DNA of 64,000 bases, from the NCBI RefSeq assembly GCF_026151205.1, contig NC_087081.1:11161113-11225112 (forward strand), in the 5' to 3' direction. The translations under genes and the position numbers were made by a program. The notes under the pieces were generated by a model, which saw nothing but the letters and a program-made list of their open reading frames with translations, made no database searches and was not told where the DNA came from. Below are positions 1 through 64,000 of the stretch, piece after piece (the first letter of the stretch is position 1; every line of letters starts with the position of its first letter). This DNA comes from Bolinopsis microptera. Its lineage: Eukaryota; Ctenophora; Tentaculata; Lobata; Bolinopsidae.

Positions 1-1499
1 CTTTCAAATACGTCGTGGAATGTTATTATAAAATAGCTGGATACTATTTGAGTAGTGAATACATGTTACAAGCTATCGATACAGATTACAGGCCTTATTT
101 TAACGTGACATAATAATACAGCAAGTGTGTAAACTCTTGGAGTAAAATCTTAAAACGGGCGTTCATTTTACATGGCGTGAGGTTGTAGCCTAGGCCTTAT
201 ATTCTAATATCATAATAAGTTATTATTATCTTACAAATCATGACTTAAATTTGAATAACATCTTCAATTAGTACAAAATCTGGTCGGCTTGCATTTTGGA
301 ATTACATCTAATTTAGATTCTAAACTCGCCATCGTAGTAAAACTTACAAACCGGAGGCAGGAGTTTTGCCGACAATTTGTTCATGAAATCTGCAGATTAG
401 TTTACAACCAGCGCGGTTGTCAGCAAACTTATAACTTTTGTGGCAGAATGGTGTGGACAAGAGATTTGGACTGAAGTTGAACCGTCTAAAAAGAAACATT
501 TTTAAACATGATTTTGAGTTTTAGATCAAAACCTGGTAGGTATAGCACATTGTTAATCATTTTATGATAATTATAACTATCATTACAGTTATTAGAGTTA
601 ATGAACAATGACATTAATGATTAATATACTTGTCAGTACAGTGCGTCAAGTGCTATAAAAGTTCCACGAAATACCTGACATTTAATCAATTAAAACACAT
701 ATTGTTCCGTTACGCTTCTCATAATTAACATTCTATAGTACCAGCGGGCCCAGACTCATGACTTATTCAACAGATTCGGTATAAGCACTCAGCAGTCAGC
801 ATGTATAGACCCAATATATAAGTATAGACCCAATATTAATGGTCCGGGGAGAATGCTAAATTAATGTAGTCCAATATAAGATATCATTGTCATGCTATGT
901 CTGCTCTGTTATCAAGGTTGTTAAGGTAGACATTATTATTCAGTTGATTACAGCTTCTGTTTGTCATCATATACGCGCCCTGAAACGATTCGTCAGTGCT
1001 GCACGTGTTTTATAGTCTCCGCAGGTCTACAACAGGTGTATAATAAAAGAATATTATCACAGATGGGGGTCATATCAAGTGTCTAATCGGAGCAAGCTTA
1101 TTATTGAAAGTTGGCAAGTTGTAGTTACTCTTAGAGGGATTCAAGCGTGCAAATTGTGCTTATGACGGGGGGAGCCCGTAAATACTTGGCCATTAGCTGT
1201 TTACAATTCCACAGTGTTTTCACTCCTTTAACGCAGACTTTCGAGTGCAGTTGTTTCCGGATTGGACCATCCGATAGGTCGATTTTATCTTAGAGGCTGT
1301 GAAAGTGAAAATCCTGTAATAAAGCTAGGATCCAGATTAGAGCAAGTTTCAAGAGCTCAATCTGAAGTTCACCCATGATTATTTTTAAAAGTAAAGGAGA
1401 TCTCGGAGTCTCTAAGTATAATATTATTGAAATCGGGGAAAAAATTATTTTTAGATACATATTTTCCTTTCTATTCGATCTATTGAATATAGATCTGAC

Positions 1500-1566
1500 T
1501 TTAATATGATTGGCCATTGGGTCTTGCCTCTTGGTACCATGGGTATGACGCACCAATCATATTAAA
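1500..1566. repeat. Hairpin-forming inverted repeat
   Basis: TTTAATATGATTGG at 1500-1513 is matched by its exact reverse complement at 1553-1566, with a 39-nt loop containing a small CATGG-centred stretch. It could be a short foldback remnant; no function is implied. Confidence 0.6.
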
Positions 1567-2224
1567 ATCAACCCCATACGCAATTTCAATTCAAAAGATG
1601 TGTCGACGCATTACTATTACAATAAAATTTTGACAGATTTATTCTCTCGTGCCTAGGACCCAGATCCCAGGCGTATAAGAACTTAGATGAGTAATCTGTT
1701 AAAAGCGCCAAGCGCGTCGACACGTCTTACGAACTAAGTTTACATCCATATTACAACTTTCGATATAACAACTTGTTAAAACTAAGTTAATTTATTACTA
1801 TTAGCTGTAAGTGTAAATTGAGATCAATAATTGAATTCATCATGTTGGGCGCTTTAAACACGATTCGTCAAGAGCCGTGACGACTCGACTGACTCTTCTG
1901 AACATCTAAACATTGTTTAAAGTGATTTTATTTATTTCTGATTAGATTCGAGTACATGTAAAATTATATGCGAGGGAATTATCAATTACTAATAGTTTCA
2001 ACGCTATTATATACATAATAATTTAAGTGTCAGTATGGTAATTCCCTTATTGACAATTCTACTTACTCAACCTGTCCACACTAGAAAAAAATTAATAAAA
2101 TTCAGTTTAAAATAAAAAATATCAGACTCAAGAACTTTGCTTAAATTTTATCATCTGGAAAGTTTGTCGACATAATTGTTAATCTTAAATTTTTGTGAGA
2201 GATGATTAAACATATTAGAGTACT

Positions 2225-2345
2225 AGCGACCAGTTGTTCGCATCGTTGCGGGTTTGAATCCGGTGCCGCTTTCAGCGGTTAAATGCTTTGTCGTGCATTT
2301 ATGTAACCATAAACCACTTAATGCTATAACAGCCGACAAGTACAC
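2225..2345 (+). repeat. Possible tRNA-derived SINE fragment
   Basis: GGTTTGAATCC at 2251-2261 fits the internal pol III B box (GGTTCRANNCC) with one change. It is followed by a GC-richer stretch unlike its AT-rich surroundings. No full tRNA cloverleaf can be drawn and no A box is convincing, so a decayed SINE head is the most I would claim. Confidence 0.25.
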
Positions 2346-2801
2346 TCATGAACTCATTACAGAAGATTAAATTCTGACCACTACTCCACGATATTATTTA
2401 TCTTATTATGTCCCTGCGTCAAACCAATGAGCCGACTGTTACAAATAATTTATCGTTCAAAAGACTCCTAACGACCTAGTCAGATCGCCAACTATGGTGT
2501 CACGATATCACAATGGCATAGTCGAACAACTTTCCGATAGCATGTAGGAATTTTTAACGTTTTGCTTCGTTTATAACTACAAATGGGCATTGTCTAAAAT
2601 TTTATTAGTTTTATCTCAGCTTTGACTGATTTTGATCTACTACTACATGTGCACAGTTATATAGTTGTTTTTACTGTAAAATGTGTGCTTGGTAGGGCGG
2701 ATAATACCACTTCACTGTTATTGTCATGGATAGACTGTGAATGTGAACTGGGCCTTGCAGCGTCACTCTCTCTCTCTCACTTGCTCAATTGTACTCGTGA
2801 C

Positions 2802-3077
2802 ATGAAAGTGTTATCTGAACGGCGGGCTTCTTCTTATGAGCTTCCTCTCCCGGAGGAAGCCGAGCTGACGATGCCAAAGAACAATTTTTCAAAAAGGTAC
2901 CATGATATGCTTTATCATTTTTTACTGACAATCATTTTGATTATTTTCATGGGGATCATTCCCGTTTTAGTAGGCAAAACATTTAAAAGTTTCTGCGCTC
3001 ATTTGAGCGGATTCTGGACACATTTTGCAGTTGAGCCAATCGATGAATTAACACCGAATGGAGGCGATTTTAACTGA
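2802..3077 (+). CDS. Hypothetical 91-aa single-pass membrane protein
   Basis: I do not recognise this protein. From the ATG at 2802 it reads 91 residues: a polar head with acidic ELPLPEEAEL, then one clear hydrophobic segment at about residues 37-58 (LYHFLLTIILIIFMGIIPVL) and a 30-residue tail ending NGGDFN. The frame stays open upstream to about 2622, but that part is low-complexity and has no ATG. The segment is more GC-rich than its flanks, which favours real coding sequence. It could be a complete small gene or one exon of a larger transcript. No homologous family is evident. Confidence 0.35.
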   Translation: MKVLSERRASSYELPLPEEAELTMPKNNFSKRYHDMLYHFLLTIILIIFMGIIPVLVGKTFKSFCAHLSGFWTHFAVEPIDELTPNGGDFN

Positions 3078-3221
3078 TAAGCACTAGAAAAAGATAAGAA
3101 ATAGAAAAAGATAAGAAATGACGAGTCAGGTCTTGTCAGGATATCAAGAAGCGGACCCTCCTATGTGACCCTCACTAGGGAGACAGACGACTGTGGTGCT
3201 TTCCTCAGATTACTCGCTTAC

Positions 3222-3335
3222 CGGAGAGAGGTAATGCTCCTTTTTATTGCTCCTTTTTAACGGACAGAGGTAATGTTCCTTTTTAGTGAGTTTTTTTAAC
3301 GGAGAGGGGTAACGCTCCTATTTATTTACTAATTT
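3222..3335 (+). repeat. Degenerate tandem repeat
   Basis: Three imperfect copies of a unit of about 40-50 bp with the pattern ACGGAGAGGGGTAA-GCTCCTTTTTA. The rest of 3078-3765 shows nothing recognisable. Confidence 0.5.
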
Positions 3336-3805
3336 ATATGGAAGAGAGGTTATATATTATATGATGGTTATACTTATTTTTTTAACAATTCCCGTTTGGT
3401 AATACACCTTATCCATGTGCACTTTAAATCACTTTTATTCTAGAAACTGTGAATGAAACTGTGATCAATACCACTGCAATTTTTTTCCCGCATAGTTTGC
3501 TAGAACGTCAAAAATAAGAAACTAAACACGAGTCCTAGATTGAGTCCATCTTCCGAGATCCCTCTTCCCAGGATTCGACATAAAAAGTTGAACCATCGAC
3601 TCTGGCAATAGTTCACGGGAACGCACACGCATTTAGTAGATTTTACGGCTATAATGTCGTTGTACACGGCCATACAGTAATATCATTACATTGAAAGGTT
3701 TCATCCATTTATGTCCTTCCTTGATCGTGCCAGTGCCGTTAATAAACCATCAAACTTGACACAAATTTGTGCTTTATCTGCTTTTGTGTTCTGTTGATCC
3801 TCAAA

Positions 3806-3958
3806 ATGCTTCTGTTTGAACCCAAGAACCGTTGGAGACTATCCGAGGATGATAGCCCTGTACGTGCTAAAGCGGACAGCCTGGAGCTTTATCTTAAAGC
3901 TACCCAGGGAATGATCGACCAGAACTTGCTGGCATCATCGCCTCCCTCCAAGTTCAAG
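3806..3958 (+). CDS. Candidate first coding exon, unknown gene
   Basis: The ATG at 3806 opens 51 codons that end at a good splice donor (TTCAAG|GTAATT, 3959), phase 0. The peptide is polar and charged (WRLSEDDSPVRAKADSLELY) and does not match a family I know. Its phase fits the candidate mini-exons at 5187 and 17962 and the first K2P core exon at 24108. It could therefore be an upstream alternative N-terminus of that channel, or it may belong to an unrelated gene. Transcript evidence is absent, so the call rests on codon pattern and donor only. Confidence 0.35.
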
Positions 3959-4018
3959 GTAATTTTGGGACAAATGGTTTCTAATCGTGACAAAGTCTTG
4001 ACCTTTGAAGTTTGACGT

Positions 4019-5183
4019 CTACGTAACAATAAGATACAATATGCTGATTTGATGAGAATAATAATAATAATACTTTGGTCCACCCTAACAAGTTAACGAC
4101 CCTATAGTTAGCTATTTAATGGGTGATCCCCTTGTTTAATGTCTCAATAAATGTCTGGCGGCTTATCTGAATAACTTTTAGTAGAGTGCACCTTACCTAC
4201 TCTTACAGGATTGGCAGTGCACCTTGCCTACTCACTACTGTTACAGGATCAACAATATGGTTCAGCCCCTAGGTATCAATAGCAATAGTGTCAGTTAGGA
4301 CGCTCTAACAAGAGCCTTTACTATCCATACCATAGTTCTTGTAAATTGAAACCTTTAAAACTTACAGCATAACCTTTAAATTTGCAACAGCTCGAGGCAT
4401 ATAACTACCGGATGGATTGAATATAAAAGTAGTTTGTTTGAGCGGAAGAATTTTTGTTTGCTAAATATTTCCCGGTATTTATGTGGTTTTTCATCGAGGA
4501 CATACTAAAACAGTTTTGGTAATTGGCTCACGCTCAATTTTGACCAAATGAATCAATCAACAGTTCAAACTAATCACACAACGTAAAAAACGGGGAATGG
4601 TATAAAAACAACATACTTTGTCAGATTTTTACTGCGCTCTAGTAAGATCTATGGCATGGTGTTAGGATTAGGATCTTTGGTGTGATCATTAGGATCATGT
4701 CTTCATCTCCAGCACTGTAATCCGTTTCACTAATTCCTCCACACTCCAGAGACCTATATATCTAAATTTCGAACGATTTTCGATGTTTTTCTCGATTCTA
4801 GACAAAAAATTCACCGTCATTAATTGTTGCACTATAGCCAGTCTAAGACATAAAATATGTTCGTTTTGTTTTGATTCGTTGCAGTATCAAATTTGTTAGT
4901 TGGTGATTAGCAGTTGGCAAAGAGGTTTACGCTTTAATTTGAAGGCTGTTCTGTACCATAATCCTGAAGAATAAGCTTATAATTTTACAATTTTCACCAA
5001 ATCTGTTCCTTTTAAAGATAGACAGTTTTTCCAACACTTCAAGCGGTCTAAGTATAAAGCAGTCTAGTATTTTATAGTAGGTATGTTTTCTCAGGAGTGC
5101 CCACTGGGGTTTTATTATGATTATGATGTAGTTAATAAATTAGTCCATTAGAGACAATCCCCTCACGAGGGGCTTTCAATCAG
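4019..5183. other. Non-coding stretch
   Basis: No supported gene. A short direct repeat (AGTGCACCTT-CCTACTC) occurs twice near 4188 and 4215. Otherwise this is AT-rich and probably intronic or intergenic. Confidence 0.5.
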
Positions 5184-5186
5184 ACA

Positions 5187-5225
5187 ATGCCAGCACCTCT
5201 CCGACGTCAACGAACCAAGGCCACG
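5187..5225 (+). CDS. Candidate 13-codon mini-exon (MPAPLRRQRTKAT)
   Basis: A splice-acceptor-like CAATCAG (ending 5183) precedes ACA ATG, and 13 basic codons end at a strong donor ACG|GTAAGT (5226), phase 0 on both sides. The short peptide is rich in Arg/Lys. It resembles in layout the 12-codon mini-exon at 17962, and both could feed the K2P core exon at 24108 in frame. It is very short, so chance is not excluded. Confidence 0.3.
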
Positions 5226-5670
5226 GTAAGTGATTAGGTTATCACTTAATTGATAATAATTAATAACTTGATTAATAAGTATTAAAATGATTTTTTAATT
5301 GGACTCTACATTTCACTTATCATAGTTAAAATTTCAATCCTCATTTTCGAAATTTTTTACTGTTAAGTGAAACAGCGTAAGTTACTTACCTTAAGTGGCT
5401 CCTACCTTAGCTCCTTAAGTAACTCCTCAAGTAGCTTCTACAAATCTGCCAGAGAAATGATCTGTTCGAAACTCATTGCATTACATACAGCGAAATCTCT
5501 CTTTAGTGAAACTCGAAAATAAACACCGCAAAACAGTTATCTTCAATCTAAACTCGTTCTGTACTTGATTACATTGTCTATTAGTAAGCACTGAGCATCA
5601 TGTACCACTTAGGTGAAGGGCTCACATTTGGGCGTTTCATAGGATGTCACATGGGGTGCAGGCCGCAGGG

Positions 5671-7413
5671 GTGTGCTAGGGGTGCACTAGGGGCTTAAGG
5701 GTGAACTAGGGGTGCACTAGGGGTGTACTAAGGGTGCACTAGGGGTGTACTAGGGGTGCACTAGGGGATGTACTAGGGTGCACTAGGGGTGCACTAGGGG
5801 TGCACTAGGGGTGCACTAGGGGTGCACTAGGGGAGCATTAGGGGTGTACTAGGGGAGCATTAGGGGTGTACTAGGGGTGTACTAGGGGTGCACTAGGAGT
5901 GCACTAGGGGTGCACTAGGGGTGCACTAAGGGTGCACTAGGGGTGTACTAGGGGTGCACTAGGGGTGTACTAGGGGTGCACTAGGGGTGTACTAGGGGTG
6001 TACTAGGGGTGTACTAGGGGTGCACTAGGGGTGCACTAGGGGTGTACTAGGGGTGTACTAGGGGTGCACTAGGGGATGTACTAGGGGTGCACTAGGGGTG
6101 TACTAGGGGAGCATTAGGGGTGTACTAGGGGAGCATTAGGGGTGTACTAGGGGTGCACTAGGGGTGCACTAGGAGTGAACTAGGGGTGCACTAGGGGTGC
6201 ACTAGAGGTGTACTAGGGGTGCACTAGGGGTGTACTAGGGGTGCACTAGGGGATGTACTAGGGGTGCACTAGGGGTGCACTAGGGGTGCACTAGGGGATG
6301 TACTAGGGGTGCACTAGAGGTGTACTAGGGGTGTACTAGGGATGTACTAGGGGTGCACTAGGGGTGCACTAGGGGTGCACTAGGGGATGTACTAGGGGTG
6401 TACTAGGGGTGCACTAGGGGTGTACTAGGGGTGTACTAGGGGTGTACTAGGGGTGCACTAGGGGTGCACTAGGGGTGCACTAGGGGTGTACTAGGGGTGC
6501 ACTAGGGGATGTACTAGGGGTGCACTAGGGGTGTACTAGGGGTGTACTAGGGGAGCATTAGGGGTGTACTAGGGGTGCACTAGGGGTGCACTAGGAGTGC
6601 ACTAGGGGTGTACTAGGGGTGCACTAAGGGTGCACTAGGGGTGTACTAGGGGTGCACTAGGGGTGTACTAGGGGTGCACTAGGGGTGTACTAGGGGTGTA
6701 CTAGGGGTGTACTAGGGGTGCACTAGGGGTGCACTAGGGGTGTACTAGGGGTGTACTAGGGGTGCACTAGGGGATGTACTAGGGGTGCACTAGGGGTGTA
6801 CTAGGGGAGCATTAGGGGTGTACTAGGGGAGCATTAGGGGTGTACTAGGGGTGCACTAGGGGTGCACTAGGAGTGAACTAGGGGTGCACTAGGGGTGCAC
6901 TAGAGGTGTACTAGGGGTGCACTAGGGGTGTACTAGGGGTGCACTAGGGGATGTACTAGGGGTGCACTAGGGGTGCACTAGGGGTGCACTAGGGGATGTA
7001 CTAGGGGTGCACTAGAGGTGTACTAGGGGTGTACTAGGGATGTACTAGGGGTGCACTAGGGGTGCACTAGGGGTGCACTAGGGGATGTACTAGGGGTGCA
7101 CTAGAGGTGTACTAGGGGTGTACTAGGGATGTACTAGGGGTGCACTAGGGGTGTACTAGGAGTGTACTAGGGGTGTACTAGGGGTGTACTAGGGGAGCAC
7201 TAGGGGTGTACTAGGGGTGTACTAGGAGTGTACTAGGGGTGCACTAGGGGTGCACTAGAGGTGTACTAGGGGTGTACTAGGGGTGCACTAGGGGTGTACT
7301 AGGGGTGCACTAGGGGTGCACTAGGGGATGTACTAGGGGTGCACTAGGGGATGTACTAGGGGTGCACTAGGGGTGCACTAGGGGTGCACTAGGGGATGTA
7401 CTAGGGGTGCACT
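5671..7413 (+). repeat. 11-bp G-rich minisatellite, about 155 copies
   Basis: Near-perfect tandem array of GGGGTGCACTA / GGGGTGTACTA units. Variants include a 12-bp GGGGATGTACTA, a GGGGAGCATTA and an AGAGGTGTACTA. Unit variants recur in the same order about 698 bp apart (for example AGGAGTGAAC at 6171 and again at 6869), so the array has a higher-order repeat. The + strand has a G4 run in almost every unit with 7-nt spacers. Confidence 0.95.
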
Positions 7414-8627
7414 AGGAGTACTTGAGAAACATAAGTGCAGACCTGCAGCTTTCGCAGGGCCAACACTAGCTTCGACTGTGAGTTCTGATGATACTCAATG
7501 TTCAGCCATTAGAATAAAATGTGAACTTGGTAACTTGGCCCGTGGCCTTGACTTCTTTGTGGGTTGTAAAAAAAGCCTGGAATTTTCTTTCAAATGCAGC
7601 CCAAAATATTTGAACAATCCACCAAATTTTCATCGTCTGAAACGTTTTAACAGGAGTCTTGTCAACAGAAATGCAACGTGCCATCACCAAAATTCTTCGT
7701 TGAGTGGACGAGTCTGCACCTGTAGACATTGTCTAAGCAAATCGGTAATAATATTCCGGAATATCGTATCATCGGAATGACAACCTTGTTCTTAACCGGC
7801 CATTAGGTTATTACGAAACAATAAATGAAGTGATTAGAAACTACTTATAAAGTGGTTAGAAACAAGATATGAAGTGTATCGTTTTAAACTGAGCACGTAA
7901 CTTTGTAATGAGTTTTTAAGTAGTATAGTTACCAAATTTCAAGTTCCATCAAGTACCTAAACAAGTTAAAGCTGGCTGCTAGTCTAAACTGTTCAGCAAA
8001 ATATTTAATGACCCATTACCATGAACCGTCACCATGAAATGTCAGCGAAACATTAATCATGTCATTGACCGGGCGAGTTGCCATATAGTAGTGCATATAT
8101 ATGTATTATATATTATACAGTTCACATACTATAGTGAAAAGCCAATTTGATAAGTGAGCAAATAAGCTTCACGCACGAGACACCATATTTTGGTATGTTA
8201 TAGTGAAATACGTTTGTAGTTCGTGGAATGTGACAAAAACTTACAATGCTTTACGATCAAAGCCAATTCCAGGTAGGTTCCACTTCCAGGTACGCGTGTC
8301 TAATAATTATGTAGGAAAACAAACTATGCGGATAATAAATTGATTATAATTAAGTTTCGCATGTATTTTATTTTCATACTTATTTAGGACACAGTAGTGG
8401 TCAGTGTTTGGCCTGGCTCTTTATTTGGCCGTATTTCAAACAGTTTCATTTGGTACTGTTTGACTACAAGATGTATTGTTTAATTTTTCTTGCTTTTAAT
8501 TTCAGCGCATTCATTTTTACGTTCATGTTAGCTATTAAGGATAACACTTCATAACATCAGCTGAACCTAATAACTTATAATACAGAAGTAGTACGTACTC
8601 CAGCTAGTTCTTAATCTGGGTCTCAAC
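7414..8627 (+). other. Flank and probable 5' UTR of LINE A
   Basis: No convincing gene. Open frames at 7478-7780 and 7502-7729 overlap on opposite strands and resemble nothing known. The part next to 8628 probably includes the LINE A 5' UTR, but the 5' end of the element cannot be placed from one copy. Confidence 0.4.
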
Positions 8628-10904
8628 TTGACTAGGAAGTCCAAAAACGGTCAGGATTACAGAATTAGAGTCTATTCATTTAAAGACGACACCACCATTG
8701 TTGAAAAACAACTGCGATTTTTCTCGAGAGATACCTGCGACAAGATTCTTAACAGTGCCTCGTCTAAGAATCTCAACAAGTGGATAGATCTTTGTGGCCT
8801 AACCAGTCAGAAAACAAACGAGCGAAGTCAAACTGCAATTAAAGCGTTTTTTAACCTTGTGATTGACAACAAATACAGCACGTACCCGTCAGCACCTCTC
8901 ATAACTAGTCTGGTCGAGAAAATGGCAGTTGATTCGCTAGATCGAGAACTCAAAAGGTTTGAAATAAACTTCAACCCGCAAACTCCTGTTGACAATAAAA
9001 AGAAACTGCTGCGTGACCACGTCAACGCTATTGGGCGCGAAGCTAGAAAGGCAAATCCACCAGATCTCATTAACTCTGAGACTGACTCTGAGTCAATATC
9101 TTCTGAACTCAGCGATGCCTCTAGCAGAAAGGGCTACAAAAGCTGTAACTCGAACAACAGCTCCAGTAACAGTGCACAGGGCAAGACGCAGAATACAGAA
9201 AAGAAAGTAAAGGTCAAAGTTAAGAAGACGAGGAAAGCAAGACAGATCTTAACCCCCGGCAAAATTAAGGTCCCTTGCAGCACTCACGAATCGATAGAAA
9301 ACTCAATACGACTCCTTGAGCAGAACTTACTAGAATTCCAAGAAAAGCTAGCAAACCAAGATTCAGTTCTGTCCTCCTTAGCCAGTCAACTCAACTCCAG
9401 CGCCCCACTAACCAGCTCAAAATCTCTAGCCACGCTGGTCAACAAAAACAAAACAATATTTGACACCCTAAATATTCAGCAAAACTCTATCGACAATATC
9501 ATGGACAGAATGATAGAAGGAGAAAAGGAACGGAAACGTATCCAAGACCAAGCTCACAGAGCAACGGCAGAAAAGGTTTTTCGATCCAAGACCCTTGAAC
9601 TTGAAAAACAGATAGCTGATTCAGCCAAGGAGGTTAACTACTTAAAAAGCGAGCTCGCAAGAATGAAAAACAACGAGCCGAACCAATCCAATGAGATACG
9701 CATAATACAGGCTAGACACAGCGAAGAACTCAGAAAACTCAAATCCGATATCATGGGGATGAAGAGTGTACCCGGAAGTCATTCGAACGGGGTCAATTAT
9801 CCCAACCAATATGATGGAGTTGACGAAAAATGTGCGATCCTAAGTCATTTGGAAAGTTTCAATAGACGCGCTACGAATGAGTTAGGAGACAAGATTCTCC
9901 AAGGACAACGAGAAGGGTTTGAACTTATCAGCCGAGAGATTACAGCGTGTCTCAAAGATCTATCTAAAATCAACACAGCAGGTCAAGAAGGTAACATCCA
10001 GCCTGCTAACAAACCTCGTGCTAATAGTTTTGAACCGGAACACCAAAACGATGCCGCCAACAAAACCCCCGAGGACCCCCTTACAAGACCAAACGACAAA
10101 AAACGCACGGCACCACACAAAGGAAAGAAAGAGAATATGCCGAGTCAAAAGGCTGAAGACCCAGCAACCTTTTTGTCCGAGGGAACCACTAAAAGCACGA
10201 CAACTGCTGGTGCCAATAAACAAAGCAAAAATAACAGTGATGGCACCCCTGTTAACCGTGAAACGTACCGTCGTGACAACTTCAATCCTCAACATTGGCA
10301 CACCCGGAAATGTGTAGTCATTCACGACGCACACTTCAATACCTTCGACGAATCAAGATTCACGAAACGTTTTGATGTCAAGAGGATAGAATATGATACT
10401 GCCGTATCAGCTAGCAGGGACCAAAACTTAGTAAAAAAAGTCTCAGAAATCAACCCTGAAGCCATTTATATCCATCTAGGGCAACTAGATGTTCTGAAGA
10501 ATACGCCAGGAAACACGATACTAGATGGTATGAAGAAAATCTTGGATGACCTAACAAAAGCAACCTCAGCAAAGATATGTGTTTCGCAGATTATTCCACT
10601 CCCCGGCTATCCACAAGGCAGCAGTACCATAAGACAGATAAACTCTGAACTAAGCGAATACGTCAAATCCAAGAATAATGCTAGCCTAGACATAAAAATA
10701 TGCACGCAAAACAATGACAATCTCGGAGGATTCATCCAGCGCAGCGTAGGACCACATGGAGTCTTGTTGGGTCTCGATGAACGAGGGGCTCGGAAATTGT
10801 GGCTTCATCTCCGTGACGGACTATTTAGATCTCTCGACATTGAGCTATCAAGAGGGACTAAAAACTCAATCAAACCTCAACAGAAGAAAAACCATAATGG
10901 ATAG
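8628..10904 (+). CDS. LINE A ORF1 protein with coiled coil and degenerate SGNH-like C-terminus
   Basis: A 758-residue protein, probably the RNA-binding and chaperone partner of the ORF2 enzyme. The N-terminal third is basic and polar. Residues about 190-215 are Lys/Arg-rich (KVKVKVKKTRKAR). Residues about 225-390 have heptad-like coiled-coil character. Residues about 440-550 are low-complexity and charged. The C-terminal 190 residues look like an SGNH/GDSL-type esterase fold: VVIHDAHFN (from about 563), IYIHLGQLDVL (about 614, where GxND is expected) and LDERGARKLWLHLR (about 716, the usual D-x-x-H block). Canonical catalytic residues are not clearly kept, so activity is doubtful. Esterase domains in ORF1 are known from CR1-like elements. 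The first ATG-like start is an ACTTG start at 8628, so translation may begin slightly downstream. Confidence 0.8.
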   Translation: MTRKSKNGQDYRIRVYSFKDDTTIVEKQLRFFSRDTCDKILNSASSKNLNKWIDLCGLTSQKTNERSQTAIKAFFNLVIDNKYSTYPSAPLITSLVEKMAVDSLDRELKRFEINFNPQTPVDNKKKLLRDHVNAIGREARKANPPDLINSETDSESISSELSDASSRKGYKSCNSNNSSSNSAQGKTQNTEKKVKVKVKKTRKARQILTPGKIKVPCSTHESIENSIRLLEQNLLEFQEKLANQDSVLSSLASQLNSSAPLTSSKSLATLVNKNKTIFDTLNIQQNSIDNIMDRMIEGEKERKRIQDQAHRATAEKVFRSKTLELEKQIADSAKEVNYLKSELARMKNNEPNQSNEIRIIQARHSEELRKLKSDIMGMKSVPGSHSNGVNYPNQYDGVDEKCAILSHLESFNRRATNELGDKILQGQREGFELISREITACLKDLSKINTAGQEGNIQPANKPRANSFEPEHQNDAANKTPEDPLTRPNDKKRTAPHKGKKENMPSQKAEDPATFLSEGTTKSTTTAGANKQSKNNSDGTPVNRETYRRDNFNPQHWHTRKCVVIHDAHFNTFDESRFTKRFDVKRIEYDTAVSASRDQNLVKKVSEINPEAIYIHLGQLDVLKNTPGNTILDGMKKILDDLTKATSAKICVSQIIPLPGYPQGSSTIRQINSELSEYVKSKNNASLDIKICTQNNDNLGGFIQRSVGPHGVLLGLDERGARKLWLHLRDGLFRSLDIELSRGTKNSIKPQQKKNHNG

Positions 10905-13900
10905 TCCCAAAACAACTGATGTCCTGATCAGATTGCCTTCCCACAACAGGGAGACATTGAAAATCCTTTCGTGGAACATACACGATGCTTCAAACGGGAA
11001 AGAAGGCAGGAAAATTGATGATACTGAATTTGCTGCCATTGTCACTTCTTGTCCCATTTTCTGTCTTCAGGAAACCAAGAGTAAAATATTTGTTCCAGAC
11101 TACAAATGTTTTAATGCTAACAGACCAAACAGTCGCTCAGGAGGACTTTGCATTGGTATCCACAGGTCTATTGCCAAGGATATCAAAGAAATAACATCCA
11201 ATTGTAGTGACATCCAATCAGTAAGGATAAAACTAGGAAGTGAGAGTGATGTCGATGAACTAGTTATCATCAACTTATACGACTCCCCTGAGCACTCTTC
11301 CTACAAGAAGAGATTGAAATCAAGCAAAAGTACATCCGATGACGATGCTTCAACTCTAGACAACTTACTTGACTTCACCATGAATAGTATTCAAAACGGC
11401 AGGAAGGTGATACTAGCAGGTGATTTCAATGCAAGGACCGCAACCTTGAACAACACCATCGAGGAAGATACTGAAGCATTATCTGCTGCAAACCCATTTA
11501 GCCAACGCAGCCACCCTTGTCTCAATGATCGTTCTAGCAAGGACCAGATGGTTAATCCTAGAGGAAAGTTACTCCTTGACTTTCTGGCCTGTGCAAATCT
11601 AACCATCCTAAACGGCAGCGTACTTGGCGATTCCTTAGGGGAATTCACATCGGTCAATTATGGCGGAGCTAGCGTTGTAGACTATGTTGCTGTAGGAGCT
11701 GACATAAAAGCGTTCGTTAAGAGTTTTAGAGTCCTTGATTTGAACAAATTCTCCGATCACAAACCCTCTGTCACAACACTTAGCCTGAGACACAACATAA
11801 CCCTTTCAGAAGAAATACTGCGTGACCTCGAGGACGCGCCCAGGAAGTACAAATGGCCATGTGAGGATAATGCTGAGCTCAAATTCTTGCTAGCTATGGG
11901 TGACCCTAGTATAAAGGAAAAGACGGAAACTCTGGCTACAAGTTCATGCAAAACCCATCAAGACGTTCTTAACCTTAACAACCAAATTGTTGAGCTGTAT
12001 CATCAGGTTGCTGAACAAGTGATGCCCCGAAAAAACGCCACAAGTCGTCAGAAAGGGCCGAGACATAATAAATATGGTAGCACCAAAAAGAAGAGTCGAA
12101 TGAAGCCAAAAATGGCATGGTTTGACAGTGAATGTATCCGTCTTAAGAGGACACTCAACATTCTAGCAAAAAAGTATGGAAGATCCCCATTGGACAAGCT
12201 CCTCAGGGACTCTTATTACGACACTCGGCGACAATATAGAAAGATGATCAGACATAAGCGATCAGAATTCTTTGAGAAGCTTTGCAAGGACATAGAAACA
12301 GGGAACAACATCTGCTGGAAATCCTTCAAAGCTCTTAAAAATACAAAATCGCCTGCAACCAGTCTTGATGCCTTCGATATGATCAACTTTTGCAAGTTCT
12401 TCAGTGAACTTTACGGCAAAAAGAACATCAAAGACTCTAAGATCGCAGAGCTACAGTCAAAGATGCAGAAAAACAACATTTGTGACGACCTGACAAAGCT
12501 TTTGGATCAAGATATAAAGATGGAAGAGCTGTGTGCTTGCATTAAGGCCACTAAAAAAGGAAAGGCAGTTTCCGAAGATCTAATTTCTAATGAATTCTTC
12601 AAAGCCTCAACACGATCCATGCTCAAAGCAGTCCTCAACCTCTTCAACCACTGCCTAAGCCTATCAATTTACCCATGGACTTCATCAGTAGTTACACCAC
12701 TACACAAAAAAGGTGATATCTATGATCCAAACAACTACAGAGCCATCGCTGTAGCGAGCAATCTCGGAAAGCTCTTTGCAAGCATATTGCTGAAAAGATT
12801 GATATCATTCTGTGATCAATGTGATCCTAATACAGCCAACCAACTAGGTTTCTGTAAAGACGCACAGACAGCAGACCACATTTTCACATTATCAACCTGC
12901 GTGGAAAAGTATGTCACCAAGAAACGCCAACGGCTATACACATGCTTTGTCGATTATGCCAAAGCGTTTGATTCCATCTGTCGTGAGGCACTCCTATACA
13001 AGTTGTGGAAAATGGGTATTCAAGGGAGATTCTTTGAGTGCATTAAGTTCATGTACTCAAACTCCTCAGCCAAAGTGAAGCTACTCGGCAAGCTGTCACA
13101 GAAGATCGACATAATATGTGGTACCGAGCAAGGACACCCCATGTCCCCTGAACTGTTTAAATGCTTTGTCCACCAGCTTTCACATGATCTCAACAACATC
13201 GAAGGATTGAAAGTCCCTGTCCTAAATGATACAGATATAACTCATCTGCTATGGGCAGACGACCTTGTCCTTCTAGCCCTCAACAAACACAGTCTTCAAC
13301 AAATGCTTGATGTCCTAAACAATTACTGCTCAGAATGGGGCCTGACAGTAAACGTTGGAAAAACTTCAGTCCTTGTGTTTAACCCAACAGGAAGGCATCT
13401 GAAGGAAAGTCATGAGTTCAAACTGGGAGAACAACAGATCCCCTCCGGGAGAGAGTACTGTTACCTTGGCATTACATTTACTCTGAGCGGATCACTTAAG
13501 CTAACACAACAAAAGCTGAGGCAAAAAGCATTAAGAAGTTATTTCTCTTTGAAAAGCTACATTGATACCCGCCACATCAGGAAATCTATACTGTTCAAGC
13601 TATATGATACACTTATTGTACCTGTGGTGTCGTATGGTTGCCAAGTGTGGCTGCCAAGCACAGCCCTGTTCCGCAACTTCCCCACAAACACGAGCACCAC
13701 ACCAGAAACAGGAAACGTGTGTACACTCATTGCCAGGGACCCTCTAGAGAACTTTCATCTGTCTCTTTTGAAATGGACCTTAGGGGTGAGGAAGTCAACA
13801 TCCAATGCTGCGATATGGGGTGACACAGGCAGGCATCCACTAGGCATCACGCTATCAAAGCAAGTGTTCAACTACAAAGAAAGACTTGAACAAATGGTTG

Positions 13901-14547
13901 TAGACGGTCGTGACTGCTTTGCTAGACACGCTTTCGAAGAGCAGGCGACCCTAAACCTGAGCTGGTTCTCCACTCTCGAGCAGATGCAGGAAACCATCGA
14001 GGCATCAGAGAGAAACCAAGGATTAAGACCAAGCCAGATTAGAAAGAGTTTGCAAAAGTGGTTTATAAACTCATGGGAAACAGAAAGGACATCTAACAGA
14101 AAACTATCATTCTACAACTTAGTGAAGAGAAAGTTTGCTCAAGAGACGTACCTAGCCCTTGATCTTAAACCTAACTGCTCAAAGAAGATCGCGCAATTCA
14201 GAAGCAGCTCCCACCGCTTTAACGTTGAAACTGGTCGCTACGGCAAAAAGCGGTTTAACATAAAACATCGGGCCTGCAGACATTGCTGCTCAAGTGACGA
14301 TGACTTGTTAGATCTTCTCTATGAGCTACCAGGGGCCTATCCAGTGATAGAAGATGAGCATCACATCCTCTACGAATGCCCCCTATACGAAGACCTACGC
14401 AAAAACCTGCATCAACGAACGAGGGACCTGTTAGTTATGAGAGAAGAACCGGGAGAAATCTTCGACGACTCAACATCAATTAGAGACATTGGACGTTTTT
14501 TAAATAAGGTCGATGAACTGAGGTTCCCAAAGAAAAATACTGAATGA
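10897..14547 (+). CDS. LINE A ORF2: AP endonuclease / reverse transcriptase
   Basis: This 1216-residue protein nicks the target DNA and copies element RNA by target-primed reverse transcription. The start was chosen at 10897, where ATGGATAG overlaps the ORF1 stop by 8 nt; the frame is open further upstream inside ORF1. Endonuclease motifs are SWNIHDA (W26), LQETK, GDFNAR (G175) and FSDHKP (S286). Reverse transcriptase motifs are YAKAFDS (K689), TEQGHPMSPELF and the catalytic LWADDLVLL (D788, D789). The C-terminus has a Cys/His zinc-knuckle-like region (CRHCC from 1127, then EDEHHILYECPLY). All core residues are present and there is no frameshift, so it may be active. The LWADDL catalytic box and the CCHC-like tail set it apart from LINE B and C; I do not assign a clade. 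Confidence 0.92.
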   Translation: MDSPKTTDVLIRLPSHNRETLKILSWNIHDASNGKEGRKIDDTEFAAIVTSCPIFCLQETKSKIFVPDYKCFNANRPNSRSGGLCIGIHRSIAKDIKEITSNCSDIQSVRIKLGSESDVDELVIINLYDSPEHSSYKKRLKSSKSTSDDDASTLDNLLDFTMNSIQNGRKVILAGDFNARTATLNNTIEEDTEALSAANPFSQRSHPCLNDRSSKDQMVNPRGKLLLDFLACANLTILNGSVLGDSLGEFTSVNYGGASVVDYVAVGADIKAFVKSFRVLDLNKFSDHKPSVTTLSLRHNITLSEEILRDLEDAPRKYKWPCEDNAELKFLLAMGDPSIKEKTETLATSSCKTHQDVLNLNNQIVELYHQVAEQVMPRKNATSRQKGPRHNKYGSTKKKSRMKPKMAWFDSECIRLKRTLNILAKKYGRSPLDKLLRDSYYDTRRQYRKMIRHKRSEFFEKLCKDIETGNNICWKSFKALKNTKSPATSLDAFDMINFCKFFSELYGKKNIKDSKIAELQSKMQKNNICDDLTKLLDQDIKMEELCACIKATKKGKAVSEDLISNEFFKASTRSMLKAVLNLFNHCLSLSIYPWTSSVVTPLHKKGDIYDPNNYRAIAVASNLGKLFASILLKRLISFCDQCDPNTANQLGFCKDAQTADHIFTLSTCVEKYVTKKRQRLYTCFVDYAKAFDSICREALLYKLWKMGIQGRFFECIKFMYSNSSAKVKLLGKLSQKIDIICGTEQGHPMSPELFKCFVHQLSHDLNNIEGLKVPVLNDTDITHLLWADDLVLLALNKHSLQQMLDVLNNYCSEWGLTVNVGKTSVLVFNPTGRHLKESHEFKLGEQQIPSGREYCYLGITFTLSGSLKLTQQKLRQKALRSYFSLKSYIDTRHIRKSILFKLYDTLIVPVVSYGCQVWLPSTALFRNFPTNTSTTPETGNVCTLIARDPLENFHLSLLKWTLGVRKSTSNAAIWGDTGRHPLGITLSKQVFNYKERLEQMVVDGRDCFARHAFEEQATLNLSWFSTLEQMQETIEASERNQGLRPSQIRKSLQKWFINSWETERTSNRKLSFYNLVKRKFAQETYLALDLKPNCSKKIAQFRSSSHRFNVETGRYGKKRFNIKHRACRHCCSSDDDLLDLLYELPGAYPVIEDEHHILYECPLYEDLRKNLHQRTRDLLVMREEPGEIFDDSTSIRDIGRFLNKVDELRFPKKNTE

Positions 14548-14930
14548 TTGTCGTGTTTTGTATATTTTGATAAGTGTGTGGACATTGTATGATACTTTCC
14601 TTGTCATTGTTGAGTGCTCTTGGCTGAGTTTTTCTGCATACGACTGTGCTATCTGTGCTATTTCTTTTACATGGCTACCTACTTTTACCACCTTGTTTGG
14701 TTATTCGTTACATTGGAGTAGTTTTGAATATTAAACCTTCTATTCCTATATTGGTCAGACACGGCATCTGCCGTTTGACCCAATTTTGTTTAATTCCTGT
14801 TTAATTCCTGTCTAATTCCTGTTTCACTCAGTCTCACTCTCAGAACGTGATATATATCTTTAAATGGACAAGTCTCACGTTATGTAATCCGACTGATCAC
14901 ATGATAAATTTAGACTGTAACATGTAACTA

Positions 14931-15731
14931 CCTTACTCGGGATTATTACGACGGGTTTATTAACGACCGGTTAAAATATGGTTCGGGAAAAATATGGCGA
15001 AATTGCTCAAAACCCACCACATTTTCCCGGTCGCCATTTTACCGGTGTCCAACCTTTCAATTTTAGATTCAAAAATTTTGTCTCGGATGTAAATTTCCTT
15101 ATTAGAGATAAGCAAGTTTAGAAATTTTCGCATTGCTAAAACTTGTGAAACAAGTCGAATTATCAATAATTGTTGAAAGTAGACAGAAATAATGACTCGT
15201 GGTTAATCAAACTAGATGGAAAATAATTTTTAACATTTGAAGCGTAACAACCAGATCGATATTAAGATAAAGGGAGAGTTGTTTAGTCTTCCAATAAGTT
15301 GTAATCATCTTCGTTATCTTCATCTGGATCATCCCTTTCATCAGTTTTAATTAATTCAAGTTTTAATTTAACTGTTACTTTTACTTTGAGTCCTATTTCA
15401 TTATGTAGAGATAGTCAATACCTAAGAAATTAAAAATTGGCCTATTTAAATCAAATTTGACAATAAGGATATATGACAAGAATTGGGCAAAAAGGTGAAT
15501 TTTTTGCAATTTTAGCCAAATGAAGTCGAAAAACCTACAACAAGTGTCCCAATAGTCTTCTTTAGTGAATATCAGACAACGATTAAAATATGAGCACCCA
15601 TACCCCTTGGGAACCCTAAAAGCTGAGTAGGCGGGTTTATTAACGACCGGTGAAAATGTGGTTCGGGAAAAATATGGCGAAATTACCTTAAACCCACCAC
15701 TTTATCCCGGTCATAATAATCCCGAGTAAGG
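14931..15731. mobile_element. TA-flanked MITE, 801 bp (TIR CCTTACTCGGG)
   Basis: CCTTACTCGGGATTATTA at 14931 is matched inverted by the end at 15731, with TA on both outer sides. Just inside each end is a direct repeat of about 50 bp (GGGTTTATTAACGACCGG then GGTTCGGGAAAAATATGGCG, at about 14954 and 15631). There is no coding capacity. The element shares termini and layout with the copies at 28158 and 37317. Confidence 0.8.
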
Positions 15732-15734
15732 TAC

Positions 15735-17961
15735 ATAGCAAATGATGTAAGGTTCACTGAACCGTTCAGTGACGTTAAGTACTGCTAATATGAAGCACTA
15801 CCTATTTCTCTGTATCTCTAATTATAGATTTAACAATTTGACCGCTATTTGTTTAGCCTAACCGCCTCTTTTATTCGGGGAATTCAGGATTTATTACACA
15901 ATTTATTATGTGATTCAGTAATGAATTTGCTGGCTCAAACTCAATAGTTGTTCATGTTGTGAAACATCCACTTTTTGAGGAAATCATTTGCGTTATACAA
16001 TTTTTATATATTCTAGAAAGAGTAAGGGAATAATTGGTTATCATGGCATCACATTTCAACGTACTCGCTCCTATTATAATTAAGCATACTGAAGATGACT
16101 GATTATAATTTACTCAAAATCAAACTCGCGTACCTACAAAAATCATCATAATTGTTTAAATAGCCTGCCGATATAGGGAAATATACGGTTTGAGAGGTAT
16201 GCCGTATATAAATATTAATTGATGACTCAAGTATGTGGAGACTCCGAATGGCGCGGCGCGGATAATGGGTAAAGTACAATGTACCAGTTTAAATACCCAA
16301 CCAAAACAATTTCACCCTTACAAGGCTAACGTATTATTATAAGCATACAAGTTTATATGTTGACTGACTACCCAATTAATGTTGTGGCATTTTCATTGAA
16401 AGAGAAGAATCAAGAAGTATGACTATGATTCTATTGAAAGTTCCAATAGAATCATACTTCGTGATTCTCTCATAGTCATATCTCTCTTTTGTTTGATTAT
16501 TTAAACTTTTGTTCAATTATTTAAACTTACATTCTCTTTATGAGAGTTTTACTTAATTTTGCGTGGTCTAGAGCAAAAAATCATATGTATATAATTGCAA
16601 GATTAATGCCTTGATCAATTGATTTGTTTAAATTAATAGACGTCTGAAATATTGACATTTGACGGCAGGCCAATTATAGTTTATCAATGATCAATCGCTA
16701 TTGATTAATTGATGGGACGAATTAAAAACAGTACGCCATTATTTCATCATGATGCATGCTGCACAGTGAGAAACACGAGCTTAATTTGATACGTTTCCGT
16801 TAAACTTGCGATAGAATTTTGCTCAAAAACGTCCATGACCAAGTAAAGGGTTATATATTAACTCACAAGTTAATATATCGATTACTTCATCACATTAAAC
16901 ACAATGAACTAAATCTAATTTATAAAATTCAGATAACCAAAATACATTTTTGGAAGACTTTTACGCGAGTTCCCGGGCATATTCTTCCAGAATTTCATTG
17001 ATTTTTACCGCAATTTCATCGCCATTTTTTGATATCCACGCTGTCGCCGGTATGACTAGCTCAAACAACCAACAAATCCTCCGCCTAGTTGCAATCTTCA
17101 GATCTTCTGTTTTTAATGAGTGGTAACATGGTACCTAGTGAAACGCAGTAAATATTTAAGGACAATGATCAGCATTCAGTGACCTTTCGATGATTATATA
17201 TCGTATGCCAACGTACGGCTGACCCGCATTCAAAGCCCAAATTTAGATAGAACATTGTTCACAAAAAAATAGATTCTTAAACGAACCCATAGCTTTCTTT
17301 TCATAGTGATACGTGGTTAACAATATGTGAATACTAAAAATAGGACTAGGATAGGAAACATGAAACAAATCGGGCCTTGAGATATTTTTTGAGTGCAGAA
17401 AACATAAAATTTTGTGCAGATAGAATTCACTTTTCAGGCAACAAGGTTACTTACCAGGTTAAGGTTTTTTCTGCCCATGATTAACCAATTAGACCGATAT
17501 CTTCACTTCGAAATGTCATGTATAACTATTATAGACGAATGATTGATAAACTAGTCTTTGTTGACAGTTGTTTGAGCTTGGAGAAGCATCATGAGCGGGC
17601 GTTGCCGGGTAACTGTCTATTCCGTGAATGGGAGCACATTAGTTTTTGAAAGTTCGGAACTTAACAACTGATTGTGATAAGGTATACTGATTTACTGTGA
17701 TCCCGATCGATTTACGTTGTTCGAAAACTAACTGACCTTAAAGTTTAAACAATCCTTACCTGGTGGCTGGTACAATCCCTCGGTACGTTTTCCTATCCTT
17801 ATTTCCCCATCTAAACCCTTTTACCATTCCCTTGGTACCATGCCATGGTACGATTCATTTTACATTTTCCCTAATTGGCGATTTCCATTCTATCCTTGAA
17901 CTTGAAGTTTGACTTTACAAATTTTTCGATTATCTTTCTGTTTCTCATCGACTGAGTGCAG
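15735..17961. other. Non-coding stretch with a small hairpin
   Basis: No gene recognised. ATGATTCTATTG at about 16428 pairs with CCAATAGAATCAT a few bases later. Candidate open frames such as 16819-17001 have no family resemblance and AT-driven composition. The region is probably intronic if the far-upstream K2P exons are real. Confidence 0.5.
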
Positions 17962-17997
17962 ATGCCACCTTCAGTGCGGGTACCAACTAATTTTCAG
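17962..17997 (+). CDS. Candidate 12-codon mini-exon (MPPSVRVPTNFQ)
   Basis: An acceptor-like GAGTGCAG ends at 17961 directly before ATG. Twelve codons run to a strong donor TTTCAG|GTAAGA (17998), phase 0 in and out. It could be an alternative first coding exon that splices in frame to the K2P core exon at 24108. The evidence is only splice sites and phase. Confidence 0.3.
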
Positions 17998-17999
17998 GT

Positions 18000-19660
18000 A
18001 AGACACTTCAAGCCGACATTTTTGGCTGTATGTCTATGATTTGATTGAACTATTTCATAAATCATTAATAAAAGTATCCTTAATGTCACAGAATATGATA
18101 AATTGCCCAAAGTTTCTTTTTGTTCCTTCAAAAATATGGCTTCAATAAAAATATACGAATATCAATTGCAGTGCCATACAGTGAAACAGTGTTAAGAATT
18201 TCGGCCCATTTGAACATGGAAGTGTCTAATTTGACAACCAATTTTTGCTTTGCCAAACGATTTATTCAAACAGAGGCAGGTAATAATTCTCAAGGTGTCA
18301 TTTCGTCAGAAAAGCAAAAATTAGCAGTCTGTATGGTCATTGATGTTTCCATTCTTTAAAATGTACGCAGATTCTTATTCAATTTTGCTATTGCACTGGA
18401 TTTCATTTGAATTAAGAAATTAACTTGGATTTTTCCGTAGAAATTATAACATTTTGCGTAGAATCGATAATTTTCAGCATGAAAAAAATAAGTTTGACTT
18501 CTTTGAATATCCCAGACGATGTAACAGTTATTATTAACGAAGTTCATTTAAAAAATTAACAATCCTCCCTTTAAAAATATGTCGAATTGTACATAATGAA
18601 AGATCTTTAGTCGATGCTCGTTAATCTGACTCTGATAAATTCACTCCGATACCGAATATGATGTTACTGATAATCTTCTTATTAATAAAGTTTAAAGCGA
18701 TACAAAATTCGCAAGTTACTTCACTACATAATATAAATTAGCTTACCATAGTTGGTAAGAAGGTTCTTGCAGTTGCATGTGTCTGCGGTTTAGAGATTAG
18801 TCTCCGGTTGACCATTAATTTTACGAATTTCGTTTTGCTCTCTTTGATAGCGTGCAGAGGGTTCTAAAAACACATGTATTTTAGGAGATACCTTAAAAAG
18901 ACACGTTTGGCCGCGCCCTAATTTACTCTAATTCCTAGAGGTCCGGACTCCCGGGGTTATAAATAACCAACACTTAGGTGGCGAGCCTGATATCAGGCCC
19001 AGCATGTCTTAATGTCTAGCAATGCCACGTGTCTGGACTCGTTTTTTTAGACAGAATTAGCTAATTTAGCAAACCTCGTTTTGAAACAAACGCCTATTCA
19101 TATGATTTGTAACGTGCACAGTGCACAGTGCACACAGTGCACAATGCACATCTGTCGAGAATCAAGATTTTTCATGAAGATTTTGCCCATGATCATAATG
19201 AAGACCAAATTCAATCCAGTTTTAGTTGTGCTTTATACCTCAATACAGTTTACAAAATGGCCGAATTTTTACGAGCTAGAAATGTTTGCTAAAATAAAAC
19301 CTTCATGATTATTTCCTTCTTGATCCAAGAATTTAGAAGGGTCGAGAAAGTTATTCAGGCATGAGCGACCGTCTCACGTAATCGCTTAATTATTATTATT
19401 TAAGATTTTATCGACTCAGACAGACTATAAAACAAAAGGGTTAATTAACAATTAGGAGAACCGTTTAGATATCTACATATCAACAATACGGCCTCCCCAC
19501 CTAAATGCTCACAACCTGCATGCACCTCCGCACATCATTCCACCTAATCCAATATACCAAATCACAAAATACTCCATTCTCAACGCACGTGAATTTGCAC
19601 CTCATCGTGGGTCATGCTCAGGCAAATGGCAATGAATAGAATAAGTTCAATATCGTTTCA
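18000..19660. other. Non-coding stretch
   Basis: No supported gene. A GTGCACA microsatellite-like cluster lies at about 19115-19148. The short frame 18120-18359 has no recognisable product. Confidence 0.5.
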
Positions 19661-19663
19661 TAG

Positions 19664-19745
19664 CACGGCCACGTGATCTTTTCAGCATGGCCGTGATGTT
19701 GGTCACGTGACTTTTTCAACATGGCCGTCATCTTTGTCAAACAAC
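19664..19745 (+). promoter_or_regulatory. Repeated E-box cluster upstream of K2P N-terminal exon
   Basis: CACGTG occurs at 19670-19675 and 19704-19709 inside an imperfect 34-bp tandem repeat (CACGTGA then CTTTTTCA and CATGGCCGT). It lies about 450 bp before the K2P exon at 20152. CACGTG is the consensus for bHLH-zip factors of the MYC/USF/TFE type. A promoter role is an inference from position. Confidence 0.35.
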
Positions 19746-20151
19746 CTTCGTTTAAACAGGCTGATTCTGAGAATTCGTTTGTGCCACCCGGCTCAAAATT
19801 AGCCTAGCTTCCCTATAATTCTTGCTTGAACACATCTGCTTGCATGCTAGTCTCCATAGTTCTGTCGAGTCGAATTGTAATTGTCGCAGAACTTTTCGAT
19901 AACATTGTTTCTAAACTTTTATTTTTAACATCAATTATCAACTTCAATCAAGTGGAAGTTTGAGGATTTCAACCACCAGACAACAGATTATTCAGCTGAA
20001 CGATAAGTGACTATTCTCTAAGTCTACTCAAGTCTAGAGATCTAGCGGGGTCCGGACGTCTAGCACTGCTCTAAAAACAACTTGATAAAGACCCGATAAG
20101 ATCACATACTTAGCTTTGTGATCATATTCAGATCTGGAAACCAATGAGCAG

Positions 20152-20409
20152 ATGAATACATTTACCCGGCTGAGCACCATCTCCACTGCGGACATAGTCT
20201 ACATCAGGGACAAATACTACGAGGAGAACCCGAGGGAGGAAGAGCATGGTTGGTTCAGGGGTCAGCATCCGGTGGAAAGTTTGTCGTCGGGCTCGGACGA
20301 TGAGAAGACAGTGGATGATGGTCATGTAGCTGAGAATGGTTACAGGGAGATGAGTTATGAAGAGGATCAGGAAGAGGAGGCGAAGCTGTGTGGGACGATG
20401 AGAAACCAG
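20152..20409 (+). CDS. Alternative N-terminal exon of the K2P channel
   Basis: 86 codons from the ATG at 20152 to a donor AACCAG|GTTATT at 20410, phase 0. The start MNTFTRLSTISTADIVYI is clearly homologous to MNTFVRLSIVNKKDIEFV of the exon at 22466, and the exon is acidic downstream (YEEDQEEEAK). It joins in frame to the K2P core exon at 24108, so it most likely encodes an alternative cytoplasmic N-terminus. An acceptor-like ATATTCAG at 20124-20131 would allow a non-first exon. The donor is immediately followed by nine copies of a 31-bp repeat that copy the splice-site region. Confidence 0.6.
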
Positions 20410-20687
20410 GTTATTAATCACATTCTTTAGGGTTATCCAGGTTATTGATCACATTCTTTAGGGCTATCCAGGTTATTGATCACATTCTTTAGGGTTATCC
20501 AGGTTATTGATCACATTCTTTAGGGTTATCCAGGTTATTAATCACATTCTTTAGGGTTATCCAGGTTATTGATCACATTCTTTAGGGTTATCCAGGTTAT
20601 TGATCACATTCTTTAGGGTTATCCAGGTTATTGATCACATTCTTTAGGGTTATCCAGGTTATTGATCACATTCTTTAGGGTTATGGT
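20408..20687 (+). repeat. 31-bp minisatellite starting at a splice donor, 9 copies
   Basis: Nine near-identical units, each reading AGGTTATTGATCACATTC and then TTTAGGGTTATCC. Every unit restores CCAG|GTTATT, the donor used by the preceding exon, and also a TTCTTTAG acceptor-like sequence. The last unit ends in TTATG|GTAAAG, which matches the donor of the exon at 22466-22807 (CCATG|GTAAAG). Confidence 0.95.
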
Positions 20688-20689
20688 AA

Positions 20690-22412
20690 AGTTTCAACGT
20701 ATTCTTTGCTTTCTTTTAAATGAATTCAAAACAAATGGGGTCACTTAATTACTAACTGATTAATTTACTAATTGAGATGATAAAAACGGTTTACCGAGGG
20801 TTATTATATCGTTGTACCATCTCGACTGTGAGGAATTAATTGGATTAGCTAAAATCATATTGCTATCTTGCAGCCAGCATGACACTGCTAACACGAACTA
20901 ACCTTGGAATACTGTACGTTTCTACAATAAATGAGGCATCCTCCAAGGCCTCCACTGGTACTAAAGTATCAAGCACCACATATCTATGTAATATACATTT
21001 AACAATCTACCGTATCCGAAAAAATTAGGCGTCCAGCATGTTCAGAATGAACAATAATAATATAGGTGTTTTAATATTGAATGGGCGTGGTTTAAAATAT
21101 TCAAATTTTCAAATTTTGGCGACGGAATCCTCGAACAAGTAGACCGTACAGTATGCCATCTGCAAAGCAACAACTCTCAAATATAAAACACAGCGGAGGT
21201 ATAAGACCCAACGTATGGGTACTGACTTTTGGCCCACCCTGTATATAATATATAGATTTATGTATCTATATATAGAGAAAACAAGTATATACTTATTTCA
21301 CTTCGGTTTATCCAACAGCTGCCCATTGATACATGGTAACTGGACAATCGCAGGAGGTACAACTACAGGGAACCATAAGGATGGTTCCTAGCCTGGCAAT
21401 CAAATGTGCATCTTTTGTGTTTGTTATATATATTATGGGTTGCTCTAAACAGTTTTAGTTTTGTCCGTACCTTGATAAACTGATCTTGGTAAATTCAATA
21501 CTTAAGTAACTGAAAACAACCCATCATATGAGACTTGGCCCGAGTCATGCTCGCACCAAATATGGGGTGACGTTTACGGTTATAGAAATATTATTGCAAT
21601 TAAACGACTCCTGTCAACAATTGTATCACTATCAGCAACAACTACTGGTATATAATTTAGACGAGCCACGTGGCAGCAAATATCCACCGACCCACGACCA
21701 TTAGCATGATTATTCTTAAGATTATATAAAACCGATTACAATAACCAAAGTAGCTATCTCAAATTTTATCTCACGTAATTACGAACGTTCTCACTTCCAC
21801 ACAATGTAATTATAGTGGATAAAAGCACGTATTCTCCACTACAAGTCACGTTGAATTTGACTTTGTGCGACACGATTTGCCTCGTACGGGCTCTAACAGT
21901 CCACTAGAACATTATCATTAATAACTCTAAATAACCATATAGACTCTAGTTCAACTCATATTTGACCTTAGTTTAACGTAAGTTGAACCTAACTTCTTGA
22001 CTGCATTACTACATTCTAAATTAATCTGAAATTACTGCTTCCAGGTCTTGAACATGCAAGCTGCAAAATTAATGCATTAAATTATTAGGCCGACACTCCT
22101 AATTCCTATTGGCACGTATCAGGCATTGGGCTTATTATTTTATTAGGAGACATGAATTAGCAATTCTTGATGGCCACCTTGTCCAATCTATATATTGGCT
22201 TATCTGGTTATTCATAACACTACGCTTTACAGGCGCACAAGCCCTATTAAATAGTTAAATGCCGTTGCATACAAGCTTGCCGCCCTACACCCTTGTATAT
22301 AGGATAATATTTAACGGCTTTATGTTTTAATGGTTCTGTAACCTTTTTTCTCGTGGGTTTAAATTCTATTATGCTATTGTTTTTCGGAGTCGATACTTGC
22401 GACTTTCTGTAG
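20690..22412. other. Intron/intergenic sequence with possible mariner end
   Basis: No gene. At 21222-21246 the sequence GACTTTTGGCCCACCCTGTA looks like a Tc1/mariner-type terminal repeat end next to TA. A matching inverse, TACAGGGTGGGCC, occurs singly at 26198. No transposase and no paired end are nearby. Confidence 0.4.
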
Positions 22413-22465
22413 AAGAGATATTAGCAAGAAGACCAGAAACAGCAGCAGACCGGTGTGAATACATC

Positions 22466-25400
22466 ATGAATACGTTCGTGCGCCTCAGCATTGTCAACAA
22501 AAAAGACATCGAGTTTGTGACGAGAACCCATGATGGTAAAAACAAAAGCATAAACAGACGGGTAAAGAACGTTGAAGAGGCTCTGGAGGATGGAACATTT
22601 TGCTCAGAACTTAAAAACACTCGGTCAGGACACAAGTGCACTCGGTCAGGACACAAGTGCACTCGGTCAGGACAAAAGTACACTCGGTCAGGACACAATA
22701 ACAAACCGGATCCTCACCTCCAATGTGAAAGTCCAGAGAGCTCACTGAGTAGTTTAAACTCTGATAACACTGACTGGTGGTCTAGCTTTCTCCAATACCC
22801 GACCATGGTAAAGTAGATCCTTATCTGTCTCCTGTCATCAAAATAACTTGCTAATTAAGTTAATATGTGTTTTAAATTGCTATTATTAATAAGCTCTGCA
22901 ATATGTACCCAAACAGCTAACATGGTTAGTTGGATGTCCTCCAAAGTCTTCAAGAAAAATTGTATTATGGTGCGAGCTCATGGCTTGTAAGAAAGAGGTC
23001 TTAATGGCATGAGACTGATACTATAGCTGTAAATGTTGCGTTGTTCAATATTATTATTCTGTAAAGCAGCCATTTGAATCGGTAATTTGTTTACCAGGAC
23101 TAATTAAAGTCTTGCAAAAATAATACATGCACGATATTAAAAGAACGAGCGATTAATTTCTTCCCGTTGCAGCCAATTACTCGCCGAACTAACCCATTCT
23201 GTTCTGCTGCACTGACGACAACTTTATTCACTATTTAAGTACGTTCAGTACTTAAGTTACTTTCGGGAGCATTGATCATGTATAAATTGCATAATTAATT
23301 GCAGTAAATGTTTAATTACCATAACATATATTAGCCTTCAAAGCAAAGTTGTGGGCAAAGCGAAACGTTTCAAACAAATTATGGACCAATTTGAAGGAGG
23401 AGAAATCTATTTCTGTATAACTTGTTGACCGTTTTTTCATCCGTAACGAAGTCCTATTCCGATTCGCTTGACCAAGGTTATACTTACTTTACTTAATGTT
23501 TGTACCAGAAAGAATGTTAACATTTTTATATTTTGAAGAGCGTTCAGTAGCTGCACTTTACAGGGCCTCCCAGAATTAGTACCAAAACTATTCATCAGAA
23601 CTTTGTACCATACTTCCCGTAATATACCATTTGCTTCTTCATAATGTTCATTAAAATATCTTGGGACACCAGATCTGTGACCATCATAGATCTAGACGTG
23701 TCCCAAGTGTGACGTCCCTCGGTAAAATCAACTGTCTAAATGTACCTTATAACATGGACAATTATACTGCTATTGATAACGTGTAAAAGTGTCCTTGTTG
23801 CTATAGAGCAATTAAGGGGTTGAAGGTGGCAAAAGGTGGTTGATTGGTGTCAGGGTGTACCCATTCGTATCATATTAATTAATATTATCGTGCAAGGACC
23901 CACATGCGCTGGCTAACGATACAACTTGTTTGGAGATGCTGTGTTAAAGGGAATGTTACAACTAAATCTAAACTGTCAAGAAGCTTGTGCACCTGATCTA
24001 AAATAAATTACTGTAATAGTAAATCACATGGTTCGTCTAATATAAACACTAAAGTTTTTTATTATATTTTTATTATTTAGAAAACTAAAGTTTTTTTTCC
24101 GTTTCAGGTGGTGGTCATGGCTCCTATTTTCGGATTCTTCGGAAAAGTAGACACGAAGGTGTGGTACTCGCTCATCTTGCTGCTCCTTCTGGTCACGCAC
24201 ATTTGTGTTGGAGCTCATGTCTTCAAAATCTTGGAAACAGGTTTTTTATTGTGTTTATAAACACAATATAAATATGGTTGTCTGGTGTTTAATTCTGTTT
24301 TTTATTTCAAAAAGGGATTTTGAGTGAGACTATCTGAAATGAGATAAAGAATAAGATATTATATTTCAAGCTCTTATTTTTTGTCGCTCTTTATGTAAAT
24401 TTTGATGATCCTAGTTTTCCTAGAAGTGGACGGCTAACTGGACGGTTAAACCTATAGTGTAAAGATCAACTAAAAATATTACATTTTCAGGAGAAAAAGC
24501 TCAGAACATAACGGAACTTAACGTCTACAATCGAGATTTTCTTACTCACTATCTAAGTTAGATATTGACGATATATTTTCAAGCATACGTTACCTTATCT
24601 TCTTCAAGCACTTTTCTGGGATGTTTAGATTAAACAATGCTGAGTATAAGTTTTATCTTAAAAGTGGTGTTATTAAACTTCAATTTATTATTTAATTTAC
24701 CGCTTGGAAAAACTAATTTCATCCCATTATTGACCATCGTTTATGTTATATCGTGAAGGTTTATCTATTTTATTATTTTATATTATAATTTATCTAACAA
24801 TTAATTTGTTCTTTCCACAGCTGTAGAAGGATCATTGAGACCGGACAATAAGACTTATGATAGACTTACATACGATCAGCTCCACGTTGTTATGAAGGAT
24901 CTCTACTACATGAGGTAACAGTTTTCAGCCCGTTATTAAGGTTACTAATGTTACTAATAACTAAGGTTACTAAAGTTACTAAGGTTATTAAGGTTACTAA
25001 GGTTTTGGTTACTAAGGTTCTATTGGAGATTCAAGTGTTGTATTTTAGCATTTGGTTCCCCTGATTATCTTAAATATAATTAACTTATGATTCAAGGTGT
25101 TTTAAGACTGACAACATTGAAACAGACGCGAACATGTGGAATTTCTGGACGAGTTTTGATTTCGTTTCCACAATAGTTTCTACGATAGGTAAGTGAACCC
25201 TAAAAAACCATTGATGAGAAAATTATGAAGTTCACAATATTCAATCTTCGGATTATTAAATTAGAAGGTTTCTTATATTGAGTGCCCTTCAACAGTAATA
25301 GTTAATAGTTAATAGTACTATGTTTACAGTATGTACTGAGGGGGTAGCCTAGAGAGGTTTCTTGAACTTTTAACAGGTACCCCCCTCATTTAACCCTCAA

Positions 25401-26914
25401 TCAAGTTTCCTATCATTCGGCTGAGTCGACCGAGGAGATCGCATAGATCCAATGGATCCTTAGCTACTCCCTAGACTAGGTGACACACTAATCTTAATGG
25501 TATAATACCTACATTTGTTTGAACACAATAACGAAAGATTAACCCTGGCAGGGTATGGTGGTATGGCACCAAGAACCGAGACAGGAAAACTTTTTGTTAT
25601 CATCTATACAATCCCGGGCATGTTGTTAATGATGAGCTATCTTAACATTTTCTCTACATGCATTTTAATCGTTCTCAGACAAGTAAGTTCTCAACATGTT
25701 TTACTTTTTAGACATGCGCTTATTCTCAAATTAAACCTGTATTATATTCAACGTTCAGCTGTGATGAAATGCATGATAACGCGAGAATTTCAAGCTATGA
25801 AGGTATCGTTTCAGATAATAAAGACGATCCGGAAGCTATCTAATCTAAAGAGGATGCCAGATGTGGTGGAGCAGATGATAGTCTTATGGGTATCCCTCCT
25901 CTTCCTCTGCAGTTATCTTCTGGTCATGGCTACCCTAATGCACCTTCAAAATAAGGAAAACGACTCCTTTCCACAATCCCTATACTTTTATGTAATAACT
26001 ATGACTACAGTCGGTGAGTTTGAAGATCTTTGATCATTGTGTGATTCTTGTTTCGTATGCTTGACAAATGAGAATATCACGATCATGCTAAGCTTAGCTC
26101 TTCAAAGGTGCTATGAGGGAAGCATATAAACTATTTTAGGCGGTACTTTGGATTAATTTCTTCGGCTTCACTCATTATAACATTATGGGTTAAATACAGG
26201 GTGGGCCTAATATGATAAACATAATTATAAAAATAATTAATTAATTAATTATAAATAAATAATAATGATACGATAAACATAATTGTAATGATGATTGAAT
26301 AACCCGCCTGTAGGTTTCGGAGACATAACATTGATAGATCACTCTTATCTGGCGTTGATAAGAGTACTCTTCGTCTTCTGTGTCGGGTTGGTCCTTGTGT
26401 CCCTTGTCTTCAACGCTATCAGAGAGCTAGCTGCTGCCTATCAGAGACGACTTGTTGAGGTTTGTTTATCTACTACATGGTGACTAGTCAGCTAGGACTA
26501 GTTGCTAGGATAAAGGATCAGATTTCCCTGTACTTTCCCTGATTTTTTAAATACCTTAAAACTGCAAGATTATATTCATAACTATTGACGTTACGTCTTT
26601 GTATGTTTTTTACAATGGTTTGTCTTACCAAACGGTACTGAGCTATCATATCTAAATGTCACTTGTGAAACGCGGTGTGAGTTAGCCACAGTCGCTACTT
26701 CCCGCTTAACTAACTAATTATTCTGGCCGGCTTATAAAATAACCGGTCATGATGTTAAGTAGATTTTTAGGTTGACGGATAATAATTAAAAATATAACAA
26801 CCTTAGGTGAGTCAAAGAATCGCAATGAAAACGTTAGCAGTTGCCAAACAGCACCGTTTAAAACACAGCAACGCTATCGACAGCGGTGAAGAAAAGCTGA
26901 TGGGTGTGGATTGA
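22466..26914 (+). CDS. Two-pore-domain (K2P) potassium channel, 7 coding exons
   Basis: Exons: 22466-22807, 24108-24240, 24821-24914, 25097-25188, 25552-26013, 26314-26459 and 26807-26914; all introns are GT-AG and phases agree, giving 458 residues. K2P channels carry background K+ leak across the plasma membrane. The cytoplasmic N-terminus (1-114) has three or four RSGHKCT-like repeats. M1 follows with the family signature GAHVFKILE (149-157), then a cap region with an NKT glycosylation site. Pore loop 1 reads STIGYG (G221-G223), then M2, a basic cytoplasmic loop and M3. Pore loop 2 reads TVGFGD (G375-D378), then M4 and a short 35-residue tail ending GVD. Subfamily is not assigned. An upstream acceptor at 22411 would allow the first exon here to be internal. 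The alternative N-terminal exon at 20152 also fits. Confidence 0.93.
22616..22695 (+). repeat. Coding tandem repeat in K2P N-terminus
   Basis: Four copies of an 18-21-bp unit (CACTCGGTCAGGACACAAG) inside the first K2P exon encode CTRSGHK-type repeats. Cys, His and basic residues recur every six residues. The repeat keeps the frame. Confidence 0.9.
23660..23707. repeat. Hairpin in K2P intron
   Basis: CTTGGGACAC and AGATCT at the left are matched by AGATCT and GTGTCCCAAG at the right, forming an imperfect stem of about 16 bp. Function unknown. The surrounding intron (22808-24107) holds nothing else recognisable. Confidence 0.6.
24930..25025 (+). repeat. AAGGTTACT simple repeat in K2P intron
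   Basis: About nine imperfect copies of a 9-bp TTACTAAGG unit lie in the intron between the cap exon and the pore-1 exon. Confidence 0.85.
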
Positions 26915-28061
26915 GAGACTTAAACAGGGGAACTGATTTTTACGATTTAACACAACGTTTAGAGGGGGTTATTTTATGAGATAGTTGAAAAGATAGCCAA
27001 TTACCATGCACAGCGGTATGTGACGTCACGTGATCTGTGACGTCACGTGATTCGAGCACTATAACTGAGATTACCACCATGCACAGCGGTATGTGATGTC
27101 ACGTGATCTGTGACGTCACGTGATTCGAGCACTATAACTGAGATTACCACCATGCACAGCGGTATGTGATGAACTCTCACCAATAATAATGAAGGACTTT
27201 TTGAGTTTAACTTGGAGTGAATAACAGCATTTTACAAGAGTCACGATTCATGTTTCATACGCGGATGTTTAAGTCCGATTAATGATGTTATAATGACAAT
27301 GTGTAAGGTTAATGATCTTGAAACTTTTTTCGAGGAAAGAATTTATGAACACCTAACCTGTTTATGAATGAAGAAATTTTGAGATGCAGATAATACACGT
27401 TTTCTTTACCCCATCAGCCACGAAAGATTTTAAAAAGGAGGTTTCTAAAGTTTTTCTGATAAAAAATTATACTTTTGGAATACTATTTTATATTGACTTT
27501 GGATGTGTTTGAACTTTATAACATCCTAACCAAGCAAGATAAATTTGTCTTATTTGTCATCTTCATGCTTGATAAATTTATAATATTTCGAGCACCGAAG
27601 TTTTCCCAATCTTAAAGCAAGATTGTAAAACGGAGAGAGGATTCGTCAGTCATCAATTTTAGCTTTTAGGGAAATGGGCCGGCTTCTATACATGTATATG
27701 CATTATGCATGAACATATTTGCCTACGACTTTGGCATGGAAATGTATTTCACTTTCAACGATTAGGTGGGGCAATCAGCACTAATTGACTCTCAATTATG
27801 ATACTACCTCTTCTGTCTCCACTGCCCCCGATTATTTCCATTTATAAAATCGACAAAAACCCTGTTTTGATAGGACGACTGGAGTTGAAATTTACAATCG
27901 AAGTTGGCAGATTAAGTCTTGATGAATAATATACACAAAAAGTCTTCAATTGTATACACTGTACACTGTATACTGCACTGTCTGCATGTCTAGCATGATT
28001 GTTTTGCCGCATTTTAATAGTTTTATGTAAGTTTGTAAAGTGTGTAAAGAAGAGAGGGAGG
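26915..28061. other. K2P 3' flank and intergenic spacer
   Basis: The K2P 3' UTR is presumably at the left. A 73-bp tandem repeat is listed separately. Nothing else was recognised before the start of the next gene. Confidence 0.5.
27003..27172 (+). repeat. 73-bp tandem repeat with overlapping CRE and E-box
   Basis: Units starting at 27006, 27079 and 27152 (partial) contain TGACGTCACGTGA up to twice each. This joins a palindromic cAMP-response-type TGACGTCA to a CACGTG box. It lies about 90 bp after the K2P stop codon. Confidence 0.9.
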
Positions 28062-31000
28062 ATGGTTAGCAGCTCAGGTGAACAGAGTAATGATGAAACC
28101 GGGACCGCAGGTACCAGTTACCATTTTTAAATCTTAGCGAATAATGAATCTCACTTACATTACTCGGGAATATCATGACTGGGATAAAGTGGTGGGTTTT
28201 GGAAAATTCCGCCATATTTTTCCCGTTCATTAATTTTCCCAGTCATAAATTAACCCGCTATAATGTTCCCGAGTAAGGTAAACTAATAGTAATACACTTT
28301 GATGCTTGGTGGGTTTTGGAACATTCCGCCATATTTTTCCCGGTCATTAATTTTCCCAGTCATAAATTAACCTGCTATAATATTCCCGAGTAAGGTAGCC
28401 AAATATTTGTAACACTTACCATACTTACCAGACGAAATAAGGAAAATCATGCATCCATTTTGCAGACTTTAAATTTTCAGATGTAGATTGTAGGGCTTGC
28501 TCGGTAATATCAGGAATTATTGGGGAAAGTAGGAAAACACAATTTCATCATTTTATTAGTCATCACCAATTTAACAAAATGAGATGTTAGCATTTAAATT
28601 AGCAAAAAAAATACGACAAATTTGTGTTGATATCCCATGAGATAGATTAAAATAGGTAAAATCATACATCAATTTTGCAGTTATTGCAAGGGACCCCAAC
28701 ATGAGTGTCAGTACAATCTCGATGGGAGAAACAAAAATGCTGGAATGTCACTACAAGTTTGGAGTTTATGACGAACCATTACCTGAACCAGAGGAGCCTA
28801 CTAGTACTGACATTGAACAAGATAGCTCGGTATTTGTTTTCTGCTTCGTCAAACCATTAAATTCACTGTAATGCAGTTTAACTTTAGTTAGGATTTTATT
28901 ACTTTTTTATCCTGGAAATAGTACAAACCCTAGTGCAAGTGCTACTCATGTACATTGTACAATATCATGAGACTTTACAATTGGCCCTGATCCTCCAATA
29001 TTCTTAATACTGTCAGGATCAATCATCTACCTCGACAGCAACAAGTTCTCGATATACCACCGATCAAAAGCGATCCAACTCTATTCAGTTTGGTTTTGGC
29101 AATCGGAAAAAGAAAAAGAAGGTAAGTTGCAAATAATTTCATCAATTCCCGTGTCGGGGCACGGGGGCAGGAGATGATTCTGCTAGCTTTTGGGCTATTG
29201 GTCAAAGTCTAATGGCGTGGGGTTGGGTGTTAAATAATTTCCGGATTATAAATGGAATTGAAGTACAAAATGGTATGCAATGTAAACAAATGATTTGGCG
29301 AGATATAATAATAATTACTTTTGTTAAATTTGACAAAAACATTAACTTAAAACAATTTTCAGAAACCAGAATTTGAACCAACGCCAATAGAAACAATCGA
29401 TGAAACTGAAGAAAAACCTACTAGTACTAGTGAATTACAGTATGATTCCGATGGGAGTGGAAGTTATACAGTTGATTGTACTGGCACAACGGGTGTGCGA
29501 ATAAATGTCGATACCAGCGAAATGAAACGAAAAATGGCAGAGAAACGAGACAACTTAAGAAAATCGTTGCCCTTTTCATCAATATCTAGCGAAAGTGATC
29601 AAAAGCCTCGCAGTTTCGAAGCAGGACTGAAATTAAGTGTTCGTCCCAAAACCGAGGAAGAATTACAAGATAAGGTCAGGGAAGATGAGCGTATGGAAGC
29701 AGTAAGAAATCAACAAAAGGATGAAATCTTCAGATTAAATGAAAAAACCACAGAATGGGTTCCACCAGAAACTACAAACATAAACGAAAATCGGAATAAC
29801 AACGAAAATCAGACAACCCACGATACAGATTGTATGCAATCGTTTTGCCTTTACCTGAAAATCCAGCTGAGTCAATTTTCTCATTTTAGTGTTAGGACGG
29901 TGTCCCCTGAATTTGACCCGGAGGGCAATGAGGCAGACAGGCACGTGTCCGTGGAAGAGGAGATAGAGCAGCCAGAGTCTGACATCCCCCCTCCACCATC
30001 ACCACCTCCAGTGAGACAGAGGTACAAACAGTCTACGAATTCTAAACAGAAAAAGCGCCGAGATTCGGGAGTAACTTTTGGGTTTGGCACAAAACGTTCA
30101 AAGAAAAAGTTGGGCGGATCTATTAGTCCTGTTGTTTCTGATGTCGAAGGAGAAATTCAAGCCAACTTGGAGACGGACGAAAAGATAGATGAAAAAAATA
30201 ATGAAGAACAAAGTGACAGCAATGTTGATGCAGATACGACTTCAAGCATCAATTTCGTAGAAGAATTTTGGGAAACCACTAAGGAAGCATACGGTGTTCA
30301 GAAAGCTGGCGCCGAAATAGCCATTGATGCAACAAGAAAAGAAGTCATAGATGGTACATCTACTGTTGTCGATAAAACAATAGAAATAAAAGACAGAACT
30401 TTAGAAAGGACCAAAATAGCTGCTAATGAAGCGTATGAAAAAACAGTTGAGATTGGTGACGCTACATTACAGAAAACTAAGGAAGGTGCAACTGCCGTCG
30501 TTGATAAAACAGTGGAAAGTGCTAATGTGGTCGTTGATAAAACTGTGGAACTGGCGAATAAAACGGTCGAAGTTGTCGATGATGCTTCTAAAGATATCCC
30601 AGTTCATCCATTTGGAAGAGGACGAAATTCATCAGGGGACAAGGAAGTGAATTACCAGGAGAAAGAAGATACAAGTGTAGATAACAAAGAAGAGCTACCA
30701 GCTAATGAAAGTGAAATGATAAAAGAAGATAATGTAAAAGACCTGCCAGACAATGTACATGAACCAGCAAAACCGCAAAAAAAGAAAAGACGTAAAAGCA
30801 GTGCGTTAGCATTTGGATTTGGTAACAAAAATAAACGGAAGAACTCAACAAAAAAAATTGAGAAACAATTAAGCGAAGCATCTCGGACTTCTTCGAGAAC
30901 ATCTTTAAAAATAGACACAGTTCCAGAGATGGCGGTTGTAGAAGAAATAGATGAACCACTGTCAGAAAAATCAGAACTGTCTTCACACAAATCAGAAACG

Positions 31001-32166
31001 AAGAACGAAACTAAGCCCGATGGAAAAAGTGTTTCAAGTGTTGACAGTGTATCCTCTAAATCCAGTCATTTCATTGAATCCTTCATTGTTACGACGAAGG
31101 AGGCTTTTGGGACAACTAAATCTGGCGCTGAGAAAGTTATTGATAGATCCATTGAGATAAAAAATACCTTATTCGCGAGAGAAGAATCAGATAAGACACA
31201 AGAATCTCCGCATGAAAAAGGGGAAGTTTTCCAAGAATCTTCCGTAGTTGATGATGTCCCTGATGATGAAGACACTATTCCAACAGGCGATGCACATCTT
31301 CAACGATTGTGGAGAACGATAACCAGAAATAAGATATTAGAAAGTGAACAAGAATCAGATTCGGAGGAGTGGAGAGTTTTGAATGATTATGAAAACCTTC
31401 CGAGGGCTGATCACCAATATAATGGTCACAACAATGATGGATCACAATTTTATACAGTGCCAGAATCAGTAAGTATAAACTGGTAATTTTCAGAATTTCA
31501 TATATCTTATTTTGTATCTTATATCCATCCAAAACGATATGTTTTGGTCAGGCCTCGAGGACTAAATATATGTAAAATCGCAGAGATATAACGAGATAAT
31601 TGAACCCCCTCGATCACCGCCACCGGCCTCTTCTTCGACCTCTAGTTCATCAGATCCACAAGAACTTGACGATCACATCTACATGAACGTCAGGGAAGGC
31701 GAACAAGAGGTTAATTTTAATCCATGATTTATGAAAATATTTTTACTTTACTTTAATTTGTCTGCAATTTATTTTAGGGTCGGATGAAGAATAATCTCGG
31801 TGTTAAACGATTCTTTACAATCCATCAAACATTAAACCACTTAATTAGTGGCTTCTTGGTATTAAACTTTAATATGTTATAGTTTAGATCCAGTTGAAAC
31901 AAGCACTTTTTCTCAGAGAAATCAGAGGTGGACATTTTGGAAGAAGGAACCGTTACAAGCAAACACAGTAAGAGAGAAACAATTTTCCATACGTGACAAT
32001 TAGTTCGATTTACAATTTACATTGTTGCAATAACTCCTTTGATCAAATCGTCAGTTTCCCAATTCATGAATTCAATAAAATTAATTATTGTTTACCCATA
32101 CAACCTATGATATCACTTTCAGAAGAGCCAACCGCAGAGTCCAACGAACAACAAAGGATGGGTTGA
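28062..32166 (+). CDS. Unrecognised 883-aa modular protein with FGFG-basic and 11-mer repeats
   Basis: Exons: 28062-28110, 28681-28829, 29017-29121, 29363-31468, 31584-31709, 31778-31799, 31917-31967 and 32123-32166; all phases agree across GT-AG introns. I know no family for it. Three copies of FGFG occur at residues 91, 340 and 585, each preceded by a basic/Ser stretch and followed by Lys/Arg (FGFGNRKKKKK, FGFGTKRSKKK, FGFGNKNKRK), about 247 residues apart. Two copies of a TTKEAYG/TTKEAFG module lie at about 399 and 671. Between them are 11-residue amphipathic repeats (KTKEGATAVVDKTVES, ANVVVDKTVEL), like synuclein or LEA lipid-binding helices. Pro-rich SDIPPPPSPPP and PPRSPPP segments and YENL and YMNV sites suggest a scaffold. 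There is no signal peptide. The small exons 6 and 7 are the least certain. Confidence 0.75.
28158..28397. mobile_element. TA-flanked MITE with duplicated right end
   Basis: A short copy (28158-28278) has CATTACTCGGG at the left and CCCGAGTAAGG followed by TA at the right. A second right half of about 100 bp then repeats (28300-28395) and again ends CCCGAGTAAGG|TA. It has the same TIR family as 14931-15731 and lies in intron 1 of the FGFG-repeat gene. Confidence 0.75.
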
Positions 32167-32883
32167 CTACTGAAGAATAAGCATGTGAATCACCACTCCA
32201 AGCCCACAGACTCACAATGATCTATGTAGCCAGTTGGAAGGCTTGGTGCAGGTCACGTGATATCAACGAGAGAAAATTAGTGTCTACGTTTTACGAGGTC
32301 ACTAAAGTTTATAACTATGATCAATTGATGATTCATTTACGATTAAGCTTAGCTTCCTGGTGTTGAATAATATTATTCTCTTCCTGGTGCTGAGTTCGCA
32401 ATAATATTATTCTCTTGTGGAATCAAGAACAAATTTGTAATTTTCGCAGACTTTTGATTAATCTTTTAATTTTAAATCATATTATGACTGTACTATAGTG
32501 TACTATATATATAGTGTACAACTTCTTATAACTTTCAAACCTTGTATTTGTATATAAAATGATACTCCTAGATTATGAACCATTATTAATTAATATTACA
32601 CAAATATTGTATCTACAAAATAACCCTCAACAAAGCAAACGAAAGATAACATCCCCTCTTCATCCCACGGCCGTGAGCTACCACTATCAGATCAACAGAG
32701 CAGACGTTTTATTTAAGTGCTATATCTAACCAGCTAACAGCCAAAACTCGATAGAAAATAAATTTCTAATTCGAAAAACTGAAATAAGGTGCTTTAACAA
32801 TAATAAGGTGAATTTCATGTCTCAATAGTCAAAACTGCAAATGGTATTAACAAAAAATAATGTTTTCACGAATAACCGTGCAC
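32167..32883. other. Convergent intergenic spacer
   Basis: The FGFG-repeat gene (+) and the Ras-like gene (-) face each other here. An AT palindrome (GTACACTATATATATAGT type) lies near 32490-32520. The frame 32860-33051 on + is the antisense of the Ras-like last exon. Confidence 0.6.
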
Positions 32884-34782
32884 TCAGGACACAGCACAGC
32901 TCCCGTCATTGTCCTTGGGGACTATACCCGCCGTCCTCTTATCTACTACCTTCACCAAACTCTGAATACTCTCTGTTGCGTTAGTGTTGTCTTTGCAGGA
33001 TACCTCCATTATCTGACAGTTCCCGTACTTATCAGATACCTCAACAGCTGAGGAGATAATGAAATATAGCAGATGAGGAGATAATGAAATATATTTATAG
33101 CAGCTGAGGAGATAATGAAATATAGCAGATGAGGAGATAATGAAATATATTTATTGCAGCTGAGGAGATAATGAAATATAGCAGATGAGGAGATAATGAA
33201 ATATATTTATAGCAGCTGAGGAGATAATGAAATATATTTATAGCAGCTGAGGAGATAATGAAATATCAGCTGAGGAAATAATGAAATATAGCAGCTGAGG
33301 ATATAGTGACATGTTTCTCACATTTATTTCTGACACTGCAGAAAAATAAAATATTTTTCACTATTGAAATACTATTGAAAACAGTTTATTGGAAATATCC
33401 GTCTAAAAATACTTTAAAATCTCCGGCGATGAGTTGTGACTTGCGGAGCTACTCAGTGTTCAGTAGGTTGTAATAAATGTAAACTTTTACCCAACAAGAA
33501 TACAACAGTGGTACAGAATTGTGTGGGAACTTTACCTGAAGATCTTAGAACCTGACGGTCTGATTCTAGATCCAATTTGTTACCAATCAGAATAATTGGT
33601 GTCTTTTTGTCTTTTTTCGTCGTTACTATATCTTTGATGATCGTTTTTGCCTCTTCGAATGATGATTCATTTGTAATGTCGTAAATGACCACAAAACCTG
33701 TTGAAATTTCAAAATTTTCTGTTAAAAACGTGTGCGTCGTGAAACAAAATTCTGCGACAACAATTATAATACACATTACAAAACATAAGTTAGATGCAGG
33801 GAAATCAAATGAATGATATTGCATTAACAAAACATATGAAGTTTCTGACCTTGACCGAATAGAAACCTTGTGTCCTGGAAGTCGGGGGCCTCCTTATCTG
33901 TGTCTGTTACTCCCACAGTGTCTAACAAGTTCACAGTGTACTGAGTTAAATCGCTTTGAAGGGTACTTTTATGTGGATAATATTTAATCAACAAGTTCCA
34001 GAATAAGTTGACAGTTGCAGCGAGTTGTCTTTATTTCCGATCAGTTCAGTCAGTTTTTCTTGGAACTGTTGGAATAACTCTCGACCACAAGAATTATACC
34101 TCATTAAAATTGCCAATGAAATGTTAATACCTGAATTTGTGAGTGGTCTGTTATCTGTTCGACTATTTTCCGCCTGTATAAATCCTGCAAACGGGGCAGT
34201 GAGTATAGCACTGTATAAGAACTACATATTTATCTAACATAGCTTTCACAGCAGCTGTAACTTGTCTGTACTGGTCTGTACTGGTCTGTACTGGTCTGTA
34301 CTGGTCTGTAACTTGTCTGTAACTTGTCTGTAACTTGTCTGAACTGGTCTGTACTGGTCTGTACTGGTCTGTAACTTGTCTGTACCTTGTATGTACTGGT
34401 TGTACTCTGTACTGGTCTGTAACTAGTCTTTACTGGTCTGTACTGGTCTGTACTGGTCTGTACTGATCTGTAACTTGTCTGTAACTTGTCTGTACTGGTA
34501 TGTAACTTGTCTGTACTGGTCTGTACTGGTCTGTACTATGTACTGGTCTGTAACTTGTCTGTACTGGTCTGTACTTGCAGCTTCAGAGTTCGAGCAAAAA
34601 GGTGAAACTTTAAACCCTACCTTTCCTCTGAATAACAAAACCCAAATTAATACGTAGACTAAGTTGAGAACCTGTCTAGTAGGATCGTAGTTCTTGACGA
34701 AGATACCCTGAACAAGTCTGATAGTGTATGTGGACTTTCCCGCTCCACACGCCCCAACTACTTCCACGTTGTACTCCTTCAT
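32884..34782 (-). CDS. Atypical Ras-family small GTPase, 6 exons, 219 aa
   Basis: Exons in order of translation: 34782-34672, 34184-34131, 34065-34013, 33965-33850, 33697-33536 and 33047-32884; phases agree. It is a membrane-anchored GTP switch of the Ras family. G1 is GACGAGKS (10-17), in exact Ras register but with Cys at position 12. Switch I is YDPT (32-35), then DLYRRKIV. About 31 extra residues follow before G3, which reads DTVGV (88-92), so the Gln61 position is Val. G4 is NKLD (151-154) and G5-like is EVSCK (180-184). The C-terminus is CAVS, a CaaX prenylation box. The intron between exons 3 and 4 is only 47 nt and is the weakest junction. Loss of both residues needed for GTP hydrolysis suggests a slow or constitutively GTP-bound member, as in Rnd or kappaB-Ras proteins. 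Confidence 0.9.
33048..33315 (-). repeat. Minisatellite abutting a splice acceptor, about 10 copies
   Basis: About ten alternating 25/31-bp units with the + strand core CAGCTGAGGAGATAATGAAA. Read on the gene's strand, each unit is TTTCATTATCTCCTCAG|CTG. This is a polypyrimidine acceptor identical to the true 3' splice site of the last Ras-like exon (CTCCTCAG|CTGTTG at 33047). The array begins at that splice site. Confidence 0.95.
34255..34585. repeat. CTGGTCTGTA minisatellite in Ras-like intron 1
   Basis: A roughly 330-bp array of 10-11-bp units (TCTGTACTGG / TCTGTAACTTG), about 30 copies, in the first intron of the Ras-like gene. Reverse-strand units contain repeated ACAG. Confidence 0.9.
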
Positions 34783-36757
34783 CTTATATCAATAACATTT
34801 GTACAGAATTGTCAGAAATTGTCATCAGAAACATCACAACAATGCGACTCATCAATTATGTTCTTATCCGGATATTACATACACACTTATCAAAATCAGG
34901 TTTGTTGTTGATATCGAGTGGATTCTTGACCAATGATCAAATTCTTGTTTAAATGATTGATCAGTTTATTGGGAAAATGAACTCCTCTCATTCTTGCATT
35001 GTCAAAGTGAAGAGTAAAAAAGACAAACTAAACGTACATATCACACTGCAAAATCAAGCAATAATTAAATTAAACAGCAGGAAAACAAAACGTTTTTCGG
35101 GAATTTGGTGTTTTATATCAAGTTTCTGATGATACCTGACGATGTAATGCACAGAACAGAAGTACTGTTGCGTTGGGTACAGTACAAATTTGTGTCCTGA
35201 GAATAGTAATTAGAATGTAATGACACGTGGTAGTAAAAATTGCACGTGCGACAACACCGTTGCCTGGGATAAATGTTAAAACTTTAACCACGTGGCATAC
35301 CACGTGACTTGGCCAACTTCCTTGCCTTGTAGAAACATGGTTGCAGCTTCTAGCTTTAAGTTGCGGTGCTAAACTGCCAGATTTTCCTACATTGTATCAT
35401 TTAGCTTGATACATGTAACATCTCATTATGCTAATTCAATTTTAACAAGAGGTTATTAATACTGATATAATTACAGATTAAAATCAATGTCTTAGTCACG
35501 ATTCCCCACCTTAAACTTGCAGCGATCCCGTCATTACTTATTACAGCGAAGCGAGCTTTTAGTACGATCCAAATTAAACGAAGATTTGACTACTAGTTGC
35601 TGTTAGAAATTTTCCAGTCGATCAAACCCGACCCTGTTTACACGGTTCATAGCTGGGGACCAGGCGACAAAGGGGATTATCTAAATCAATAAAATAAAGC
35701 GTACTGCAAGTGTAACTTGATCACAAATTCCAGAGTTGTTTAAACAGAGGTTAAACAAGAATCAAGTTGAATTATTTAGTAGCATATAAAATAGCGCCTC
35801 TCCCTCTAAAATAAAATTCTCGCAGAATTCGAAAGGTCCGAGAATACCTTATTTGTGCCTCCGTTTTCTTATCTGCTCATTCAAATATTGAATAAATATG
35901 AGATTAGCTGACTGGGTCGACTAAAAGGTGAGTAGAAAGAGCTACCGTATTTAGTCAATTCAGTTTCCTCCGTAATTTATAGGATATCTTAGAACATTAA
36001 CATAATATGTTCTAAGATAAAGGTTTGCTATGCTGGAGGTTACGAGAGGCGGAGACGGTTTAATTTTAAGTAACTATTGTACTTGTAGCATTTAAAACTT
36101 GTCTTTACTAAACATGGTATTGTTCAATCGTCTCCACGCAGATACTTTAATTATTTTGTTTTTCCCAAATATATTTTCATTCCCAATTTTCTCGATATTA
36201 CTAGTGGTTTTAACAACACAAGGGATCAGTTATCGTTCATTCAGGCCATTCCTAATCATTATCAAATATCATTGAGTTCATTGGTTTTTTTAACCATCCA
36301 TCATCACATAAGCTGATACATATAGAATTTGGACGAAAAATTAATGTAAATATATATACAATGTACTCACCGATAGTCTTGAGTCAACTGTTTTGTTCAT
36401 CATAAAAAAGCAAATGTTGTCCGCAATTTTAATAGGAACACGCGCATTTAAAAGTACCAATTTAAAAGTACCGATTTAAAAGTACCGATTTAAAAGTACC
36501 GATTTAAAAGTACCGATTTAAAAGTACCGATTTAAAGGTCCGATTTAAAGGTGCCGATAAAAAATTGCGATATTTATTTAATCATACGATCAACTCATCA
36601 ACTGTTAAAGAAGAAAAGAAGGATTCGTGGATTTACACGATGTGATTATCTGTTTTGTCGAAAATGAATATCATTGTCTACATCATTGACCTATTAAGTA
36701 TTAACGAACACTATAAGAATGGTCACTAGACCACCAATACAATTATAATGCCCAGTT
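34783..36757. other. Upstream region of the Ras-like gene, no gene
   Basis: The promoter of the Ras-like gene is presumably at the left. CACGTG motifs occur at about 35225 and 35290. A 15-bp AAAAGTACCGATTTA repeat (about 7 copies) lies at about 36448-36560. No coding sequence was recognised. Confidence 0.5.
36450..36560 (+). repeat. 15-bp tandem repeat
   Basis: About seven copies of AAAAGTACCGATTTA, the last ones diverging to AAAGGTCCGATTT and AAAGGTGCCGAT. Confidence 0.9.
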
Positions 36758-37316
36758 CTGCCGTTTTCTGACAAAAGTGCTTAAGTAACATTTTGGAAAT
36801 TTCGGGTTTTTTGGTCTAACTTTTGTTTTTGGGTCAAGAACTATCCCTGAGGACCATTGGATACATTCACCGACCCCCCGAAACCCCCTTTTTGGAACCC
36901 CCTAAAATGCAAAAAATGGTCATTTTTCTGAGAAAAGTGCTTAAGTAACATTTTGGAAAACGGGTGCCGTTTATTTCAAAAATGGTGCCATTTCGGGAAC
37001 TGAAAATGGTGGCATTGTTTTCTACGTCCAAAACTGGCCTAGTGACAGCAATTTGGTGATCGTGGGTCCTTTGGCCTGGGAGAAAACAATTTATGTCACT
37101 TAAGCACTTTTGTGAAAACGGGCTCGTTTTCTCACAAAAGTGCTTAAGTGCCATTATACGTTTAATTAAATGTTGATTCTGCCAACTGAAACTATATAAT
37201 CGGTACTAACAAATCTAAATTTTCACGACGGATCGATTGGTGATGGTCATAAACTTCAGAAACGCCAGCTTCGCCGTCAAAATTGCCGATTTGTCAATGC
37301 AGAAAATTTCAAAATA

Positions 37317-37904
37317 CCTTACAAGACATTTTTGTGGCGGACCAATTTGCGACGACCGAAATTTTGGCGGTCCGAAAATATGGCGAAATTGGACAAAAAC
37401 CGTCACATTTCGGACGTCACAGAAAATAAGGGTATTTTTCATCATTTTGTTTTCTGACACAAAGGAAATTCAAAATTTTCTAAAAATCGGTAAAATCATG
37501 TTGAAACAAAATGAAACTTATAAATCGATTTCTTCATCTTCCTCTAAGGGGTCCGGCTCGACTCTTTCAGTTTCACTTATTGAGTTTGGTATTAAATTGT
37601 TTATCTTGACTTAGTAATAGTCTCTTATAAGACGTTTATGTTAGCACATATATGTAATTTATTGTAAATTTAAAACGTATTACTTGACATTAAATTCATC
37701 ATGGAATATTGTGTTTATTTGTCCCACCATCATATCACTAACTTTTCAAGAACAAAATGAATCGATAAAGCCACAATTATTGGAATAAGCTAAAAATAAT
37801 GCGACGGATTCTATTACGACGACCGAAATTTTGGCGGTCCGAAAATATGGCGAAATTTCGAGAAAACCGTCGCATTTCGTACGTTATAAAAAAGTCTTGT
37901 AAGG
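37317..37904. mobile_element. TA-flanked MITE, 588 bp (TIR CCTTACAAGAC)
   Basis: CCTTACAAGAC at 37317 and GTCTTGTAAGG ending 37904 lie between TA dinucleotides. A direct subterminal repeat (GACGACCGAAATTTTGGCGG) occurs near both ends. The layout matches the 14931 element, with a diverged terminus. It is nested in the 36758-40811 element. Confidence 0.75.
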
Positions 37905-37950
37905 TATACGTCATAATTTGCTTTAACATTTTTTATTCTCTTATAAGTTG

Positions 37951-38889
37951 AGACTGGCGGGATTATCGACAGGCAAGGGAACATTACCAAAGAGATAGAA
38001 GCGATTTGCCTCACTGCTCCTTCTCTATTGATATGGAGAAAGTTCCTTTACTACTACACATGCCGGAGTACAAGGAGGCCATTTTTACAAGACGCCTTGT
38101 CACATTTGACGAGACCTTCGCGAGGCTGGGGTCAGACGGAGCTCCTTTAGCGATTCTTTGGAATGAGTTAATTTCAGGAAGGAAAGATGAGAATGTGTCC
38201 TCGACTTGGATAAGGGCAATAAAACATTTTGCCGCAGGCAAGATTGATGGTAGCAGGGAGATCATTTTTTGGGCAGACAATTGTTCTGCTCAAAACAAGT
38301 GTTGGACTTTATTTACTGCCCTATGTTCAATTTAAAACAGCCCAGATATTGACCTGGACAAGATAACGGTCAAGTATCTAGAGCCAGGGCACACCTTTAT
38401 GAGTGCAGACTCATTCCACCATAAAGTGGAGTTGTGCATTAAAGTTAAACAATCAAGTCAACTTCATGATTATAAGGACTTTGTTCAGGCAGTTGAACAG
38501 GTGGGTACTGCGATAAGCATGAACTGCACAGACTTTGAATCTTGGCCAAGGTACTACGGAACAAGCAACCGTTTTAAAACTGAGAGACCTCTCTTAAAAG
38601 ATGTTAAAGTTGTAAGTTTCCAGCGTGGGTCTGTAGAAATGGAATGGAAAACAAATCATGAGGAGGTTTCCTTTCATTTCACTCCATTTCTCAGACAAAA
38701 AGACGAGAGACTCATTTCCATCTAGGTTGCAAAATAGCTTTCGCCCAGGAAGAGCCCCGGGGGATAGCTACTCCCAAAAAACAAGACATTATACGTAAAC
38801 TGTGCAGGCTTATGGCCCCGAGTAGTAGGGTATTATGGATGAACTTGCCTGATAGTACAGATATAACAGATCTTAATCGAGTGTTTGAC
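37951..38889 (+). pseudogene. DUF7869-like transposase fragment with stops
   Basis: The reading frame opens with WRDYRQAREHYQRDRSD and has the conserved-looking blocks SFSIDMEKVPLL, TRRLVTFDETFARLG, WADNCSAQNKCWTLF and then YLEPGHTFMSADSFHH. The Asp in SIDMEK and the Asp in WADNC are candidates for an RNase H-fold catalytic centre. I associate this pattern, from memory, with DUF7869-type proteins common in invertebrate transposons. A TAA interrupts the frame at 38333-38335, and the frame breaks again at about 38723 before a last segment ending NLPDSTDITDLNRVFD. It is 5'-truncated for a transposase and appears dead. Its position between perfect TIRs makes it the likely transposase relic of that element. 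Confidence 0.6.
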
Positions 38890-39244
38890 TAAAAATCATC
38901 TATTTCTTGTATTATTTACCATTTATTTATGTACAGTATTACTTACAATTAAATGTTACATTTTTATACGCTTGTTTTTCTTTGCCTCGCGTTACGATAT
39001 CAATAATTCGCAAACCATTGGTCTTTATGAAGAAAGCCTCATCTGAGTTCTTAATTTAATTTCTAAAGAAAGAAACTTATTTATTATTATCCCGTACTTT
39101 CACCAATCACCTCTTCGTTGAAATGCTGTTAGAATTCCGACTATTTTTTAATCCGCTGGGGAGAAGGGAGTGTTTTTGTGTTCTTAAACCACCACCAATC
39201 AATTTGTCGTAAAATTTTAGGTCAGAATGATCGCAGATAAAGTT

Positions 39245-40500
39245 CCTACTAATGTGGCTGTACTTAAGCACTTTTCTCAGAAAACGAAATTTTCAAATTT
39301 TCTGTTTCAGCGTGTCCCCTTTTTACAACCAATGTTTTATCACAACAGTTTAAGGCTAATTTTTTTCCCTACTCTTGCCGAAGGCAAAAAGATCGTAGGG
39401 AATAAGTAATCGGGTTTGGATATATGAGGTGGCCCGACGGTCCTACGTTGATGACAAAAGTCTGCTCCTTCGCAATATAGACCACTCCCCTATAATTATG
39501 TGTATAAAAGGAGTCTATTTTGTGCGCGCGACGCCGGTTATGAGTTAATTAATTACAGGCATAGCAACGAGTTTTTGGTGCTTGACGACTGTTACAAACG
39601 GATTATATATAATCATCAATATAAGTGTTATTTTGGTGAAACAAGCTTAATAAATTACCGAGTGATAAAATTCAGCAAGTCAAAACAAATAGAATTATGA
39701 TATCAGCTGACTCGTGGCTGTGGGCTGATTATTTAACAGTTCATCGACACTGAATGGTAGAAAGCATTGGAATACATAGTTGAGAATAGAAGTTACTTTA
39801 CAGTTACATTCAAGAAGCAACTGTAATACTGTAATATCAAGATTGCGGTATGCTTTTAAAGAATCCTATATCAAATAAAAGGCTTGATAAGTCGATGGTG
39901 CTGTGATGTGTCGAGTAAGCATAATATAACATATAAAAATGTATTAGTTTATGTTAGATACAAATAATAACTAAGACGAAACAGCATATTTTATTACAGT
40001 CAATAAGTTGGCATACGATGCAGTTATATGACGTGACATGATATGCATATCGTTATTGTTAACACGAAACAAAACCGCGCAAAGTATGAAATGATCTACA
40101 ACCAAACCACATACAGATCACAAATAAACGGCGACACCTCAGATGCGCGCAGGATTTTTCAAGTTCTGTACGCCTAATATAATATAAACGATTATTACAT
40201 CATACATTGTACATGCGCCAAACACCACTCTGGGATACAATAAAGTAGAACAATTAAATTGTATGCAGTAGGGAAATTTGATCGTGCGTGGTGTTACCGC
40301 GGCGAAATTCTTGTTTGTTTTACTTTCGATGACCAATGGTTTGAACGGGTCATTTTCATCAGAACATGGAGCTTTTTTCTGATGTGGCTGTACTTAAGCA
40401 CTTTTCTCAGAAAACGAAATTTCAAATTTTCTATTTCAGCGTGTCCCCTATTTACAACCAATGTTTCATCGCAACAGTTTTAGGCTAATTTTTCGTTTTA
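39245..40500 (+). repeat. Dispersed 115-bp repeat inside the transposon
   Basis: A block starting GTGGCTGTACTTAAGCACTT and including CAGCGTGTCCCC occurs at about 39246-39366 and about 40383-40492. A third, truncated copy lies at about 40555. The block TTTTACTTTCGATGACCAAT occurs at 40317 and 40495, a local tandem duplication of about 178 bp. Confidence 0.85.
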
Positions 40501-40811
40501 CTTTCGATGACCAATGGTTTGAACGGGTCATTTTCATCAGAACATGTAGTATTTGTCGATGTGACTGTACTTAAGCACTTTTCTAAGAAATTCAAACTAT
40601 AATTTGTGATTTTGAGGCACTTTCTGAGAAGTTAGGATGATGAAACCTTGTCATAAGTCTCAAAAGTCGACCAAGTACCTTAGAAACATATTGGGTGCAG
40701 TTTAAATTGGACAGTAGCTAGCCCAGAGCAATTACAGAATTGAAATCTTTAAAGTCAATTTGCACAAAAAGAACCTTGTGTTACTTAAGCACTTTTGTCA
40801 GAAAACGGCAG

Positions 40812-41992
40812 AGTTAGGGTTTTAACGTATCAGCTTTCGAAATTCAGTCTGTTCACCGAACAGCATAAACGAAGATTGATTTCGAACTTATGGCAATTTT
40901 CAGGAATATTGGAAAAGCTGGTCGTAAATGGTCGTTATTTCAGTCTGCGTTGTGGTAAAAATAATTGCGTACGATTTCTTGCAAATTTAAGGTTTTAACG
41001 GATGAAAATACAAAACGAAAGGGCTTGTTGAATGTTAATGCAAATATCAGCCGATTTGAAATATGAGTTCCGCTAGTTCCATGTACTTATAATTGTTGAA
41101 GGCAATATAAATGTGAAAGGAGTTGATACATCATGCATGCAGCTGTAATTCCAATAACCGTTAACCAACTATCGAATGCATTTGTAGAAATCAAAGTTCA
41201 AACGACGATTTCGGATTTCCCATTATTATAGTCATGAATAATTAGAAATAGAATGTGCATTGTGCTTAATACTTTAATACAAAAGATGGGCATATCGAAT
41301 GATACGTACGGACGACACGAATTGTAGACGAAACAGTTTCAGCGCAGTCCGCGAAACCAATGAAGAAATGAGTAGAGCTCGCACATGGTGCAGATGTACG
41401 TGATATGTTGATATGAACGCGACGACTGTGATCGATTACGCGCCAAATGGACGTAACGTCGCGCGCGTACGTTACGTACGTACGCGCGTGCGTCGCGTGA
41501 CTGACGTCAGGATGCGCGCGATCGGTCATAGAGTAAAATACTAAGCGTCTTCCATTTATGGTTCGAAATGTACAACCGAATGGTGAATCGTTGCGTGGCT
41601 TCTTCATCATTAATTTGTATGATTCCAGGAACCATCAACCAACCAGGATGTTGATAAATTAAACGCGTTAATTACTTAAGAGCTTTTGAGAAATCATGGC
41701 AACGTTTACATGAACATAAAAGAATAATCATGCAATATACTAGGTTCTACTAGTTTTCTCTTTCCTGGTGACAAAAGCTTAAATGTATTCAAGTCGGTGA
41801 ATAAATAAGAAGACCCCAGTTTAAAATTGTTAAGTACCAAAAGCTTAGTCAAAACTGATGCAACCCGAAATTATAAAAACATTTTTAATTAATTTAAACC
41901 AAAAAAGGTTATAATAATGGTAAACATTAATCTGTTCTGTTAGTAACAATAAATATCTAAAACGGATGATCAATAGGCAGACTCTTCCAGAG
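40812..41992. other. Non-coding spacer with CpG-rich alternating tract
   Basis: No gene supported. At about 41455-41525 a CpG-rich alternating purine-pyrimidine tract (GCGCGCGTACGTTACGTACG) stands out from the AT-rich surroundings. The frame 41266-41610 on - spans this tract and looks artefactual. Confidence 0.5.
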
Positions 41993-47621
<5,629 letters not shown>

Positions 47622-48636
47622 GATAATCTAGCAATATTATTCAAACATTATTATAACCATAAAGTAACGGGCTAAGTAGCAAGCAAGTTATATATACTTA
47701 AACACGATTATATGAAAATCAATTTTTTTTTCCTGTGTATTATTTTCTTAACTTCAAGCACAAATCACAATTTTGTGCTACTGCTAGTACTGTCAAATTA
47801 TAACAAAATAAATGAATATATAATATAAATTATAGATATTCATTAGGTATCATACCCTCTCTGCTTCTTCCTTAACATTTACTAAGCTGAGATGATAACA
47901 AAAACGTAAATTGTCTTGTCCTAATTATCCTATCTGGTTAAAAAGCTATCACTCAATTGTTCGATGGGACAATGTACCAACTTTCATTCGATTTATTCTC
48001 TATTGAGCTATTAACAAATCAACAGACTCGACTGGTATCAAAGCTTTGTTTGGGAATAGAACCTTCAGTACCTCAATTGTGTCTTGTGCCATCCTCGTGA
48101 CCTTGCTAGATGGTCATTCAAGAAAAATTCAGTCAAAACAGTGAAATATGGGGCGCAGAAGCTGAAATTCGAAAATTTCCTACCCGTAGGACATTTTCAA
48201 AACCGCGAAATTTAAGTCAAGGAGACGGCAGAAATGCTTCTCTTCAAAAATCCTCCAAAATCTCTTCTTACATATTGCAATAGATTACTTGCAATAGATT
48301 ACTATGGTCGCCTTGAAAGCACTGAAAACAAACTACTCTGTGCTGCATTTCACGAGCAAATCATGCTGTGCCTTCCTTGGTATACCAACACCTCAAAGCT
48401 TCTCACCAAATACAACTTTTTTTATGAAAATCTTTTCAAAATTTACATACAATATAACATGTGGCGCAAAATAAAATCAAAATATAACTGATTGCGATCT
48501 CTAAAGGACAGATGTATGTAAATTTCAAAGGGAAACCAGAACGCAGTAAAATTGTAGTCGAAACCACACCGCACAAGCCTAGTCCCTGGTAAATGAAAAT
48601 CAATCAAATAATATGTTGATAAAAAATCATATCCCA
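47622..48636. other. AK2 upstream region, no gene
   Basis: The AK2 promoter is presumably at the left. A block at about 48070-48155 (GTACCTCAATTGTGTCTTGT onward) recurs at about 50459-50545. Nothing coding was recognised. Confidence 0.5.
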
Positions 48637-49468
48637 TCAGTCCTTCTCGGAGCTTACGATCTTATTGTTCCTTATAACATGAACTCGCTGAGGCTCCAAT
48701 TCCCGTTTCTGCTTAACTTCAAGAACTAACTTCCTGAAGGCAGCTCTCTGCTCGGCTGATCGGTCGGGGCTGATGTACACTGAGTCATACCCCTCCACTT
48801 CTCTTAGTTTTCTCGCTTTGCTCAACACTCGCCGCACATGATCTGAGCCGCTGAGGGTGAACTTGATAGGTTTAACGGCTGGTCCTCCATCTGATACAGT
48901 TCTCCCCATCCTACAGCAAGAAACGATTCGAGGTTTCTCATCTATGTTTTCTAGTACCTCAAGCACTCTCTTTTCCACTCTTTTCCACTCTTTTCTGGTA
49001 GACCGTAGATGACCAGATTTTGACTACGATCCTTTTCCTCGGAGGCACTTTTCAGAGCACCTTTCATTTTCTTAGGCGCTCTAGCGCCTTGCTGCATGAA
49101 TTCTTCACAACTGACGACCAGGCTTTGAGTTCAATTTTCACTGTCGTCTGAACAGAGGTCAAATCTTCACTTTTCTTCTCAAGCAATTGTCCTTGCAGTT
49201 TAATCACAGTGTTCTGATCTGCAATCTTTTCGTCCTTCAGTTGGTCGATTTCATCTTGTAGTTTGGTGGCTGAAAACAACAGCGGTGAACAATAACTGTC
49301 GAGAATGTCGATAAAAGTTTCCATCCAATCACACAGTATAGCCTTGGTGATCTGAGGCTTGTTGAGCGTTTCTTTACGTAACACATTGGATTTCTGAACA
49401 CCTGCCGCTTGACGCATATCGTTGAGTAGCATAATCTGAGCACCCAAAATCTGTTCAGCATACGCCAT
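48637..49468 (-). pseudogene. LINE ORF1 fragment, frameshifted
   Basis: Two adjoining frames on - form one ORF1-type protein. An upstream segment (49468-49064) has a coiled coil (KLQDEIDQLKDEKIADQNTV). After a stop and frame change, DRSQNLVIYGLPEKS and FTLSGSDHVRRVLSKARKLR to VYISPDRSAEQR follow, in RRM-like style, ending at 48637. A local duplication of TTTTCCACTC at about 48970-48995 coincides with the second frame break. It is a dead retrotransposon fragment from a family different from LINE A, B and C ORF1s. Confidence 0.65.
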
Positions 49469-49715
49469 ACATTGATCTGAATTTGAGTGTAGAGTAATTC
49501 ATCACTATTTCATCGTCAAGATTCTCCAAGTATTTGTTAACCATGATGTACAATGTACACGCAGGGCCAGTTTAATATACACGAGTATATTATCTGCTAC
49601 ACAGTGAGAGCTGTTTAAACCGACGCAAAAGCAATTAACTGATAAGACAATACTTCAAAACTTCCCCCACCCATCTTCCTCAAAATTTAAGCTCTCCACC
49701 CAAATCAGTCATAAT

Positions 49716-50193
49716 ATGAGGGAAGAATTCGTGAATACCTGGAAATCTGCCAAGGCCTCCTCGCCAAGACTAGAAGTCTATAATTTAATTAAACATGATT
49801 TTGAACCAGAGGCATATCTACGAATGATGAAAATACCTGATGTTCAAAAAAGCTTGACAAGTTTTCGTATCAGCTGCCACAACCTCTACATCGAAAGGGG
49901 CAGATACGAAACCCCCCTTCTACCAAGAGAAGAACGTTGGTGCACTTACTGCTTTTTCAGCAAAGGGCTCAAGCCTATTGAGGACGAAAATCACGAATTA
50001 ATTGACTGTTTGCCTCACTACTCAGTTAGGGAAAAATCCCACCCAAAACATCACTGACCTAGCCGGTCTGCTCTCCAACAAAACTCTAGATCCTACCAAA
50101 TTTACTGCCACAGCAAGAGCAATCCGTTCAATTCTCTCTGTGAACGAACAATATACAGCCTTTTATAAGAGCCCAGATTTCATAATGCTATAG
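49716..50193 (+). pseudogene. 3' fragment of a LINE A-related ORF2
   Basis: The first frame (49716-50057) reads FRISCHNLYIERGRYETP, CTYCFF and PIEDENHELIDC. It aligns with the C-terminal tail of LINE A ORF2 (HRFNVETGRYGKKRF, CRHCC, VIEDEHHILYEC). A frameshift near 50040 moves it to the second frame (NITDLAGLLSNKTLDPTKF to the stop at 50193). It is 5'-truncated, as is usual for LINE insertions. Confidence 0.75.
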
Positions 50194-50655
50194 GACCTTA
50201 AAATAAAATTGAACCATACAAACTCGATTTCTTTTTGTTTTTAACTAGTAATATATAACATTTCTAAATTATTACACATTTGTAAATAATTAGAATTGTG
50301 TAACTTAAATTATTTCAGAATTACAACTATTTTGTTCTCAATAAAGTAGTTATCACTTTCGTATCCTTGCATCCTTGTATCCTTGTATCCTTGTAACCTT
50401 GCGTCCTATATTGATGATTTTCCGTTTATCAGAGCTTTCTTTAGGAATAAAATTTTTAGTACCTCAATCGTGTCTTGTGCCATCCTCAGTGACCTTGCTA
50501 GATGGTCTTTTTTTTATAAATTCAGTCTAAACAGTGAAATATGGGTTGTTAGTTCTGATCACATGTTTATTTACCTTTTATGTGATAAACTACATTTTAC
50601 CAGTTTTAATACTTTCAACACTACTATATAACAAATAATTTGAGGTTTGACATGA
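50194..50655. other. Spacer with repeated blocks
   Basis: CTTG(C/T)ATC simple repeats lie at about 50365-50405. A block (50459-50545) matches 48070-48155. A block of about 42 bp (50604-50645, TTTTAATACTTTCAACACTA onward) recurs at 52589-52649 with a small internal duplication. Confidence 0.7.
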
Positions 50656-51618
50656 GGAGAAACGACACGAAAACGAAATGTCAAGAAAAGTCCAGAGAAA
50701 ACTGGTGCTACAGCACAAAAGGATGCAACTGAAGATGAAAAAGATCGTAGTTGTGAATGCAGAAGGTATATCGCAGAGGAGTTTTCATTAGCTTGTGCAA
50801 CCTGTGATATGTACTGGCATTATTGCTGTGTTGGACTGACAGGTCTGACACAAGAAGAAGGCGACCATCTGTCTAACTGGCGTTGTCAGAATTGTTTTAT
50901 ATCACCTTACATAAAAAGCAAAAGGACTCAGACCTCGAACCCTGATAATGAAGAAACAAAAATACTACGGAATTTTATTAGGCAGGAACTTGAGGCCCTT
51001 ACACCTTGTATCAGAGGGGTTGTTGAAAACGCAGTGAACGAGAACATTTCAACTAACTTTGAGTCTGAAAAAACTAAAGAAATATCAAATATAGTGAACC
51101 AGGCTTTCCAGTCCTTCGCTGATGTTACTGCAAATAGTCAGAAGAAAGTGATGGAAGAAATGAGCCTACAGCAAGCTTCACAAAGTGTTGTCAGTAAAGT
51201 TCAGACAAAGATGCACACTGATGCATATGAGCGAAATTTAAGGAAGCTCAATCTGTGTGTTTTGAATGTACCAGAGAGCAAGAAAGCTAACTCCAAGCTA
51301 CGCCAGGAAGAGGACTCGAATTTCTGCAAGGAGACATTAAAGATTGAAAAAAGTGACTTTATCAGTTGCCATCGTGCAGGTAAAGTGGATCCAGATAAGC
51401 CAGACTCCTGTCGGCCATTAATCATCCAGACAGCTGACGAGGAGTCAGTTAACTTTTATTCCAACCATGGCAAGGGCTGGAGAGAGTCATCATACTGGAT
51501 AAATCTGGATCTCTGCAGAGCAGACCGAGAGATCCGTTTTTTAGCCAGAGAAGAGAGGAAGAAGAGGCGGGAAGAAGCAGAGAAGAAAAAGACAGAGAAG
51601 AAGGTGGAGAAGAAGTAA
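50656..51618 (+). CDS. LINE C ORF1 with PHD finger (5' end uncertain)
   Basis: The frame runs from just after a stop at 50653 to TAA at 51618. The first ATG in frame is at 50809, inside the PHD finger, so the true start is lost or non-AUG. The PHD-type C4HC3 zinc finger reads SCECRRYI, CATCD, WHYCC and WRCQNC. A helical middle (about 51000-51200) follows, then an RRM-like region (RKLNLCVLNVPESKK, ISCHRAGKVDP) and a Lys/Glu-rich tail. PHD fingers in ORF1 are known for CR1-like non-LTR retrotransposons. It would bind element RNA and possibly chromatin. Confidence 0.75.
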   Translation, partial: GETTRKRNVKKSPEKTGATAQKDATEDEKDRSCECRRYIAEEFSLACATCDMYWHYCCVGLTGLTQEEGDHLSNWRCQNCFISPYIKSKRTQTSNPDNEETKILRNFIRQELEALTPCIRGVVENAVNENISTNFESEKTKEISNIVNQAFQSFADVTANSQKKVMEEMSLQQASQSVVSKVQTKMHTDAYERNLRKLNLCVLNVPESKKANSKLRQEEDSNFCKETLKIEKSDFISCHRAGKVDPDKPDSCRPLIIQTADEESVNFYSNHGKGWRESSYWINLDLCRADREIRFLAREERKKRREEAEKKKTEKKVEKK

Positions 51619-51648
51619 ATAGCAGTGACAAAGAATGTAGTCAGCCCA

Positions 51649-52588
51649 TGAATATTTTTTATACTAATGCTAATGGACTATTTAATAAAATTGATGAACT
51701 AACACATGTATTCTATCAGTTTATAAATCCATTCATGTAATCTGCATTACAGAAACTCATTTTAATAGTGATATTTTAGATGCTGAAATTTTTATTGAAG
51801 GTTTTTGTATGTTTAGAAAAGACAGAGATTTTAAAATCGATAACTCCACTAGCAACATAAGTGGAGGTGGAGGTTCTATTATTTATATTTAAAACAGTTG
51901 TAATGCTCCATTAGTGAGCTCATTTTTAAAAGCACCAGACTCTTTAGCTATTAATGTCAATACCTCTGGTGGATTGATTAGTATTTGTTGTATTTATAGG
52001 TCTACTTCTTTGAATTTGGACCAGAACAATATGTTATTATCTTGCATCAAGAACATTATATCTAGTGAAAAGAATGTTTTTGAAACCATTACCATAGGAG
52101 ATTTTAACCTACCTAATGTATCTTGGGAAACTGGTAGTGTAAATAGTGGTATTTCTACTAAGAATCAGGTTTTAATGATTCAACAAAAGTATATTGATAT
52201 ATTTTTTATTGTATTTTGTGCAAAGTGTATGAAAAGTTGGTGAGGGCACATTTACTAACATTTTTAGAAGAATGAATTTCAAAGCATCAGCATGGATTTG
52301 TGAAGGGTTAATCTTGTCTATCTAATCTCTTATATTTTAGACAAAGGTGCTCCTGTCGATCTTTTGTATTTTGATTTTAGTAAGGCTTTTGACACAGTCC
52401 CCCACTTTAGACTTCTATCTAAATTGGAGGGGTTTGGGGTCAAGGGAAAAGTTTTAGATGTTATAAAAAAATTTCTGACAGACAGAACCATGAGGGTTTG
52501 TGTAGAAGGACAATGGTCTGAGGTGAAACACGTGTTATCTGGTGTTCCCCAGGGGTCAGTATTAGGTCCTTTGCTATTTATTCTTTAT
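51649..52588 (+). pseudogene. LINE C ORF2, left half, decayed and interrupted
   Basis: Endonuclease motifs survive in pieces: NANGLFNKIDELTH, ITETHFNS after a frameshift at about 51735, GGGGSIIY and TIGDFNLPNVSWE (about 52095). An internal deletion then leads to reverse transcriptase pieces: QHGFVKG followed by a stop, YFDFSKAFDTVPHF (from 52367), and SGVPQGSVLGPLLFILY ending at 52588. The frame is cut there by LINE B and resumes at about 58594 as IND-PDIVKNKIKLFADD. CR1-like clade. Confidence 0.85.
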
Positions 52589-52958
52589 TTTTTAATACTT
52601 TCAACACTACTAATACTTTCAACACTACTATATAACAAATAATTTGAGGACCCCTAGTGGGAATTAACACCTCAATCAAATGTAGCAACCATTACAGGTT
52701 GTATGTCGATGTAAATGGTTGTTGCATGATAGTTTATTTAAAGACATCCTAAAGACTATCAGACATCGTTTTTAAGAGCTGTTAACTCCCATCTATTACC
52801 TATCACCCATCTATCACCTAAAGAATATCAGACACCACTCATTCCCATCTTCTGAATTGCTGCAAAGGTACTGTAATCAACAACTAAATAACTATAAACA
52901 GTAGCATCGGTTTTAGACTCTATCCTGAATTCTTTGCATTATTGTGTTTATTTGAACT

Positions 52959-54569
52959 ATGTCCGGTATCCCAATCAGAAATTACAGCCTTCGTGACAGA
53001 CCTAACAGTGCAAAAGCAAAATGTTCTACCTGTGTATCACTAAGTCTTGAAAACGACAATTTGAGGAGACAAATTGCTCGTCTAACCAAACTTACCCAAG
53101 GCTCAGGCCATGACAAAATTGCGGTTCCATTCTCTTGCGGGGACAATGTTCTTATCTCTGAACATGAATCAGAAACTCAAAACTGTGAAGTTAGCAGTGT
53201 GACTGAACTTAATAGCAACCCATCTCTTGTGAATTCTTCTGATGTTAACAAACAATCTTCAACCAGTGTTAACGTTGTGGGTAAGTCCATCAATCCATAT
53301 CATGATTTGAGTCGAGGTGTATTCAGGTTTGTTGATACTCTCAAGTTGGATATGGAAACACAATACACACAAACGTTTAACAATAGGGCTGTAGCATACT
53401 ATGGGGATTTCCCATATGCCTACAATGGAGGCTTCCATAACACAAGGCCGTTAAATGACAATCCCTTATTAAAGTCTATTTTAGAACGTTTACGCTCACA
53501 GTTCCCAAGTCTGAAATTTAACAGCGCCATGATCACTAAGTATGAAAATGGCAAGCAAGGAATACCATTTCATTCAGATGATGAGAGGTCCATATCACCA
53601 GGCTCCATGATTTCCACCATATCGTTAGGAGCAACAAGAGTCCTCAGTTTTAGGTCTAAAAGCAAAGTCCATGTTGCCAATCTTACTCTCTCCCATGGCG
53701 ACATAATGATTATGACCAGAAAATCTCAGGACAGCTTTGAACACAGCCTTATTCAGGACCATACTGATGACATGAGAATTAGCATTACTCTGCGCCAGAT
53801 TGATGGCAGTGCAACCTTGTCTGCTCCACTCGATACCTCAAGTAAGCCTTTCGTTACTGTAAGAGAAACTGAACCCTCAATCAAAGGGAAATCATCACCC
53901 AACAAAATCACTCATAAGAGCACCGTACCCCCTGCTTCAGTCAAAAGCAAATCCCTTGCTGTGTATGTTAGCTCAAGCATGTTCTCCAAGTTAGATGCTA
54001 CAAAACTATCCTCTGCTCATCAAGAAGCACATGTATTTCACTATCCTGGTGGCATTGCAAACGGTATCAATGAACGCTTCCACTCAGATGAAAGAAAGAG
54101 GTCAATTGATGCAAATAATGTGAAGACCATCGTACTCATGTGTGGAACTAATGATGTGGACTTAATCCTAGAGAGTCCTCGACACATGAGGAATAGATTA
54201 TTGTCACCCGATGAGTTCACAGGAAAAGCAAAGGCCCTTGATATTACCAATCGCTCTATTGATAATCTGATCCAGTCACTTCACTCGTGGGCTCCAGCTG
54301 CAAAAATTAAGATCATAAACATTTTACCAAGAGAAAGTTTTGCTAGAAATAAAGTGATAAATGACATCAATATCTTTTTATCTAAGATTCCTTCCAAATA
54401 CTCGTTTGTTAGCTTTATACCCACAGAGATGAATCGATTTTTGTTTAGTGATAGATCTGGATTTAGGAAATCATCTTGTTTTAGTAGATTTGGGGAAGAC
54501 AATGTGCATCTAAACAGCGATGGTATCTTTAAACTAGCAAAGCACATCAAGTACCATGCTCACCATTGA
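52959..54569 (+). CDS. LINE B ORF1: AlkB-type dioxygenase fused to SGNH hydrolase
   Basis: An intact 536-residue ORF from ATG 52959. Residues about 24-45 have leucine-zipper character (LENDNLRRQIARLTKLTQ), with CSTC before. Residues about 105-282 are a 2-oxoglutarate/Fe(II) dioxygenase of AlkB type. The iron ligands are in FHSDDE (H205, D207) and FEHSL (H262). RISITLR (R273, R279) fits the AlkB motif RxNxTxR with Ser for Asn, and MITKYENG precedes. Residues about 333-535 form an SGNH hydrolase: SSSMFSKL (block I), CGTNDV (396-399) and DNVHLNSDG (D514, H517). AlkB enzymes remove alkyl groups from nucleic acids. Here it could repair or demethylate element RNA or cDNA, which is an inference. All key residues are retained, suggesting selection. 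Confidence 0.9.
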   Translation: MSGIPIRNYSLRDRPNSAKAKCSTCVSLSLENDNLRRQIARLTKLTQGSGHDKIAVPFSCGDNVLISEHESETQNCEVSSVTELNSNPSLVNSSDVNKQSSTSVNVVGKSINPYHDLSRGVFRFVDTLKLDMETQYTQTFNNRAVAYYGDFPYAYNGGFHNTRPLNDNPLLKSILERLRSQFPSLKFNSAMITKYENGKQGIPFHSDDERSISPGSMISTISLGATRVLSFRSKSKVHVANLTLSHGDIMIMTRKSQDSFEHSLIQDHTDDMRISITLRQIDGSATLSAPLDTSSKPFVTVRETEPSIKGKSSPNKITHKSTVPPASVKSKSLAVYVSSSMFSKLDATKLSSAHQEAHVFHYPGGIANGINERFHSDERKRSIDANNVKTIVLMCGTNDVDLILESPRHMRNRLLSPDEFTGKAKALDITNRSIDNLIQSLHSWAPAAKIKIINILPRESFARNKVINDINIFLSKIPSKYSFVSFIPTEMNRFLFSDRSGFRKSSCFSRFGEDNVHLNSDGIFKLAKHIKYHAHH

Positions 54570-54704
54570 AATCGACATGACATTTCCACCTGAATATTTA
54601 TTTTGATTTCAAGTTTAAAACTTTTCTATTGAAAATATTTACAGGCAGATAATTTTCACCTGATTTTAGTTTAATCAGACACAACGACTAACACGTTTTG
54701 TGAA

Positions 54705-57682
54705 ATGACAAATATTCACAACTCAGCTGACAAATTTCATAACCTTTGCATTGGTCACTGTAACATTCAAGGTGGTCTCCTAAATTTAGCTAAAAGTAAT
54801 GAACTTACTCAACTCATTCGAGATCATAAGCTAGACATACTGTCCCTAAATGAGATGAATCTTAATGATACTATTGACACAGACACCATAAATATTCCTT
54901 CCTCCTTCAACATTATGCGATGCGACAGGCCAAACAGTTCTAGGGGTGGTTGTGGCTTAATGATAAACAAAAAACTAGCTTACACAGAATTAGTTATGGA
55001 TAGTAAGCTTGATAACATTGAAGCATTATGGGTGAAGCTTAAGAATAGCAAGATCAATGTTTGCTGCTTCTATCGCTCTGGAAATTATTGCAGTGTTGAT
55101 AACTTTATTGAGTACATTCATTTTTGCATGAAAAAATTGAACGGGAAAAAGGTTATCTGGATTGGGGATATAAACATTGACCAGAATAATATCTCATCCA
55201 CCCAGTACAAAAAATTAGATATGACCTTGAGATGTTACAATCTAGTTCAAACCATTCAAGGGATAACTAGAGTTGCTAAACGTGGAGACAATTTTACCCA
55301 GACTACTATTGATGTAATATTCACTAACTGTTATGCAGATTTTGTTCAATCTTCTGTTCTTGATGAACGTATTGGGGATCATCAAGCTATTATGTGTGAG
55401 ATAGATTGTAAAGTACCTATAGCTCCTAAATTTGAAAAGGTTGAAATTAGAAATCATTGTAAACGTAATGTTAAACAATTCTTAGACTATCTAGATACCT
55501 GTTCTGATTACAGTCCACTATTGGAAAGTACAGATGTTGAAGCTATCACTGCTGGCCTTTGTCATCATATTGAACAGGCATATGCAACCTTCTTCCCTTG
55601 CAAGACCATAGAAAGGCATGAAAAGTTCATACATAAACCTTCTACTGAACTTTTAAATGCCATTAATCATACACATTTTCTTCTAAAGAAATTCCGTAAA
55701 AAGAAGGATAAGAGAGACAATAGAAATTGCAATAAATGTGGTATATGTAGCAAATGTATAAAGTGTAATGAGGCCTGGGATTGCTACAAGATTCAGAGAA
55801 ATATTAGAAATAAATTAGCTAAAACCTGCAAAAAAGCTAATGTAATCGATGATCTACAAGTTAAAAGTGCCAAGAATGATCTTAAAGGGGTATGGAAAAC
55901 TATCAAACTGGCATCAAATATGACCCCTGGTACAACTAATTGTCAAACTATCAATAAGAATGATCCTGAGCTATTTAACTTTCATTTTGCAAATGTTGGA
56001 TCAAGATTACAAAATCAGGCCCCCAATATTGAAAGAGTTAGTTTTACTGATTTTTTACCTCCTAGAACTTCTAACATCTCATTTGATAGATTCCAAGAAA
56101 TAAATGAAACTGATATCCTAATGTATGTCGAAACGCTCAAGAATGACAAGGCCTCATATGACGATGTGCCTCTATTTTTACTTAAGCAAGCTGTACCACA
56201 CATAGTTGAGCCACTGACCCATATTGTCAATTTGAGCCTTAATACAGGTGTTGTACCAACCCTTTGTAAAAAAGCTAGAGTAACTCCCATCCATAAGGCA
56301 GGAATGAAAGATGATCCTAATAATTACAGGCCAATATCCATCCTTCCACTTGTAGGAAAACTTATAGAATACTTTGTCGGCAAGCAACTCACTGATTACA
56401 TGGAAGAGAACAAACTTTTCATCCGGCATCAATATGGCTTTCGGAAAAATCACTCCACAACTTATTTGATGTACGATCTGATGGACGAAATATATATGAG
56501 TAAATCTAAGTCTTATAAACCAGGAATCATCTTTCTTGATCTTAAGAAGGCCTTTGACACAGTGAATCATGAAATATTGCTTCAAAAATTGGCATATTAT
56601 GGAATTGGTGGCATTGCTTTAACCTGGTTTAAGAACTTCTTATCTTGTAGATATCAATGCACTAGGATCAATGGCAAACTAAGTTCATTTTTAGAAGTTC
56701 TGAGTGGTGTACCACAAGGAAGCATCATTGGGCCTATATTATTTAGTATCTTCATAAATGACATCATTTATGCCTGTAACCTATCTAAGCCCTTTCTATT
56801 TGCAGATGATGGTGCACTATTCTTTGATCAAACCTGCAGAAGCACATTTATAAACATGAAAATAGAACTTATGACAATCTTTAAATGGCTCAGTGTAAAT
56901 AAATTATCACTCAATGAAAAGAAGACTGAATTCCTATTGTTTGATTCTGTTGATCAACATGATGAATTAACCATTGAATGTAATGAGGTAACTTTCACAA
57001 TCAAGGAGTGCAAAGAGACAAAATATCTTGGCCTCATTCTAGATAGTAAATTAAACTTCAAAAGCCATGTAGATTATATTATTAAGAAGGTCATGAAGAG
57101 AATTGGTGCCATGTATAGAAGTAAAGCACTGCTACCCATTAAATATAGGAAAATGTTTGCCAATGCACTCATGTTGCCACAATTCGATTATTTAGACACA
57201 ATCTATTGTAGAGCTGGCAAGACAAAACTTGCTGAACTTGACACTCTGTACAAAAAGGTAGCCAAAATAGCTCTCAACGTTCCACAAACAGAGAGCAGCC
57301 TTAATGTTTATAGAGACATGAAATTTGGTTACCACTCCATCTTAGACGACAACTCCATCTGTCAAATTATATGTTTAGAATCATCCATGACAATTGTCCT
57401 ACAAACTTTATGAACAAATTTAGTTACATATCAGGAGGTAGTAGGAGCGGCGAAAGCTGCAACCTATATGTTAATAGATCAACATCACATAAAAACTTTC
57501 AATACTTGGGGGCAAAATGTTGGAATAATGTTCCAACAGATCTACGAAATCTGCCCGATGTTAAAAGCTTTAGTGATTCGTATAAGAAACAGCTACTCTC
57601 ATCTATAACAACAGACCCTAATTATACCGTCGACAATTCATATGACAAATTTTACACTGCAATCATAGTCGACGATAACTAA
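54705..57682 (+). pseudogene. LINE B ORF2: endonuclease / reverse transcriptase with late frameshift
   Basis: The frame is open for 902 residues from 54705. The AP endonuclease has GHCNIQGG, SLNEMNL, WIGDINID (G154) and IGDHQA. A Cys cluster (CNKCGICSKCIKC, about 342-354) precedes the reverse transcriptase: NNYRPISILP, LDLKKAFDTVNHE, SGVPQGSIIGPILFS and LFADDGALF (D701, D702). A single frame change near 57365 moves the conserved C-terminal domain (FRIIHDNCP, NFQYLGAKCWNNVP, LRNLPDVKSF) to another frame that ends at 57682. Only one break suggests a young copy. CR1/L2-like. The Cys cluster between endonuclease and reverse transcriptase is unusual. Confidence 0.9.
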
Positions 57683-58593
57683 GTATCTTCTAATTCTTTT
57701 AAATCTGAGGCATATATAATTGATGTATCGAAAGGATTTTCCCTTTTTTACCACCTTACCATTTTGATTGATTTTGCACATGACTGACATGTTTTAACCG
57801 GAGAAAGGGTTCGCACAGTGGTAGTTTTATAAACCACTTTTAATTTATTGACCTATTATAATACCTAGTGGTAGTTTTATAGACCACATTTAATTTATTT
57901 ACTTATTATACTTAGTATTTATTTTTGGTGACTGTATCACCCAGTTTTAACATTTGATAATTGTACAGTTTATTGACGACACATTGACTGAATGTTATTT
58001 TATATTCTAATTTATATTCTAGATATTTTATTTATTTTTCAACAGACGACAACTTCCTGTTTTTTCTTCTATATTAGTTACTCATATCTCTTTTACAGAC
58101 TTTTTTACAAGGACATTGACAGATGATACTCACATTAGGCATTCATTATTGCATCTAAATTATTTCACTTGCATTAGGTTTAGAAATTTATTCTCTGGTT
58201 AACAGATTTCAAATGTTTAATTAATTTGTAGTATGACAGTAAGGTATATAAGAAGTTATTTAATTTTGCTTGGGCTATTATATTGACTATTGAGGTTTAA
58301 TGATGATATGGAATTTGAATTCTATATAAATTTACACTATGTGGTTGGGGCATTTTGCATAGTAAATATGGTTACTACTCCTATATATCATATTATTTGA
58401 TTGGTATTCGATTTCTGATTATTTCTCTAGGAATATGATTATTATATCTCAATTTGGCTTTAGGTAGGGTGCCCCGCTAAAAGAACTGGATTCTTCCAGG
58501 AAGCATCCCGTGCACAGACCTTGGTCTACATATATATTAAATTATTAACCATTCATTCTGTATGTGCACGAAAATTTATTTCAATCAATCAAT

Positions 58594-59613
58594 ATAAACG
58601 ATTAACCTGACATTGTTAAAAATAAGATTAAATTATTTGCAGATGATCTCAAGTTAGTTTTTAATGCAGCTAACCATGGAAGTGTATCTGATGATATTTT
58701 AGAACTCGAAATTTGGGAGAGTATTTGGCACTTAAACTTCAATCCTGCCAAGTGTAAAGTAGTTCATATTAATCTGAATAATAATCCTAACTTAAACTAT
58801 ATTGTAAATGGAGTAGAACTAGAAGTATCTGCACAGCAAAAAGATTTAGGGGTTATTACCCATATAATAGCTCCTTGCTTTGGAATGAACAGATAAAAGC
58901 ATGTATTTCTAAAGCAAATCGTATGATCTGCTGGATTGTAAGGAATTTAGTTATTAGAGAACAGGTTGTAATGATAGCTATTTATAAAGCTTTGATAAGA
59001 CCTCATCTTGAGTATTGTGTCCAATTGTGGAATCCATTTGCGGCTCATGGAAGTTGGGGGACTATTTTGGAGCTGGAGAGCGTCCAGAGGTGGTTTACCC
59101 GTCTTATTGATGAGGTGGGTACTCTTCCATACAGCCGTAGACTGGATATCCTCAATTTGACAACACTGGCAGAGGGGCGAATACGTGGGGACCTTATTGA
59201 AGCTTTTAAAGTAACTAGTGGTTTGACTGAACATGGATCGGGTTTGTTCAGAATGAGCAGATCTGGTCTTAATCTTGTTTCAACCAATAGATGTAGTAAA
59301 AGTGTAACTAAAGTGAAGAATCTCCAGTCTTCTTTTCTTCCGGAGCGAGTCATTCCTTATTGGAACAAACTCCCTTCAGATGTCAAGAACTGCTCGACAG
59401 TTTTAAAGTTAGATTGGAAGGATTTAAGAAAGAAATGATTTCTAAAAACAGTGTAAATGATTTTTATTTTTGGAATGTTTCAAATGAAGTTTTAGGGAAA
59501 ATTGAAGGACCCAGTTATTTAAGCAATAAGGAGAGACATAATGAATATCTTTGGTTTCATCCTTTTGTGGCAAAGAAGCGTTTTGTAAATCTTTATTCCA
59601 CTGGGAAGTTTTA
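58594..59613 (+). pseudogene. LINE C ORF2, right half
   Basis: It resumes the reverse transcriptase at IND, with a stop where Leu is expected (TAA for TTA), then IKLFADDLKLVF (catalytic FADD), FNPAKCKVVH, KDLGVI, a frame change near 58862, and MICWIVRNLV, YKALIRPHLEYCVQLWNP and IPYWNKLPSDV. A last frame change near 59430 leads to SNEVLGKIEGPSYLSNKE and the end at 59613. Several breaks make it dead. It pairs with 51649-52588 as one element. Confidence 0.85.
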
Positions 59614-60180
59614 ATGAATTATTTATATATAATGTATTAGATTTTATTAATTAATAAAATTAAATTTGATAAATCATTAATGTTGATGGAAAAATATATT
59701 AATTTAAATTATTTTTCTATTTAGTGCAATGATATTTTGTAGACACTTGTGATGATGTTATGTCATAATCTTTACTTACTTACTTACTTACTTACCGGGT
59801 TTACCCTTTCTAGCAAATGGCAAGCACACAGGATTAACCAATTGGAGCGGACAGTTGCGGATCAGTGGCAGCAGACTACCGTCCATTGGACATTATTGCA
59901 CTACAAGAATATTGTTACCTGGGGACCTCAGGCTATTATATTAATATAGATTTGGCGGAATGACAGGCAGAATTTGACTACTTATAATTTGGAGTTATAG
60001 CCTAAAGTTTGCTGCTTCAATTTGTTCGCAAGTTAAGAGTCTAAAGAGAAATTCTCCAAGAGAAATCAAGTTCATAATTTGGAGTGAAGCCGTGTTTAAT
60101 GCAAATGATACTTTTAAAATATTTGCTCCAAATTAATAAGCATAAGTGAATAGTGATATTAGACTGCACGCGTCTCGGTA
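59614..60180. other. LINE C 3' UTR and spacer
   Basis: An AT-rich tail is followed by an (ACTT)n microsatellite at about 59772-59795, possibly a LINE 3' tail. No gene. Confidence 0.5.
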
Positions 60181-60556
60181 CACAGGGGGGCTGAAACCAG
60201 GTTTTCGATCAAACACTGCCATTTGTAGTCAAGCGTCACCAACAGTTGCTCTCGTCCAATGAAATTGCAGAATTTTGCTTAACGGGTGATACTCGTAAAA
60301 AATATCTGTTCCATATATTGTCCCGTATACAGGATCGTCGACGAGCCCAACTCGGCGCGCGTCCTGGTAGGTTATAAACCTACAACATTTTGCAAGTTAT
60401 TATGCATAATTGAATTACATGCATACATATATTCATATGAGGAGTTTGGCGTACAATACTAATGCAGCGATTTCATTGGACGAGAGCAACTGTTGGAGAC
60501 GTTTGACTACAAATAACAGCGTTTGATCGAAAACCTGCAGTTTCAGCTCCCCTGTG
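60181..60556. mobile_element. Foldback element, 376 bp (CACAGGGG ends)
   Basis: CACAGGGGGGCTGAAACC at the left pairs with TTTCAGCTCCCCTGTG at the right. Pairing continues inward through GGTTTTCGATCAAAC, TTTGTAGTCAA and ACAGTTGCTCTCGTCCAATG with small mismatches (arms of about 85 bp). Its interior carries copy 1 of the 107-bp module (60279-60385). No clear target duplication. Confidence 0.75.
60279..60385 (+). repeat. 107-bp module, copy 1
   Basis: It begins TTAACGGGTGATACTCGT and ends with the palindrome GTAGGTTATAAACCTAC. It recurs inverted at 61829-61910 and direct at 62331-62424. Confidence 0.85.
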
Positions 60557-61828
60557 GATAGCGCAATGTATATGAACTACTTTACAATGTACAGCAGCAG
60601 TTAGCAGCAGTTAGCATGAGCAGCACCCAGCAAAAGTTACCGGCTGGCCGTGTTACTAGAGGTGGTTGTTTTCCAATAGCACGCGTGTCAGCGCGCATGA
60701 CGTTATGTTCACTAATCGCATGCGTGAATTACAATTTGAATTCAGCCATGCATGGAGTTTCACCTAACCATGTGTTGTAGGGTCATTTTGGCATTTTCCA
60801 AAATAACTATTTTGATCATAATCTAACCCTTTATTACAACAATGAATAGAAAGGACCGAGAAGAAGGACGTGGAGAGAGGAGAATACAGAGATAAGACGA
60901 AGGGATGCGCAGAGGAGATCGCGAGAAGTGGAGCCCTAATGGCAAGGAACTCGATAGACGGTTTAGATTCTAATATAGATTGACGTTGGGTTTTATTTGT
61001 AGCGCGATGCGTTACTGTGCCGGGCCACGCACTCAATGAGGCTTCTGACAGCGACATGCTAGATCGGCGAGATGCACTACTGTGCCGCGCCGAGCTGCCA
61101 TGAATTGACATCGTCAATTAAGGTTTTATATTTTAAGTTTATATGCATGACAGTATTAGTCCAGTATTTAAGGGTAGTATTTTAGGGCATATATTTATGT
61201 ACGACATTTAGTACAGCAGGGTAGTGCAGAGAGTTTTAGGGTTAAACAGAAAGTTTATTTTAACATCTCTGTTTTGGTTATCAAAGAGTTCAGTTTAACA
61301 ACTCTGTTTTGGCTATAGGAGGATAGTTAAAGATATTGTTAAGAGCAGAGAGTTTTAGGGAAACAGAAAGTTTATTTTAACATCTCTGTTTTGGTTATCA
61401 GAGAGTTCTATTTTACACCTCTGTTTTGGCTATAGGAAGGATTGTTTAGGAAATTGTTTAGAGATTGCTGGGAAAAGTGGGAGATTGTGAATACTTTCGG
61501 GGGATACTTATTCTGGAGATATTGAAGGAAGGTTACCTTTTTTTGGTTTGAGAAGAGCTGATTTTGTAGTTAAAGTTTACGGTTAAAGAACTATTCGAAT
61601 TATTGACATAGTATTTGAGGAACACTGAGATATTGTAATTACAATTCTTGAACGGTTTATTCAAATTAAAGTATTTTCCCTTGTCACCTTGCAGAACAAA
61701 ATATAAAAGGAAAAGAGCCTTTTATCACATGTGCTTTCGCGCCGCTGCGGGCGCGCTTGTTTCACAAGTCAAGAGAGGTGGGGGCGCGCTACTGCAAGCG
61801 CAAGGGCTCTGGATAGAGCAACATGGAA
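60557..61828. other. Non-coding spacer with duplication
   Basis: A tandem duplication of about 118 bp starts at about 61226 and 61345 (GCAGAGAGTTTTAGGG, then AACATCTCTGTTTTGG). The frame 60764-61117 on - is compositionally odd and matches no family. The sequence is GC-rich in patches, perhaps further decayed mobile DNA. Confidence 0.5.
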
Positions 61829-62424
61829 TTGTAGGTTTACAACCTACCAGGCCGCGCGCCGAGTTGGACTCGGTATATGGAACAGATATTTTACGAGTAT
61901 CACCCGTTAAAACATGGAGTCATGGCAACAACATTAATTTGCAAAGTTGAAAAGCTGCGATTTTTAGTTTGGCCCAAAATCATACTTTTCAGGACAATTC
62001 AAAATCTACGCTGTACGTTGTCCCAAATTGTGCTCCTGAGGAGCTTGATTGACGCGGACGGTGTCGACCCATCGAGATCTTGTCATACGTTGTATGACCC
62101 GCCGCGCGGCTCCCCCTGTATCGTCTTCGACTATAGTGAAGCGACAGTGGGGGTCACCACATGATACAAGTAAAACTAAAGTTAGCTCCCCAGTTGGCAG
62201 ATACAGGGGAGCCGCGCACTTCGTGCGCGGCGGGTCATACAACGTATGACAAAGTTTTACGAAACGGACATTTTGTTGAAAACCAAAACTTTCTATCTCT
62301 TTTACTTCCGAAGTTAGCTGTTAACGGGTGATACTCGTAAAATATCTGCTCCATATTGATATATTATACAGGACCGTCGACGAGTCCAACTCGGCGCGCG
62401 TCCTGGTAGGTTGTAAACCTACAA
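61829..62424. mobile_element. Nested foldback: inverted copies 2 and 3 of the module
   Basis: Copy 2 (61829-61910, inverted) and copy 3 (62331-62424, direct) form the arms of a 596-bp foldback. At its centre (62082-62250) lies a second palindrome: GTCATACGTTGTATGACCCG and GCGGCTCCCC pair with their inverse before 62250. Both arms keep the 17-bp palindrome GTAGGTTTACAACCTAC or a one-base variant. Confidence 0.8.
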
Positions 62425-63826
62425 AAGTAAGGCCCCTACGGGTAAGGTTTTTTGGGGAGCACATGTAGTTTGCACAAAGCCGCTCATCATTTGTTATCTG
62501 AATATCTCTAACTTTCGGTCTAACGTCTGTGATGTCACCCAACTTAACACTTAAGCTTGATAAACATGTAGATCGTTTGAACAGAAATGTCCTCCATTCT
62601 TCAATAATATCTTCATAACTTATGGGACTTGATTTGAACGCGCATCAACAATCAAGCATGGACGCTGCACTGGAGGTACGCGTACTAGGCACTAGCGTTT
62701 ATAATTAATATGTTTATAAATTATATGTTTATAAATTATATGTTTATCCGTTCAATTGAAGCCTTTTCCCAAAAGAATACCATTACATTGTAAATAAGTT
62801 TTTAATTTACAAACTTATTATCCAAAATATGATCGTTTTTTATTATTTCGGTCAATTTCAATTTCTATCGGGTAAATAATATGATTGGATCAATAAAAAC
62901 AAGTTATTATAAAAATGTTAAATATAATTAATAAATAACAAGTTTTATCTAAAACTAAATCACATTATAGCATCAATTTCTTCAGCTTCCTCGTTTACTT
63001 CTTTGAGTTACTATTTTGTATTTGATCTCCAAAAATATAAAACTTCGAAAAAGTTTTAAAGGTTTTTGAAATGCCTTCGGGCGATAATGTATTAATGTTC
63101 GTTTAGAATTATATCCATTCAGATCACATGCAATGTCCGGACTCCGGTCAAATTATGTCCGATAAGCTAGTAGGATTTTTAGTATTCATCAGTGTTGTGG
63201 CAGTTGGCACTTACGTACGTGTCTACTGTCTTATAACGATCGGCTGACTGCGCGGATGCAGACATTCTGTTCTGTTACTAACCAGTTATAGACGTTGAAA
63301 TGTCATGACTGAATATGAAAGTATAAGGTTAGCTGAGTATAACATTGTTAAAATAAATAAGAACAACAACACTTTTGCCTACTGCATCTCGGCAGTCGGC
63401 ATTTCGTAAATCTGTCAGTAATGAACTGGACAATTCAAGGACATTTTCAAGAATAAAATGTACATTCTGGACTAGTTTGTGATTCAGATCAAACCATTGA
63501 TACTTGATTGATTTGACATAATAAATCAAAGAAAAGTATATGAAATATTGGCAAATATACAGTTTAAGTACACAAGAATTTTCTTAAAATTTGGGCTAGC
63601 GATTTAGTAGGAGCGCAATTACTTAAGGCCGAGACATACATCAAACCGTTGATTATTTGATTTCATATTTGGAAAATATAGACAGAAGCAATTTGTTTTG
63701 GAACTTTTAAAAATGTCTTTGAGTATTCACTTTTTTTAAATTCTCAAAAGTTCTCAAAAGCTTTTTAAAAATTTGGTTGTAATATCAATTTTTTATTAAT
63801 CTTGTTGGGCAAATTTTGTAATCCTA
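62425..63826. other. Non-coding spacer
   Basis: AT-rich, with TATGTTTATAAATTA repeated three times at about 62709-62748. No gene recognised. Confidence 0.5.
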
Positions 63827-64000
63827 TGGGCTGACGACTTAGTCCTCCTAGCACTTGACGCGTTCAGCCTACAATCGTTGCTGAATTGCTTGCACGACTA
63901 TGCAGAAAAATGGGAGTTATCAGTGAACATTGACAAAACCAGTGTGATGGTCTTCAATACAAGCTCACGAACACTCAAATGTTCTTATGGCTTTAAACTA
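63827..64000 (+). pseudogene. LINE A-related reverse transcriptase fragment, runs off window
   Basis: From about 63829 the frame reads WADDLVLLALDAFSLQSLLN, then DYAEKWELSVNIDKTSVMVF and YGFKL, closely matching LINE A ORF2 around its catalytic WADDLVLL box (residues 786 onward). It starts abruptly at the active site, so it is 5'-truncated or partial, and it continues past 64000. Confidence 0.85.

Follow-up and report, generated by a model that had tools for sequence, protein, structure and literature searches.

Organization of the locus

The window (the whole 64,000-nucleotide stretch of Bolinopsis microptera DNA analysed here) contains a full-length non-LTR element, LINE B, inserted into the reverse transcriptase of a different element, LINE A, which is thereby split into two halves (Table 1). 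The LINE A flanks, once joined, give GVPQGSVLGPLLFILY|IND, and its reverse transcriptase reads GPLLFILY|IND across the LINE B junction. Comparison of the flanks revealed no clear target-site duplication at these junctions. The 3' end of LINE B, ...TTTATTTCAAT(C/T)AA, was recovered in four of six fetched stretches; the other two yielded one ORF2 sequence and one unrelated sequence. The 5' end of the window copy, whose first bases are partly duplicated, is common to 8 of 15 other copies, with another first stretch in four and a cut or changed end in three.

ORF1 is a complete frame of 536 amino acids. It lies upstream of an ORF2 with Exo_endo_phos and RVT_1 domains in Pfam, so that LINE B has the layout of Type IV LINEs, an esterase-fold ORF1 followed by an APE-RT ORF2. 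The window copy of ORF2 is open for 902 amino acids as against 991 in P0122, a 98% relative, and a downstream 103-aa frame, which found no match in Pfam, resembles the missing end; the ORF2 frame of this copy therefore seems broken near its end. Another LINE occupies positions 8628-14547 of the window. The C-terminus of its 758-aa ORF1 is weakly SGNH/OSK-like (Pfam E 0.0063, below cut-off; PDB E 0.16), and Pfam returned no AlkB match in it.

Table 1. Coordinates of the features discussed (window positions, except for the Helitron frame)
Feature	Position	Strand	Remarks
LINE A, two halves either side of LINE B	50809-52588 and 58594-59438		different LINE
LINE B, full length, about 6 kb	52589..58593	+	ends accurate to within a few bases
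5' UTR of LINE B	52589..52958	+	comparison with 15 other copies
ORF1, 536 aa	52959..54569	+	CxxC and helix, AlkB, SGNH
CxxC (C22, C25) and predicted helix 23-48	53022..53102	+	
AlkB-type Fe(II)/2OG dioxygenase domain, residues 109-283	53283..53807	+	ligands H205, D207, H262, R273, R279
SGNH hydrolase domain, residues 329-536	53943..54566	+	S340, G364, N398, D514, H517
ORF2, APE endonuclease and reverse transcriptase, 902 aa open	54705..57413	+	Pfam
Probable remainder of the ORF2 C-terminus	57371..57682	+	other frame
Helitron frame L051	G000:C10:16872500-16882400, 1904-9901		

ORF1 joins an AlkB dioxygenase to an SGNH hydrolase

The original prediction held that ORF1 is intact and carries the hallmark residues of both an AlkB-family dioxygenase and an SGNH hydrolase, and the residue counts confirm this. 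Over 121 sequences (the query and the 120 homologues listed of 242), H205, D207, H262, R273 and R279 are invariant (121/121), as are E209, S340 and N398; G364 is found in 120/121 and D514 and H517 in 118/119. Alignment A1, which comprises 109 of the 121 proteins with the near copies P0047-P0057 and P0059 omitted, has 19 invariant columns of 536, among them all five AlkB cofactor ligands.

The profile search also bears out the AlkB assignment: ORF1 scores 66.7 bits against Pfam PF13532 (2OG-FeII_Oxy_2), whose curated cut-off is 31.2. The nearest solved structures by sequence are human ALKBH3 (E 1.3e-13) and ALKBH2 (E 1.6e-12); in the best rows the predicted domain and these structures superpose to about 2 A across 171-174 residues, and the fold comparison gives 26-30% identity. 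In a BFVD fold search the top matches are AlkB-bearing proteins of plant RNA viruses. Together, the Pfam score, the PDB sequence match and the predicted fold rule out a chance match or misannotation. Ahead of this domain, the structure model and the alignment place a predicted helix (23-48) and a CxxC motif at the start of ORF1. The model of the whole protein has a pTM of 0.50, so the mutual arrangement of AlkB and SGNH is not fixed by it.

The prediction of an SGNH domain stood on fold and catalytic residues and fell short on the profile. Structure comparison gives a predicted SGNH fold as in PAF-AH, whereas Pfam GDSL scores 16.1 bits on ORF1, under its cut-off of 32.9; a precomputed GDSL domain is present in some homologues, for example P0014, P0018 and P0019. 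A histidine equivalent to H191 of ZfL2-1 is found in none of the 121 sequences: counting from the G-T-N motif that both share (T194 and N195 in PMC3905857) puts the equivalent at position 394, which is L in 61, M in 50, F in nine and N in one. Sequence similarity to the ZfL2-1 esterase structure 4c1b is marginal (E 0.14), and its absence among the best 50 rows of the fold search carries no weight.

Homologues and genomic copies

The protein search returned 242 homologues at E <= 1e-3 over a wide divergence. Among the matches listed, the organism-named proteins P0061, P0245 and P0246 are all from Mnemiopsis leidyi. P0246 has a gag-like part, its zinc knuckles recognized by eye, fused to the AlkB ORF1; two elements may have been merged in this gene model. 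A profile search with A3 gave 45 proteins, five of them new. Of two scans of viral contigs, one found no match and the other six distant AlkB loci at 26-30%; on contigs L001, L004 and L006 the AlkB lies within open frames of 3038-3626 aa (stop-to-stop).

Searching the genome (264,652,675 bases in 232 contigs) with ORF1 gave at least 85 matches (81 of 849 candidates scored), which include two subfamilies. Subfamily A comprises 16 full-length copies at 97-100% identity. In 15 of these, ORF2 follows ORF1 with the expected spacing and 96-100% identity, which rules out a host gene adjoining a LINE; in three of the 15 it gives way to other sequence after 101-213 residues. The ORF2 of the sixteenth copy, L021, starts near the expected place at 93% identity and is tangled by nested pieces. 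Subfamily B comprises 22 copies over residues 1-536 or 5-536 at 66-67% identity, 21 of them stop-free, and in all five copies checked the first 447 ORF2 residues are 97% identical to those of the window.

The disparity was followed along one pair, L007 (A) and L033 (B), in nucleotide bins 100 columns wide, each gap scoring as a difference. Identity ranges from 27 to 84% across ORF1, is 80 and 93% in the first two ORF2 bins and 97-100% thereafter; the drop to 71%, with 20 gaps, in the final bin falls where the fetched stretches end. A mosaic break between the two is thus seen at about 54,800-54,900 of the window, and their ORF1 proteins are 66% identical. With ORF1 divergent and ORF2 97-100% identical behind the break, the sequences indicate an exchange of ORF1 modules among elements whose ORF2s are almost alike. 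Upstream of the same ORF1, L010, L012, L015 and L017 carry a second 5'-end variant, as if the promoter end of LINE B elements were likewise exchanged.

The pair in other LINEs and in Helitrons

The original prediction regarded the fusion as unusual, which agrees with the searchable literature, where none was found, and not with the genome, where the fusion is common and occurs in other LINE lineages and in Helitrons as well. Pfam AlkB gave at least 151 genomic matches (150 of 587 candidates scored), and all those listed are above cut-off. Nineteen of these places were opened, the best eight and 11 picked for diverse frame length, and in this non-random sample 15 hold AlkB and SGNH in a single frame. 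Eight such ORFs were scanned with Pfam: AlkB is above cut-off in all eight and GDSL is present in six, always below cut-off, while in L053, L061 and the unscanned ORFs the SGNH was called from motifs, read or found by script.

Several architectures are represented. The CxxC-AlkB-SGNH order is found in L046, whose frame is split, L048-L050 and L056. A PHD-like start precedes AlkB and SGNH in L055, L058 and L061 (Pfam, below cut-off) and, by likeness to L055, in L062; in the frame behind this ORF1 the endonuclease match clears the cut-off in L055 and L061 and falls short of it in L058. ORF2 of these four elements also begins with a further zinc-finger-like stretch (Pfam matches below cut-off in L055, L058 and L061). 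AlkB and SGNH are separated by a helical part in L053 and L054, and L057 has the pair behind another start.

L051 appears from its sequence to be a Helitron carrying the pair in reverse order. A single protein contains SGNH (3-170; 26.6 bits, below cut-off), AlkB (481-613), Helitron_like_N (1890-2089; 79.8 bits, cut-off 28.9) and a PIF1 helicase (2535-2662; 43.9 bits, cut-off 25.9), and Pro/Ala-rich repeats also precede its Rep and helicase. L047 and L059 share the SGNH-AlkB part; Rep and helicase were observed in L051 only. Frames of 2225-3388 aa number at least six among the AlkB matches listed, L047 and L051 included.

The remaining four places lack the fusion. L043 and L044 look like host ALKBH2- and ALKBH3-like genes, and L060 is a fragment. 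L052, the same place as L045, has an ALKBH3-like AlkB ORF (479-1345) followed on the same strand by a separate SGNH ORF (2096-2914). It was considered as a split form of the element and rejected: in the trees its AlkB falls with the ALKBH3-like host gene (fuller tree 100/99, reduced tree 93/97), and the 7-kb stretch has no other frame of at least 120 aa. For these two reasons L052 was left uncounted, and its two ORFs would be chance neighbours or a host pair.

Selection and co-inheritance

Codon analyses covered the 16 A copies and four of the five fetched B copies (L035 was left out for a stop). Between A and B, AlkB dN/dS is 0.108 (0.055-0.188; one pair, 500 codon resamples) and 0.099 over all 16 x 4 pairs, and the linker gives 0.488 (0.145-1.218). 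SGNH and the N-terminus are saturated at silent sites in this comparison, so that SGNH has no usable ratio between the subfamilies; the value of 0.057, computable in 284 of 500 resamples only, is not relied on. Nonsynonymous change (pN) rises from 0.10 in AlkB through 0.20 in SGNH to 0.42-0.43 in the N-terminus. Within B the ratios are 0.13 for AlkB, 0.22 for SGNH and 0.76 for the N-terminus. Those within A (whole ORF 0.46, AlkB 0.19, SGNH 0.53, N-terminus 1.45, linker 2.2) rest on few changes with dead copies included and give no strong support for selection.

Beyond the two subfamilies, two Helitron pairs sharing L051 have AlkB ratios of 0.171 and 0.156 and SGNH ratios of 0.185 and 0.224, all with upper limits below 0.5. 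The LINE pairs L049/L056 and L055/L062 give 0.132 and 0.180 for AlkB, and L055/L062 gives 0.176 (0.049-0.610) for SGNH; L049 versus L056 for SGNH and L055 versus L058 for both domains are too saturated for a ratio. The AlkB ligands are intact in all 20 genomic copies examined, in which SGNH shows one G364S and one gap at S340. AlkB is clearly under purifying selection, and SGNH is also under purifying selection where this is measurable. The fusion thus recurs in other LINE copies with AlkB ratios far below 1, and neither a failed AlkB match, nor misplaced ligands, nor loss or neutral decay of the domain was encountered.

Did the two domains travel together? AlkB and SGNH distances correlate with r 0.78, a value reached in none of 999 permutations (119 sequences thinned to 99; P0011 and P0061 omitted). 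The two trees have 46 of 96 splits in common, and of the 49 AlkB splits with support six contradict an SGNH split that is itself supported. By the agreement of distances and the shared splits, AlkB and SGNH have travelled mostly together as a module.

Long branches leave the trees of the single domains weak on origin. The transposable-element AlkBs do not form a single group in the fuller AlkB tree (40 rows): L053 and L054 fall with host and viral rows (97/97), viral L004-L006 lie among element rows, and the Helitrons join L055 and L058 at 96/81 with L061 outside. The reduced tree omits eight of the 40 rows (VIR_L004-6, LINEc_L057, LINEcc_P0245, P0010, P0077 and HEL_L059). There the Helitrons group with three PHD-LINE rows at 92/92, the element AlkBs are weakly apart from host and viral ones (64/64), and a LINE AlkB clade excluding Helitrons is rejected (p 0.0147, for groups named after the first tree was inspected). 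In the SGNH tree, which omits HEL_L059, P0010, P0065 and P0077 and to which P0245 contributes no SGNH part, the Helitron and PHD-LINE group is missing from the best tree, yet is not rejected (p 0.375). As far as these trees go, the pair may have passed between LINE and Helitron.

What might the two enzymes do for the element?

That AlkB and SGNH are both conserved in many elements suggests a role in ridding the elements' own copies of chemical marks or damage. Reverse transcriptases are blocked by Watson-Crick-face methyl groups such as m1A and m3C, which laboratory protocols remove with AlkB enzymes ahead of reverse transcription. LINE B belongs to a family of non-LTR retrotransposons that is mobile and was recently active, and its ORF1 carries two active sites that are complete by sequence and predicted fold. 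We give about even chances to a model in which the ORF1 protein acts in the ribonucleoprotein particle (RNP) with two enzymes, AlkB cleaning methylated RNA or cDNA. In this scheme the N-terminus would oligomerize the protein on element RNA, and AlkB would remove m1A, m3C and like groups from the RNA template and/or the single-stranded cDNA, so that reverse transcription is no longer stalled and the copy is clean. An RNP with its own AlkB could thus have methylated or damaged RNA copied. SGNH would act at lipids or membranes, the role proposed for the esterases of other LINEs, and might tether the RNP there or release it, as suggested for ZfL2-1. Helitron replication goes through single-stranded DNA, where such lesions also arise; the presence of the same pair in Helitrons would therefore fit a common need, the protection of single-stranded intermediates. 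Against the model stand the SGNH profile score below cut-off, the lack of an H191 equivalent, the ratios within A and the apparent break in the ORF2 frame of this copy.

Other readings of the AlkB domain have to be set against this one. Transposable elements capture host genes, and the genome holds the host-like ALKBH2- and ALKBH3-like L043 and L044; AlkB might accordingly be a passenger, a host ALKBH gene captured in a few copies and decaying neutrally. This is highly improbable, and we reject it on the 242 widely diverged homologues, the ligands invariant in 121/121 proteins and intact in 20/20 copies, and an AlkB dN/dS of about 0.1; the trees add less, as the weak separation of element from host AlkBs in the reduced tree is missing from the fuller one. 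That AlkB is mainly an RNA- or ssDNA-binding module with incidental catalysis we regard as improbable. This reading draws on a report that the esterase-containing ORF1 proteins in RepBase lack an RRM and any other structural domain for RNA binding (PMC3905857), but binding alone would not demand that all five Fe/2OG ligands be among the 19 invariant columns.

The more serious rival, though still an unlikely one, is that AlkB erases a regulatory mark deposited by the host, m6A in RNA or a mark on DNA, as a counter-defence like that proposed for an orchid Gypsy element. In its favour, the ALKBH5-like protein that the Gypsy element encodes acts in vitro as a demethylase on m6A RNA (PMC9289625), and AlkB is retained in RNA-copying and DNA-copying element classes alike; against it, the predicted fold and the HSD(D/N)E motif, with its invariant E209, are nearer to ALKBH2/3 than to ALKBH5. 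The domain could also act on protein or another mark.

Beyond the cleaning of methylated RNA or cDNA by LINE B, we tentatively entertain, at somewhat less than even chances, a broader idea: AlkB and SGNH would be a two-enzyme survival kit shared by ctenophore mobile elements, exchanged among LINE lineages and Helitrons in different orders, and maintained because the RNA or single-stranded DNA of each element would have to get past a host chemistry (methylation damage or methyl-based defence) and a membrane or lipid step. If true, no earlier case would be known of retrotransposons and rolling-circle DNA transposons trading an enzymatic module that protects the nucleic-acid intermediate. Finding the same pair in a Helitron speaks for a host pressure on RNA- and DNA-copying elements alike, perhaps methyl-based defence or damage. 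The role of LINE ORF1 proteins is an old question, above all where enzymes replace RNA-binding domains. Since two enzymes of known chemistry occur here in many nearly identical copies, that role becomes directly assayable: which methyl group is removed, from which strand, and whether removal helps transposition.

Comparison with known systems

On the esterase-type ORF1 of CR1/L2 LINEs, PMC4120745 cites Kapitonov and Jurka 2003. In the open-licence PMC literature we found no paper on AlkB in a LINE or Helitron and none on the AlkB-SGNH fusion; SGNH in LINE ORF1 and AlkB in an LTR retrotransposon were known already.

ORF1s with an esterase have been described in CR1, L2 and RTEX (PMC3905857; PMC4120745). 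The Type IV ORF1 of CR1/L2 elements such as ZfL2-1 likewise has an SGNH domain upstream of an APE-RT ORF2, and like that of LINE B it is modular and exchanged between lineages. Type IV ORF1s start with a coiled coil or a zinc finger/leucine zipper, LINE B ORF1 with CxxC and a predicted helix; unlike ZfL2-1, it has AlkB between start and esterase and has no H191 equivalent. SGNH-bearing ORFs are also described in bdelloid LTR elements and Penelope-like elements (PMC5408684). Texim SGNH genes lie beside fish Helitrons (PMC4021074), an association that recalls L051; Texim is a separate intron-bearing gene there, whereas L051 has SGNH and AlkB in frame with Rep and helicase.

On the AlkB side, plant RNA viruses of the Alpha- and Betaflexiviridae and Closteroviridae have AlkB domains (PMC9289625). 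As in LINE B, the domain sits inside a replication protein of an RNA-copying parasite, though the replication machinery is unrelated. We know of no SGNH partner of these viral AlkBs. Human ALKBH2 and ALKBH3 match the LINE B AlkB in predicted fold, ligands and H-x-D-D-E motif, and differ in being stand-alone repair enzymes. The orchid Phalaenopsis offers another AlkB-family domain encoded by a retrotransposon: its Ty3/Gypsy elements, LTR elements of a plant, have a separate ALKBH5-like ORF whose product is an m6A-type RNA demethylase in vitro (PMC9289625). LINE B, in contrast, is a non-LTR element in which an ALKBH2/3-like AlkB is fused into ORF1 and joined to SGNH.
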